Below, in pieces: positions 1 through 64,000 of a stretch of DNA of 64,000 nucleotides (its first letter is position 1; each line of letters opens with the position of its first letter). Origin of the DNA: Cloeon dipterum (lineage: Eukaryota; Arthropoda; Insecta; Ephemeroptera; Baetidae). The stretch lies in NCBI RefSeq assembly GCF_949628265.1, contig NC_088788.1, positions 18,042,001-18,106,000 on the forward strand, written 5' to 3'. A program made the translations under genes and the position numbers. Under the pieces are notes generated by a model. That model was given only the letters and a program-made list of their open reading frames with translations, made no database searches and was not told the DNA's origin.

Positions 1-207
1 CGTTAGTTGGCTTTAAAATTTTAGCTACCTTTGGCTGTGCTTTGTGACAAAGAATTATTCTAGCTCGTTTCGATTTGCAAACGTGACGTGTGCAGCAGGA
101 AGCCACCAGCGCCGCTGCGCTGGGAGTTGTGCTAGTGGACTTGCCGATCACCAAGGCTAAAAGTACGAGGCCTGATTTTATAATAGAAAATATGAGCTGA
201 ATTCAAT
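1..207. other. Upstream flank of the secreted-protein array
   Basis: No coding exon recognised. The stretch ends just before the first ATG of the array. A TATA-like run (ttataat) lies about 30 bp upstream of that ATG, but I cannot assign a transcription start. Confidence 0.4.
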
Positions 208-2090
208 ATGCAAGATAGCTTGTTGACGGTGATTGGATTATCTATGATTGTGAGTAGCAAGATTGAAGTGAAAATGAGCAAAAGCTGGCGTAATCTGTTT
301 GTAGCCTGATTGAATGACTTATTATGATTTGGTTTGGTGGATTTGTGCTATTGCTATATCAAAATGGCGCATCAGAATTTATATTCTTTTTTACTACACA
401 ACATATACGCTAAACCAGATGATATAAATTGAAATAAGACTTCTTTTTTAGGCATTTGCAAACATTGTTGGTGGAAACGACAATATCTCAAAAGATAATG
501 CTGGAATTACGGAGGAACAGGTATACAGGAGCAGTTTATTGTTTAATAAATCGTTTTTAATGAGTTCAATATTGCAGACTGAAGTTTCAGATTATAATTA
601 TGAAAAGAAGATACTGTTTGTGTCAGAAAGTATGGAAGAATTGTTTTTTTCTGGAGCATCCGAAGTTTTAACACTCCTCACCAATGAAATCGGATCCAAC
701 TTAGACAATTTTAAAGAAGCAGTCCCAAACAATTCATATTTACAAAGGCACTTGAGGAATATCATAGTTGAGAATGGCAGAGCAATGCTGAATATTTCCA
801 AAGTCCACAGTAAGAAACAACAATCTTTTAATATAATATGACTCCAAACCATTGACTTATTTTGCACGAAAAAAACGTACAAAGCACTACAAAACAAATC
901 CGATCCGTTTTTACATGGCTAGCTTTTTAAGAAAAAGTCATCATCTAAACTCCTCTTTTTCCCAGTGACAGAGCACTTCGCAAATTTAATACCGAATTTT
1001 TCCCTAAAAAAACAAAAAATTGTGTATAATTGAAAGATTACAGACTTGTTGCTACTTTTTTAAAGGTTGAGGAGTTGGCTTCAATTGGATTTTAGTCACA
1101 AAAATCAGACCTTAAAACAGTAAAATAAAGAAGCAATTGTCAGTAAAATCTCTCAAAGTAAACTTCTTCGTAAATTGTTTTATTAAATCTCATTTTAAAA
1201 ACAGATATCTAAAAGAACAACACGTCACTAAGTCAAATTCGGAAATTAATTTGTACCCTTTGTGATTGATGCTTAAATGCTCTAAATCGGTGATCAACAA
1301 TTTTAACATCATAGGCTAAAATTGATCAAGAAATATTAAATTTATAAAAGCAAATTTATAATGTTTCCCAGATTTTCTGACTGTTGGATAGTGGGATTTC
1401 TCTTTTTAATAGCATTCTGGGGGTAAAACCACTAACCAGTCTTGCTGGCAAATTTCCACCCTTTTGCAAAGTCTTGATTAAAAAATACTTATTTTACACC
1501 TCTCGGATTTCCTTCAAGGTCGTTTAACAAGACAAGTTCGCAAATTCGTGGTGCGCTGCTGCGGATCGAGTTCGTGCTCGTACAGTTCGCGACAAAACCA
1601 GCGTCGCACCGGCTTTGGAAACGGCTACGGCTTCGGCAACAATGGCATGGGCGGTTTCAGCCCCTGGAACGGCTTCCAGTCCAACTCGAACGTGAACCGG
1701 GGCTCTCAGGGTTTCGCGTCCAAGGCCATTGCCATGGTGCTGCCGAGCGGAGTGAGCATTTCTTGCCCCGGCTGTGCCCCTGGCTGGCAGCAGAACCTCA
1801 ACTTCGGACACGGAGTTGGTTTCATACCTATCACGTGTCCAGGGTGTCCGGCTGGGTGGCAGCAGATGCTCAATATGGGGCCCGGCGTGGAGTTTGAGGA
1901 GGAGACCACGACGGTGACGACGACCACCACTGTGGCAACCACTGTGGAAACAACCACAGAAGAAACAACCACGGAAGAAACAACTACTGAAGAGACAACC
2001 ACGGAAGAGACGACAACAGAGGCAGGAGGAACTACTGCTGCGAAAGGGGGAGGGTTGGGTGACCTCATTGGAGGATTCCTCAGCGGGTGA
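208..2090 (+). CDS. Secreted twin-CxxC protein, array member 1
   Basis: Four exons give 304 aa: 208-249, 452-520, 578-809 and 1519-2090, phases 0, 0, 1. The first exon (MQDSLLTVIGLSMI) plus AFA of the next makes a signal peptide. The third exon is an acidic/hydrophobic propeptide of exactly the length (232 nt) of the matching exon in member 5. Exon 4 opens with RLTRQVRKFVVRCCGSSSC (residues 116-134), then a Gly/Asn/Phe-rich stretch, then the family core: C197-x2-C200 and C221-x2-C224, each followed by a GW (SCPGCAPGWQ and TCPGCPAGWQ). The tail (about 240-290) is almost only Thr/Glu, with repeated TTTEE units, so it is likely O-glycosylated. Exon 3 also stays open past its donor to a stop at 841, so an unspliced read would give a short secreted protein. 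Family unknown to me; role not assigned. An AATAAA lies at 2174. Confidence 0.8.
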
Positions 2091-2954
2091 TAAAAGACCG
2101 TGCTATCAGTTTTTTTGAGTTCTAAAGAAGCGTGGAGTTTGATCTATGTTTTAATCAGTTATTTTGAAGATAAAATAAAATTAATTTATCCTCATTTGAA
2201 GCGTCACTTTATTTTTATCTTCACAGATGTCATCCTGGCGTGAAATCTTCAGCATTATATGAATAACTTAAAATTATTAAGAAAATGTAAAGCGTTTTCT
2301 ATGAAGAATAAAGAAATAATAAATTTTACCCCTGGAACAAATTTGAAATTAAATATTTTTTTCTAAAAATAAAACAAAAATTTGCTTCTTTGCTCCTTTC
2401 AAATAACAACGAAAACTGATTGCGTTAATCCGCAGATAAAGAGCCACAGTTTAAATTTGGCTATTTTTCTTAAAAAGATTCATAGCCGAGGCCGTAATAG
2501 CTCAACAGCTGGGAGGCATACCAGTACCGATTCGCCGCAATTTCTGGTTTTCGCACCTTTCCCGCGGCCTTAGGAACAAATTTAATGTCTGAACGTTTCA
2601 ATTAAAGACCTCAGTGCGGGCGAAAAAATGGCCACATTAGGCCCAAGCTCCTCTGCGGCCACTCGGGGGCCCCATGTTATCCGCTCCGTGGTGTTATTGG
2701 GACCCGGAGAACTCATAGCCCACGGAAAGTGTTGAGCAGAAGTTCTTAGAAAATAAAATTATAAGAGACCTATCCTGAAGCCCTGAGTGATTAAAAACGA
2801 ATAAAACGGGGATATTTTTCCAATATCTCTCTCGTGACGTAGTGGACACAGGATGTAGCAGCGGAAAGGCACTGTTGAAATCATGCCAGTAGTAAACAGT
2901 TCCCCATTGGGCACAGTAACATTTGGTTGTGCTTTTGATTTCGACTATCGTGAC
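2091..2954. other. Intergenic, array members 1-2
   Basis: Holds the 3' end of member 1 (AATAAA at 2174-2179). The part around 2480-2720 is more GC-rich than its surroundings, but no frame matches the array family or anything else I recognise. Confidence 0.5.
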
Positions 2955-4260
2955 ATGGAATCCAAGCTATTGGTATTAAAGTTTGTTACTAAAATAGTAT
3001 TTATTAAATATGAAATCAATAGCAAACGTTTATATTTATTTTGATCGCCAACAACGACCTACTGTTGATAGATGGAAGGCCATATTCCACGCCATACAAC
3101 CATAATGAAACAAATAATGGAACAGAGGGGGATTTCTATATTCCACCATACAGATCAATATTTTTGACAGGAAATGAACATTTGTACAAGTCAAACTACA
3201 CAATAGGTGGAAAAGGTGAACTTTATTTAAATTTAAAACCACTCAAAAAACCGTATTAATTAATTTAGAACTGCTGAAACGACCGCGACGGGCATATGTG
3301 TCTACTTGTTGCGGCTCAACTTCATGCAATAGCGAATACATTTTGTCGCAAAGACGCCAAGCAAAGTACGACATTGTTGGCTTTAATCAGCGGAACAACA
3401 AGCTGTACGTAAGAAAACGTAATCGGCGGCCTAAAACAACACCAGCATTTGCAAATACCAATAACGCAGGCTATACGGCAGTTGCACGAATCGTGAACAA
3501 CGGCCTCAGCATCTCTTGCATCGGCTGTCCTGTTGGTTGGCAGAAAGAACTACGGGTGAGGGACATGGTCGGCTCCATTCCCATCGCGTGTCCAGACTGT
3601 CCGACTAACTGGATGGAATATCTGCCAAACTCCGATGAGGAGGTAACCGAAACTCCACCATATGATGAATATAGTGAAGAAACCCCCTCGACTGAGGAGA
3701 GTTATCCTGCAATCACCATTGATGAGAATGGGAACCCAATAGAAATCGTCACAGAAATCGTGGAGGTGGATGAAACTGACCCAGACACTACTTCTGAAAA
3801 TGAGTTAACAACAGTCGAAGAATCAACAACTGTAGAGGAAACAACAGGAGCCAAGAAAAAAACAGTCGCCACTACTAAGAAAATCGTTGCGTCCAATCAC
3901 ACAACAACTCCTTCACGGAAGGTTGCGAGCGCAGTTGTAACTACAGTGCATCAAACAGCCGCCTCGACCACTAAAAAGGCCACTACTACCTCAAAGAAAC
4001 CAACAACTAAGACGCCTGCAAGGACTACAAGTCGTACAACGACTACAGCTAAATCAGCTCCTATTACCCTTCCAGGCGGGATGACAATTCCACCTGGCCT
4101 AAATCTTCCTGGAGGAATGACCTTACCAAAAGGATTGAATCTTCCAGCAGGAATGACTATGCCTCAAAACCTTCCAGGTGGCATGACATTACCACCTGGA
4201 TTTAAGATTCCAGACAAGCTACCGTCGAATTTAGGAGATCTTGCAGCCCTTCTTGGCTGA
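2955..4260 (+). CDS. Secreted twin-CxxC protein, array member 2
   Basis: Three exons give 397 aa: 2955-2972, 3023-3206 and 3269-4260, phases 0 and 1. The signal peptide spans the first junction (MESKLL then QTFIFILIAN). The propeptide exon contains possible N-glycosylation sites (NET, NGT, NYT). Exon 3 begins LLKRPRRAYVSTCCGSTSC, where RPRR is a good furin-type site just before the CCG motif (C81, C82). The twin module is C151/C154 and C175/C178 (SCIGCPVGWQ, ACPDCPTNW). The tail is first acidic, then Thr/Lys-rich, and ends in an imperfect repeat built on LPGGMT(L/I)P (about residues 335-390) with a final GDLAALLG. The acceptor of exon 2 has a weak pyrimidine tract, so the first junction is the least certain. 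AATAAA at 4328-4333. The same exon phases as its neighbours indicate tandem duplication. Confidence 0.8.
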
Positions 4261-4804
4261 TAAACGCTACCCTGAATATAATTGAACAGATTATTTGTTA
4301 TTGTCATGTTTCTTTGCAATTCATTTTAATAAAGGTAGTTGACAAATTCCTCTGAGATTATAAAAACAGTTTTATTTAATTCTCCATAATATTATTATTT
4401 GAGGCTCACCAAGCTATGGTAGCAGAGATTTGCGATAGGAAAAAAATCATAGAAAATATTCTGTAATTTAATAGGCGATTTCGACGATCTCCTAAAAATC
4501 CAGTTTTTACTTGTCTAAATTTGGCAATTTGAATAAAACTTGCCAATTTTTTCATGCAATCGGAAATTGAAAACAGTTTTTACTGACAAATATATAAATT
4601 AAGACCAGTCATCTCCTTTAAATGTGATATAAAATCTCTTTTAGGAACTGTCACACGTTTCTGATAACATTAAACAAGCAAAAGGTACAAGGTCCTCCCG
4701 CCAAGGCCCTTGACTTTGCCTCGGAAAATTTGGAGCAAGGCTATATTATGGTCCTTTTCCGATTTCCTTTGTGAATTTCAATTCCAGCTCTCAAATCAGC
4801 ACTG
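4261..4804. other. Intergenic, array members 2-3
   Basis: Contains the AATAAA of member 2 (4328-4333). The rest is AT-rich and I see no exon or repeat in it. Confidence 0.5.
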
Positions 4805-5691
4805 ATGGACGTCAGTGGCTACAATATGCTGGTGACTTTTTAAGTTTGAAAATCTTTTAAATAAATGATTTTTTTTCGCAGATGTGCCTGTTATTTTTTG
4901 GTATTATTAGTGAGAGCAACTTGAGTTCAATAAGAACTAGGAGGACTGATTATGATAACTTTCAACACATTTCCAGACAGCAATTTGAACCATTAGAGTC
5001 TATAAAAAATGAATTACCTTACGAAAGAGTATTCCCAATTGGCAATGAGAATATTTTCAAGAGCAATCACAGCCGAATCAAAAGAGGTGACTTTTAAAGC
5101 AAATTATAAATTAATCAGAAACAAAATAAATTTATGTTTTTCCATGTCAATTAAGCAATATTAAAACGGTCTAGGAGGGTATACGTTATTAGCTGCTGCG
5201 GCTCAAAAACTTGCGATGCCGACCAATTGTCTGTCACAAGAAATCAATTCATGTACGACGTTTTGCAAGTCCACAAAAATAAGTTGGTTGTCAGAAAGCG
5301 TAAGCAACAACCAAAGAGCGCCTTCAAGGCAACCGCTGCGATGAAGAACGGTGGAATCAGCATTTCCTGTGCAGGTTGTCCCGAGGACTGGCAGAATCAA
5401 CTTCGTATGGGAAATAGAGTTGGCAGCATTCCCATCGTGTGCCCAGGCTGTCAAAAGGATTGGAGGAAATATCTTCCAAGCGAGTATTCAACCGAACTCC
5501 CTCAAGTCAACCGAAGAAGTGTACAAAATAGCACAGCAGATGAAGAAAACTCAGACGACGAAGGAAACACCACCGACGAGGAGCAAACCATTGAGGTTGT
5601 TACAGAGGAAGAAGCGGCAGATACCACCACCGAAGAAAACACCGAGAGCGCAGACTACCGAAAATTCAGCACTGGAGGAACCCAAAATTGA
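4805..5691 (+). CDS. Secreted twin-CxxC protein, array member 3 (shortened tail)
   Basis: Three exons give 255 aa: 4805-4831, 4882-5086 and 5156-5691, phases 0 and 1. The signal peptide crosses the junction (MDVSGYNML then MCLLFFGIIS). Exon 3 starts ILKRSRRVYVISCCGSKTC, with RSRR as a furin-type site and the CCG at 91-93. The twin module is C149/C152 and C173/C176 (SCAGCPEDWQ, VCPGCQKDW). The tail is acidic and Thr-rich, then stops early. It is closest to member 2 in the propeptide end, the cleavage region and the YDxxxxxxNKLxVRKR segment. DNA after the stop still resembles the tail of member 2 (separate entry), so this gene has lost the last part of its ancestral protein. AATAAA at 5962-5967. 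Confidence 0.8.
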
Positions 5692-5935
5692 CGAAATCAT
5701 AAGCACAGTAAAAGCGGTACAGAAAATAAGACAACGTTTTCTTCAACCACTATAAAGAGGGAAGAAACTCTCAAGTAGTACCACGTCTGCCCTAACCCTT
5801 CCAGGTAGTCTCACCTGGGCTAAAACTACCAGATAAACTTCCATGTGGCATTACAATACCTAAATAAACTATCAGCGGGGATTAAAATACCCGCAGATTT
5901 GGGAGGGCTCATCGTCCTTCTAGGCTGATATTGTC
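5692..5935 (+). pseudogene. Decayed tail of array member 3
   Basis: Downstream of the stop the DNA can be read piecemeal as relics of the member 2 C-terminus: LTLPG, LKLPDKLP, GITIP, GIKIPADLGGL and a final LLG stop near 5925. These match LPGGMT, KIPDKLP and LGDLAALLG of member 2 in the same order. Stops and a frame change separate the pieces, so this part is no longer translated as one tail. Confidence 0.7.
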
Positions 5936-6336
5936 TAATTTATTTTATTGAATGATATATTAATAAATGTGCCTACCAAATCTATTTCTTCACTATCTAG
6001 CTTCCAAAAAAGCAAAGACTGACATGACTCTGTCTTGATATGACTAAAAATATACGTCATAGACATTTTGTATCAATTTAATTTTTAAAAAATTTAAGAA
6101 ATCATGAAACTTTTTCAGTAAATTTTACCTTGAAAAATGGACCCTTGCTACCGAATGTTATAGTCGCGCGTGAGCAAGCATTAGTTATAACGACTGACAG
6201 TCGAGTTGTGGTTTCGATAGATAGCGGAAACAACGGGGAAAAGTGGCGCTCGATCTGATACAGAATTTTCATAGAACTGAAATCGCAGTTCACAACTATA
6301 ACGCTCTGGAACACTCCATTATACTATGCAAAAAAT
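5936..6336. other. Intergenic, array members 3-4
   Basis: Holds the AATAAA of member 3 and the presumed promoter of member 4. No TATA or exon is convincing. Confidence 0.45.
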
Positions 6337-7165
6337 ATGGAAATCAGATGTTATATTACTATTGGTGTGATACTAATCTGTAGCTTACAAGTAAGTAAAT
6401 TAATTATCTTAAAATTAAATGAGCTAAAGTTTGATACATTTTTCAGCAAACTTTTATGAATCCTGTGGACACGATTCATCTAGTAGACAAAAGAGCACTA
6501 GGTATTACAAAATAAGTTTAAAAGAGTTTTGACATTGTTTTACAAAATCAAAAATTTTAGCACGGAATTCAAACCAACCTCGGCGTAATCAAAAAAAATG
6601 TTGCGGAAATCAAAGCTCAGTTGGGAGAAAGGAAATTAATAGCCGTCTGGAAAGTGAACAAAAGAAATTGGAAGAAAAAATAGTGAGCGAGATGCAGTAC
6701 ATACGACCAAAAAAGCGTCTGCGGGCGAGACAAGGCGGAAACGGCGGACTGAGTCGGCTGCGCGCCTACGGCGTCTTCACCGATCAAGGAATCCACATTT
6801 CCTGTGCAGGGTGTCCATCAGGGTGGCCCGACATGCTGACCGTCTACCCTGAGTTCGAGGTCGGCATTCCGATTACCTGCTCCAATTGTCCGACCAACTG
6901 GCCCGGAGCTCTCAACTTGCTCGGGGTCGGAGGGGACCCATCGTGGGCCCAAAGCAATGATCCGCCGATCAACGGGGACAGGAATTCTGGCAACAATTTC
7001 ATGACCTTCGACACGGGCAGCAATTTCGGTGGCGGGAGGGACAATGCTTTCCCAGCGAATGAATACGGTGGCGATGGAGGCGATAATTTATATGGTAATC
7101 TCGATGGAGTAGATCCTAGCGATTTAGGACAGAATGAAGGGCTACCAACATCGGACATGACGTAA
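6337..7165 (+). CDS. Secreted twin-CxxC protein, array member 4
   Basis: Three exons give 237 aa: 6337-6390, 6447-6501 and 6561-7165, phases 0 and 1. The start ATG opens MEIRCYITIGVILICSLQ, a signal peptide; the ATG 12 bp upstream is in another frame and stops. The propeptide exon is very short (55 nt). Exon 3 starts with basic sequence and KKCCGNQSS (C50, C51), followed by a charged, possibly helical stretch. The twin module is C118/C121 and C143/C146 within GIHISCAGCPSGWPDMLTVY and ITCSNCPTNWPGALNLLGVG. The tail is Gly/Asn/Asp-rich instead of Thr-rich. It forms a subgroup with member 5: they share AYGV, YPxxExGIP, and GVGGDPSW after the second CxxC. No clear furin site is seen. Confidence 0.85.
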
Positions 7166-8025
7166 GAAGGCAGATCAAGATAAAGGTCTCAGGGATGGAT
7201 GCAGAATATGAAGCTTTGTTGTGCTGATTCTGAATTTAAAGCAATTCCTATGCTAATTTAAACAATTGATTTAATGTGGTGCGATGCAAATTAAAGAGGG
7301 TATTGTTCACTGCAAAACTCTGGAAAATCCTTGTTTTCCACGATTTAACTATAACCCTTAAAGATTCATCTATAGTCAAAATTGACCTAGGTCAGACTGT
7401 AAATGTTTTAGCTAAGTGTCTACAAAGTTAGGTATGCTTTTCAAAAAGTGAGGACTGTGAAATCTTGTTTTATTTCCAACAAAGAGTTTCCCCAAAAAGT
7501 GCCAGATACCGTTGGATAGATATATCGACGAAAAGAATAAAAATCTGTTAACAAAATTTTGAAAAAAAAATAGCCAAATTTTAATTGTAGCAAAAGGTAT
7601 TCTTTTGATTATTCCACAAACATAGTAGAACAAATTGTTTAAACTAACAGCTTGATCACTATCTAGGCTACTATTCTAGTAATTTTCGTATCAATCTACT
7701 GCTATTTATTTTGTGTAATATTCAAGGATAAAAGATTCGATAAAAATAATAGACTCTGTTGAATTTATTTTATGGGTTGCTTGTTGGCTCTGCATTAATT
7801 ATACCAAACAATACAAGATTCAAAAATTGAATCACCGATTCCTAGTCTTTACTTTCATTATTTGGATTATTTGAAACTAGGAGCAAACAGGACGGATACG
7901 AGGGACGCGGATTTTTAGGCCAATGGCAAGTAACACCGTCCACCATCATCATATCAATGCTGGTGACGTAAACCAGTCATTCCAGTTTCACTCTGAAATG
8001 CCAAAATAATGAAACAACTGGCGTT
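7166..8025. other. Intergenic, array members 4-5
   Basis: AT-rich. An ATTAAA near 7289 may serve member 4. No exon, repeat or RNA gene recognised. Confidence 0.45.
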
Positions 8026-10014
8026 ATGTGCAATTATTTTGTTTTTCTGGTTTTGATTGTTTACGTGAGTTAAGTTGATTAAATTAAACACAAAAGTTAA
8101 TTATTAAAAAAGATTAAGGTTGAGGGAGGGAACCAACACAGGAGAAGCGAGGACAAAAAAGAAAGTGATAACAATGACAACAGCTTCATGCGGCTCCAGA
8201 AAAGCCACCAAGAGAGTCTGGCAGATTTTCAAGCAAGCAACGAAGACAGTTTGTCGTGGAGAACGTATTTTTGGGACGCATTCTCGAACGTCTTCGTGGT
8301 TCAGCAAGAAAGAAAATACAGAAATCTTACTGCCAACTTACCACACCTCGGTAAAAACGATTTATTCTTGATTTTTTTACTCCCGACACTTTTATTTTAT
8401 CAAAAATGAATTTGAATTTAATCGCATTTATAAGGCTAAGCATTTTCCTGCAAAACAAAACAATATGAAGAAAATTAAAAAAAGTCCAAATTTTCTAATG
8501 GATCGAATCGAAAAAATCTGAAATTTATTTCAACGTCAGCACCCTGACACATTCAGATCGTTTTTCGGGTATTGAGTTTAGTGCACTCTCCGACTAAGAG
8601 AATCCATCTATTAAAAATTCATAATTTGATTCTAGATTTGATAATTTATTGCCTGAGAATGTCATATCCCTTAATAGTGAGTGCGAACAAATTCAAAATT
8701 TAATTTTAATTATAATGAGAGGGAAGTGACATTTTCCTAAATTTAACTAAATTTCAGTCCGAGTAAGGCGCTCAAAACGACGCAAATTTGTCGTCAAGTG
8801 TTGCGGGTCGAATTCCTGCTCTGAGGAGAGCGCCGACAGCTACGAGAGGCGACAAGGCGAAAAAGCGCGCAAGCAGCAAGAGACAAACATCGTGAACGAG
8901 CTGCAGTACAAGAGAAGGCGGCAAATGAAGAAAAATCCGCAAAGGAACCTGAGCCAGTTGCATGCGTACGGAGTCCTCACCGAGGCCGGCATCCATATTT
9001 CCTGCTCGGGATGCCCTTCAGGGTGGCCTGACATGCTCACCGTCTACCCTGACTACGAGTTAGGCATCCCTGTGAGTTGCTTCAACTGTCCAAACAACTG
9101 GCCCGGCGCGCTGAACCTTCTGGGCGTCGGAGGCGACCCTTCGTGGACCACCAACCAGCCCTCTGGCTTTGGTCAAGGAGGGGGCGGGGGAAATAATTTC
9201 AACGCCTTTGATACTGGCAGCAACTTCGGCGGGGGCGGCAATGGGGCCGGCAGTGTTCCACCTTTAAACGGGGGCGGCGGGGACGGACCTGACTACGGGG
9301 AACCTACAGATGAATATTCTGACCAGTATGATACTGAGCCGACTTTAATGTTTACCAAGGGCCAAGGATTGTCAACAGTTGCGTCTGCAGCCCAGCCGGC
9401 TCAGGAAAGTGGAACAAGTCAAAATGATGACACGACCACTGAAAGTGAATATGAGGGCGACGGAAGCGACACTTATTATGATGAAGAAGGTAGAATTATT
9501 ATTTTAAGGGGTTGAAGTCAAAGATAAATGTTAAGGGCTGTGAATTTTAAATGATTACAATTTTATACTTAGCTTCCAACTGTCATGGGATGACCAAATG
9601 AGTGTTAATGATGAAATTTTTATGCCATTTAAACCACACTCAAAACCACCTCAAACAGTCTAAATTGGCTTTAAATCCATCTATAGAGCTGTCTTTTACG
9701 TCTAAAAATCTAAAAATTCCATTCCTACTTCCTCAATTAGTACAATTAAAATTTTACGACATATTTCAGATGAAACTACAAACGAGACTACGCTGGCTTC
9801 CAAGTCTGAAATAACAAATAATGTCAAAACAACACTTGGAGCAGCCAAAGGGACAGCTGGGACAACTACTAAAGAGTTAACAACTACCGATGTAGAAAGT
9901 AGTGCCGATGATGCAACTGAAGCAGGGGACGAAGAAGACACAAGTGAGCTTAATTCTACAGCGGATGCCACATCCCAGCCAGCAGAAGAGGGAGTAGATT
10001 TTGGGAGTAAATGA
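8026..10014 (+). CDS. Secreted twin-CxxC protein, array member 5
   Basis: Four exons give 415 aa: 8026-8064, 8119-8350, 8758-9489 and 9770-10014, phases 0, 1, 1. The start MCNYFVFLVLIVY runs into a perfect GTGAGT donor; a nearby upstream ATG gives another hydrophobic peptide but no usable phase. The propeptide exon is charged. Exon 3 begins VRRSKRRKFVVKCCGSNSC, with RSKR as a furin-type site and CCG at 105-107. The twin module is C173/C176 and C198/C201 (GIHISCSGCPSGWPDMLTVY, VSCFNCPNNWPGALNLLGVG), followed by Gly-rich and acidic sequence. Exon 4 adds a Thr/Ala/Asp-rich mucin-like tail that no other member has as a separate exon; if it is skipped, exon 3 reads on only a few residues to a stop at 9515. 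AATAAA at 10124-10129. Confidence 0.82.
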
Positions 10015-10480
10015 AACCAGTTTGATAACGTGCATATTAAAAAATTTCAATTCTATTGGTGTATAATACAAAATCTATGCAATCGTGGAAATTTGAAAAC
10101 AGAATGTCTTTGGCAATCACAATAATAAACAGCTAGAAAGATTCTGAGGGAAAGCTCTTGGCAAGAGCATTGCTAAATTTAAAATTAACGCATTTTCGTG
10201 AGCAATACATTGCATCGAAACCCCTGCCCAGGTTACAATAATTAATGGAAGATGTGAATACAACACAAGGACATGTCTGTACCACTGGCAAGAAAGGAAA
10301 TCATTACAGTCTTGTGAATAGTTATCAAATAAATTTCCTTCGCTGAAACAATTCAAATCCTTTGGATTTACATTAACTATCAATAATTAGTACTTTGGAA
10401 ATGCATCAAGCTAAACGTAGACAAGACATACTAGAAAATTTACAGTGAAAGAGACTGCGGTTCTCATTACAATTATACCT
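10015..10480. other. Convergent 3' ends
   Basis: Short gap between the + strand array and the - strand Kelch gene. It holds the AATAAA of member 5 (10124-10129). No obvious poly(A) signal for the Kelch gene was found on the - strand here. Confidence 0.5.
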
Positions 10481-13400
10481 CTAGAGACTAGTTTTCATAG
10501 ATTCCCAGGGCTGGTGAAGGGCAGAGGACACCATTGGAATGACCCCGACGCCAACTCCTCCCTCGTGAGCACACATGGACGAGACGAAATTCCATTTGTT
10601 GATCTCTGGATCGTAGCATTCGACTGTGGACAAGTTGCTGACGCCATCATAGCCTCCGATGGCCCACAGTTTGCCAGCATTCGCCACCAGCGCCACTCGA
10701 CTGCGCATCACATTCATGGGAGCAATGAAATTCCATCTGAAAAATAGCGAAAATTTTTAAATAAGTACTTGGATCATTGCGGAGATAGAGAAAACGCACT
10801 TGTCTTTGATTGGGTCGTACTGCTCCACTGTCTCCAGAAACGTGGAGCCATCATAGCCGCCGCACACATAGAGCTTGCCATTTAGGGTTGCCACGCCGAG
10901 TCGACACCTCTGGGTGAGCATTGGGGTCACTGAGGTCCACTGACCAGTGTGAGGCGAGTATCTCTCCACCTGAGGAAAGAGTCCATGGAATATGAGGATC
11001 TATGAATATGAGCTCTGATTGTTAACTAGGAGGTTACTAGCGAACGTAAAGCAAACTGAAGGGGAAAAACACCCAAACAAAAACCTATTTGAGGCATTGA
11101 ATAAATTTCCAATTTTCATTGTTTCCAATCAAAATAATGCTCTTTGCGAGCGGTTTAATGCTTGAATTGACATGCTACGAGCAAACGTCAGGTTATTTCA
11201 ATAGCTGGATTTTCTGTAAAAAAAATCCTAGGTTTCCAAAGATTGGGAAATTTTATGTATTTTTTACTTGTGTATTCATAGCAAATTGCCTATTATTTGC
11301 AATTTAACCATGAGGAAGCAACCAGGAAAACGCTCAGGAAACGCCACGATGAGTCAAAATTACGGTGAATATGAATATATCTTGCAAGCTTTCGACTTGG
11401 AATTTCCAACAGTGTGCAAACGCAAACTATGCAGAACGAACCAATACAGAGACCATCATGCGTCGTTAAAGTAGCTATAAGTTTTAACTTAGTATAGTTC
11501 TCAGTAAAGCTGCCGTGCTTTTCTGGGAAATTTTCACAAAACCTGGTGTTTACAACACCTCTCTAAGCCCCAATATTTATCAAAAATCAAAATTAAGTAA
11601 TAACAAAAATTCAAAAATAGCAGACATTATCAAATCTCTCCTGCTGGGAACCACCCTTTTATAATTTCAGTTTAAAACTGTGGGGGTTCTCTGTTTTTCT
11701 TTTGCCACACCATGTTTGCAAGTCCAGTTTTCAATACTTTGTGTGCAAGAGAATAACACATCCCCCCAGCGTGAGTGAAAATATTATGGCAGAACAAATC
11801 CATTTTTAAACTTTGCTTTAGATAACAAACTTGAAGGTGTCTTTGTCTGTCCGCAAAATAAATACAATAAATAAACATGAAAATTTTTTTGTTAAGAGTC
11901 CTGTTTGCATTCAAAATATTAATTTCATGGCCACAATTCACAGCTATCTCTGACGTTTGATTTATTTAAACTCACCGAGTCAAAAATCGACAGCCCATCA
12001 TGGCCTCCTAGAGCATAAATGTGGCCTTCGAATGCAACAACACCTCCAGCGCTTCTGTGCTTGGTCATCTCTGGCACGAGTTTCCACACGTCCCTGTCCG
12101 GGTGGTAGCACTCGACGGTGGATAGGGAGGTGATGCCGTCGTAGCCGCCGCACACATACAGACGGTCGCCGAGAGCAGCAGCTCCAACAGCGCTAAACGT
12201 AGTTAAATTTGAAATCAAGTAATCCACATAACGAGGACTTTACCTCCTCTTGTAGTGCATGGGCGCGACTTTGTTCCAGGCTTTGAGAACCGGATCGAAG
12301 ACTTCCACGGTGGACAGCCTCTCCGCGCCGTTGTAGCCACCGATTGCGTACAACTTCCCTCTCATTACGGCAACGCCGACCCGGCTGCGCAGCATGCTCA
12401 TCGGTTCGGCTTGGTCCCACCGGCCAGTGATTGGGTCGAAAGCTTCCACAGTGCTCAGAGAGTCGCCTTTAAGTAAAAAAACCCAATAAACTGTGTATTT
12501 CGAATTCAGCGTTTTATGAACAGTAGAGGTTGATAAATTCGGGAAAACGCAGAAATTATTATTAGCGAGTTTTCCGACATTTTTGCGCAAAAACAAGTGG
12601 TGTATTTTTCTTCCATTGCAAAATTGGCAAACACTGGATGAGAGAGATTTGATCTTTAAAAAAAACCTGAAGCTTAATGCTTGACAGAATAACAAATACG
12701 TTAAATTTCAGTCCAATCTTGATAGACCAAAATCAAATGATTAGGTTGATCAAGTCCGTCAGTTGTTAAAACCACAGTGGATTAAGACTATTTGAAACGG
12801 TAAACAACATGCAGATAATAATCTTGTTAATTTTTGCACAACTTAATTCCAGCATGGCTTTACATTCCCATCTGCCTGTTATGATGGTATCATAATTTAA
12901 TCGAGGATAAATTCGACATTTAATTACCATGGAAAACCAACCTTGAGTTCAGATAAAAAAGCTCAAGCTCTCTTATGAAGAGACTTTTTGAAATTTAAAA
13001 CATGAATTGGTCTGTGGATTTCAGCCTATCGACAATTTTTATTTTCAATCGTCATGGCATGATGAAATGAGCACAAATTAAAATTTAATCCATGCCAATA
13101 ATAGGATAACAGTTTGTGGGAAAGTGCATAGTTAATTATGTTATGCGTCAGGTATTTTTCCTCTAGATAATTTTTTTTGTGAAAATTTTAGCCCAATATT
13201 ACTTAAGCCTTGTCTGTTTTGATGGTTTATAAAGAGCACATGAAAGTAAATACATTATGCGATTCTTATAATTACGATCAAAACTGGCGTTCAATTCATG
13301 TAAAAAGATTTGTAAAATTACAAGTTTTCTTTGTTTCATTCCTGCTGTTTGGAAGAAAATTCACAATTTTCAACTTCAATTTCATTCTTAAAACTAATAA

Positions 13401-16400
13401 ATTAAAAATAATGCAATTTTTAATTGAAACAATTAAAATTTGTCTCAAAATTGTGGTGTCACAAAATCTTCTAATTTGGCTCGTAACACATATTTTTTTT
13501 ATTTTTCACCAGAAAAGAGTCTGAACACAGCTGAATATTCAGCGAAAAAACTATAATAAAATGCCAATTCTTTCTTACAGTTATAATTTTTTCCAGAATA
13601 AATACAACTCCTCCCCCTGTCTTTGAAATTTAGTGCAAAAATCGAACAACCTAGCTGATAAACACAAAAATGTTTGTGGTAAATACGTTATGCACAAATT
13701 CAACGCGGAAATTACCTACCAGATTTGGTCAGACCACCAACAGCGAAAATGTGGCCAACCATGCAGTGACAACTTCTCAAGCGGGTTCGAAACCCCTGAA
13801 CTAGTCCCCTGCGCTCTGGAAGAAGATGGTAGTCCCTCGCCTCATCAAGCAGGTCTCTAAAAAATGAAATTATTGTAAAAACAATATTTATTAGCATTTG
13901 TTATTTCAAACTTAGGGTGGATCAAAAAAAGTTTCAAGTGGTTTAATAAAAATTTGATCAACTTTCTAACTTATCTAATCTTGTGTTTTTAAAATTCCCT
14001 CAATTACAAGTGGTCACTTTTTAATGCAGGCTTCCTGGCTCAAGAGGATCCACTTTATCTTATCTAACATGCAAGGCTTTAAAGATCTACAAAATGCAAA
14101 CATTAAAAAAAATAAAAAATATATATCACTGGTCACGGTTGTTCACTAAACAAATATAATTTTAAGTACATACACGATAAAGACAGGATAAAAAATAATA
14201 CCTGCACTGATGTGATGCCTTGATGAGTTCCTCAGTGGCAACCCTATCAGCCAAGTACTGCGGAGTGAGTAGTGGAAGTCGCACTAGAGAAAGCAGTTGG
14301 GGAAGATGTTGCGTTCTGTTCGGCTGGTCTTTTTTAACCCAACGAATGACAGCTTCGAACACCTGATAGAACACACAATTGAAATAGCCATCCAGTGTGA
14401 TTGGTCATTATTACAGTCTCTTCTGAGGCGACGTGGAGTTGGTCGCTGGAAATTAGATCCGAGATGCTTTGGATCGGCAGACTGAGGTACTCAGCGGTGA
14501 CGGAAACCTCAGCAAAATGGTGTTGGATGAATTTTTCAGCTGCCTGTACGAGCGCCATGCAGCTCAAGGTGTCGGCAAAATTGCAAATGCCCAACGCGTT
14601 TTGCGGGTGTAATCTGAAACGTTGATAAAAATATTCAGACTTGTTGACAAAGAGTGCTTGGCCAAATATAAATAGGTGGCCTCATTAAGCGTGAGTTAGA
14701 CGTACTTTCCCATTAAGAAAGAGGCGCACGCATCGCGCACTTTGTGCAACTGCAAGAACGAGGCGCCGATCATGAGGCTCTGCACGTTGTTGTTGTCGAT
14801 GGTGACGCGGCCGCTGTACGAGAAATTCACCAGCGCCTCCAAAGCTCTGAAATGATAGGCGCTGCTCAATAATCCGACCATATGGCCAAAGTCCAGGACG
14901 GATAAATAAATGCACCGGTTGCATAACCAGAGGCAAAGTTCTCGATAAAGTGAGGAAAATGCATACTCAGCGTCGATGCCTTGAATGGTTATATCTCGCT
15001 GCTTGCTCTCCACCATGTCGTTGGTGAACATGGCGTTGAAGTATGGAATGGTCGAAGCTAACACAATTCGGTGTGCGGTAAAGCTTTGATCGTCAACCTG
15101 CGCCCACATAAAAAATTGTTGGTTATTAGAGAAAAGAACGATCAGAAATCTCCAGTAATAAATTATTTAACAGTCTACTTTCAAGGAGCCACGTAGGCTG
15201 TTTTTTTAATTAAATTTGACTTCAGTCTTGCTTTTTACTACATTAGTATAGAAGTTAGGAATACTTAAAATAAACGCAGATAAATTACAAATTTATTAAT
15301 TTTGACGTTTTAATCAGTGTCAATTTCAAAAAGGAAATTGAAACTACACAAGTCAAAGAAGTTTACATTTTAATTAATAATTTAATAAGGATAGATTCAT
15401 AATGACGACTTTGCAAGATTTTACTAAATGAGAAGAACATAAATTACAACTACAATTTAGATTAAAACATCTGGAATTTTTAAATAAAAGAGACAAGAGA
15501 TTTTACACTCTTCAGAAAGAGTTTGACAGTTTCAGAAATTTTTTTACTAGCAAAGGGAACTGTGAACCCTGCGTGTTTTTCACTCTGACATGCTGTTTTT
15601 TCCACAAATGTGTTCCATTTTGTGATATTTGGAAAGCCCACCAGTCCAAAGTACACAATCGAGCATTGTTTGCGAGTTACAGACTGTACAATTAATTTTG
15701 CAAACTTTCAAATCAATTAAAATATACATTTTTTTATTCGTGATTACTTCTGGTGAGACGAATCGATTGATAATTTTAACACGAAATTAATTTTAAAGAT
15801 CGAGTTTTACGCAACAAATTAAGCGATCAAATATAAATCTGGTAAGAAATCAATTTTTGGCAAAAAAAAAACTGATTTTAGATATCATCTGGGAAATTTA
15901 GTTTTTTTTAGTAAATATTCTGACATGGGGTTGGCATTCCATGAATCGCGCTCATTTTGAGTCGATTAAAGATAATTAAAATAACTAAACGCGCAGAATA
16001 CTAAAATAAAAATGGACAGTGAAATCGTATTAGCATGGCTGTACAATTCAGCAATAATTGAATTCAGAGAAAAATAATTGCAAAGTCTGTCTAAAGTACG
16101 GACTTAAGTTTTATGCATGCACTCGCCGCGCTCAACAAACAATCCATGTGAAGATCAGAATAAATTATTACTAATCCCATTAGTAATCAATTGACACCGC
16201 CAGTTAGAAATACATAATTTCTTGGCAAACACCACGACGTTCAATCGCAACCAAAATCGGGAGCTCACCTTGAGAGTGACGTCGCAGAGTTTGCCCTGAC
16301 GCCGGATGTCTTCCATCAGGGCGAACCCTTGGGCAAACAGCTCCGGGGGTTGTTGGTAAACCACCCTCTCCTCGTCCTCGGGCTCCAGCTTGAGATTCTG

Positions 16401-16415
16401 CTTCAGCAAGTCCAT
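10481..16415 (-). CDS. KLHL18: Kelch-like protein 18 (BTB-BACK-Kelch, CUL3 adaptor)
   Basis: Ten coding exons (- strand): 16415-16269, 15097-14967, 14846-14706, 14613-14415, 14362-14202, 13856-13720, 12466-12244, 12192-11976, 10969-10800 and 10736-10481; 593 aa, all phases consistent. Order: BTB (about 30-150; [37 protein letters not shown]), BACK (about 155-270; [22 protein letters not shown]), then six Kelch repeats (about 285-593) with the usual GG doublets ([40 protein letters not shown]). It ends in [12 protein letters not shown] plus a short extra tail. Known family role: substrate receptor of cullin-3 ubiquitin ligases; vertebrate KLHL18 acts on mitotic and ciliary kinases. Length is close to the vertebrate protein (about 574 aa). 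The start is the ATG of MDLLKQNLK; an in-frame ATG 42 bp upstream would add 14 residues. Confidence 0.95.
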
Positions 16416-18525
16416 TTTACCGCTGACAACACGAGAGAAGTGATAATTCACAGACAAGCGGACGTCGAACGAAAAAAATTGTAATCGGATGGTGACAGAA
16501 AGGCAAAGTCCGAGAGGTCATTGGTGGCGCTCACCGTGCTGTCTCTCGTCTTTATCGTCGGGCGGGGCGAATTCCTCTCGATTGTCTTCTCAGAGCGACG
16601 TCATGATGCCGAGTGGACAAACGTGCGCTCGTGTCCGAACAGTGGCACCACGCGTCAGACGCCAGACGAGTCGACGACGTTTCGGCTCGTTGGCTCCCTT
16701 CGCTTGCTTGTTGATGTTTTGTTTCCGTTTTCGTCAGCTGCGGTCGATCTGTTGCCAAAGTGGGCGCACCTCACGCTTGATGCCATCTGCCGGTGGGAAT
16801 GGAACTGCGAACCAACTGCAAGTTTTGCCACAAACGGCGCCAGGGGAAATAATGAAGAATGGTGCAAGTAGTAGTAATAATTTCTTCTGCTAAATTTACG
16901 AAATTTACTTCTTTTAATTTTTACATATAATATAAAATTAAAATAGGAATTATTAGTGAGTACTTCTGATTCTTCTATATTTTTTTTTAAATAAAAGGTG
17001 AGAAGGGTTGGATGATAAATTGGCAATAAAGTATTAAATGACTCATCTACCCTTATTATTGCATAGAAATTTTGCAAAATCTGTAGTTTACAATTAATTG
17101 TTTACTGGCCCTGATTTGACTATTGCAAATTGTGAGAGTATTGCTGAAAACGCAAAAAATATATTCGATTCACTTGTTTCAAGAACCAATAAAACGCTTT
17201 TTATTTTTGTCTTGGATAAAGATCTACTTGAATTAACAAATTGATTTTGTTTATTGCACCAGTTTGCATTTTAAAATTATTTGTTTTTCTGATCAACCTT
17301 TAACATAAAATGTCAGAATTCGTAATTAATAAAGTAAAATATTATATTGATTTATTTTTATATAATTAATCATCATACATTTATTTATTTATTTCTCCGA
17401 TCATCTATATTACGAAAAAGTGAAAAAATTAAGGCACATGTACAAAGCCAACAGGTTGCTAAAACGTGCAGGCAAATCAAAAGATAGTCGAGTCGGACAA
17501 GGCCTACACAGTTAAATATATTAATTTAACCGAACTGGTTCTTTGCAACATCCGGCAGATACAGAAACCACATCAATCTGATACATTATTTCTTCCCCTT
17601 TCAGTCAAAATAAAAGCCAAATAATCTTTTTAACTACTCTTGAGATCAATGCCCTCTGCTATAGTGGATTTCTTCAAGGCGTTTGAGCATTTCTCTCGTT
17701 TCTTTTAAAGATCCTAGTTTCGATTTCGCTCACAAATAAGCGTATTTACAAAATATATATCAATTTTACGTTGCAAGTGCAGCCCATTTCAAGGAATTAT
17801 CGGCTGTTGTTTTTCGGCTTATTAATTACATGTTATGCAATGAAAAGTAAAGCGTGGGCATCTAAAATATTTGATGCAACATGAGAGGAAAATTGCAGAA
17901 GGTCATCTTAAATTAATCACGCTGGCGCCCATCGATAAAATATATAGTCTTGGGGCAGTCCACTCCTTAGACTAAATTTACTTTCTCGCACGTACCATTG
18001 TGATTTAATAACGGTTCTGAGAATCAATAAATAACCCTATGGACTTGAATGAGGTTTGGCACACATTTAGTGGCGCCAGAGCAGATATGACTTTCCAAAA
18101 AGCCTTGGTCGATATTATGCAAGTGAAAATCTTTATATAAAGTGACATCACACAATATACAATGTGTTTGGTGTCTTGCATAAACGTTTTCTTACTAATT
18201 CAACATTGTCGCTTGATGAAATACTTTCCTCCTATTAATCATGGGAATCCCAACTTTCTTCATAACTCTCAAAAACATTTGATCTCTATTGCGAATCCAC
18301 AAAAATGTTTGAAAACTACGAATTGATTTTCAATCAAAATTGGCATCCAGAATTAAATCTGCTAACGCGTTGAGTGGGCAGCCGGCTTTTCTGACCGGCC
18401 GCCAGCAGAGAGATAATCAAATTGCGTGCGAACGCTGAGGAAGCGGTAATGGGTGAGAGAAAAAGACTGTGGGGGGCCGAAATGAGTTTTGCGAGCAGCA
18501 GGAAGGACCAGAGATTGCTTTGTAT
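16416..18525. other. Intergenic between KLHL18 and eclosion hormone
   Basis: The first 450 bp are GC-rich and probably hold the promoter and 5' UTR of KLHL18, read leftwards. From about 16.9 to 18.3 kb the DNA is very AT-rich without recognisable exons. The last 150 bp become GC-richer near the eclosion hormone promoter and include GCCGGCTTTTCTGACCGGC, a short inverted repeat. Confidence 0.5.
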
Positions 18526-18606
18526 TATATAAACCGTCCTCCTGCCCCAGGATGGATCAGTTCGACTGCCGTCTCAGAGCCCACTCGACGACTTAGCTCC
18601 TAGCTG
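18526..18606 (+). promoter_or_regulatory. TATA/initiator promoter and non-coding exon 1 of eclosion hormone
   Basis: TATATAAA at 18526-18533 stands 33 bp before the A of GATCAGTTCG at 18559, which fits the arthropod initiator TCAGT. The presumed leader runs 18559-18606 and ends CTAGCTG before a strong GTGAGT donor. The next good acceptor on this strand that leads into a gene is directly at the eclosion hormone ATG (21835). The link of this exon to that ATG is inferred from position, strand and splice sites. Confidence 0.75.
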
Positions 18607-21600
18607 GTGAGTACTCCTCTCTTACACCTTCTGCTATATTGAAATATACTATACTGTCAGTGGTCATAGCTAACAGCATAAATTCTATCTGGGATAATCT
18701 TCTAGCCATTCTAAATTAAATGATAGAGGATAGTTTGGTGTCTTAAAATTTTCGGAGTTAATTTTTTATTTTTGAGACACAAGTTAAAATTGCCAAGATA
18801 ATAATTCTCACCGTGAAGGAAAAAACCCGGATCTAAGTTCGGGCTGAAATTTTTTTTCTTACACTGAGATTGGCAGTAGGCTTCGATCTCACGGTGAGAC
18901 GAATTTTTCAGTCAATATTTTGGCCTCACGGCTGGATTTAATATTTAAGTTTATCACATGTGCGAAAAAACGTTGGTGCTGAAATGACGTTTATTCATCA
19001 TATGGGAATGCATGAGTGAGTTTAAAAATTTGTTTGAATTAATTTTTGCAAGAAAAAGTGCACGCGGAAAGTTTGCCGGGAAAAACGGTATCCAGAGAAA
19101 ACGTTAGGCAAGTAAGTATATACATTAATGGAGAATACAAGCCACCTACAATGTCAAATTTCACAACTCTCGCGGTTTTTCTGAGAAACTAGTTGGATTA
19201 ATAAAATAAGTAAATAAATAGTATTTTACCTCATCACTCCTCTCGGCGGCGTTTTGCAAAAAGGATTGCGTACCAGCAGAGCGTACGGCTACAGGCAATA
19301 AAAATAGTTTGCAGCGGTGCTGAGCCAGCACGCACACTTACTTCCAGATCAATTTTCTCGGCGACTGATGGATGCGAACTGTCCCGCGCCAATGCAACCC
19401 CTCGTTTGCCGATTCCGAGCACAAACCATAACCACGTCTCGGAACATTTTCATTTGCCGCGTGCGTCGAGTGAGTCGGATGCATTTTAAGCTAAGATAGC
19501 CGGCGCGTCTGCTGCTTTAGAATGTTTGTGCCTGCTCTGCGCGAGTCGAGATGAACTTGCCCTACTGAACTACAAAGGTAAATAAGGCATTTGCACTGCT
19601 CTCTCTGACGTAGACACGCATAAATCTCGACAGTGTGGCCGCGGAGAGAAAGTGATTTGATTCGGTCGGGCAGCTTCAGTTCCCCGTCGAAATTTCGACG
19701 CCGGCAAGGTCGCGACGGCAGGTTGACAAGTCAATTAAATTATTCCACGTGCTCGCTCATTAGCGTGGTAAAACGAGAAGAGAAAAAAGAACAAGTGCTA
19801 GAAGCAGGAAGCCGAGCTTTTTATACATATTCTCACTTTGCTCATTAAAATGCGTCTGCCGCCTGCTCCTTGATGAGGAGACTTGAATGACAGGATCCGC
19901 GCTCATCACGCAGCATCCGTCTAGTACTTTCGATTCTACTCTCGTCTCATTCTCACAATCTAAAATTCGAATTGAAGTTAATTTTAAAGCTTCGAATCCT
20001 ACAATTGAGAAAAGCACTTTCAACTATCAGAACTTTTGCAATTTCAAATTCAAGTCATGACCGCTGGGCAAATTTGTTCGTTGACTGCGATGAATTTAAA
20101 TAAAAATTGTTTGGCGAAGCCGTGAGCACGTTTTCCACAACACGACGATGCCCATCCCATAACACACTAGACGTTTTACTATGCTGCTCCTGACCGTCGT
20201 CACGTGTTCAATATACCTGCTCGTATACTATTTTTACGCCATTGTATCGGATAATCAGACGAGCGTGACGTTTGTGATTGATCTGATTGAGATGCAGTCG
20301 GATCGCTCTCTTCGTGTCCACTTTGGCATCCAGGAAGTTTCCCAGCGCGCACTGCTCGGGCTCTTTGGAAACGTCTTTTTATTTTATTGTCCACATCCGT
20401 GCGTGCGCGGTAGTAAAATACTCGAAAAGGCCTTGCCTCCTTCATTCATCAGCCAGCCTTGAGATTATTTCGCCGTCCATCTGCCGCAAGCTCTTCGGCC
20501 CTTCCGCATCCTTTTAATCCACCTTACCGTTTCCAAATCGATATTTTTCTTCAAAATTCGGATTTTATCGTTTTAGCAAACACTTCTGAACGCGACTAGG
20601 GAATTTTTTAAGTATGCTCGTGTTGCTGTCAAGCAGTTATTATCGTTCGGAACGAAAATTGATTACTATAATATGCCTATTTTTGTTGCGCAGGTCAGTG
20701 CCGCCAGAGCAGCAAATCCAGACAACTGTCGGTAGCAGTCAAATTTCTTCTCACCTCAGCAAAAAGGTGAGGCTTAAGCTGTTTCCAGGAGCAACACACC
20801 AAAATTTCCACAGTGCTCTTTCTACAGAGCAATTACAATCGCTCTTATTGCGTTCACTTCCCAGGAATTTTTTAACTACCACGCCGATAAGCTCATTTTC
20901 AGTCTCAAGTCATGTCATAGCTGTCAATTCATTTCAGCCTTCACCAGGTTAGACAGGAAACGTTTTGCTTTTCCTAGATTACTTCCCAGACCAAATCTGT
21001 ATGCGGATTGAGATGGATGGAATATCCCGTGCAATTTTCAATTGCTTGTAAGGATATTAATGTCCAGTTTGACCTTTTACGTCAAACCTCATTGCTTATT
21101 AATTACATTTTTAAAGGCCCACTGAGGTGAACTTTTTCCCCATTTTGTAATTGAAACGGACTGTTAGGATAAATTGTTTGGTATCAAATTATTTGCGATT
21201 ACCGACCATTGAATCCCAACAAAGGTTTTATAACTTCAAAGTGCTCCTCTGTGTGCCTTTAAGAATGTGTTGAACCAGAATTTAACTGAAGACGTCAATT
21301 AAGTCAGAAGCACACGAGGGCGTCATAATTTATCAGTTGAAATGAAATGAACCTTTCTAGGTGTTTATTTTTCCGTATTTCTAAGGAAGTATCCTGCTCA
21401 ACTAGCTGGTTGCAGCCCTAATTCAGTTATCTTCAGCCCTTAGAGAATTTTTTTGAAGTAGGGCTAAAGCCATCATCAGGAGGAAAGTTCTGTAGAATTA
21501 CGGAAAAATAGCTTTATACACCAAGCATGCTTATTTAATATAAAATAAACCAAAATTTAATAAGATATAACTGAGCATCGATGATCAAGTAGTCTTTTTT

Positions 21601-21834
21601 GATTAGGATGGGATTAAAATACAAATTTATTAAAAAATTTCACAATTGTATGTATTATACAATTTTTAAAACGATTTTTTAGTTTTTCCATTTCTTGTTC
21701 GCTTTTGAGAGTGGCCATGTAAGATTAAAATAGAATTTTGGCAATTTTAAAAATAATTAAGCACATGGCAAAAAACTAAGTGGCGAAAAAGTAGCTTCAC
21801 AGAGCCAACTGCAGAATTAATCGGTTCGTTTCAG
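18607..21834 (+). other. 5' UTR intron of eclosion hormone
   Basis: About 3.2 kb from GTGAGT to the acceptor TTCGTTTCAG that abuts the ATG. The middle part (about 19.2-20.5 kb) is GC-richer than the flanks and may hold regulatory sequence. Near 18.81-18.90 kb CTCACCGTGA is repeated inverted as TCACGGTGAG. No open frame here resembles a known protein. Confidence 0.55.
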
Positions 21835-22068
21835 ATGCGCGTGAACACTTTGGTCTTGGTGGTCGTGCTGCTTGCGTGCAGCGTGTACCTGGTCGAGGGT
21901 AACCCGCTGGCCGTTTGCATCCGCAACTGCGCTCAGTGCAAGAAGATGTTCGGAGACTACTTTGAGGGTCAAATGTGCGCCGATTGGTGCATGAAGTTCA
22001 AGGGCAAGCTGATTCCGGATTGCGAGGACATTGACACCATCGCGCAGTTCCTCAACAAGCTTGAGTAG
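21835..22068 (+). CDS. EH: Eclosion hormone precursor
   Basis: 77 aa in one exon. A signal peptide (MRVNTLVLVVVLLACSVYLVEG, residues 1-22) is followed by mature NPLAVCIRNCAQCKKMFGDY and six cysteines in the family spacing (AVC, RNC, AQC, QMC, DWC, PDC), then FEGQMCAD, KFKGKLIPDCED and the ending FLNKLE. Known family: a neuropeptide from ventromedial cells that acts with ecdysis-triggering hormone to start moulting behaviour through a receptor guanylate cyclase. The acceptor AG touches the ATG, so the upstream intron lies wholly in the leader. AATAAA at 22252-22257. Confidence 0.96.
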   Translation: MRVNTLVLVVVLLACSVYLVEGNPLAVCIRNCAQCKKMFGDYFEGQMCADWCMKFKGKLIPDCEDIDTIAQFLNKLE

Positions 22069-22257
22069 CAAGCGCCCCAATGGTCCATATCCCCGATCTC
22101 TTGCATGCTGAATTTTAGGCACGCTAATCGTTACGGTTTTGTGACTGCCGCTCATGATTTGCGAAATCGTTTTTTTTCTAGTCAGTCTATTCCACTTCTC
22201 ATTTCTGTGATATTTAATTCTGAATCTACTAATTTTCCTGTAGTGTAGAATAATAAA

Positions 22258-23033
22258 AATAATCATGAAAATGAACTGACATCTTGAGATTTCATTTAAA
22301 ACTCCCTTAAAAAAATTTCAATACGGACTACGTACGTCAACAGAAATGAATGTTAAGACGCTTAGTATTTTTCGAGTTCCTGATCATCATGAGACGAACA
22401 AATGCGGAGTATGAATCATGCCACTTAAACAACACTTTGAAACTGTTTAATAACAGCATATTATATACCTGTCTAAGCTGGCTACATTTGTACAGAGTAT
22501 AAGTACATAATTATGTTTTGCACAAGTTTAATTCTCAAGATTAAAATTTCTGGCGATTCTTTGAGTTTGGAAGAAAAAAATTGATCAAACTTATTTTTTC
22601 ATATAAAATTTCTGTCTACATTTCTAGTAAATAGCTGCGGGAAAATGATAGTATTTCTGCGAAAATCAAGCAATTTTTGAGGTAATAATGTAAGAAACAG
22701 TCTAAATTAGCTAAAAGACCCCCCATACCATTATTTAATTTGCACAAAATAACCTAAAAGTAGAAGACTATTTTGCAAGTAAAGAACTATAAAAGGAACA
22801 ACTTGACCTGGTGATTTATTAATTTTTCTCAAAGTCACGCGATAGTGTTTTAGCTTTTTTCCATTGCCTTAAAATGTTAAATCGAAATAGTGGAGTATTA
22901 TTTGATAACGGCTTTTATTAACTTGCTACATGCAAAGTGAACATTAATGTCAAGCTAGGATCAATTAAAGAAAAAAATGGGTTGAAAATCAAATGTTAAG
23001 CACCTAGCTTGAGAGTAGTATAGTTGTTAGAAT
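22258..23033. other. Convergent gap, eclosion hormone and RNase H1-A
   Basis: AT-rich 3' flanks of two convergent genes. No exon or repeat found. Confidence 0.5.
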
Positions 23034-23977
23034 TCAATTGTATCTCTCGGCTCCAGCTTTGGCCAGACGATCAGACATCTCATTTCCATGGTTGTTGGAG
23101 TGGGCTGGCACATATTCCTATAGATTTTGATACAATGAACAGATATTGTAACAAAATTCCAACAGACACTTACAAACTTCACATTCATGCCACTCATGGC
23201 ATTTTTCAGCTCCTGAAACTGCGACTTGTTCTCCACAGGCTTGTTGGCAGACGTGGTCCAACCATTTTTCTCCCACTTGGGCATCCACGCATTCACACCT
23301 TTGACCATGAAGTCAGAGTCAGTGCGAATACAGATTCCAGACATATCTAGAAAATTTGAAACAAAATGAAAATTAATACCAGTTACAATTGAACCATAGT
23401 TGCCAGTATTCCTGACTGCTTGTGTATTTTTGAACCCCTATTTTAGGTAAACAGCAGTTTTTAAAATAATTTGGGGTGGAAGATTATAATGCCATTAGTG
23501 AACAAAAATTATGGTTGACTCGTTAAATTGTCCACAAATAATCAGTTTTTTTTTTAAAAAATGGCACACAATTAAGCACAAAATTTAGGGAAATTAACAA
23601 AAATTTCAAACATTAAGTAACTGTAAAGCTACTTAAAATTAAAAATAAATCGTTCCCATACTTGCATCCTTAGCTTGTTCGCAAGCTCGAGTGGCAGCTT
23701 GGAGTTCAGCATTGTTGTTGGTTGGTCTGGCATTCCCCCTGAGCGGCTCACTGATGTTGCTGGAATGTAAGAAAGATAAAAAATTAGTAATTAATTAAGT
23801 AATTAATTGATAGAGAACTCACTGCTTGCTGTCTGGACCAAAATAGGCTCCAACTCCAGCTTTGGCGCCGGCCCTTCCATTGTTGAGGCAGCTGCCGTCA
23901 GTGTAGACAATGGTGCGGCCTTGACTGTCATATTCGTAGCCGCTGCTTTTAGACCCAGAGCCCTTGCGATAGGCCAT
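23034..23977 (-). CDS. Ribonuclease H1 paralog A, catalytic, without hybrid-binding domain
   Basis: Four exons (- strand): 23977-23823, 23759-23662, 23346-23174 and 23117-23034, phases 2, 1, 0; 169 aa. All four metal-binding acids are present: D27 (VYTDGSC), E70 (NNAELQA), D94 (RTDSDF), D158 (EMSDRLA), together with H148 (VPAHSN) and the substrate loop KWEKNGW. It cleaves the RNA of RNA-DNA hybrids. It lacks the N-terminal hybrid-binding domain and coiled coil found in paralogs B, D and E, so it should be less processive. The MAYRKG start has a good AAAATGGCC context. An in-frame ATG at 24031 adds 18 residues with several basic ones, so a second, perhaps organellar, form is possible but unproven. 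Confidence 0.92.
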
Positions 23978-24881
23978 TTTTCTTAACCAATTTGGTGCAC
24001 AATTCGTTTCAAATCTGTTAAAAAGAATCACAAAATTATAATACAGCCAATAACAACCCAGTTTAATTTAATTTCATGTAGCCTTTTTGCGCTTATGTTA
24101 TAAGAAAAAACTGAGACTAGTAGGGTATAGCTGTTAACATTAAAAAAAAAATGATACGGACACGCCGCGTTTTAAACGAATAACTTAAATTTAATTTAAA
24201 AAATAGAGGATTTAGTTGGCACGCTGATAAAAGACAATCTTAATTTGTTTGATCTCTATAAATAGCATATTTATTTTGCGGGTGTTGAAATCACTACATA
24301 ATATCCCAACCACGACTTCAATTTTTGCTACAGGCAGGGCCGAAGTCACTTTCCACAGCACATATTATACGGACTGAGAAGTCCAGGGTGTCTTGTCTCT
24401 CAAGACTTTCTTTTTTCCTTGAATGCAGATCTACTCTGTTGCGCGCCCACAAACAATCTTTAACTAGGTTGGAGGAAAATAACCAATTTTTGGGTCGTGC
24501 TATTTAATTGGTTCACATAATAATGAACGACCTCCTCTCTACCGCTTTAGAGCTTGTCAAAAGTGGCAGGCACCCCAACTTTGGTCATAAATCTACATTT
24601 GAGCATGTATTATTTTCTAAGAACACACATGTGCATGTCAAATCGGTCTTGAATGGTCCTACAAAATAAAGTCTCTGTGAGGAGAATGCGGTAAAGGAAG
24701 TCGAGTGGCTGGTGTCAGCGAAGAGGAAACAAGAATGAGAAGGCAAATATGCCGCAAAACTCAGCAAGAAGAATAACGAGAGCAACGGGCTGTCATTGCG
24801 TTTGCGTTAGAGTTAAAGGAAAAGGAAGACTATTACGACTATGTATTATATAATTTGTATTAATAATACATTATACATACA
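23978..24881. other. Intergenic upstream of RNase H1-A
   Basis: AT-rich; no exon resembling the other RNase H1 N-terminal exons was seen. Ends at the 119-bp MITE. Confidence 0.45.
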
Positions 24882-25000
24882 TATGGAAAAGCTGCAGTTT
24901 TCGCCGCCGAGTTACAGTTTTCGCCACCCCTACTTTTACATGGGATTCTCATAAGAACTGGCGAGATGTGTAACGCGGCAGAAACTGTAACTTTTCCATA
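24882..25000. repeat. 119-bp MITE, copy 1
   Basis: Ends are inverted repeats: TATGGAAAAGCTGCAGTTTT on the left, and the right end read on the other strand is TATGGAAAAGTTACAGTTTC. The centre is shared, inverted, with the copy at 43186-43304, including CTACTTTTA and TTCTCATAAGAACTGGCGAG. The same length in both copies supports a real short transposon. TA dinucleotides at the ends suggest a mariner-like origin, but this is not proven. Confidence 0.8.
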
Positions 25001-25234
25001 ATATGTGTATTATGTATGCACATAATTACATATGTAGGCAAATGAAATTAAAATTACATAGCGATGGATGAGGGTTGCATGTTTAAAATACATACATAAT
25101 ATGATACATACATACGTAATATGTATGATAACATAATTATGTACATACCTGAATCCTGGATGCGGCTTGTGTGAGAGCTGCGGTCGAGGACACGTCAGGA
25201 CAGAACGTCTGCTCAGAGAATAGTGAGTGTGAGT

Positions 25235-26586
25235 TAGGGTTGGCAATATCAATATCGATATATCAAAAAATTTTGATATATCAAATATCATATCAGTTAT
25301 CATGGCTGATATTTGATATATCATATCAGGCTGATATTGATATCTAAGTCGGATATCAAGGTTGATATTAGTTGACATTTTTGACCGACAGATGGCATTT
25401 TTCATGCCGGTTTTCGCATAAAAGTTTAGGATCAAACTGTACTTTCCGTCCCCAAACATGGGCGTAACCGATATTGTAATTTTCGCAATGCACAAAGGCG
25501 CGAAAAATGTCTCAGCTGATCGATCACAGATGATCTCTCAGCTGTGGTCAGCTTATAGTAGCTTTTGTGTTGAATGAAAATTAAATTAAATTGTTTGTAA
25601 ACAATGGTCAGCAACGTCAGGTAGGTCAGGTTAAACCCTGACAGCAATAAAGGCCCCCCACGCCAGCTGATCGGTCACAGATGACCTCTGTCAGCTGGCA
25701 GTTACCACATTTACTTGTTGAATTAAAATGATATGTAACAAATTGTTTGTAAACAATGAATTTTGATTTGAATGGTGAATAATTAAGAACTTATTGTAAC
25801 TAATTCAATCAAAATGTGTACAAATAACGCAAATAATATTGCGAAAATTGCTCTGATGATGGCATAGCCTCAAATTAAAAATTGAAATACTTCATACAAA
25901 ACAGCTGCTACGATTTAAAGTAATTTCATTCTGATTTCTCTTATGTGTATCTATTAAACTCAATTATTTATTACCAGATGAAGGTTGAAAAGCACATATG
26001 ATGTGGAGAAAAACACCCCAATATTTTAATTTGAAGATAAATTGACGCTCTCACATTATCAGCTGATATTGTAAACATCAAACTTAAAAATTAATTTTAA
26101 AATGGCACAATTAAATTATAATATTTTATTTATTACCTAATAATAGCTATTAATTAATTAATTAGACACCCATGTGGCGGGTAGGGGGGAAGGGAAAGCA
26201 GCCAGATGCAAATTTTGGCGCCATATGGTGGGATCCGACACACCCCCTTCTCAAACATCTGTTTTAAAGGCGCGCAACATTTAAATTATTTGAATACTCA
26301 TCACATATGCCTGTGGAAAACCGCCATTTTTCAAATGTTTTCTTATCTAACCGATATTTATGAAAAAACCGGTGTAAAATGCTTAAAAAATCGGTTTTTA
26401 AGCCTTAAAAATAGCCATAACCGGTTTCGGTTCATCCGGCAGCCATTTTTTGATCATCTGGAAATATCATCGTTGATATATCAAATTCTGATATTTTTTC
26501 GCTGATATATCAGTGATATTGATATTTCAAATATCATATCAAATATCGATAATTGATATTGTTTTTTTCACAAAGTCACAACCCTA
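25235..26586. mobile_element. Non-autonomous hAT element, 1352 bp
   Basis: Begins TAGGGTTGGC and ends CACAACCCTA, and is flanked by a perfect 8-bp duplication GTGTGAGT (25227-25234 and 26587-26594), the signature of hAT transposons. The subterminal parts on both sides are dense in GATATC/ATATCA words able to pair. Inside, an imperfect direct repeat of about 150 bp is seen (around 25500-25600 and 25655-25770; both have CAGCTGATCG and TTGTTTGTAAACAATG). The longest open frames show no transposase motif, so it depends on another element. Confidence 0.88.
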
Positions 26587-26594
26587 GTGTGAGT

Positions 26595-29339
26595 GACTAA
26601 GGGTAAGGGTGAGCTGGGTGAGGGAGCAGTCTGCTTGTTGCTGCTTTTGAAGCGAGTGCCGAGTGGTGCTTGTGCTTGGTAAGTGGCGTAAGTGCTTGGT
26701 GAGGTTGTGCTTGTGCTGTTGCCGACTGCTTTGTTGCTGTAGCCTGTGCAACGTGCTTGCGCCTTGCTAATCTGCTTTTACAGCATATTTTCGGTGTCCT
26801 GTGGTTGTGGTTGAGTTTGGCTTGGCTGATGCCGAATCAAGAGCGAGCAGTTCTGCGCAGGCTGAGTATATTATTTTTATGATAACCACATTTAAAATAT
26901 ATTGCTAGGTTGCCGACTGCATTTTTACGCCACATCATGGATTGCGTTATGTACAGTCTAATCTATGTATGTACTCTTATGTATGTAGTCTGACAATTTG
27001 TCACACCATACATATCCACCACCCACGCCACCCACGCATCTAATCTATCACTGTCAATGTAGTGGGTGCGAGTGCGAGATCTCACGACTGTCGCTGTAAA
27101 ATGCATTCTTCATGGTACTAAAAAATTGGTTCGGGTTAAATTTCCCATTTTGTATTTTGTAGCTATGCAAGCTACTCACCATACTACGTCGTGTTTAAAA
27201 ATTAATTTATTGCTTGGAAGGGACGATGAAAAAACGGAAAAAACATAAAAATGTGAATTTCATTTTGTCACGCTCATATATGAATATAATTTCCCAGTAA
27301 ACAAGCTAAGCCTTAAAATAATAATATACTTAGAGAACGAGCTGCTTTGTTTTCTAAGTCTGTACTATTTAATAGCCTATTTTTTTTCTCAAAAGAGAGA
27401 TGAGTGAAGACTGAAGAGATGAAAAACATTTCCCCCAAGGCCAAACACATCTCGAGGGTTGCGGAAAGTCACGTAACAGCAATACCTCGCCACAAATAAG
27501 TCGGAAAATTTCAAATTTTGAGTTGAAGTTCATTTTAGGTGCCTAATTACATTTTAACTTCTTTCAACCCACATTGCTGACGAAGTATATTATGCATCAG
27601 TTTTTATTCCCGTGCTTACTAAAGAGGGCTAGAGGAAAACTATTGTCGATATATTTGTTTTCCATCTGTCTTATTGTTAGTTAAAGACTTAATAATCGAG
27701 TCTGCCTAATTTTTCTCTTAAGACCTTTCAGTAAAATTCAGGGATGCCGCGTGTAGCGAAGCGTGCCGTACGCTGGACAGACTTGTATTTAATTTGGTAA
27801 TTTGTGATTCCGCAGTTCCAAAATTTAAATTAATAACATTAGGCTTGTTTGGCAAAAGTAAATTTATGGAAATGGCTAATTCCCTGCAACTAAATTATCA
27901 ATAAAATTATTAATAATTGATCAAATTCATAGAAAATGGTAATAATGTATAGGACAAAGAAAAAAAGCATCAAATGCGCAAAATTGTGGAAAACCCCCTT
28001 AAAACAGTTTTGTTCGATATAGTCAGTTTTTCTCACAATCAGGGTTCGTGAAAACCCGCATTTTTTTGGAGAAACCAACAGTAACGCAAATAACTTTTTG
28101 CGAGTTTAATTTTTTTAAAAACGCTATCATATACTTTGCGCACAGAGATACGTGAAAGTTTTGCACTTTTCATTATAATATAGCTACATGTGAGTGAGGA
28201 ATTTATAAATTCCTTCTCTCAAACTTAAACTATTTTCAAGATTTTTATCAATTATATTATTAACTGTGGTCTCTGGCCACGTCAGAATAAATACTCAAAC
28301 AGCCAAGCGAATGCTTTTGTGGATTTTTTTTCACAATTAATTATAAATGGATATTGCGAGAGATTAATTGCCGTGCGAAAAATTGCTAGAGAAGGCAGGA
28401 TTTGAAAATTTGAAAACATTATTGCAAAAAAGCTCCCTTTAGAAAAAAAATCATAAGTTTCATAATTAATATCAGAATAATAAATAATAGGTCTCATTGT
28501 GAGGAAAATTTGGGAGATGTGCAAAGAGCAGCGAGGGCGAGCGCCCAAGGCAGCGGATGTGAAGACATATGTATTAGTTACATGTGTTTTAAAATGACGA
28601 AGAGTGTGAACGCCCAAATGCAGCGTTAAGTAAAAAGGTCTCTGGTGAATGCTTTGTCAAGTGTAATGGCATTTAGATGGAATGTGCTGCGTATGTGAAA
28701 AAACGCAGTCTGTGTGGCAGTAGGGCCGCTGTGGTGTTACAGTCATGAAAACCTCTCCATATCAGTTTTTCACGCATTTATATCCTAAGAATAGCTAACT
28801 AGAAATTTAGGTTTTTATTTAGCACACTATTTATTTATGGAGTTGAAAATCTCCAGCTATTTATAGATTGAGTAATCAAACACAATAATTTACCAGCCCC
28901 GATAGAATGTTTGCCCCCTAAAAGTTTTTACATGAAAATTTTTACCTAAGAAAAAGGTTTTAGCCAGCGTAAACCGAAATTTTTCCATACTATCTATTTA
29001 AAAGCTTCTTTACCCTCTGCTCAACACTTCCTGTGGTCTGTGAATAACTCACCGAGTCCCATTAACACCGCCGCAAGTGCCCAATTCGGCCATCTCATCA
29101 CCTTTCCTCGCCAAGGTCTTTTTATTTGTCTTGAAAGGTCACATCAGAAAGTGACAAAGGCGGTGCCGTGTTGCCCCTACGAGACATTGCCAAAAGCAAT
29201 ATTGTGTTGTGTGAGACTTAAAATTTGTATGCTTTTTATAATTCACTTTTCATTTTTATTCGTTTGATTCTCTAGAATAATACCACGTAACAAAGTTTTC
29301 GTTCTCAAATTCGCACAATTCTCCAGTATCAAGTATCAC
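26595..29339. other. Intergenic with no gene seen
   Basis: Mixed AT-rich and GT/TG-rich DNA between the hAT element and RNase H1-B. Short tetranucleotide runs (ATGT) occur near 26960-27000. No exon, RNA gene or bounded repeat could be supported. Confidence 0.45.
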
Positions 29340-31294
29340 TTATTCTTGCATTGTCGCCTGCAAGGCCAACTTTAGAGCCATGTTAGAGCCATAATCTGTG
29401 CGAGAAATGATATGAGTCTGAAATTAAACACAAGGTAATTAGAACAGTGACGATAACCTTTTCATTTTAAAAGAACTTACCCACTTAACTGTCAAGCCTT
29501 TCTTTGCTTCATTTAGACACATCAATCCTTCCTTCAGAACAACAGGCTGGTTGCTTAAATTTAGCCAGCCATTTTTTTCCCACTTTTTTTGTAACTGAGT
29601 TACACCTTTGAATAAGAGTGAACTGGTTGTATGAATGTTGATCCTCGCAATATCTAGAATGATAAATAATGGCATATTTATATTTGATTATCTCTATAAC
29701 ATCCCGCATTGTAATTAAATCTCTTGGTTTAAAAGGACAGGAAATAGGAGAGGTGTAAATTCACGTTTTCCTATATTGCTCCAGACATGTTTCTTGCTTG
29801 GTGCTTTGCCCATTTAATTATTTAAAATGTCAAAACTATTAAAATAAAAATTGCAGCTTATCTCATTTTTACATGTGTAAAATTATCCTATTTTTAGTCA
29901 AAAAAATATCAAGAGAATTTGCGGAAAATTGAGAATAAATACCAAAATAACTAGAAATTGTCACTCACTTGACAGTTTAGCCACTTTGCAGGCTAATATT
30001 GCAGCCATTGCTTGAGCATTCGCGCAAGTTCTTGCCTTCAAAGGCAGCAATTCACTAATATTTCTAAAATCAGCAAAACAATAATTTTAGCTATTAACTT
30101 TTAAGTTGTATAATATCCACTGCTTACAATTCGTTTCCGTCACCAAAAAATACTCCTAGTCCTGATTTGTTAGCAGGATCAGAGTTGAGCAAGACGCCAC
30201 GTATGTAAACTTTACAGAAGTTTTTGTTGTCATATTCGAAGCTTCCTAATTGTTCTGTATCCCTACCCTCATAATGTTGAGATATTTCTTTAGCTAATGT
30301 AGAGGGGGTTTCTTTTTGAAATCGACTCCGTTTTTGAAGTTTGGCTGCTTCAAATAATGACGAATTTAACTCGCGCTGTAAAAAGAATCTATGTTTGTTT
30401 ACTTCATTTAATCAAGTAAGCTCAATTTACCTCCACTTCTGCTTCAAGTCTCTCCATATTGGTAATCACTTCTTTCATTACATTCAGGCTGTCAACCTTA
30501 TCCTGAACAGACTGAGTAATCTTCGAAATTTCCTCTTTGAGTTCGCACTGTTTTTTCCTCAGCCTCTCCACCTCTTCATTCAGCTTTAAAAGTTCCTCTT
30601 TTGTTAGCTCTTCGGCTTTCTCACTTGAATCTCTTTTACTTAATTTGGGCTTTTTGGACTGCTGATTGTGAGCACTGCATTCTTCAGCAACAGTTCTCTT
30701 CATGGAAGGGGCGGTACGAGTTTCAACAGGCTTAGCTTCTGCTGCTGAATTATTTGCCGTAACTGCTATTTCTTGCTTGAATTTTTTATTTGACACATTG
30801 AAATTTGGCGTGCCCGCAACAACATTCGCATATCTTTTAACATATTCTTCGGCATCTTCTAAAGTCGAAAACGATCTGTGGTGGGAAAAGCTGACTCCTT
30901 TGGTTTGCTTGAGACATTCCTGACTGGAATATTTAATTGTTATTGTTCGCGTGCAGGAGTGAAGTACTTCTATTATGTTAAACTTACTGTGTGGCGAAAA
31001 TTCCTCTTTTCTGGCCAACTCCAACGGCGTAGAATTTTTTACTCTTTTTGTTGCCGACTTGTTTTGGTGGAGTTTGGTTGCTGCTTGACACTGATTTTAA
31101 TTCCTCTGCCTCTGAAATGGATCAATGAAAAATAATATTATGTAATTCACATTAAAAGAGCTTTATCGTTTCTATCTTAATATAATTATAACTAAGCATT
31201 TTCCGATGTTGTGATATATTATGTGCGCACTTTTAGCTTTCTTAGACGCTTTCCGTTTGATGGCTTTCCTTTTCCTTAGTTTTGCTTTCGACAT
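29340..31294 (-). CDS. RNase H1 paralog B, predicted inactive, with hybrid-binding domain and coiled coil
   Basis: Seven exons (- strand): 31294-31231, 31111-30988, 30923-30431, 30375-30128, 30063-29969, 29653-29481 and 29417-29340; 424 aa, open throughout with GT-AG sites. Order: a basic tail (KAKLRKRKAIKRKASKKAK), hybrid-binding domain 48-95 (FYAVGVGQKRGIFAT, QECLKQTKGV, then a FSTLEDAEEYVKRY helix), a linker with a KKPKLSKR nuclear-signal-like patch, a coiled coil about 164-227, and an RNase H fold 280-424. Active-site positions are changed: R286 for the first Asp (VYIRG), Q327 for Glu, T351 for Asp, L414 for Asp; R405 stands where His was. The fold signature KWEKNGW and SGLGVFFGDG remain. 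The Trp that stacks on DNA in the hybrid-binding domain is H63. The intron phases in the RNase H part match paralogs A and E. Likely a hybrid-binding pseudoenzyme. Confidence 0.88.
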
Positions 31295-32291
31295 AGTAAT
31301 TTTTCTATTCAATGCAATAAATCCGGTTGCTTGATTTGTGCAGATAGGTTGAGATCTAAAAGCTCGTCGTTTCTATAAAATTTAAAATCGACTATATTTG
31401 ACCAAACAGTGAGATAAACAAGACACACGACACACGTGTGGTTGTGTACGTTGAAGATGTAGCCGTGCTGTAAAAGTAGGCGTAACCATAACAAAGCGTG
31501 GAGGAAGGTGGCGGTAAGGACTAGAGGGATTTGATTGCTCGCTCATTACGTTTTTATATTGTAATAATTCTTCTCTTCTGTGCCAAAGGAATGATGAGAT
31601 GAATAGATGAGAACTATTGATCCTTATAGTTTCGAACTGGTGGCGGTAAAATTGGGCATAGCTCCACTCCACAGCCAAACTCAATTTTCCTTGTTGCAAG
31701 AAAAGGGCAATTACCTCAACTACTATCATTATTTGGACAGCAAGAATATAAGTGACCATTGAGTGAGCGCAATTTCATTGTCGCCTAAGGACGATTTGAA
31801 AATTTCAGATATTTCAATTCCACGTTGAATTTCTCCATTTCAGTTTTGCAGCAGCTTTTCACTCCTTGAGAGTAAAATTCGGAAAATTATCAATGTCATT
31901 TAATGAAAATTTATAATTATACTAGCATGACAAAATTAAAGGGACTCTAAACTCGGGAATAAACGTACAAAATACCAAATAGTTTAATTGTAAGATCTAA
32001 ATTATGCGCTGAATTATTTGTTAACTCTGGCACAAGTTGGATAATTATCACTTTTTCATTATGACGTGAATCTAAGAAGCTACAACTTTGAAGGTGTAGT
32101 TAGGATAAGTATGTGCACCCGATTACAAGGTGGAAGTAACTGTGATGGAACAAAGCGCGTGCGTTTTCTTATAATAATAATTTTATTGTAAATTGCATTT
32201 TTATTTAAAAAAAATATTAAGAAGTGTTTCTGTCGTCTCAAACTCAAAAATTTCTATGTATTGTTTTGATAAGTCACAAAATGAACCATGA
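31295..32291. other. Intergenic between RNase H1-B and -C
   Basis: Upstream region of paralog B and 3' flank of paralog C. No exon or bounded repeat recognised. Confidence 0.45.
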
Positions 32292-34645
32292 TCATCTCTT
32301 CAAACATTTTTCTGCTGCTTCTATCGCTAAACGCTCGGACATGGTGTTACCACTGACTCCTCTGCTCTTTTTGTAATTTTGGGGTTTCACCAGCGTCTAT
32401 AATTTACAAAGTAAGTTAGTCAAATACACCTCAAAAGTAATAGGTTTAATTTTGGAGCACTCACCCATTTCACCTCCAAGTCTTTTGTGGATATCATCAA
32501 GCGTTGCAGTGCGTCCTTCAAGCTTGGGTTCACAGGCTGGTTGAAAAAATCTTCCCGAACCCAACCATTTTCCTTCCAAATTGGCAGGTCCTTCTTGATA
32601 CGTTTTAGCATTGTTTTACGACTTGAGAAGATATGGATTTTAGGGATACCTGAAACATTTTTTGCAGGGTACCGTAAAAAGGGCATTAATTCACAGAAGA
32701 GGCATAAAGATCATAAGTTCATGTCAACAAATTTTTGAAATTAGGCGTATGTATTCATATTTTAGTGAAAAAATAAGATAAACAATATTTTATTAGGGTT
32801 GCCATTTTTGGTTTACTGTCTGTTAAGAAGCGTCATGTTTAGTTCAATTCCTCTCAATTCCTCAAATAGAATATTTTTTTTTTCAAAATGGTTCTTTGGA
32901 ATTTTGCATTATGAAAAATTACCCAATAATTTGGCCACATTGCAGGCAAGAGTAGCAGCTAGCAAATTTACGATTGTTGGTTTTCTATCCATGTTATTTG
33001 CTTCCAAAAAGTCTTGGATAGGCTCACTCATGTTACTGAAAATAGATAAAAATAGAAGCGTTTCGTTATTTTTATTTTTTTTTAACTATTACACTACTTA
33101 CTATTTGTTTCCGTCGCCAAAAAATACACCAAGTCCTGCTATTAACTTTCCTTGCTGTTCACTAGCCAAAGCGTTTGTAAAGGCAATGCAATAGCCATCG
33201 TCATCATATGAAAAGTCAGTGCCTGTTTGTTCATGCGACTCAACATTGGGCTTCGCCGTCACATCAACAGAATTGTGGTCAGTACTTGTTGGCATCGACT
33301 TCGAAGCTTGTTCCTGAACACGACTTTTAGCTTTGATTGCGATCAGATTAATGACATCCAAAAGATACTTTGTTCTTTGAGCCTGCAACAGAAAAACAAT
33401 GACAAATTAATATAATATAGTTGTTGCAAATAATTCTATTGATTGAAAACTCAAATTTGGATGCAGACCTCCAGTTTTGAGGTCCTATTTTCCACAGCTG
33501 CAATTTGCTCTTTAATCGTCTCCAAGTAGGCAGTACTCATTCGAACTTGGTTCACACTTTTTGCAACCTCTTCTTCAACGTCAGCCTGGGTTTTCTTCAA
33601 CTCTTCCATGCTTGCTTTAATTGTTTTCAAGTCTGGAGCAATAATTTCCTTGATCGAAGGCTCAACGCGTGCGACTAAATTATTTTCAGCTTTTGAAGGC
33701 TTCGACTCCGCTGACAAGCAATTATTATCAACAGTTGTAATTGTTTCTCCTTGAACAGAGTTTTTCTTCTTTCTCTTTTGAAGGGGCTTCTCCTCGTGGT
33801 CAGGAGCAAGCCTCTTCTTCGCGGAACTGGACTGGCTTTCACGTGGAGAAAGAGTGGCAACGTTTTGCACTTGTAGTTGCTCTTGATGAGATCCATTTTT
33901 AAGTGCCTTCTTTTTCTTTGCTTCAAGCTTAATTTCCTCCAATTCTTCTCTGCGAGTCGCAACAACCTTAGTAGCTTCCTTCCTACTGTCGAATTTCTCG
34001 ATGTACATCGTTTTAGCCTTGTATTTTGGTAAAGTTCTCTTCATGTCATCCATGGCTTGTAGAGCCCTGGCACTGTCCAAAAATTAAATAATCAAAATTC
34101 ATCAAACGGAATGAGTTTGAACGAAAGATTTTGTATACCTACAATTAATTAATATTTTTTAACAAAATATGAATGGCTGTGGGTGGGTCTGAGATGGGCT
34201 TGTCACCTCAATTGTCCCCTCACTCTTTAATATGATGTGTATTTATGTTCCAGCTTAAAATTGAGGGGACACATGAGGTGACAATAAACCTATCTCAGAC
34301 CCTTCCTAGATATATGTAGATAATAATATAATAATTATATTGTGTACATCATAAATTATATTGTATGATAACGTCGCACCAGGCGGTTAATCTTTGACAT
34401 GCGGTCAGCCTCATAGCCACCGTAAATTTGGTTGACTAACAAGAAGCTCTGTGTACATTATGTACTCCAAAAAGTACAAGTACCAGAGAAAATAATTAAT
34501 GCCTCTACTACTTGAAACTATCTTCTTCAGTTGGAAACTGGGCACTGGGCAAACGTCAGTATAAAATATTTATTACATACCTGGTGCCGTAGATACGCCC
34601 AGGATGATGCTCTCCGAGAAATAAAACATGAGCTTGCTTCGGCAT
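32292..34645 (-). CDS. RNase H1 paralog C, predicted inactive and most diverged
   Basis: Six exons (- strand): 34645-34581, 34072-33469, 33382-33102, 33035-32923, 32649-32465 and 32396-32292, phases 2, 0, 2, 1, 0; 450 aa. The first exon (MPKQAHVLFLGEHHPGRIYG) and the start of exon 2 keep only the outline of a hybrid-binding domain. A basic linker (KKRLAPD, KPLQKRKKK) and a coiled coil (about 165-223, IKASMEELKKTQADVEEEV) follow. The RNase H fold keeps AGLGVFFGDGN and WKENGW. Active-site positions: N293, N340, S364 and E437 in place of D, E, D and D. There are insertions in the third and last RNase H exons. The donor of exon 2 (GAG before GTCTGC) is weak; its phase is right. Open over 450 codons, so decay is unlikely to be recent neutral drift. 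Confidence 0.82.
34185..34302. repeat. Foldback MITE in intron 1 of RNase H1-C
   Basis: GGGTCTGAGATGGGCTTGTC at the left is mirrored by GACAATAAACCTATCTCAGA plus CCC at the right, with further pairing (CACCTCAATTGTCCCCTCA against TGAGGGGACACATGAGGTG). About 118 bp, able to form one long hairpin. No target duplication could be fixed. Confidence 0.75.
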
Positions 34646-35304
34646 TTTAAAAGTAGTACATGAATTGAATGTTATTGTAGAATTATCAGAAAGCTTGCAT
34701 GTGCCACTAACTCCGTTTTTCCGGTCTTGATTAAAAGAGAGTGAAGAGAGTCTAGAAACTGAGAAACAATATTGTTGTTGATTCGTGTAAGTAGACCCAG
34801 GGTAGACCGCATGCTTATGCTTGCTTGTTTCTTCGCAGTCAGCTGTGTCGTGTGTCGGCGGGGATCGAGACCAATCAGGACTACTCCGTGCTCCTTGCAT
34901 CGTCATTCAAATATCAATGCGCGCGCATTCCATACGAAATCCACTTACTAATTATTGTAACATTCTGCGAGCAACCACTGCTTTTTAACTTCAATCATTT
35001 TAGATTTCAACGTTTTTTTTCCTATTTTGTATCATTATTCATTAATCTTAAACTCACACTTCTTGTTTTGCTACGGAAGATTCATATTATGAGGTAAGGG
35101 TAGAGCACCTTTCAATTGGTGGCCAAGAAGTGTGTGAGCGAAATTAGTTATTTTTCCATGAATAATTTTTTTATATTTTTATATTTTGGTGTCTGGTAAC
35201 ATAAAAAATAATGGATAAAATGTACCAGTAAACTTGTTTGTAATAACTAACATGTTAATTTGCAGTATTTCTCATTTTTAACTTACACATTACACTATTC
35301 AAAT
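34646..35304. other. Intergenic between RNase H1-C and the hAT element
   Basis: Upstream region of paralog C. No gene seen; the last 8 bp (35297-35304, ATTCAAAT) are the hAT target duplication. Confidence 0.5.
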
Positions 35305-35380
35305 TAGTGCTTTGCGCGGGTCGCGGGTTTGAGGGTTGAACCCGCAAAACCCGCACCAAACCCGCGGGTGCGGGTCCAGA

Positions 35381-35770
35381 TTGTCAGGGCGACGTGACCC
35401 TAAGACATCAGTAGCGCGAGCAGTGAAGGTGGACCAGGTGTCGTCACAAATTTGGTGTGACACTTCAACGAAAACACCTCGCCCTTTGGTGGGACACCCG
35501 CGTCATTCACTTCTTGCGGTGGCTGATGTCTTAGGGTCACGTCGCCCTGACATGCTACTGCGCTAGAGCCCCTCACGACCTAGAGTCATTGTCGCTCTGT
35601 CGTCGCATAACGTTTCGCCGCCGCACCGCCGCCTGTCTGAAACGCCTTGGGTTGAAGTGCCTGCAAGAAGAAATGACGTGCCGCAACCTTTCATCTGCGA
35701 TGGTCCGGCAGTGCGCATGGGCGCACAGGTGAACTTCAGGGTAAAGGTTAACACCATTAGGTGGAGGCAC
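35381..35770. mobile_element. Insertion nested in the left end of the hAT element
   Basis: The right end of the hAT element reads GGGTCCAGATTTTGCAAATC without a break. In the left end the same words are split after GGGTCCAGA by about 390 bp. That insert contains a perfect 29-bp inverted pair (35382-35410 and 35524-35552; core CAGGGCGACGTGACCCTAAG) and a GC-rich stretch without known coding content. Its class is unknown. Confidence 0.65.
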
Positions 35771-35872
35771 TACAAGATTTTGCAAATCCAATATGGCGGA
35801 TTGCGGGTGCGGGTTGGTGTTGTGCGGTTTGGTGCGGGTGCGGGTTGACTCGGCAAACCCGCAACTTTTATG

Positions 35873-36314
35873 TAATTGACCAGTTGCATAAACCTTTTGT
35901 TATTAAAGCCGCCAACAGATGGCGCAACCACAGACTTTTTTTAAAAAATTTTTGTTTTAAGCGGTTTTAAGGCATTTCCGATGCGATTTCAGACACAATC
36001 TAGCTATTTTGCTTTTTTAAATTATTTGCTTTTTTTTGACGTGCTGAAAACCAAAATCGGTTCAGCCATTCGCCGTAGAAACGTTGAAACATATTTTTTT
36101 TATTTCAAATAATAGTTTTTCACGATTCTACGGCGATTGGCTGAACCGATTTTGGTTTTCAGCACGTCAAAAAATAGCAAATTAATTGAAGAATGCACGG
36201 TAACTAGATTGACTCTGAAATCGCAGCGGAAGTGCCTTAAAAGCGAAAGTCTACGGTGGCGCCATCTATTGGTGGCTTCAAACACTTAGGGTTTATGCAA
36301 CTGGTGAATTGAGC
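35873..36314. repeat. Foldback element nested in the hAT element
   Basis: A long imperfect palindrome. CCAGTTGCATAAACC at the left mirrors GGTTTATGCAACTGG at the right. Inner arms include AAGCCGCCAACAGATGGCGC, and GCTGAAAACCAAAATCGGTT mirrored at 36139-36166. The outer arm words recur at 50936-51149 and 45630-45710, so this is a dispersed family. Confidence 0.75.
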
Positions 36315-37776
36315 CAAATCTCTGAACTCAACAAATTGTTGTCCAGGGGTCGATGGATTTTGATGAATTTTTTTGCTTTAAATTTGCCCTAATTGAACTA
36401 AAAATCAGTTGAGAAAACCCCGACTTTCCAATTTTTGCGGGTTTTGCGAGCGTTCAAAGATCAAAATCTGGGAATTTTGAGTATTTCATAACTTTGCTCA
36501 GGGTGGTCCTAGAACAAAAATTAAAAACCCCGTAAACTCGTCTTAACGAGGCAAACAACTTTTACATTGACCTCAAGGTGGTAGGTCAAAGGCCAAGGTC
36601 ACAAAAATTAATTTTTAGATTGTAAACTCAATTTTGAAAATGAATATATTGAAATTTTTATGGTACGTATTTTTTGTAAATAGGACCACCACAATCCGAG
36701 ATTCGGGTGTACAAAGTTTTTTTTATCGAGACGGGTGCAATAAAATGCTTGATGAGCACCAAATCTCGAATTCTGCACTAAAAATCTTGTCGCAATTATA
36801 AAACAAAATATAAAATCGAATTATACCCCTTTAGTGCACTTAGGGATGTCGAGAGGAGTCTAACGGTATGTGGTTTTTGAAATTCGGATGATTTGAAGTC
36901 GACATTTTTTGGTCAATCACCGTTTTTACCTACCTCGACAAACAAGGGTTTTAGAATTTTTCATTTTTAATTAAAAAAAATTAGGAACAACGCCATTCCA
37001 AATTTTAACGTTTTTAACTTAATTTATGTGTTCTACAAAACGGTTTTGAAAAAAATAAAAAATTTCAATATATTTATTTTCAAATTTAAGTTTTAATTCC
37101 AAAAATTAATTTTTGTGACCTTGGGCTTTGACCTACCACCTTGAGGTCAGTATAAAAGTTGTTTGCCTCGTTGAGACGAGTTTACGGGTTTTTTAATTTT
37201 TGTTCTAGGACCACCCTGAGCAAAGTTATAAAGTACTCAAAATTCCCAGATTTTGACCTTTAAACGCCCGCAAAACCCGCAAAAATTGGAAAGTCGGGGT
37301 TTTCTCAACTGTTTTGCGCGGGTCGCGGGTTTGAGGGTTGAACCCGCAAAACCCGCGGGTGCGGGTCCAGATTTTGCAAATCCAATATGGCGGATTGCGG
37401 GTGCGGGTTGGCGTAGTGCGGGTTGGTGCGGGTGCGGGTTCAAATTTTGAAAAATATATGGGTGCGGTTTGGGTGCGGTACGAAATAAGCGGGTTCGGTG
37501 CGGGTTTGGGTTGAAAATTTGTACCCGCGCAAAGCACTAATTCAAATGGATAAAGGCTTTCTTCAGCTGCTGTGCCGAGTCAAGTCATTTTGATGGACAT
37601 GGCCGAAATCTTAACCTACCTAATGAGTTAGACTACTATAATATAAATTGGAATAATGATATTGTACAAATAAATGTATAATTTTTCAATAATCTATTTA
37701 TTATTCTTCATTAATTCAGAGTTAGCCAAATTCTAACTTATTAAAAGTTGAGTTTCATAATAGGCACAATAGTTAC

Positions 37777-39551
37777 TCATTCAGCATTTTGCCACGGGAT
37801 AATATTAGCTGCTTTCATGGCCAGCTGTTTAGCCATTCTACAGCCATGCGCATCTGCACCTCGAACGTAAGTCTAAAAATATTGAAAGGGTACATGATAA
37901 TGTGATTGCTTCTAATGTAAATCTTACCCATTTAATATCCAAGTTTTTCTTTGCTTCGTTCAGACACATCAATTCACACTTTTGCCTTTTGAGTCTTGTA
38001 TCAAGCCAGTGACGTCCCTCCTGTTTGGCTGGATTATTTTCAGTTCCAAATCTGTATATCGCGTGACAGTAGGTATGAATGTTTATCTTTGAAATATCTG
38101 TAATGGAAAATGATCAATATTATCAATCATTATTTTCGCAATAAAGGAAATGCGTGGCATTGAATTAGTGAACAAGAATATTTCCCAGATTAATGCTACA
38201 GATATTATTTCCCGATTGACACATTCATATGACTCTGTACTATGAGGAGGTTACATAAATTGTAATCATAACTAGATCAAAATATATTCTGAAAAACACC
38301 AGCTTGTCACATTTTTACTTTTTATGTCCATCTGCACCTCATGTGACTGGAGAGCTAAATTATCATTAGCCTAAGATATAATCAAAGCCATACCCTAAAA
38401 ATATGGAAATATGTACAACTTTTAACTTACTAGAAAGTTTTGACGCATTGCAGGCCAGAACTGCTGCCAATATTTGAGCATTTATTGTATACTTCATTAA
38501 TTCGTTAATCGGTTCGCTCAAATTTCTAAAGATAGCAAAAAAATTATTATGCTTAACAAGCACCCAAGTTGAATATCCACTTACAATTTACTGTCATCGC
38601 CGAAAAATACTCCTAGTCCCCCTTTACAACTAGAATGATTGTTTAAGCCACTTATGTAGATTTTACAGTAGTTGTCATCATCGTATTCTATGCAATCACT
38701 TTGTTTTTTATCCTCATGGTCAGCATATGATTTCACTCTTATTGCTTTTGAGGGGTTTTTGTGTTTTTTCGGATTTGGAGGTTCGGATACTTCTCTTGAC
38801 AAATTCAAATCACGCTGTAATAATGAAAAGCTCATTTTTTTAATTAATCAAGTTATGTAGCTCAAATTTACCTCCATTTCTTCTGCATATCTCTCCAGAA
38901 TGGAAATCTCTTCTTTCAGGATATACAGGCTCTCTGCCTTCGCCTGAATATACTGAGTGATCTTCAAAATTTCCTCTTTGAGCTCGCTTTGTTTTTTCCT
39001 CAGCCTCTCCGCCTCTTCGTTCATCTTTAAAAGTTCCTCCTTTGTTCGCTGTTCAGCTTTCTCACTTGAACGTTTTTTACTTAATTTGGGCTTTTTGGAC
39101 TGCTGAGCACTGCTGCCTTCTTCAGCAGCAGCATTCCTCTTTGTGGAAGGTGGGGTACGAGTTTCAACAGGCTTAACTACTGCTACCGAGTTATTTGCCA
39201 TTTTCTGATTGAATTTACTATTTGACACATTGACATTTGGCGTTCCTATAGCAACATTCGCATATCTGTCAAGATACTCTTCAGCATCTTGTAACGTCGA
39301 AAACGATCTGTAGTGGGAAAAGCTGACTCCTCTGGTTTGCTTGAGACATTCCTGTCTGAAACATTAAATAATTATTATTGTTCGCGTGCAGGAGAGTGAC
39401 TATGTAATTATCAGCTTCATTGACGTTATGCTTACCTTGAGGCAAAAATTCCTCTTTTCCTGCCAACTCCTACGGCGTAAATTTTGTCAATCTTATTGTA
39501 AGAGACTTGTATTGGTGGAGTTTGGTTGCTGCTCGACACGGACACCGACAT
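37777..39551 (-). CDS. RNase H1 paralog D, predicted inactive, sister of B
   Basis: Six exons (- strand): 39551-39436, 39355-38872, 38814-38585, 38525-38431, 38097-37928 and 37872-37777, phases 2, 0, 2, 1, 0; 396 aa. Hybrid-binding domain at about 24-70 (KIYAVGVGRKRGIFAS, QECLKQTRGV, then FSTLQDAEEYLDRY), linker with KKPKLSKKR, coiled coil about 135-200 nearly collinear with that of paralog B, RNase H fold about 243-396. Active-site positions: S255 (IYISG), Q294, Y318 and K380 in place of D, E, D, D. The GW of the substrate loop is lost as well. The hybrid-binding Trp is R39. It shares SVSSSNQTPP near its start with B but lacks B's basic N-terminal exon. Open over all 396 codons. Confidence 0.88.
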
Positions 39552-40476
39552 AATAATCTTACTATTCAATGCAATTTTATGTTGTACCTTTTATGTGCAG
39601 ATTAGTAGAGCTTTAGTACATAGTTAATTAAATGGGATTTTGATCCAATGAATACAAACGTCTGGATGATCAAAGAATCAAAAAGCGAGTCAATGAACCA
39701 AGCTCAAGCATCCAGGCAAAAGCAAGACACACATATGCATGTGCATGTGGGCGTAACCATAATAAAGAGCGGTAACGGACGGAGCGGGAAGACTGAAAAT
39801 GAGGAACTCGATAAAACAACAACTACTATTATACTATAATATTAATCAATACATAATTATTATTGCTTTATGGCGCCAGAGATAATGGGGAACGAGCAGA
39901 AAGTTGTTCGATTGTAAGAAGCTACTCGAGGAATTTTTGAAAAAATAGACTTCCATTCAATGACCGCTCTTTAACAGGAAAATTTAAAGTTAATTAGAAA
40001 TTATCGATATTATTAATTGAAACTTTTAAAAATTGAAAATTCGTTTGGTTGTAAAATAATTAGCTTCAATGGATTTAAAATTGGAATAAATTGTTCTCAG
40101 ATACAAAAATCAGATTCAACTGAAGCACTGATTTATTAAGTTTAAAATAAAAGTGAATGAGCAGTTTCGTATCTTATGGGTATCTGGCACGAATGTTTGT
40201 TTTTGGTGTGGGCAAATTATATTAAAACATTTTAAAAGATATAATTGTATAGCTCCATTTTATTTCCATAATTGATGCCTGGTTCCTGTCAAATCATCTT
40301 TGCATTATAAAATGTGATCAACAGTATAGTGATTCAATTTAATCAGGCATGCTCATCAATATAAAATACTGAATTCCTAGTAAAGTAGGTCTTTGAAGAT
40401 CAGCACACAGCTTAGTGGTCATTTAATGGTCAATACAAATATTTTTTTTTTAAATCACTAATTGATCAGAACAGGT
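39552..40476. other. Intergenic between RNase H1-D and -E
   Basis: AT-rich 5' flank of paralog D and 3' flank of paralog E. Nothing further recognised. Confidence 0.5.
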
Positions 40477-42930
40477 TTAGTCTGGGACGTACTGTTCAGC
40501 TCCTTCATTTGCCAGACGATCTGCCATCTCATTGCCATAGATATTTGAATGACCACGCACAAAAGTCTGAAAAAAAAATACATTCTCACTGCCTGATGAT
40601 GGAAACAATCATGAAATGCATACCCATTTGACTTGCAAGCCCTCCATGGCACTCTTGAGCTTCAGAAGCGGCACTTTGTTCTCAACTGGCTTTTTGTTGG
40701 CTGTGAGCCATCCATTTTTCTCCCACTTTGGCATCCAGTTTTCCATGCATTTGATCACAAATTCCGAGTCGGTGTGAATATTCAGTTTAGTTAGTCCTGC
40801 AAGCATAAAAAAGAGGTTCGAGCAAAATACTAAATTTAAATATGTCAATAGACAAATTTTAATACCTATTAGTTTGCAAACATTGCAGGCGAGTGCTGCA
40901 GCCATGATTTCTGCATTGATGTTGGTTGGTCGCAGGCCTTTGAGCGGTTCCTTCATATTGCTGAAAATAATGAAAACTTAGGATGAAGTATTAGACAAAA
41001 AATGCAGTACATTCGTAGAAACTAGTTTATCCATTAAAATATCAACGATTCATGGAACAAAGATAATCTTCATTTCAGAAAGCCAAAGATTATTATTATT
41101 ATTGCACAAGACTGAACATTGCAGATTAGAAGATCAGAAGACTGATTATTCTTGTTTATTCTTACAATGGTGACAATGGTCATATAAGAGATATATAAGA
41201 GAGTTCGAAAAACCCAACCACCAACTACAAATAATTTAAAATATCTAACCATTGAAATAGCTCATTACAGAATTCGTAGAGTTAACTTTAAGATTTACTT
41301 CAAAAATAGTTTAATTCTAATAATCCCTTAGTTGGTTTGATGTAAAATTGCAGGAGAATGAGAAAGTGAAAGGCATTCTGGATTTTGGGACCAGTGTCTG
41401 CAAAAACCTGAATGTTTTCGCTTGAATCCACAGCAACTTTTTCCAGAGTTTTCTGCATTTTTGCGCAAGTTTCCAAAAAAAAAAAAAAAAAAAAAAAAAA
41501 TGAATTTAGTAGGCAATTATGAAAAACTTTTTCAGGCTTTTGTTCATGGTCACTGAAATATGAACAAAATATTAATTTAATAAAAATCAATCTTAGTGCC
41601 ATTGCTTTGGGAAAATTAGAGTGGTAAATACTGGGTGGTTAGAAAAGCAAAGATGAAAACAGAATAACAATGCACTCACTATTTGAATCCATCTCCAAAG
41701 AAGACTCCCAATCCTGCTCTGGCATTCGGCTTTCCGTTGTTTCTGCAGCAGCCGTCCGTGTAGACAATGCAGTAATTCTCATTGTCGAATTGATAGCCGT
41801 GCTCGTTTTCTGTCTCCTCAGTTGGAGCTGATGATGATGATTGATCAGAGGGTCGTGCAGTCTCAATCAGCTGCGTTCGTCTCGGCGCCTGGCATTGCAT
41901 TTGGATGCGGTTCACAGCGTCCTGCAGAGAAACGTCCTTCCCACCATCCTTGTTGCTGATCTGTCTCTCAAACAACGTGATTTGAGATCTCAGAATAGCC
42001 AATTCGTCAGTCTTGACTTGCAAGGTCTGCACGACGTCCTTTAAGCCGTGTTCCAGGCTGGTATACTTGTCTTTCAACCATTTCAGCTCCTTGCGGAGTT
42101 CAGTCAGTTTGTTCCCTTCAGGTTGGTCAACAGCCATCGAAGGCCCGGCCTGTGGCTCCTCACGGAGAATTTCGGCTGCTGGCTGTGGCACTTCGTCCTG
42201 GGGCTCTTCACTTTGGGACAAAAGTTCCGCTTTGACTATTCGCCTTGTGTTAGCGGCCTCGGAAGTCTGAGGGGCATTTCCAATCGGAGGTTGGTTTGAG
42301 GGCCCGGGAGCACGTTCCACAGGCTCCCTTTTAATGGTCTGCTGTGCAGGCCCAATTGAGCCGTCCAAGTCGAGAGTCCTCTTCGCTGTTTTAGCACTCA
42401 GAACCTCATCTAAGAAAGCCAGTCTTTTCTTGACCCTGAAGCGTTGGTCCAGCTCTGCTGCGGTTTGTGTAGAAGAAAGAGGATGCAGTGCAGTAGCAGC
42501 AGCAGCAGGTGGCTGTTGAGTTGCAGTGGCACCACGTTGCGGGGCTGTAGACGGAGCGCTGGATTGCGTTTGAGACATGGTTTGTGTGGGGAAGTTGTAT
42601 CTGTAGTCTTTTGTAGCAGGTGTCATTGCTTGTGATGTTGGACTGCTGAATTGCTTCACATAAGCGTCCGCCTCCACCATTGTGGAGAATTTCCTGAATT
42701 TGGCGTTTTTGTATCCATTAATCTGGCTCTCGCATTCCCTCCTGAAAAAAACACGTGGAACATGAGAAGTGCATTTTACATTTTAAACGAAATTCCGGGT
42801 TATGTAGGGTATTTTACACGCAAAAAGATCATGAACATTTTTCCCTTTAAGTGTATACATACCAAGTTAAAAAAACTCCTCTCACATGTCCCAGGCCGAC
42901 CGCATAAAAACATTTTTGTTTTCCAGCCAT
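40477..42930 (-). CDS. rnh1: Ribonuclease H1, full length and catalytic (paralog E)
   Basis: Five exons (- strand): 42930-42863, 42741-41680, 40960-40866, 40796-40624 and 40566-40477, phases 2, 2, 1, 0; 495 aa. Canonical hybrid-binding domain at 8-55 (CFYAVGLGHVRGVFLTW, W23 kept, then RECESQINGYKNAKFRKFS). A long linker with a coiled-coil stretch (KLTELRKELKWLKDKYTSLE through LAILRSQITLFERQIS) precedes the RNase H domain 340-495. All catalytic residues are present: D352 (VYTDGCC), E394 (INAEIMA), D418 (HTDSEF), H472 (VRGHSN), D482 (EMADRLA), with KWEKNGW. It removes RNA-DNA hybrids during replication and transcription. Human RNase H1 is 286 aa; the extra length is the linker. A possible splice acceptor (TTTTCAG) lies 2 bp before the ATG, so an upstream exon with a targeting peptide is possible. 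Confidence 0.95.
41476..41501. repeat. Poly(A) run in an intron of RNase H1-E
   Basis: An uninterrupted A run of about 25 bases on the + strand, poly(T) relative to the gene. No SINE body was recognised next to it. Confidence 0.8.
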
Positions 42931-43185
42931 GGCTGAAAATGCACTTTGGATCCCTTGGATTCGCTCTTTATGTCTAGAAAATGCGGAGAGGAAAATTTTC
43001 TTCGACAAACTAACAAGCATGCGGATCCATCAAACGATTCTGACTTGATATTTATCCAAGCGAGGACTCTTGGAAAAAGACGCAATCGTTGGCTCACTCA
43101 GGAGAGTACATAGAGCTTAACTCTCATTGTCAGTTTCAGCTTTCAGGTACGTTAATATAGTGTTTGTTTACCGCACGTAGATACA

Positions 43186-43304
43186 TATGGTTAAGCTACA
43201 GTTTCTGCCGGGTTACAAATCTCGCCAGTTCTTATGAGAATCCCATATAAAAGTAGGGGTGGCGAAATCTGTAACTTCGTGGCGAAAAGTGTAAGTTTTC
43301 CATA
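43186..43304. repeat. 119-bp MITE, copy 2, between RNase H1-E and COX5B
   Basis: Inverted relative to copy 1 at 24882-25000, with the same 119-bp length. Left end TATGGTTAAGCTACAGTTTC, right end on the other strand TATGGAAAACTTACACTTTT. It occupies about a quarter of the 487 bp between two divergent start codons, ending 113 bp before the COX5B ATG. Confidence 0.8.
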
Positions 43305-43417
43305 CACATGAATGCTTGCTGAGCTGGAGAAGAGACACGCCTCCTTTCATTCTGCTAGTTGCTGCTCTCTTGCGGCAGCTTAGCGTATCTTCCACTTGGA
43401 TTCGACCTTCGAAGAAA

Positions 43418-44595
43418 ATGGCTGCCCTTTGCTGCAGAGTTTTGGCCCAGACTTCTCGCCGAAATGTGATTTATTCCACCGCTAGATACGCCAACAAAAG
43501 TGAGTTTCGATTTAATAATATGTTCTCTTCGTGCCGATTGAAAATTTCGCTCGAAACAGATTGAAATCGGCACAGACACGGGTGGTCACAAATCCCGGTC
43601 GGGCATCGATCGTCTGTGTCGTTGAGAAAGACCTTGCCGGCTGGAAAACTTTATTTCCGTCAATTAAGGGTTGTATTTAGTGAAATAACTAATATCTATT
43701 TCTTTCTGCAGTGATGGCGGATCCATTGGAGCACGCTACCGGCCTTGAGAAGAGAGAACTTCTGGCCGAGGCTGCGGGCAATGATGTACGTGACCCTGTG
43801 CCAAAATTTGCACCGTCCTTAACTAAATGCACCTTAAGAGTCAAAGTCCTCCCCCAAATCAAAAGTATTTAGTTTTAAAGTATTTCTTAAGCCATTCAAT
43901 TCAAGTTGGTTGAAGTTTAAAATCATTTGACCTAGCTTATTCGTATTCTTATCTTGTTAAAAATAATGACTTGAAGATATATATTAACTTCTATTTTTAA
44001 GTGAGGGTTAAAAAGTAATTTTTAGTAGGGAATGAGTAATAATTTCCAGAAGAGTTTTGGTAATTATTCTTATTTTTTTTTAATCTGAACAAAATATTTT
44101 TGCCGTAGCCATGATATTATATTTATTACTTTATTTGGAGATGAGCCATTCAAAACCTGTTTGCCTAAAATAGCAGGTCGCCTTTTATCTCGGTAAAACT
44201 AGTTGTTTCAAAGCAGATGTGCAAAAAAAACTTCATCTTATGTGAACAGGGTACAAAATTGCTTGATTTTTCTTCGAAAGACTAAACCGAAAGTCTCAGT
44301 TGTTTTCTCTTATTTTACCTAACACAACCTCCATTAGTGCATCTTTTACAGTAGAGCTCTTTTTAATTACTCTTATTTATCTTTGCAGAACCCTTTCGAT
44401 ATGAAAATTTTTAAGCGTGGTCCTGGTACCAAGGACAGCCCAAATCTGGTGCCCTCGTGCTTCGAGTCGAGGATCGTGGGCTGCGTGTGCGAAGAAGATG
44501 CTACCTCAGTCAACTGGATGTGGCTGCACCAGGGAACCCCCAGGCGATGCGAGTGCGGCTACTGGTTCAAGCTGACCAAGCGTGCCCCCGTATAA
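43418..44595 (+). CDS. COX5B: Cytochrome c oxidase subunit 5B, mitochondrial
   Basis: Three exons: 43418-43499, 43712-43785 and 44389-44595, phases 1 and 0; 120 aa. The start (MAALCCRVLAQTSRRNVIYS) is a basic, Ser/Thr-containing presequence without acids. The conserved body includes DPLEHATGLEKREL, NPFDMKIFKRGPGTKDSPN and SRIVGCVCEEDATSVNW. Zinc ligands are C84, C86, C106 and C108 (GCVCEED, RRCECGYWFKL). It is the nuclear-encoded zinc-binding subunit on the matrix side of respiratory complex IV. The ATG context is AAAATGGCT. AATAAA at 44754-44759. Slightly shorter than the human precursor (129 aa). Confidence 0.97.
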
Positions 44596-45629
44596 ATCTA
44601 GGGCCAGCCCGTCATGTATAGTTCCCAGCCATTTCCTTTGTTAAATTACTTACAGATGAATGTGGCGGCCGAAGCTCCGCGAAGTCCACCTTTCGTGGAG
44701 CTGCACGGCTGTGCATGTTATTTTCTCGAGTAAATGATGCATTGTAATTATTAAATAAACAACTTACAAGTTAGAATTTCTGGCTTTAATTTAATTTAAT
44801 ATGTACAATATTCCATTTAATTGAAGGATTCAATGCACTATCAGGAAAATTTAATCAAAGTCTGATATCAACTGTCAGCTGTTCAGGCGTTGAAGTTGAT
44901 TACGTAATATTTATTGAGCAAAGCTAGTACAGTCCAAGTTAATTTGATAACGTTCAAAGGAAAAAATAGTAAAAAAAATCAATCTGTTTTCCTAGCGAGC
45001 AATGGTGTTTTAAACATCAATAATAATTGAAACTTAATTTTCAAAACAGTATAATTTATAATCTAAAACTATTTCGCTGAAATGGAGTCAAGAATTTCTC
45101 AGTTGAATTGAGCCTGCAGATGAAGAAAATGTTTTTTCCTTGAAATATTTAAATCGGACTTTGATTTCGTATATTTATATTTTTTACTTATCTGTAAAGC
45201 TCTTTAGTTAATTTTTATGCTCCAACCAGATCTTTCTTGACGGTCTGTGCCCTTTTTCCACTGCAGGATGGGACTGCAAATTTATCACTAGCTTTTTCAG
45301 TTTTCACACAGCAAAACTAATACTCTTACATTTTTATATAAACAAAAAATTTGTTTCCTTGTCTGGCCATAATTAATTTGTCAATTATTTGGTTTTTAAT
45401 TAAATAAAATTGAATATACGCAATTTAACAGTGAATATTTCAATGTGTTGCACCAGTGGGGCAACTATTACCCCATGATTGATGAGATAACTGAGATAAT
45501 TATATGTATATTCCTTTCTATAGAGAGGGGATTATATTTTTCCTTTATACTTTTAAGACTTTGCTGAACTAAATTGGATTTCATAAGCTATTAATATTTT
45601 TACGTCGAGATTGCAGAGAAATTGAATTA

Positions 45630-45710
45630 GATCTGAAATTGCAGCAGTGGAAAATAACCTAAAAATTGCAAATGAACGGCGGCGCCATTTTTTGGTAGCT
45701 CCAAACATTT
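45630..45710. repeat. Single arm of the foldback family
   Basis: CTGAAATTGCAGCAG followed by GGCGGCGCCATTTTTTGGTA and GCTCCAAACA resembles the right arm at 36214-36285 (CTGAAATCGCAGCGG, GGTGGCGCCATCTATTGGTG, GCTTCAAACA). The opposite arm was not found, so this is a fragment. Confidence 0.6.
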
Positions 45711-45760
45711 TTGAATTGGCAATATTAATTTTGTTTGATGCCGAAGGAAAAATTTAATGG

Positions 45761-45762
<2 letters not shown>

Positions 45763-45806
<44 letters not shown>
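45763..45806. repeat. (TA)22 microsatellite
   Basis: Uninterrupted alternating TA of about 44 bp, bounded by GGCC and CAAATT. Confidence 0.95.
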
Positions 45807-45808
<2 letters not shown>

Positions 45809-48800
45809 AATTTAAACCCTTACAAATCTGCTTTCAAATCGAGATTAAAAAGGGATTCTATTAATTTTTACTTACGTTGAATTTAATACATATTAAATAT
45901 GTTTGCTAAAAAGTCTGTTAATATTTATCTAGAAATTTTTTCAAAATTAACGGAACAACATTAACGGGTACGCAGTCCTCGTAAAAGTTAAAAAAATAAA
46001 AATTATTTTTTCAAATAGTTTTTCTTGTGTGTGTAAATTGTTGGTAAAAAGCGTGTAAAGGAAACTTGGCTGTTATTCATATATTTGTATATATATTTTA
46101 TTTTTTATGCTTTTGTCGTACACTAAAAAGTATCAACATATAACTTTTTACCTATATAAAAGAGAAGGCAGGGGGCATGAGGGACAACAATACAGGCTCT
46201 TGACTGCACTCAATAATCGTAAAGAATGTTTCACAGCGATTGAATAGTAAATAATAAATTCATCATCTTCATCTTAATGAGAAAACAAACCAGTAACTCG
46301 CTAGATATTCTTTTTTAATTCGTCGGCCTCGAATAGGGCGCGCGAATTGTTTGTGTTTAACCATAATCATCTCATGCTGTCGCATTCACCTCCACATCTT
46401 TAGCATTTTATAGACAAATTATGTGTAAACAAAAAATAGTTTGTCTCATCACTATTTCGATCATTTAGTCGCTAGAACATCCATTGCAAAAGAACCGAGA
46501 TTGCAAAAACCTTGCCGCGGCTCTCTATAATTCATCTTTTTGAATTCTTTCTCTTTTATATGAAAGTGAGTCCAAACTCCAAAGAGCACGTATCATGCAT
46601 GCACGCGCCAGAGAATTGCTGAAAGTGTGTCTGTCTGTGTGTGTACGTACGAAAAATTAAAAATTCTTCTCAACAAATAGTTTCCATATAGCATTATTAT
46701 CGGAGGTCGGTATCAAAAAATGGTATTCACGCGCGATAAGGGGGGCGTTTATATATTTATATCATAGAAGCTGCTTCTTTGGAGTTCGGTTCGTGGCCCA
46801 TTCGCACAGGAAACAGAAAAATTATTCACTTCATCCTCTTCTCATTTTAGCTGCGGTTATTATTTTTCATCTTGCATTTCCTTACGTAGACGACACAGTT
46901 TGACAAAAAACATTTTCAAACACTTCAGATAATTATAATTTTTGTACAAAATCACAAAAGCAGAGAAATATCTTTCTCGTCAGCATTCCTCGAAACACAC
47001 ACGCTCACTGAGATATACATACAAATCAAGTTACACTTTCGTCGTCGTTTTTTTTGCTCATAGTTGCCATTTGTTTGTGTGTCCAGGTGAAGCCAATGAC
47101 AATCAGGATTGTAATGTGTGTGTGTGTGTGTGTGTCAAATAAATTAATGTGTGTTGTTTATTATGCATTAGTGATCGCGTTTTCACCTTTTGTGTTGAGT
47201 GTGTGTTTGTGATTTTTTTTTTAATTTTAACTCTCGTGTTTTATTTTTTCATTTTTTCTCCAAGCAGACATCTTACTTCATGTACGTGTGTGGTTTGATC
47301 TCCGTTAATTTCTTTTTAACTTTATAGCTGCTCTCAAGTGCAAAAGCGCGAAAGTGTGTGGCTGAATATTTTTTGTTTCGTTTCATTTAGCTCATTTCCA
47401 AACACGTAAAAGCTGTCAACTCGCATCTCGCTCAGTTCGGCATTGTTTTTTAAGAGGATTTAAATTTCCATTTGAGGAAAATTATTACTTTCCCTTGATG
47501 CAAATTCAAACCAACAATACTGACCTGGCAAAAACTACAAAATGCATTTGTAAGTTATTCACATGCAAGTGTGCCTCGTGGCAAAATATTTGTAAGGAAT
47601 GAAAAATTAAATTTCGCTCTGCAGGCAAAACTTAGTATACAGCTCTTATTCGCAAAGTACAAAATTTACTTCCAAAAATCTCTCACTATATCGAATGCGA
47701 GACTGGCTCGCACGCGTTTTGCTTGATTTCGGGCGGGGAAAGAATAAGCTGCTCCGCAAAAGACATGAGTTTTGTTATTTTCTTTTCTGTCGAGTTACAC
47801 AATCAGTTTGCTCTTTCACGATGAGAGGAGTTTCTTTGTAAACACTTACACTCTGTCTGTATTCTCTAACAACCAACACATTGCACAAATATTTTTACGT
47901 TTTTAAATTTTATTTTGATTTCTTCTTCCCAGTCCTGCTCTATTTTTAAAATTATTATTTTTTATAACTTTTTCAACACTGTTAACTCTTAAACACCCAT
48001 TTCTGGATTATCTGCTGCTGCTGTGTTTGTGTTTGTTTTCTCTCTTATTTTCTTTTAATACTGCTAAACTGCTACTCTTTTTAAACTCGTACCCATCGAA
48101 AACAATACAATCAAAATAATTAATCATGAATTGTCTAAAATATAGAGTAAAGTGTTTCTTAGAAACAAGCCAATCAAGTCTGACACGCGCCTTTAGACTT
48201 TGTCCCTTAATAGTTACACAGGGCAACAGACTCTACGTCGTGAGAAAATCTGCTCTACGAAAAACCCAAAAAACTGATCCTATTGCATAACTGCAGCGCA
48301 GAGATGTGTGTGAGTGTACGTGTGTGTTCAGTGTGTGATTTGTTTTAACTTGAAAGTCACATAATTACTTTGACGTGTATGGCAATCACACTTGATTAAG
48401 TCAGAGTCGCAGTTATAGAAATCAAAAGGACTAGACATGTATTTTTTTCAATTCCTGCTTGTCTGAAAACACATCGTCGTTATCTAACTTGTGCCTTATA
48501 AGGAATTTCTGCTTCTTCTGAGAGTTAAAGAAGAGGTCCTGAACGCGGGCCTCGGTTTTTTAAGCTTTACATGGTTTGTTTTGTTACTCTCTTTCACACG
48601 GACTCTTTCTTTCTTTCGTTCGTTCGTTCGTCCACTCACAAAATCAAAACTATACACACCATCTCCTCTTTTTACAACAATTTTGTGCATCTGCCGCTGA
48701 AGAGCCACAACAACATTAACAACAGTTCACAATGTGCTCGTCACCTATATCGCAGAGAATCATATTTCGTAACAACAGAACGTAAAAATTATAAACACAA

Positions 48801-49919
48801 TCATTATTAAAGATGCAAATGCAAATCCTGCTCGAGAAGGGCGCGCAGACACGTGTGTGTATGTGTGTGTGTGAGATTGGTGAGAAAGAGAGAGAGAGAG
48901 TGAGAGAACAACAAAAATAAAAGAGTGACAAACGAAGCACCTGGGTGTGTGTGTGTATGTATGCTGGGTTGCAGTAATTTGTGCCGTAAATTCAGTCGCA
49001 TTTTAGTCAGCACCACATTTCTGATGCACTAAGAGGGCAAAAATCAACTATGGCACAGCGTTTGGAATCGGGCAGGCTCACAATCAGCGACCTGCCTCAC
49101 AGTGCCCCTTTTTGTCTACACACTTTGATAACAATTTTTTTTTCCAACAACAGAGTCGACTGTTTTAAATGCAACAAAATCTAGCTCCACTCGACAGGAA
49201 ATTAACATAAAATGTGTGTAAGTTGGTGCAACATAACATTGGTCGAATGTGTGTATAATTATAATATTCCTAACAAAACACAGCATAAAAATACGTGAAC
49301 TGATAAAATCTCCAAGCGAAGAAAACAAATTCTGTTGTCAGGAATCTGTATAGTTTGGCCAGATACGTGTAATGTCATCGTCAACAGCATAAAATATATA
49401 ATTGGTAAAAAAACAAAACCGTGGGCAGAGATGAATCCCCTTCTTCGAACTCGCAGCACACTCTCCGAAAGTAAATTAAAAATGTAGCACACTGCATAGT
49501 TGGCCCACTGTGTGTCAACAAACAACGCAACTTCTTCCTCTCTCCGTCGATCGTGACAAGGTGGCCTCTTTTGCTTTAATCGCTAATTAATTGAAACTGC
49601 ATTATTCTCACTGCGCAGGTTTTTTCTTTTGTAGTTGTAGGAGAAAATAAAATGGAAACTCTCATCTTGCTCTCTCTCTCTTTTGTCCTCTGGATCGTCG
49701 TCGGATTCTCCTCTTCTCTTCGTATATTAATATTATAAGCTTGTTTTGTCGCGCCAAAGAGTGTGTGTGTGTGTTTATGTGTGTGTGAGTGAGTGTATGT
49801 GTGTGTAAGTTGTTTCTTCAACCGCTTCTTCTACGGACGCTGCAGACCTTTGGGTATTTGAATGTGATGCAGAAGTGAGGGGCGGCGGGGGCAAAAGGAA
49901 AAGTCAAAGAGCCTCGACA

Positions 49920-51657
<1,738 letters not shown>

Positions 51658-54600
51658 CTGAAAACAGAGAAGAAACAGACCATTACAAATTTTGCGTTTA
51701 AGAAAGAGGTTTCAGTAAATAATCAGACGGTTGCATGGCAAAATTTTGATCGTTTTCAAGGGTTCATAGTTCAGATAAAAATTCCAAAAACCCTATAGAG
51801 GAATTTAAGGATAATTATTCTCATTCAAATTTGCGTTTTATTGAAAACCGCACTTGATACTAGATTATAAACTTTTTTATAAACTTTCATTTACATCTCT
51901 AAAACAAACGTTCTTGTTTGAAAAGATAAACGTAAATCTTTTTGTAAAATAACAATTATTACTTCGATTTATACCCAGGGATAATTTTATCCCACTCTCA
52001 TTTAAAGATTGAGTTATTAACCAAAATCACGATTTAGGTTTTATAAAAATGATAATATTTCAACGATGCATTCAGAACAGATGATTTAAGATCAGTTTTT
52101 ACGCTGTCTAAACTTTCTTGAAATTTCATAATTCGTGCTCATCGAAAACTTCGTACATCACGTCCAATCCAAAATAAATGCGGCATTATAGACTTTGATC
52201 CAGACATCAGCGGCCAAATCGAATTTTTGCAAAAATAGCAAGTGATTGATAATGGCGAAATAATCGAGCCAATCAATTGTGTTTGTTGTGTCTAGGTAGT
52301 GGGGTGGTCGGGGGCGAGTCGGACGCATCCCCGGCCCAACGAGCGGGAGGGCGGGCGGCTGAGCGAACGCGAAACGAGTTGGTGTTGTAGGTTGGGTTGC
52401 ATAGCAAGGTCATCTGTGTGTAGAGCTTCCCTATAACAGGTCGATGGTGTCTGGTGCAATACATAAAGCAGCTCACTGAGAGGGAGACCCACCGCTACCA
52501 CTCACTACCACCACCGCTCTATATTGATCTCTCTCTCTCTCTCTCGCAGGCACAATATCTGCTGCGTTTGGGCATTTTTAAAGCACGCCGCCGCACACAG
52601 GCGAACTTGGCTCGCTCTTCTCTCTCTTTCTCCTCGCAACGATTTGTTGTGGTTTCTCGGCGGCAGCAGTTGGCGGTTTCGCTCTGCTATGTATTTTCTT
52701 TCTTTCCTCGCTATCCGCGCGCACGGCCTGGAGAAATTTTGGGGCCGACACCCGCTCGCGATAATTTTTCGGGCCAAAGCTCTGATCAAATAAGGCACCC
52801 TTTGATATTCGGCTTGGAAAGCAAACATTTACTAGATAATCGGATCGGCTAATCCCATGGCAAACGCCGCCGCCGCGGCGGCGGCTCAAAAAACGATTTT
52901 TACGAAATAATGGCCTCATTTTATCGTCCATTTGCGAAGCTGCTACAATAGAGAACATCTTCCTGATATTTTAATGTCTGTCGAAATTTTCAAGTTATGG
53001 GCTGATTTTCATACAGGTTTCGTGAGGGTTGAAAATGAAAATGAAAGGATATTGGGGATTTGAGGCAAAAATAGTTTGTTTTAAAATAAGATCATCGTTG
53101 ATTGAATTTTGATGATTGTTTATAAGATATATTAATAATTATATTTAAGGGGTGATGTAAAGAATTCAGAGAACACTTCAGCATAATACTAAAATGTTGA
53201 TATCTGTTCTTGTTGCCGAGCCAGTTTGAGTTACATAATAAATAGAACAAGTGATTGTATTTTGCCAAAAAACTGTGGCAAAGTTACCAAGTGAATTGGT
53301 AATATTGTTGCAAAAAAGCGTTTAACGGAAAAAGAATGCACCTCCATTTTCAAGATTCATTGAAATTGCACACTATTTAAATAATCAAGAGCTGCCTTGT
53401 TGCAGCCGAGAAACACCGGCTGAAAATTATTTGGATTTATTTACTGCTTTTTCATTTAAGTTACAATTTAATTTAAAAAGCCATAAACCATTACAAAATA
53501 TCAAAACAAGAGGAAATCCTACAGCAGGTCAAATCTTTCTTTGATTGTTAAAATCAACCAAAATAAAGAGGGAAAATCTGCTACTTTGAGTTTTTTGTAT
53601 TTTATTTTTGGCAATTCAATTTTGTGGAACGCTTGAATGAATTCCACATGCCAAAGGGCTTTTTATTCGAGCTCATCCATTTCATTAATTTAACTCTTCA
53701 AATAACTAAAATCGTTTAAGCCCACATATTTATCTTTAAAATAAAATATAATATACTGAGAAAACTCTTCTGCGGAAAATGATTTTCCTCAAACCACTCC
53801 CTCTTTCAACAAAGTCGTTGGTTAAATTTCCATCAACAGTTTTTCAAGAATAGCAGTTTCATCTTGATAGCGCAAAAGTGTCTTCCCCTATTTTCGTTCA
53901 ACCTTGGCCTTGTTCGAGAGCAGCGTCATTAAATTTCCATACATTTCAAAGCGAGACGAGGCGCAGGGGCAGGGGAAGCTAAACTTTCTTTTTGGCTGGC
54001 GGCCCAAGGCTTTGTCTTTTCCACCCTGGGCCCATTCTGGCCGAGTTATTGCACCGCTGACCGCATGCACAAGGCTGCTCGGATCAATTCGCTTGCACGA
54101 CAATTAAAAGTGGAAAGTTGAAGCAAATACTCTCGCGCACGAAACACGCGTGCAACCTTTTTACAACTGACCCTATTTTTGAGGCATGGCTATTTTCAGC
54201 CCCTTTTCCTGCCGCGACGCGATATTTTCGGCCCAGATTTGCGGGGCGAGAGGTCAGACGCTGCATTTTGACCTTGACAAGGACGGGGAAAGAATGACTT
54301 GCTTTAGCTTTTCTCACAAGACTGATAGAAGTTAGAGTAAAAAGTAAAATGACTTCGCTATGGAATTAAAATTTAATAAATTCTTAAAATTTATTATTCG
54401 TAGATCAATTAGATTGTTTAAACAGGAATTTACCAATATACCTCAATTACAAAAATAAAAGCAGGAAAAAATGTAAAGAAAAATCAGTGATAAAAGGTGT
54501 GGAATTTTTCCCAATTTAAAATGAATGCTGATTAAGCGTTCATATTCATATTATTTTTTTAATTTTCAGTGCAGGCAACTCGATCATTAAAATTCAGTTG

Positions 54601-55123
54601 CATTATGCTTATTTCTCTCCACCGTTATTAAAATTTCGTATGTATCTGATCCTGTGCCCTCTTTAAAGTTTCTGAAATAATTGGAATATTTTGTGAAATT
54701 TCTAATTATATGTATTTTATTTTTTTTTTATTTTCGATACACTAAAGATTCCTGACAGAATGAAAAAAACAGGTATATAAAATTGATTTTTTAAAAGAAT
54801 ATTTTTAATACGTTTCAATGTTATCCAAAATTATTTTATAAACATAAATATATTTTCCAGCCGGGAGATAGCTAAAATATATGCCACCCAAGAAGTGTGT
54901 CCAAAAGTGGCCATCTGATCGAAGAAAAGAAATCGAGAGAATTCAATTATTTGCTATTTCGAGCAAACTAGCTCTCGAGCAGTTGGCGCGAAAAAACGAC
55001 AAACAATTAATTGGCGAGCACGCCTTCGAATTGCTCGGCTCGGTGGGTGGGCGGGGGCGAGCGGGGGTTGAGCCGAGGGGTGGGTGGGTGGGCGGCCGGG
55101 CGAGTGGAGGCCACGGTCGGACC

Positions 55124-55128
<5 letters not shown>

Positions 55129-55202
<74 letters not shown>
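55129..55202. repeat. (GA)n microsatellite
   Basis: About 74 bp of uninterrupted GA, inside a CpG-rich segment. It creates spurious Arg-Glu and Ser-Leu open frames on the two strands. Confidence 0.95.
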
Positions 55203-55207
<5 letters not shown>

Positions 55208-58200
55208 CGCCATTGTGCGGTCCTGAAGTTCAGATGGTGCATTCGCACCGCGTGACGTCACACACCCAGGCTCAGCCAAATCAAACCGTCACACGCGCGC
55301 GGGGGTGGGAAATGTATTGGGGCTGCTGCGTGGGTGTGAGGCGGCGGCAAGGCGGGCGGGCGGGCGGGTGAGCAAAGCGAGAGGGTGGCGTTTTTAACAA
55401 GCCTCTCTCTCACAACTCGCGGCGTGCCCGGTTTTGCATGCGAACAGAGCCACCGACGACGACGCTCGACGACACCCACCTCCGGAATCTGCGTGCACGC
55501 CGCTGGAATTCGCGCGCTCGAAACCGTACCGTACACACACAACCATTGTATTTTTTTATACATTTGTTGACGAGTTTCACAGTCAACGTTTGACAATACA
55601 AAATAAATAATAGAAAATATTGTAGTTTTTCTATTGGATAGGAGTTCAAAATATTCGGAAGTGTAAGTTTCTAAGTTTCCACCCTTTTATTTAATCAAAA
55701 TTTCTCTTGATTTGCAGGAGGCAGAAAAATTTAGGAAGCGCTAAAGGCGAGGTAAATAGTTTTAGGTACCAAAATTTTGAGGATACAAAAAATGCAATAA
55801 TATTTGTAAAAATTCCATGTCTTCGCGCAAGAAATTAATAAAAAATTGATTATTAAAATAGTAATAGCTACAGCGGTGATTGCACGATTGCCATAACAAT
55901 GCTACACTGATCGTGGTTTTGAATTCACCCAATTCATATTTAAATTACGCTATCACTGCCTGGGGAGCTGTAAATTTACCTAAATTAAAAATAAATAAAC
56001 TGTGTTTTGAAAAGCATAAACGTGATTTCTTTCAATTTTTTAATATTCATTTTTATTTTGTTCAAAATTCACAAGTTCTCTGGATCACCCAGATACCCAG
56101 ATGTTAGATAATATAAAGCATTGTCCCCCAACAACACACAATGGAAAAGCCTCAATTAAAAGAGAAAAACCAACTACACCGTCCGGCAATGCTATTCTTG
56201 ATCAGCATAGTGTGATTGATTACGTTGCGCACTCATGCAGCGAGATACACTCTCCATCTCCATATGAAACAATTTAAATTAGCCGGGCAGCATGTAACTG
56301 CGGCGTAAAAATAAACAAGCGCGATTACGTGATACGCAGCTGCCATAGGCTGATCAGGCAACTGGCAAGGCCTTGTAAAAATGGAGCCTCTTGAGCTGTG
56401 TGTTCATACGTACGCTCAAACGCACAGTTATTATTGATGATGGAATTCGCTGACAGCCACACCTGACCTCCGTGATTTCGGTTTCACATTATTTAGCTTA
56501 TTCAGTCCACGCAGCCTCCGCACCCTGAGGTTTGGCAATAGCGTAATGACATCACTTGAAGCGATGAATGTAATGTTTTAAGGTCGTTTTCGATCATAAT
56601 TGGAAAGGTTCTATTTTCACAGAGAGCAATCGGGGCCACATCCTAAACGTCACGTGTGTTCGACCGCAACAAAATATTTATTTGTTCGGAGAAATTAAGC
56701 GGCTGAGACCTATTAAATGCATGAAAATGTAACGAGTCTTGAGGGCCGGTCTGGCACTTTTCTCTTTATTAACAGGCTTAAAGTGGACTGATGCAGACCA
56801 ACATTTGTAAAAAATTGTTGGCAACGATAAGCAGTTGTTAGCTTAACAATTTGTTCTACTAGGTACAGTAATCAAAAGAGGACCTTGCTATGGTTTAAAA
56901 TCAAATTTTGCTAATTTTCTGCTAAATTTAGAGAGCTTGACCACAATTTCTTGGCAGATTTCGAGATCTATCCAACGGTGCATGCCAATTTTTGGGAAAA
57001 TCTTTGTTGCGGGAAACATAATAAGATTTCAAGTATAATCGTTACCGAATATTTTATGAATTGACTAAGGATTTTGCAGTATCAGTTCTCTGTAAATTCT
57101 CAGAAAATTGGGGTTTCTTGTTAAACGATCAAACCATAACATCTATTAAAAACAGTAATTAGGAATAATTACACTTTCCTCTGAATAATTATATTATCAG
57201 ATCTCCATCAAACTAGTTAAAGGACAAAAGTTATTCCTCATTATAATAAAACTATAGGAAATCGTCTGGCGCTAAGTGCTCGCATGTCTGTTTCGTGTGT
57301 GCAGTGGCGACCGCCGACGACGTGGACAAGAGCGAATATTGGCAAAGTCGTTGTCAGCACCGATAGAATCGGGCCATAAATCTTCCCGGAACACGAATTG
57401 CGTCTGAACAGAAGGAAAAATTCACGTGAACCGACGCATCGGCTGGAGCGATGATGTAAATAAAAGCTTTTAACAATATTATCCTCGTCATCGATGCGCG
57501 CGATCGTCCTTTTGTGCAACTCATAAAACGGAGCGCGCACAGCACACACGACATCACATGTCTGGCTGACGTCAAGTGAGTATCTCTGCGTGCGTTCAGC
57601 GCGCGCGGACAATCGTTTTCGTGGCGATCACGAACGGTCGCCGGCCGATTCATAATTCACGGACGAGCAGGAAAAAAAGTTACAAATCCGCTCGGCCCGT
57701 AATGAAAATTAATGGCACTCGCAGATGAGCGCGGTATAATTATCGAGATTGATGCGCACGCAAGCTTAAGATTGACGCGACAGCAAGCTTCTAGCCAGCC
57801 AGCATCCTGCTGTATATCCGTGTTGGCCAATTTTAATTAATGAACGAAGCAGGGTGGCTTCTGCATTTCCTAAGATGGATGGAGATGGATTTTGATATGG
57901 CTGTTGCAACTTGTGCTTTGTTGCGTAAACAGGTTAATTACAAAATTAACCATATGTGCGAAGCCCCCTTAGAAATTTAAGCTACTAATAGATAGTGCCA
58001 ACGGCTTTACAATTTTGATGCAATTCCACCTCTTTTTATATGACGACAATACTGTGACAGCTTCCTTGCTAGCTAAGAGATCTTAAATGACAAAAAAGAA
58101 GTGAAACATATAGGCCCGAAAATGGTTTTTGTGTAAACCTCATTCAGAACTCTTAGGGTTTTAGCGCATCGTCTAGTTAAAATAAAATCGATTAACTAAT

Positions 58201-58582
58201 GATTAATTTAAAACATTTTAAGTGCAATCTATTGGAGATCAGTTTCTTGCTCTTGTTCTCATATAGTATAGTTTTTTAATGACCCATAATTTAAAAAAAA
58301 ACAACCTCTGTAACTGAAGATTATATTTTCTATTTCTCATTCATGTCAGGCAATTTTTATGATTTTTATACATTTGTCCTTAAAATTAAATCGTATGCGT
58401 GTCAAAACATAAAAAAGCATACAAAGCATAAAAAGAGCTGATACTCCTCTTTTGAATAAACTGGACTTTAACCGTTTTATAAATTAAAGTATAATTTAAA
58501 AAACCCTTCCGTCGGGTAACTGGTGCAAGTCGGCAGGCAGACTGCACCTGGGAAGAGCAGGTTCTGGGCCGACTGTGAGGCG

Positions 58583-58585
<3 letters not shown>

Positions 58586-58617
<32 letters not shown>
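58586..58617. repeat. (GA)n microsatellite
   Basis: GA tract of about 32 bp at the left edge of a CpG-rich island. Confidence 0.9.
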
Positions 58618-58618
<1 letters not shown>

Positions 58619-60465
58619 CTGCTGTGCGCACCGAGAGCGTTTCATGCCGAGTGACTCGTTACACTTATCGATCTGTCTGTTGTGCAGAGAGAGAAATAGA
58701 GAGCGTGGCCCTCACTCACTCACTGACTCGGCGGCGCGCCTTCGTCCACACATATCCATCGGACTGCCGAATGAACGAACGAGCCGGCTCATCATATAAT
58801 TTGCGTCTGGCATACAGACTCACGCAGTGTGTGGCAGCTAAAAATGACTCGGCGTGTGGTCAACCGAAGCACCGGTCTCGTCGCTGCTGTCGTGCATGTT
58901 TGCATACACACTGTGCACATATTGGGCCGCGGAGAGAGAGAGTGTGCACATAAACCGGAGCCCCGGCACACACTGCTTCATCCAATATTCATCCCCGCGA
59001 CCGTGTACTGTGCCACGGCTGACCTCGAGTGTGCCAATAAACAAAAGGAAGCGCCCGTCCGTTTGCTCTGCTCGTTATGTGCACGCTTACTTATTAGTTG
59101 CTGGAGAAAGGGTCGCCTGCCCGCCTGCACGCCCGCCCGCTGCCCGCTCACCGAGTAATCGGCCCGTCTCGCGCACAATCCTCTACATTTTGCGCGCCTC
59201 TATGCTTTTTCGAAAACGTACAAGTGTCTGCTGCCTAATTATCCGTTGCGAAACACGAGCACAGTTTGTTTTTGCACCGTGCGCAACTGGTATAATTCGG
59301 GCGCACGAAAAACCAAATTATTTATTTCTATCTGACGTGCTGCTTTCGATTTGCGTGGACTCGTCACGTGTTTATTTTCGAAAATGCGTCCGTGTAATTC
59401 GAATGCCAGCGAAACTGAAATCTGACCTCTTCCTGCCGCGCCTGCTAAAAATACTCGATTAAATGAGGAAGGGCGAGATCTTGACATGATTTCGATTCCA
59501 GTGTGCGCATAGCAGCGCCGTCTCGGCTCAAAAAATGCAAAAGGGATGACTCATTTCGCAGGTTGTTGACTTGAATTGATGTTTAATTTTAACACAATGT
59601 CATGACATGTATGAGATCATCATTTCTGACTCCCTGTGCCCATCAGCATAAGTATTTTTGAGATTGCAGAACTCGTATTACCATTTCACAAGCCTTTGAC
59701 AAAAATTTGAGGAAACCGATCCCTGGAAATAAGCTAAATAAGACTCTAAACAATCAATTAATTTAGTTATTCACAAGAGTTCCTCATTTAAAAATTAAAT
59801 ATTTTAGAGGACATTTCTGGGATCAGGTCTTTCTTGGCATGGTACAAAAATGGATCAGGTGGAAATTGCTAAACCAAGGAAGAGGTTTACATCTGATGCG
59901 TCAACCCAAAAAATAGGAATAAAAAACTTAAAAGACTTATTTAACACCCTTTCCATATTTTAAAATAAACTAACATTTTTTAATCTACCCTGATTACCTT
60001 ATTTACTAATTAGCCTGACGTTAACTCTGTAAACTGAAAGAATTTTCAATAAATATTTAAAATTTTGTATTCTTTTTAAAAAATTTATTTTTTCATCTGC
60101 ATGGAGACAAAACAATACTTAAGACATTATCGCTATCGGACTTTTGCCCTTTTTAGAGTTAAATATCGAAATTTTCACTCCCCTGAGCCACTACTCATCA
60201 GATTCACGTGCAACGCTTGAAAGCCGCCAGGGCTGTCCATTTCTGGTCATTTTGAAAAGGATTCAGACGTTGCACAAAGTGTCGAGGGCAGAGAGCAACA
60301 ACAAACACACCAACCCTTTGAACGAGGAATCGCACGGGCGCATAAACCAACGAACGCGGCCGGCGTGCGTCTCGTACGTGTGCAAGTAATGTACAAACGA
60401 CGCGGCGAGCAAAACCACATTGCACAGCAACCAAGTGCGAGAGAGAATCTATTGCGGTAGAGGAA

Positions 60466-60467
<2 letters not shown>

Positions 60468-60522
<55 letters not shown>
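60468..60522. repeat. Compound (GT)n(GA)n microsatellite
   Basis: About 28 bp of GT passes directly into about 26 bp of GA, inside another CpG-rich island. Confidence 0.9.
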
Positions 60523-60527
<5 letters not shown>

Positions 60528-63500
60528 CTCTCGGTGGTGTTGGGGCGGCGATTATTTTTAGCACGCACTCGAGTTAATTTGAAATTCACCACTCTATTTT
60601 CGTGTATTTGTGTTTACAGTTGCCGCGAATATTTAGCAGAAGGGCAACACGACGAGCATTTCACTCTACATAAAAGGGCGAACGGCCCTCTTTCGCACTC
60701 CGTCACTGAACAAACATTATCCGAGAGAGGAAAGGCAGTCCGTTCTCCGTTCGACGGATGATTCAACCGACTCGTCGACTCACGCAGCCGGGTTAACCCC
60801 TCTCCGGGGAAGAGCGAGGCTTAATTTGTTTATCTTCCCGGCGACTAGCTCATTAAGATTCGCGAACAGCCAGCCAGCCAGCCGTTCCGGTCGCTCGCTT
60901 GCTCCGCGAGCCGGCTGCTGCACGCACTCCGGCGCTTTCTCGATTGCGGGAGACGCGCGCGCAAAAATTGAGCACCGAACGACAGATAATTGGATCATTC
61001 GGAAAATGCGGCAGCAATTAAGTGGAGACGCTGTTTGTATTTCCATCTTTCCACTTTGTTCATCTCTAAGAAAAAATATATATATTTCATTCTCCAGCTA
61101 AACCTGTATGTTATCTCTTGATGGGTTTTTTCTTATTTAAAATTTTGTTTTGAATGACTTTCATATTTTCATGTGCATAAATTCAGCCAAAACCTGTAAG
61201 GGAATTAATGAAGTATAGACTAGGCCGATATAAAAAATGTTAGAGATAGTAAATAAGGAAATAAATCTTTGGATGGAATGATAAATTTTCCCTTGATTGT
61301 TGAGCCCCCTATTTGAATAATAGTAAATATGTGCAGATAATAATAACAACCCGTAGTCATGGATCAATTGTAGTAATCAATCTCTGCACAAGTTTTAATT
61401 TTATTTTATCAATACTGGCTGCAGAATCTCACTCCTTCTAGGGACTTATTTTCTTATTTGACACTCCTTACAAATATTCGCATGTGTCACTCTTGCTTCA
61501 TTTGATAGATGTATTCAGCCATAATTTACGTGATCATATTTTAAACTCTGCAGGTACCACAAAAACAAGGCACTGTTTGACCTTTGTTTCGTTTCATTGA
61601 AATGACGCCCGCGCATTTGGCAAAGTGACCTTAACCAGCAGTTTCATAGTGGGTGGTCTTCTATAGAACTTTTTTCAGCCAACTTTATCAAATAATCCTC
61701 ACTTGACATTTACATCATCTCCAGTATCACCAACACTACAACCCAATTGGAGCATATAACTTGGCATTTGTCTTTTTGCTGTTACCACTCGGCTTGCAAA
61801 TTTACTTGCAAAGGGAAAAAACCACAGTTATGAACAGAACTGTTGTTTGTATTGTAACAAATTAGTCATGAGCAAATAGCCTTTCTAGATATCCAGATTT
61901 TTTAAGCCTCACTCAAATTGAAAATCAAAGCTCAATAAGCAATGCGGATGTGAGAGAGAAAATAATCGAATCACCCACATATCACGCGAATCAGCCTTTG
62001 AGTTTGAGAGTGCGGGTCCGCAAGTAATTCGTAGCGTACAATTCAATTAATGCGCACTTTATTTTGGTGCGTGGGCTGCGTCATGTCGGTATTTCGGTTC
62101 AATATCGAAAAGGTGACGCCGTGCATGCTAATGAGCGAATGTTATGTCAATGAATAAGCGCGACACGAAACCATTGTGCCACTGGCGCGCGCTGCTACAT
62201 ATAAATACCAATTACACGAGGCTCATGAAACGCAGATTGTTCTCTGCCGGATTTCATCGGCATCCGACCGACCCTTGTTACGCAACCTTTGCAGTGCAGA
62301 CGAGGTTGCATTACCGTTCAGGCTGAAAATATATACACCGAGGGTATGGCTTGCGTCCGGTAGGAATGCCTGCAATCGAAATCGCACCGCAATAAAGCCA
62401 CAATGTAAATGGGTTTCAAGAGTTTTTAAGTGCGTTTTGTTTTTTTAATTTTAATTAAATTCCTTAAATTCAAAGCAAAGCAATTTAAAACCCTTATGAT
62501 CAATGCATGAACCGAGCCTAAAGGATTTGAGTTCCTTGTGATTAAAAAAATCAAGGAGTTTCCCCGTCATGAGTTGAGAAGATCTTGTCTAGAGGAATCA
62601 ATGTTTGCCAGGAAAAACCGTCAAGCGATGATAATTTTCGAGAAATTTATCATTAACTGAATTTCGGCTGTGTAGCTTGTTTTTTAATCTTTTCTTCCTT
62701 GGAAAGTTTAAAAAAATCATCTCAACTAAAGCCAGCAATGCAAATTATTATTTCTAAAAGTGAAATTAAACCGCAAGGTCCCCTTTTCTGGAGTCAAATA
62801 TTCGGCGTTTGGGTCAGCATGGAATTGAGCCCATTGTCAGACCACAAGTAGACGCGAGGGGAACTCGATCCGTGGTCCAATCCCTCTCGTCATTCCGGCC
62901 TGATGGGACTGAAATCAAGTGGGCACAATGGAGGCGGGCGTTATTTTGGGCAAGCGTATTTTTCAGCTCCGGGTCGGGATCATACGCGCACTGCTCTTTT
63001 TTATTTTTGGAAGAACTAACTGGCGGCGGTGGCGCGGTGTTGATCCCACCTTGCAATAAAATAAAGCCGGCCTCCTCGGCTGGAGGACACATTCGAAAAT
63101 TGACGTCAACAAGTTGACGAGGTGGTGCGAAGCCCGTGTTTTTGTGTGTGTAAATGACGACACTAACTATGGAGCAAACAAGTCTTTAAATATATCCGGC
63201 AGCACGAATAAATACAAGTGCTGGCGGGCGCGTCGCCACCGCCGCATGGGGATGAAAGGGGTAAAAATAGCACTTGTGCGTGCACTCGGTGAGTGCGATC
63301 AATTGGTTGCATATGTATCGGGGCGAATGCTGTGTTTTCGCACGCAAATCACACTCGGCCGCTCGCTCGCTTGCTGCTTGGTCAGCAGCCGCTGAAAAGA
63401 AGTGTCGCCCGAAATACCCGGCAAACGTCCGAAATAGACTTTCGTGACTCGGTGCGATTTTTAACTCCATTAATTAGGGAAGCCCACGCCGCTTCGATTA

Positions 63501-64000
63501 TAAAAATGGAGCCTCTCTCTCTGCGGTCTGCACGTCGTGACATTCTGCAATTCGCACCTCGGGCCTAATCACGATCCTGAGCGTGCGGTTGATGATCCTT
63601 GGTATTTGCACAAGAGTTTTCACTTCATTTTTTCTCTTTGAAAAGCTGGTGACAACTCAGTACCCTTTGCATCTTTGCAACTAATATGACTCTGGGAAAT
63701 CTCGTTTGCTTCAAAATTGTCATTACAAGATTGGCTGTTCAAACCATTAAATAAAAATTAAATGCCTGAGAGTCTATTGATGCACTTTTATCTCATCGAT
63801 TTCGTGTGTTAAGAAAATATTTTAAAAGTCAAGTTTACAAAACAAGTTCCTCAAATTTTTGAATCAACCAAACAAAGATTAAATTTAGCGATAAATATTT
63901 TTTAAGTGTTAGGTAAAACTATACAAATCATTAACAGAAGAACAAACAAAGATCTAGATCACGAAAAAGTTCATTTATGTGTGAAAAAGACGTTCAATGA

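Follow-up and report, generated by a model that had tools for sequence, protein, structure and literature searches.

Why would an insect genome hold three whole genes of the RNase H1 type that lack the residues needed for cutting, in a row between two relatives that have them? We addressed this question in a cluster spanning positions 23,034 to 42,930 of a 64,000-nucleotide stretch of Cloeon dipterum contig NC_088788.1 (forward-strand positions 18,042,001 to 18,106,000; hereafter the window, whose numbering is used throughout). The evidence below suggests that the three middle genes, B, C and D, probably have a different, non-cutting job.

Results

The tandem set is confirmed as real: two normal RNase H1 genes flank three intact relatives without the cutting site. 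As the sequence-only reading had described, all five genes lie on the same (minus) strand with common RNase H intron phases; our rebuilt models agree, and all five have open, spliceable frames. Gene A (23034..23977, minus strand; coding exons 23977-23823, 23759-23662, 23346-23174 and 23117-23034) encodes an active-type RNase H1 domain alone, of 169 aa, without the N-terminal hybrid-binding domain (HBD) and without a linker, two points on which that reading was silent. At the other end, gene E (40477..42930, minus strand; exons 42930-42863, 42741-41680, 40960-40866, 40796-40624 and 40566-40477) encodes a full-length active-type RNase H1 of 495 aa, with an HBD, a long linker containing a coiled-coil-like segment and a D-E-D-D domain.

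Three pseudo-RNase H1 genes lie between them, also on the minus strand. Gene B (29340..31294; 424 aa) has seven exons (31294-31231, 31111-30988, 30923-30431, 30375-30128, 30063-29969, 29653-29481 and 29417-29340), and gene D (37777..39551; 396 aa) has six (39551-39436, 39355-38872, 38814-38585, 38525-38431, 38097-37928 and 37872-37777); both encode an altered HBD and a coiled-coil-like linker. Gene C (32292..34645; 450 aa; six exons, 34645-34581, 34072-33469, 33382-33102, 33035-32923, 32649-32465 and 32396-32292) has an N-terminal domain that the HBD model misses. Across the five models, 23 of 23 introns are GT-AG (six in the open frame of B, five each in C and D) and internal stops are absent. 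The intron phases 2-1-0 in the RNase H domain are common to all five genes, while a phase-0 intron directly 3' of the coil is common to B, C and D and absent from E. An AATAAA lies 75 to 87 nt 3' of the stop codons of B, C and D. The weakest piece of the gene B model is its first exon (donor GTGCGC), and intron 2 of gene C has a weak donor, GTCTGC.

Catalytic positions were read from an alignment to human RNase H1 (PDB 2qk9). The four acids are present only in A (D27, E70, D94, D158) and E (D352, E394, D418, D482); all four are replaced in B (R286, Q327, T351, L414), C (N293, N340, S364, E437, the last a conservative change from D to E) and D (S255, Q294, Y318, K380), a list identical to the one drawn up earlier from the letters. 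The set is nonetheless of RNase H type by sequence. Pfam RNase_H scored above its cut-off in A (136.4 bits), E and B, and at 20.8 bits, below the cut-off of 25.8, in C; the search listed no RNase_H match on D at E up to 1. Other evidence assigns D: human structure 6vrd, the top solved-structure match (E-values 2e-46 for E, 2e-22 for B, 6e-7 for D and 2e-5 for C), and an RNase H domain 41% identical to that of E (B 43%, C 39%). With enzyme homology and the key catalytic residues gone, B, C and D look like pseudoenzymes by sequence. The core of the domain persists in them: among 39 columns that are hydrophobic in human, A and E, 35 are hydrophobic in B, 30 in D and 36 in C, and of 24 invariant polar columns 8, 5 and 8 are retained, respectively. 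This comparison is lopsided, since staying hydrophobic is a looser demand than staying identical, and we therefore also give the hydrophobic share at other positions of the three proteins, 28 to 34%.

A tree of six sequences places B, C and D on the E side of the family: E groups with the three at 96.8/99 (SH-aLRT/UFBoot), and the three form one group at 87.4/82. The reconstructed B-D ancestor has Q at the catalytic E position (posterior 0.94). A single catalytic loss for all three together is likely, and no more firmly stated than that because the reconstructed B-C-D ancestor is ambiguous (at the catalytic E, for instance, E has 0.41 and Q 0.34). A tract at 30431..31111 (minus strand), the 5' half of B, covers the HBD and most of the linker. 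It is closer to its counterpart in D (38872..39551, minus strand) than the remainder of the gene is, the first shared intron included, and may be a gene-conversion tract or a partial re-duplication. We rejected the idea that the family is dispersed, with more recognisable copies elsewhere: a genome search with the Pfam RNase_H and Cauli_VI models and proteins A, C and D gave no convincing relative outside the cluster, the best matches there having E 3.97 (protein D) and 0.54 (protein A), with none for protein C at E up to 10. This search was a blunt one, made exon by exon, and the RNase_H model matched exons of A and E and not those of B, C and D, so strongly diverged copies elsewhere may have been missed. 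The assembly also contained no exact TTAGG x5 repeat.

One use for dead copies would be to bind RNA:DNA hybrids without cutting them, much like the dead D210N tool protein, and so to shield R-loops or to compete with the enzymes A and E. We consider this unlikely. In all three proteins the HBD regions and the RNase H domains do stay basic, with charges of +3.0 to +7.6 at pH 7, and scattered contact positions are retained (T181 in B, N182 in C, N151 in D and W225 in both B and C), but at R179, T181, N182, N240, W221 and H264, which we take to be substrate contacts of the RNase H1 catalytic domain, 16 of the 18 places (three proteins, each at six positions) have another residue. In a Pfam search of the five proteins the HBD was recognised at 48.8 bits in B and at 47.8 bits in D, with no match in C or A. 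Both recognised domains carry arginine at the K59 position, a conservative change found also in active-type E, yet they have lost W43 (H in B, R in D) and K60 (S in both), which E retains; in PMC6868509, W43A, K59A and K60A combined with D210N make up the non-binding control. The N terminus of C aligned poorly to the HBD, and single HBD residues of C are accordingly left out of our claims. The earlier suggestion that these proteins bind R-loops or protect hybrids is weakened by the altered HBDs of B and D, the undetectable HBD of C and the replaced contacts.

The linkers have a coiled-coil-like pattern, the best heptad window being reached by 0 of 200 shuffles for E and B and by one shuffle in 200 for C and for D. 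Taken alone, linker similarity to gene E is weak in all three (blastp E-values of 0.30 for B, 1.3 for C and 0.13 for D). The persisting hydrophobic core, this linker and the basic charge would suit a protein-binding partner somewhat better than a hybrid binder.

A codon model of the RNase H domain (five genes, 154 columns) gave an omega (dN/dS) of 0.29 for the dead clade and 0.32 for the active branches, and fixing the dead clade at omega 1 was worse by 2dlnL 42.3 (p 8e-11), so neutrality is rejected. The B and D tips jointly have omega 0.51 (p 0.009); the C tip has omega 0.09 (p 5e-7), a soft value because dS to C is saturated, as it is between E and either B or D. Alone, the D tip is borderline (omega 0.36, p 0.066 against 1). 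Compared as a pair over their whole length, B and D give omega 0.63 (LR 7.2). Between B and D, eight of nine exon gaps are multiples of 3, while the ninth is 8 nt long and coincides with the ATG start of D and an acceptor in B; setting that gap aside, the counts are 8 of 8 in exons and 3 of 12 in introns (p 0.0014). When the present sequences were evolved neutrally to 0.2 substitutions/site, none of 400 runs per gene retained an open frame, and stops averaged 10.1 in B, 8.9 in C and 8.8 in D. Because frames and splice sites are intact although drift would be expected to have broken them, exon indels keep the frame and dN/dS is well below 1, the case that B, C and D were maintained by selection as a clade, with no decay, is supported, B alone excepted. 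The proposal that they were kept for a non-cleaving job stands in this respect for the clade and fails to extend to B by itself.

The set might instead be mixed, with C and D maintained and either B or the 5' halves of B and D relaxed or being lost. The B tip alone has omega 1.5, indistinguishable from 1 (p 0.64) and above the remaining branches (p 0.009), and the B-D linker has omega 0.96 with almost no third-position excess; the B-D HBD gives 0.47, non-significant (LR 1.65). Nevertheless, B retains an intact frame, all six introns and its poly(A) signal, its domain core is as hydrophobic as counted above, and HBD and linker are open in both genes, though at 0.15 substitutions/site only 7 of 500 simulated sequences stay open in the case of B and 6 of 500 in that of D. 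We give this reading a small chance. That all three are recent pseudogenes, open by chance, is very improbable, since their rapid protein divergence, which would fit it, is set against the B-D RNase H domain (dS 1.37, omega 0.39, LR 10.9), the closed simulated frames, the dead-clade omega and the frame-preserving indels.

Discussion

We propose that an E-type gene, encoding an HBD, a coiled-coil linker and an RNase H domain, was duplicated in tandem, and that the duplicate had lost catalysis by the time B and D split. Its descendants would have retained the RNase H fold, the coiled-coil linker and the basic segments while the cutting site and most hybrid contacts went. Most likely, B, C and D would then work without catalysis, as partners or adaptors that attach to proteins (one another, E or a partner of E) by way of the linker and the folded domains, and they may tune RNase H1. 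Of this account, the gene structure, the residue loss, the branching from E and the constraint on the clade are seen directly; from the sequences we infer that B, C and D are expressed, fold and act as partners. There is a good chance that two or more of these three proteins are functional pseudoenzymes. That they bind proteins for a living, and not hybrids, is close to an even call, and the explanation as a whole, E-derived pseudo-RNase H1 copies retained as protein-binding partners or adaptors, could equally turn out right or wrong.

In some retroviruses, live and dead RNase H divide labour within p66/p51 heterodimers. By analogy, a lineage-specific pseudo-RNase H1 set might pair with E or mutually via the common coiled-coil linker, regulating where and when RNase H1 acts, an idea that we hold only tentatively. 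Such a division of labour, which we judge improbable, would carry the p66/p51 arrangement over to a cellular RNase H1.

The order of HBD, linker and RNase H domain is that of human RNASEH1 (PDB 6vrd, 2qk9, 3bsu). Compared with eukaryotic RNase H1, B, C and D lack the four catalytic acids and most of the checked substrate contacts, have a coiled-coil-like linker and, in C, have no detectable HBD. An RNase H fold that outlives catalysis and serves structure or regulation is described for the inactive RNase H domains of Prp8 and the retroviral RT connection (tether) in PMC5603734; those are domains within larger proteins, whereas B, C and D are whole RNase H1-type genes in tandem with an active-type gene. 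Duplicated enzyme genes without catalysis, some with other roles, also occur in a beetle pectin-digesting enzyme family (PMC6549527) and among Drosophila pseudoenzymes (PMC12869072), but the enzyme classes there are different ones; neither 'RNase H' nor 'ribonuclease' occurs in the main text of the paper on Drosophila. Among the matches listed in the open-access literature there was no comparable dead or duplicated RNase H1 set, in keeping with the description of the locus as previously undescribed. Events of this kind are ordinary; the family in which this one took place is unusual.

One laboratory tool on which R-loop biology relies is a catalytically dead RNase H1, and B, C and D would be three natural dead versions. 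A natural dead set beside an active-type gene would reveal non-cutting uses of the fold and whether relatives of RNase H1 regulate it. If B, C and D are protein adaptors, RNase H1 would join the enzyme families with retained pseudoenzymes.

Gene models and catalytic residues

We rebuilt five RNase H1-family genes from sequence, all on the minus strand and transcribed in the order E (40477-42930; 495 aa), D (37777-39551; 396 aa), C (32292-34645; 450 aa), B (29340-31294; 424 aa) and A (23034-23977; 169 aa). Each has a single open frame, all 23 introns are GT-AG, and every gene shows the intron phase order 2, 1, 0 across the RNase H domain, bearing out a sequence-only reading that had described a same-strand cluster with common intron phases and complete, spliceable frames of 396-450 codons in B, C and D. 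A phase-0 intron just 3' of the coiled-coil segment is common to B, C and D and absent from E. Confidence in the models is lowest at exon 1 of B, whose donor reads GTGCGC, and at intron 2 of C, whose donor is GTCTGC. An AATAAA hexamer follows the stop at a distance of 75 to 87 nt in B, C and D, against a same-strand background of 0.27 AATAAA or ATTAAA per 100 nt. B has an additional lysine-rich exon of 21 codons (31231-31294) and an intron ahead of the shared exon for the hybrid-binding domain (HBD), and it starts in the same ATG context as D; this extra 5' exon is probably a B-specific gain.

In alignment to human RNase H1 (PDB 2qk9), all four D-E-D-D catalytic acids are kept in A and in E. 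The same positions hold R286, Q327, T351 and L414 in B, N293, N340, S364 and E437 in C, and S255, Q294, Y318 and K380 in D, matching the earlier residue list letter by letter. The changes extend beyond the catalytic acids to contact residues of the human enzyme, in human numbering H264, R179, N240, W221, T181, N182, W225 and N151. H264 is R in B, A in D and Q in C; R179 is A, M and E, N240 is L, Q and L, and W221 is L, N and D, respectively. T181 is kept in B but is Y in D and N in C, while N182 is C in B, T in D and kept in C; in all, 16 of the 18 residues at these six positions differ from human. Among further positions inspected, B and C retain W225, and D retains N151.

Of 39 columns that are hydrophobic in human, A and E, 35 are still hydrophobic in B, 30 in D and 36 in C (background 28 to 34%), and 24 polar columns invariant in the same three sequences, catalytic acids included, are kept at 8, 5 and 8 places. 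This is the pattern expected if the fold has been maintained and the surface has not, and D is the most altered. In the linker ahead of the RNase H domain, the best heptad window was equalled by 0 of 200 shuffles in E and in B, and by 1 of 200 in C and in D.

Descent and a possible mosaic structure

A tree built by maximum likelihood from six RNase H domain sequences (LG+G4; support as SH-aLRT/UFBoot) grouped E with B, C and D (96.8/99), which indicates that the three derive from the E side; B, C and D grouped together at 87.4/82 and B with D at 95.5/98. Glutamine had already replaced the catalytic glutamate in the B-D ancestor (posterior 0.94), and the reconstructed states of the B-C-D ancestor are ambiguous. 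Residues 139 to 277 of D match the long exon of E at 4e-8, a match that takes in the start of the RNase H domain; the linkers on their own show weak similarity.

Identity between B and D is 77 and 83% over B exons 2 and 3 and 77% over the intron between, falling to 54 to 64% across the four RNase H-side exons. The other introns drop less evenly (62, 67, 55 and 51%), and all but the last exceed what shuffled sequence gives. Synonymous sites diverge by 0.24 over the HBD, 0.40 over the linker and 1.37 over the RNase H domain. On the simplest reading, gene conversion or a later partial duplication would have produced the similar 5' half, though the comparison shows no clean break point. Within this half, the linker protein evolves at close to the neutral rate, with the frame kept.

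In blastn at E up to 1e-3, C matches B, D and E solely across the LGVFFGD codons and the next splice donor (30118-30164, 33092-33138, 38579-38619 and 41674-41718), at 87, 78 and 78% over 47, 41 and 45 bases. The match stands out, as synonymous sites of C are saturated elsewhere, and may be either a short conversion tract or a product of strong constraint.

Selection

A branch model over 154 codon columns, each present in at least four of the five genes, gave omega 0.29 for the dead clade (B, C and D) and 0.32 for active branches, a difference that is not significant (p 0.81); omega = 1 was rejected for the dead clade (2dlnL 42.3, p 8e-11). The C tip, whose branch is long and saturated, had omega 0.09 (p 5e-7), and the B and D tips jointly 0.51 (p 0.009). 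D by itself gave 0.36 (p 0.066) and B by itself 1.5 (p 0.64 against 1), exceeding the rest of the tree (p 0.009). Constraint thus holds for the clade and is strongest in C; it is not demonstrated for B alone. Pairwise, the B-D RNase H domain had dN 0.53, dS 1.37 and omega 0.39 (LR 10.9 against 1); omega was 0.47 for the HBD, which is not significant (LR 1.65), 0.96 for the linker and 0.63 over the whole length (LR 7.2).

Under simulated random drift at 0.2 substitutions per site, B, C and D acquired a mean of 8.8 to 10.1 stops, and no frame stayed open in 400 runs per gene. All but one of the nine B-D exon gaps have lengths divisible by three; the exception, of 8 nt, falls where the first shared exon starts, with an ATG in D and an acceptor in B. 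Setting it aside, the counts are 8/8 in exons versus 3/12 in introns (p 0.0014).

Genome context

We searched the 190-Mb assembly (ten contigs, with the window on contig C3) exon by exon, using as queries two Pfam models, RNase_H and Cauli_VI, and the proteins of genes A, C and D, and convincing matches were confined to the cluster. The RNase_H model found no match on B, C or D themselves, so diverged copies elsewhere are possible.

Between C and D lies a 2.25-kb insertion (35297-37547); its terminal inverted repeats are 25 bp long (92%), and large inverted repeats also lie inside it (258 nt, 93%). The genome has 26 copies of an 18-base segment from its end, 13 per strand, counting its own two ends; the insertion looks like a foldback-type transposon. 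Five adjacent plus-strand ORFs at 1548-9515 (starts 1548, 3298, 5227, 6668 and 8892) share, by eye, a motif of the type ISCxGCPxxWxxxL ... CPxCPxxW. A Pfam scan of four of them gave sub-threshold matches for two and none for two, and they appear to be an unnamed tandem family. Minus-strand exons matching Kelch (11925-12227) and BTB (14696-15109) are probably one KLHL-type gene. Plus-strand exons at 43418-43800, read by eye, resemble cytochrome c oxidase subunit 5B; given their head-to-head placement with E, the two genes may have a divergent promoter region in common.

Hybrid binding and a possible partner role

The sequence-only reading had proposed that B, C and D were kept for a non-cleaving job such as R-loop binding, protection of hybrids or regulation of the active enzyme. 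Their retention as predicted non-cutting proteins is supported for the clade, with omega at 0.29; hybrid binding is weakened by the lost contacts. Pfam matches the HBD in E (57.2 bits), B (48.8) and D (47.8), and the protein scan gave no such match in C or A. Human W43 is H in B and R in D, K60 is S in both, and K59 is R in B and D, likewise in E. In one study, human protein carrying W43A, K59A, K60A and D210N serves as a control without binding or cutting (PMC6868509). At these HBD residues B and D are nearer to that control than to the trapping mutant D210N. Looser nucleic-acid binding by B and D is possible because both stay basic, the RNase H domain charge at pH 7 being +7.6 in B, +4.1 in D and +5.8 in C versus +2.9 in E.

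Hybrid binding by B, C and D is possible, but the lost contacts fit it less well than a role as partner or adaptor. Most likely, one E-type copy would have lost cutting and been freed from its substrate, the cutting-dead copy would have persisted in a partner or adaptor role, its ancestral fold and coil retained, and that copy would then have been duplicated again. Through the coil, B, C and D may pair with one another or with E. A literature search of limited coverage, partly of the best-ranked papers only, found no description of a comparable dead or duplicated RNase H1 set. B, C and D appear to be a new set in a well-known category, that of duplication followed by pseudoenzyme retention.
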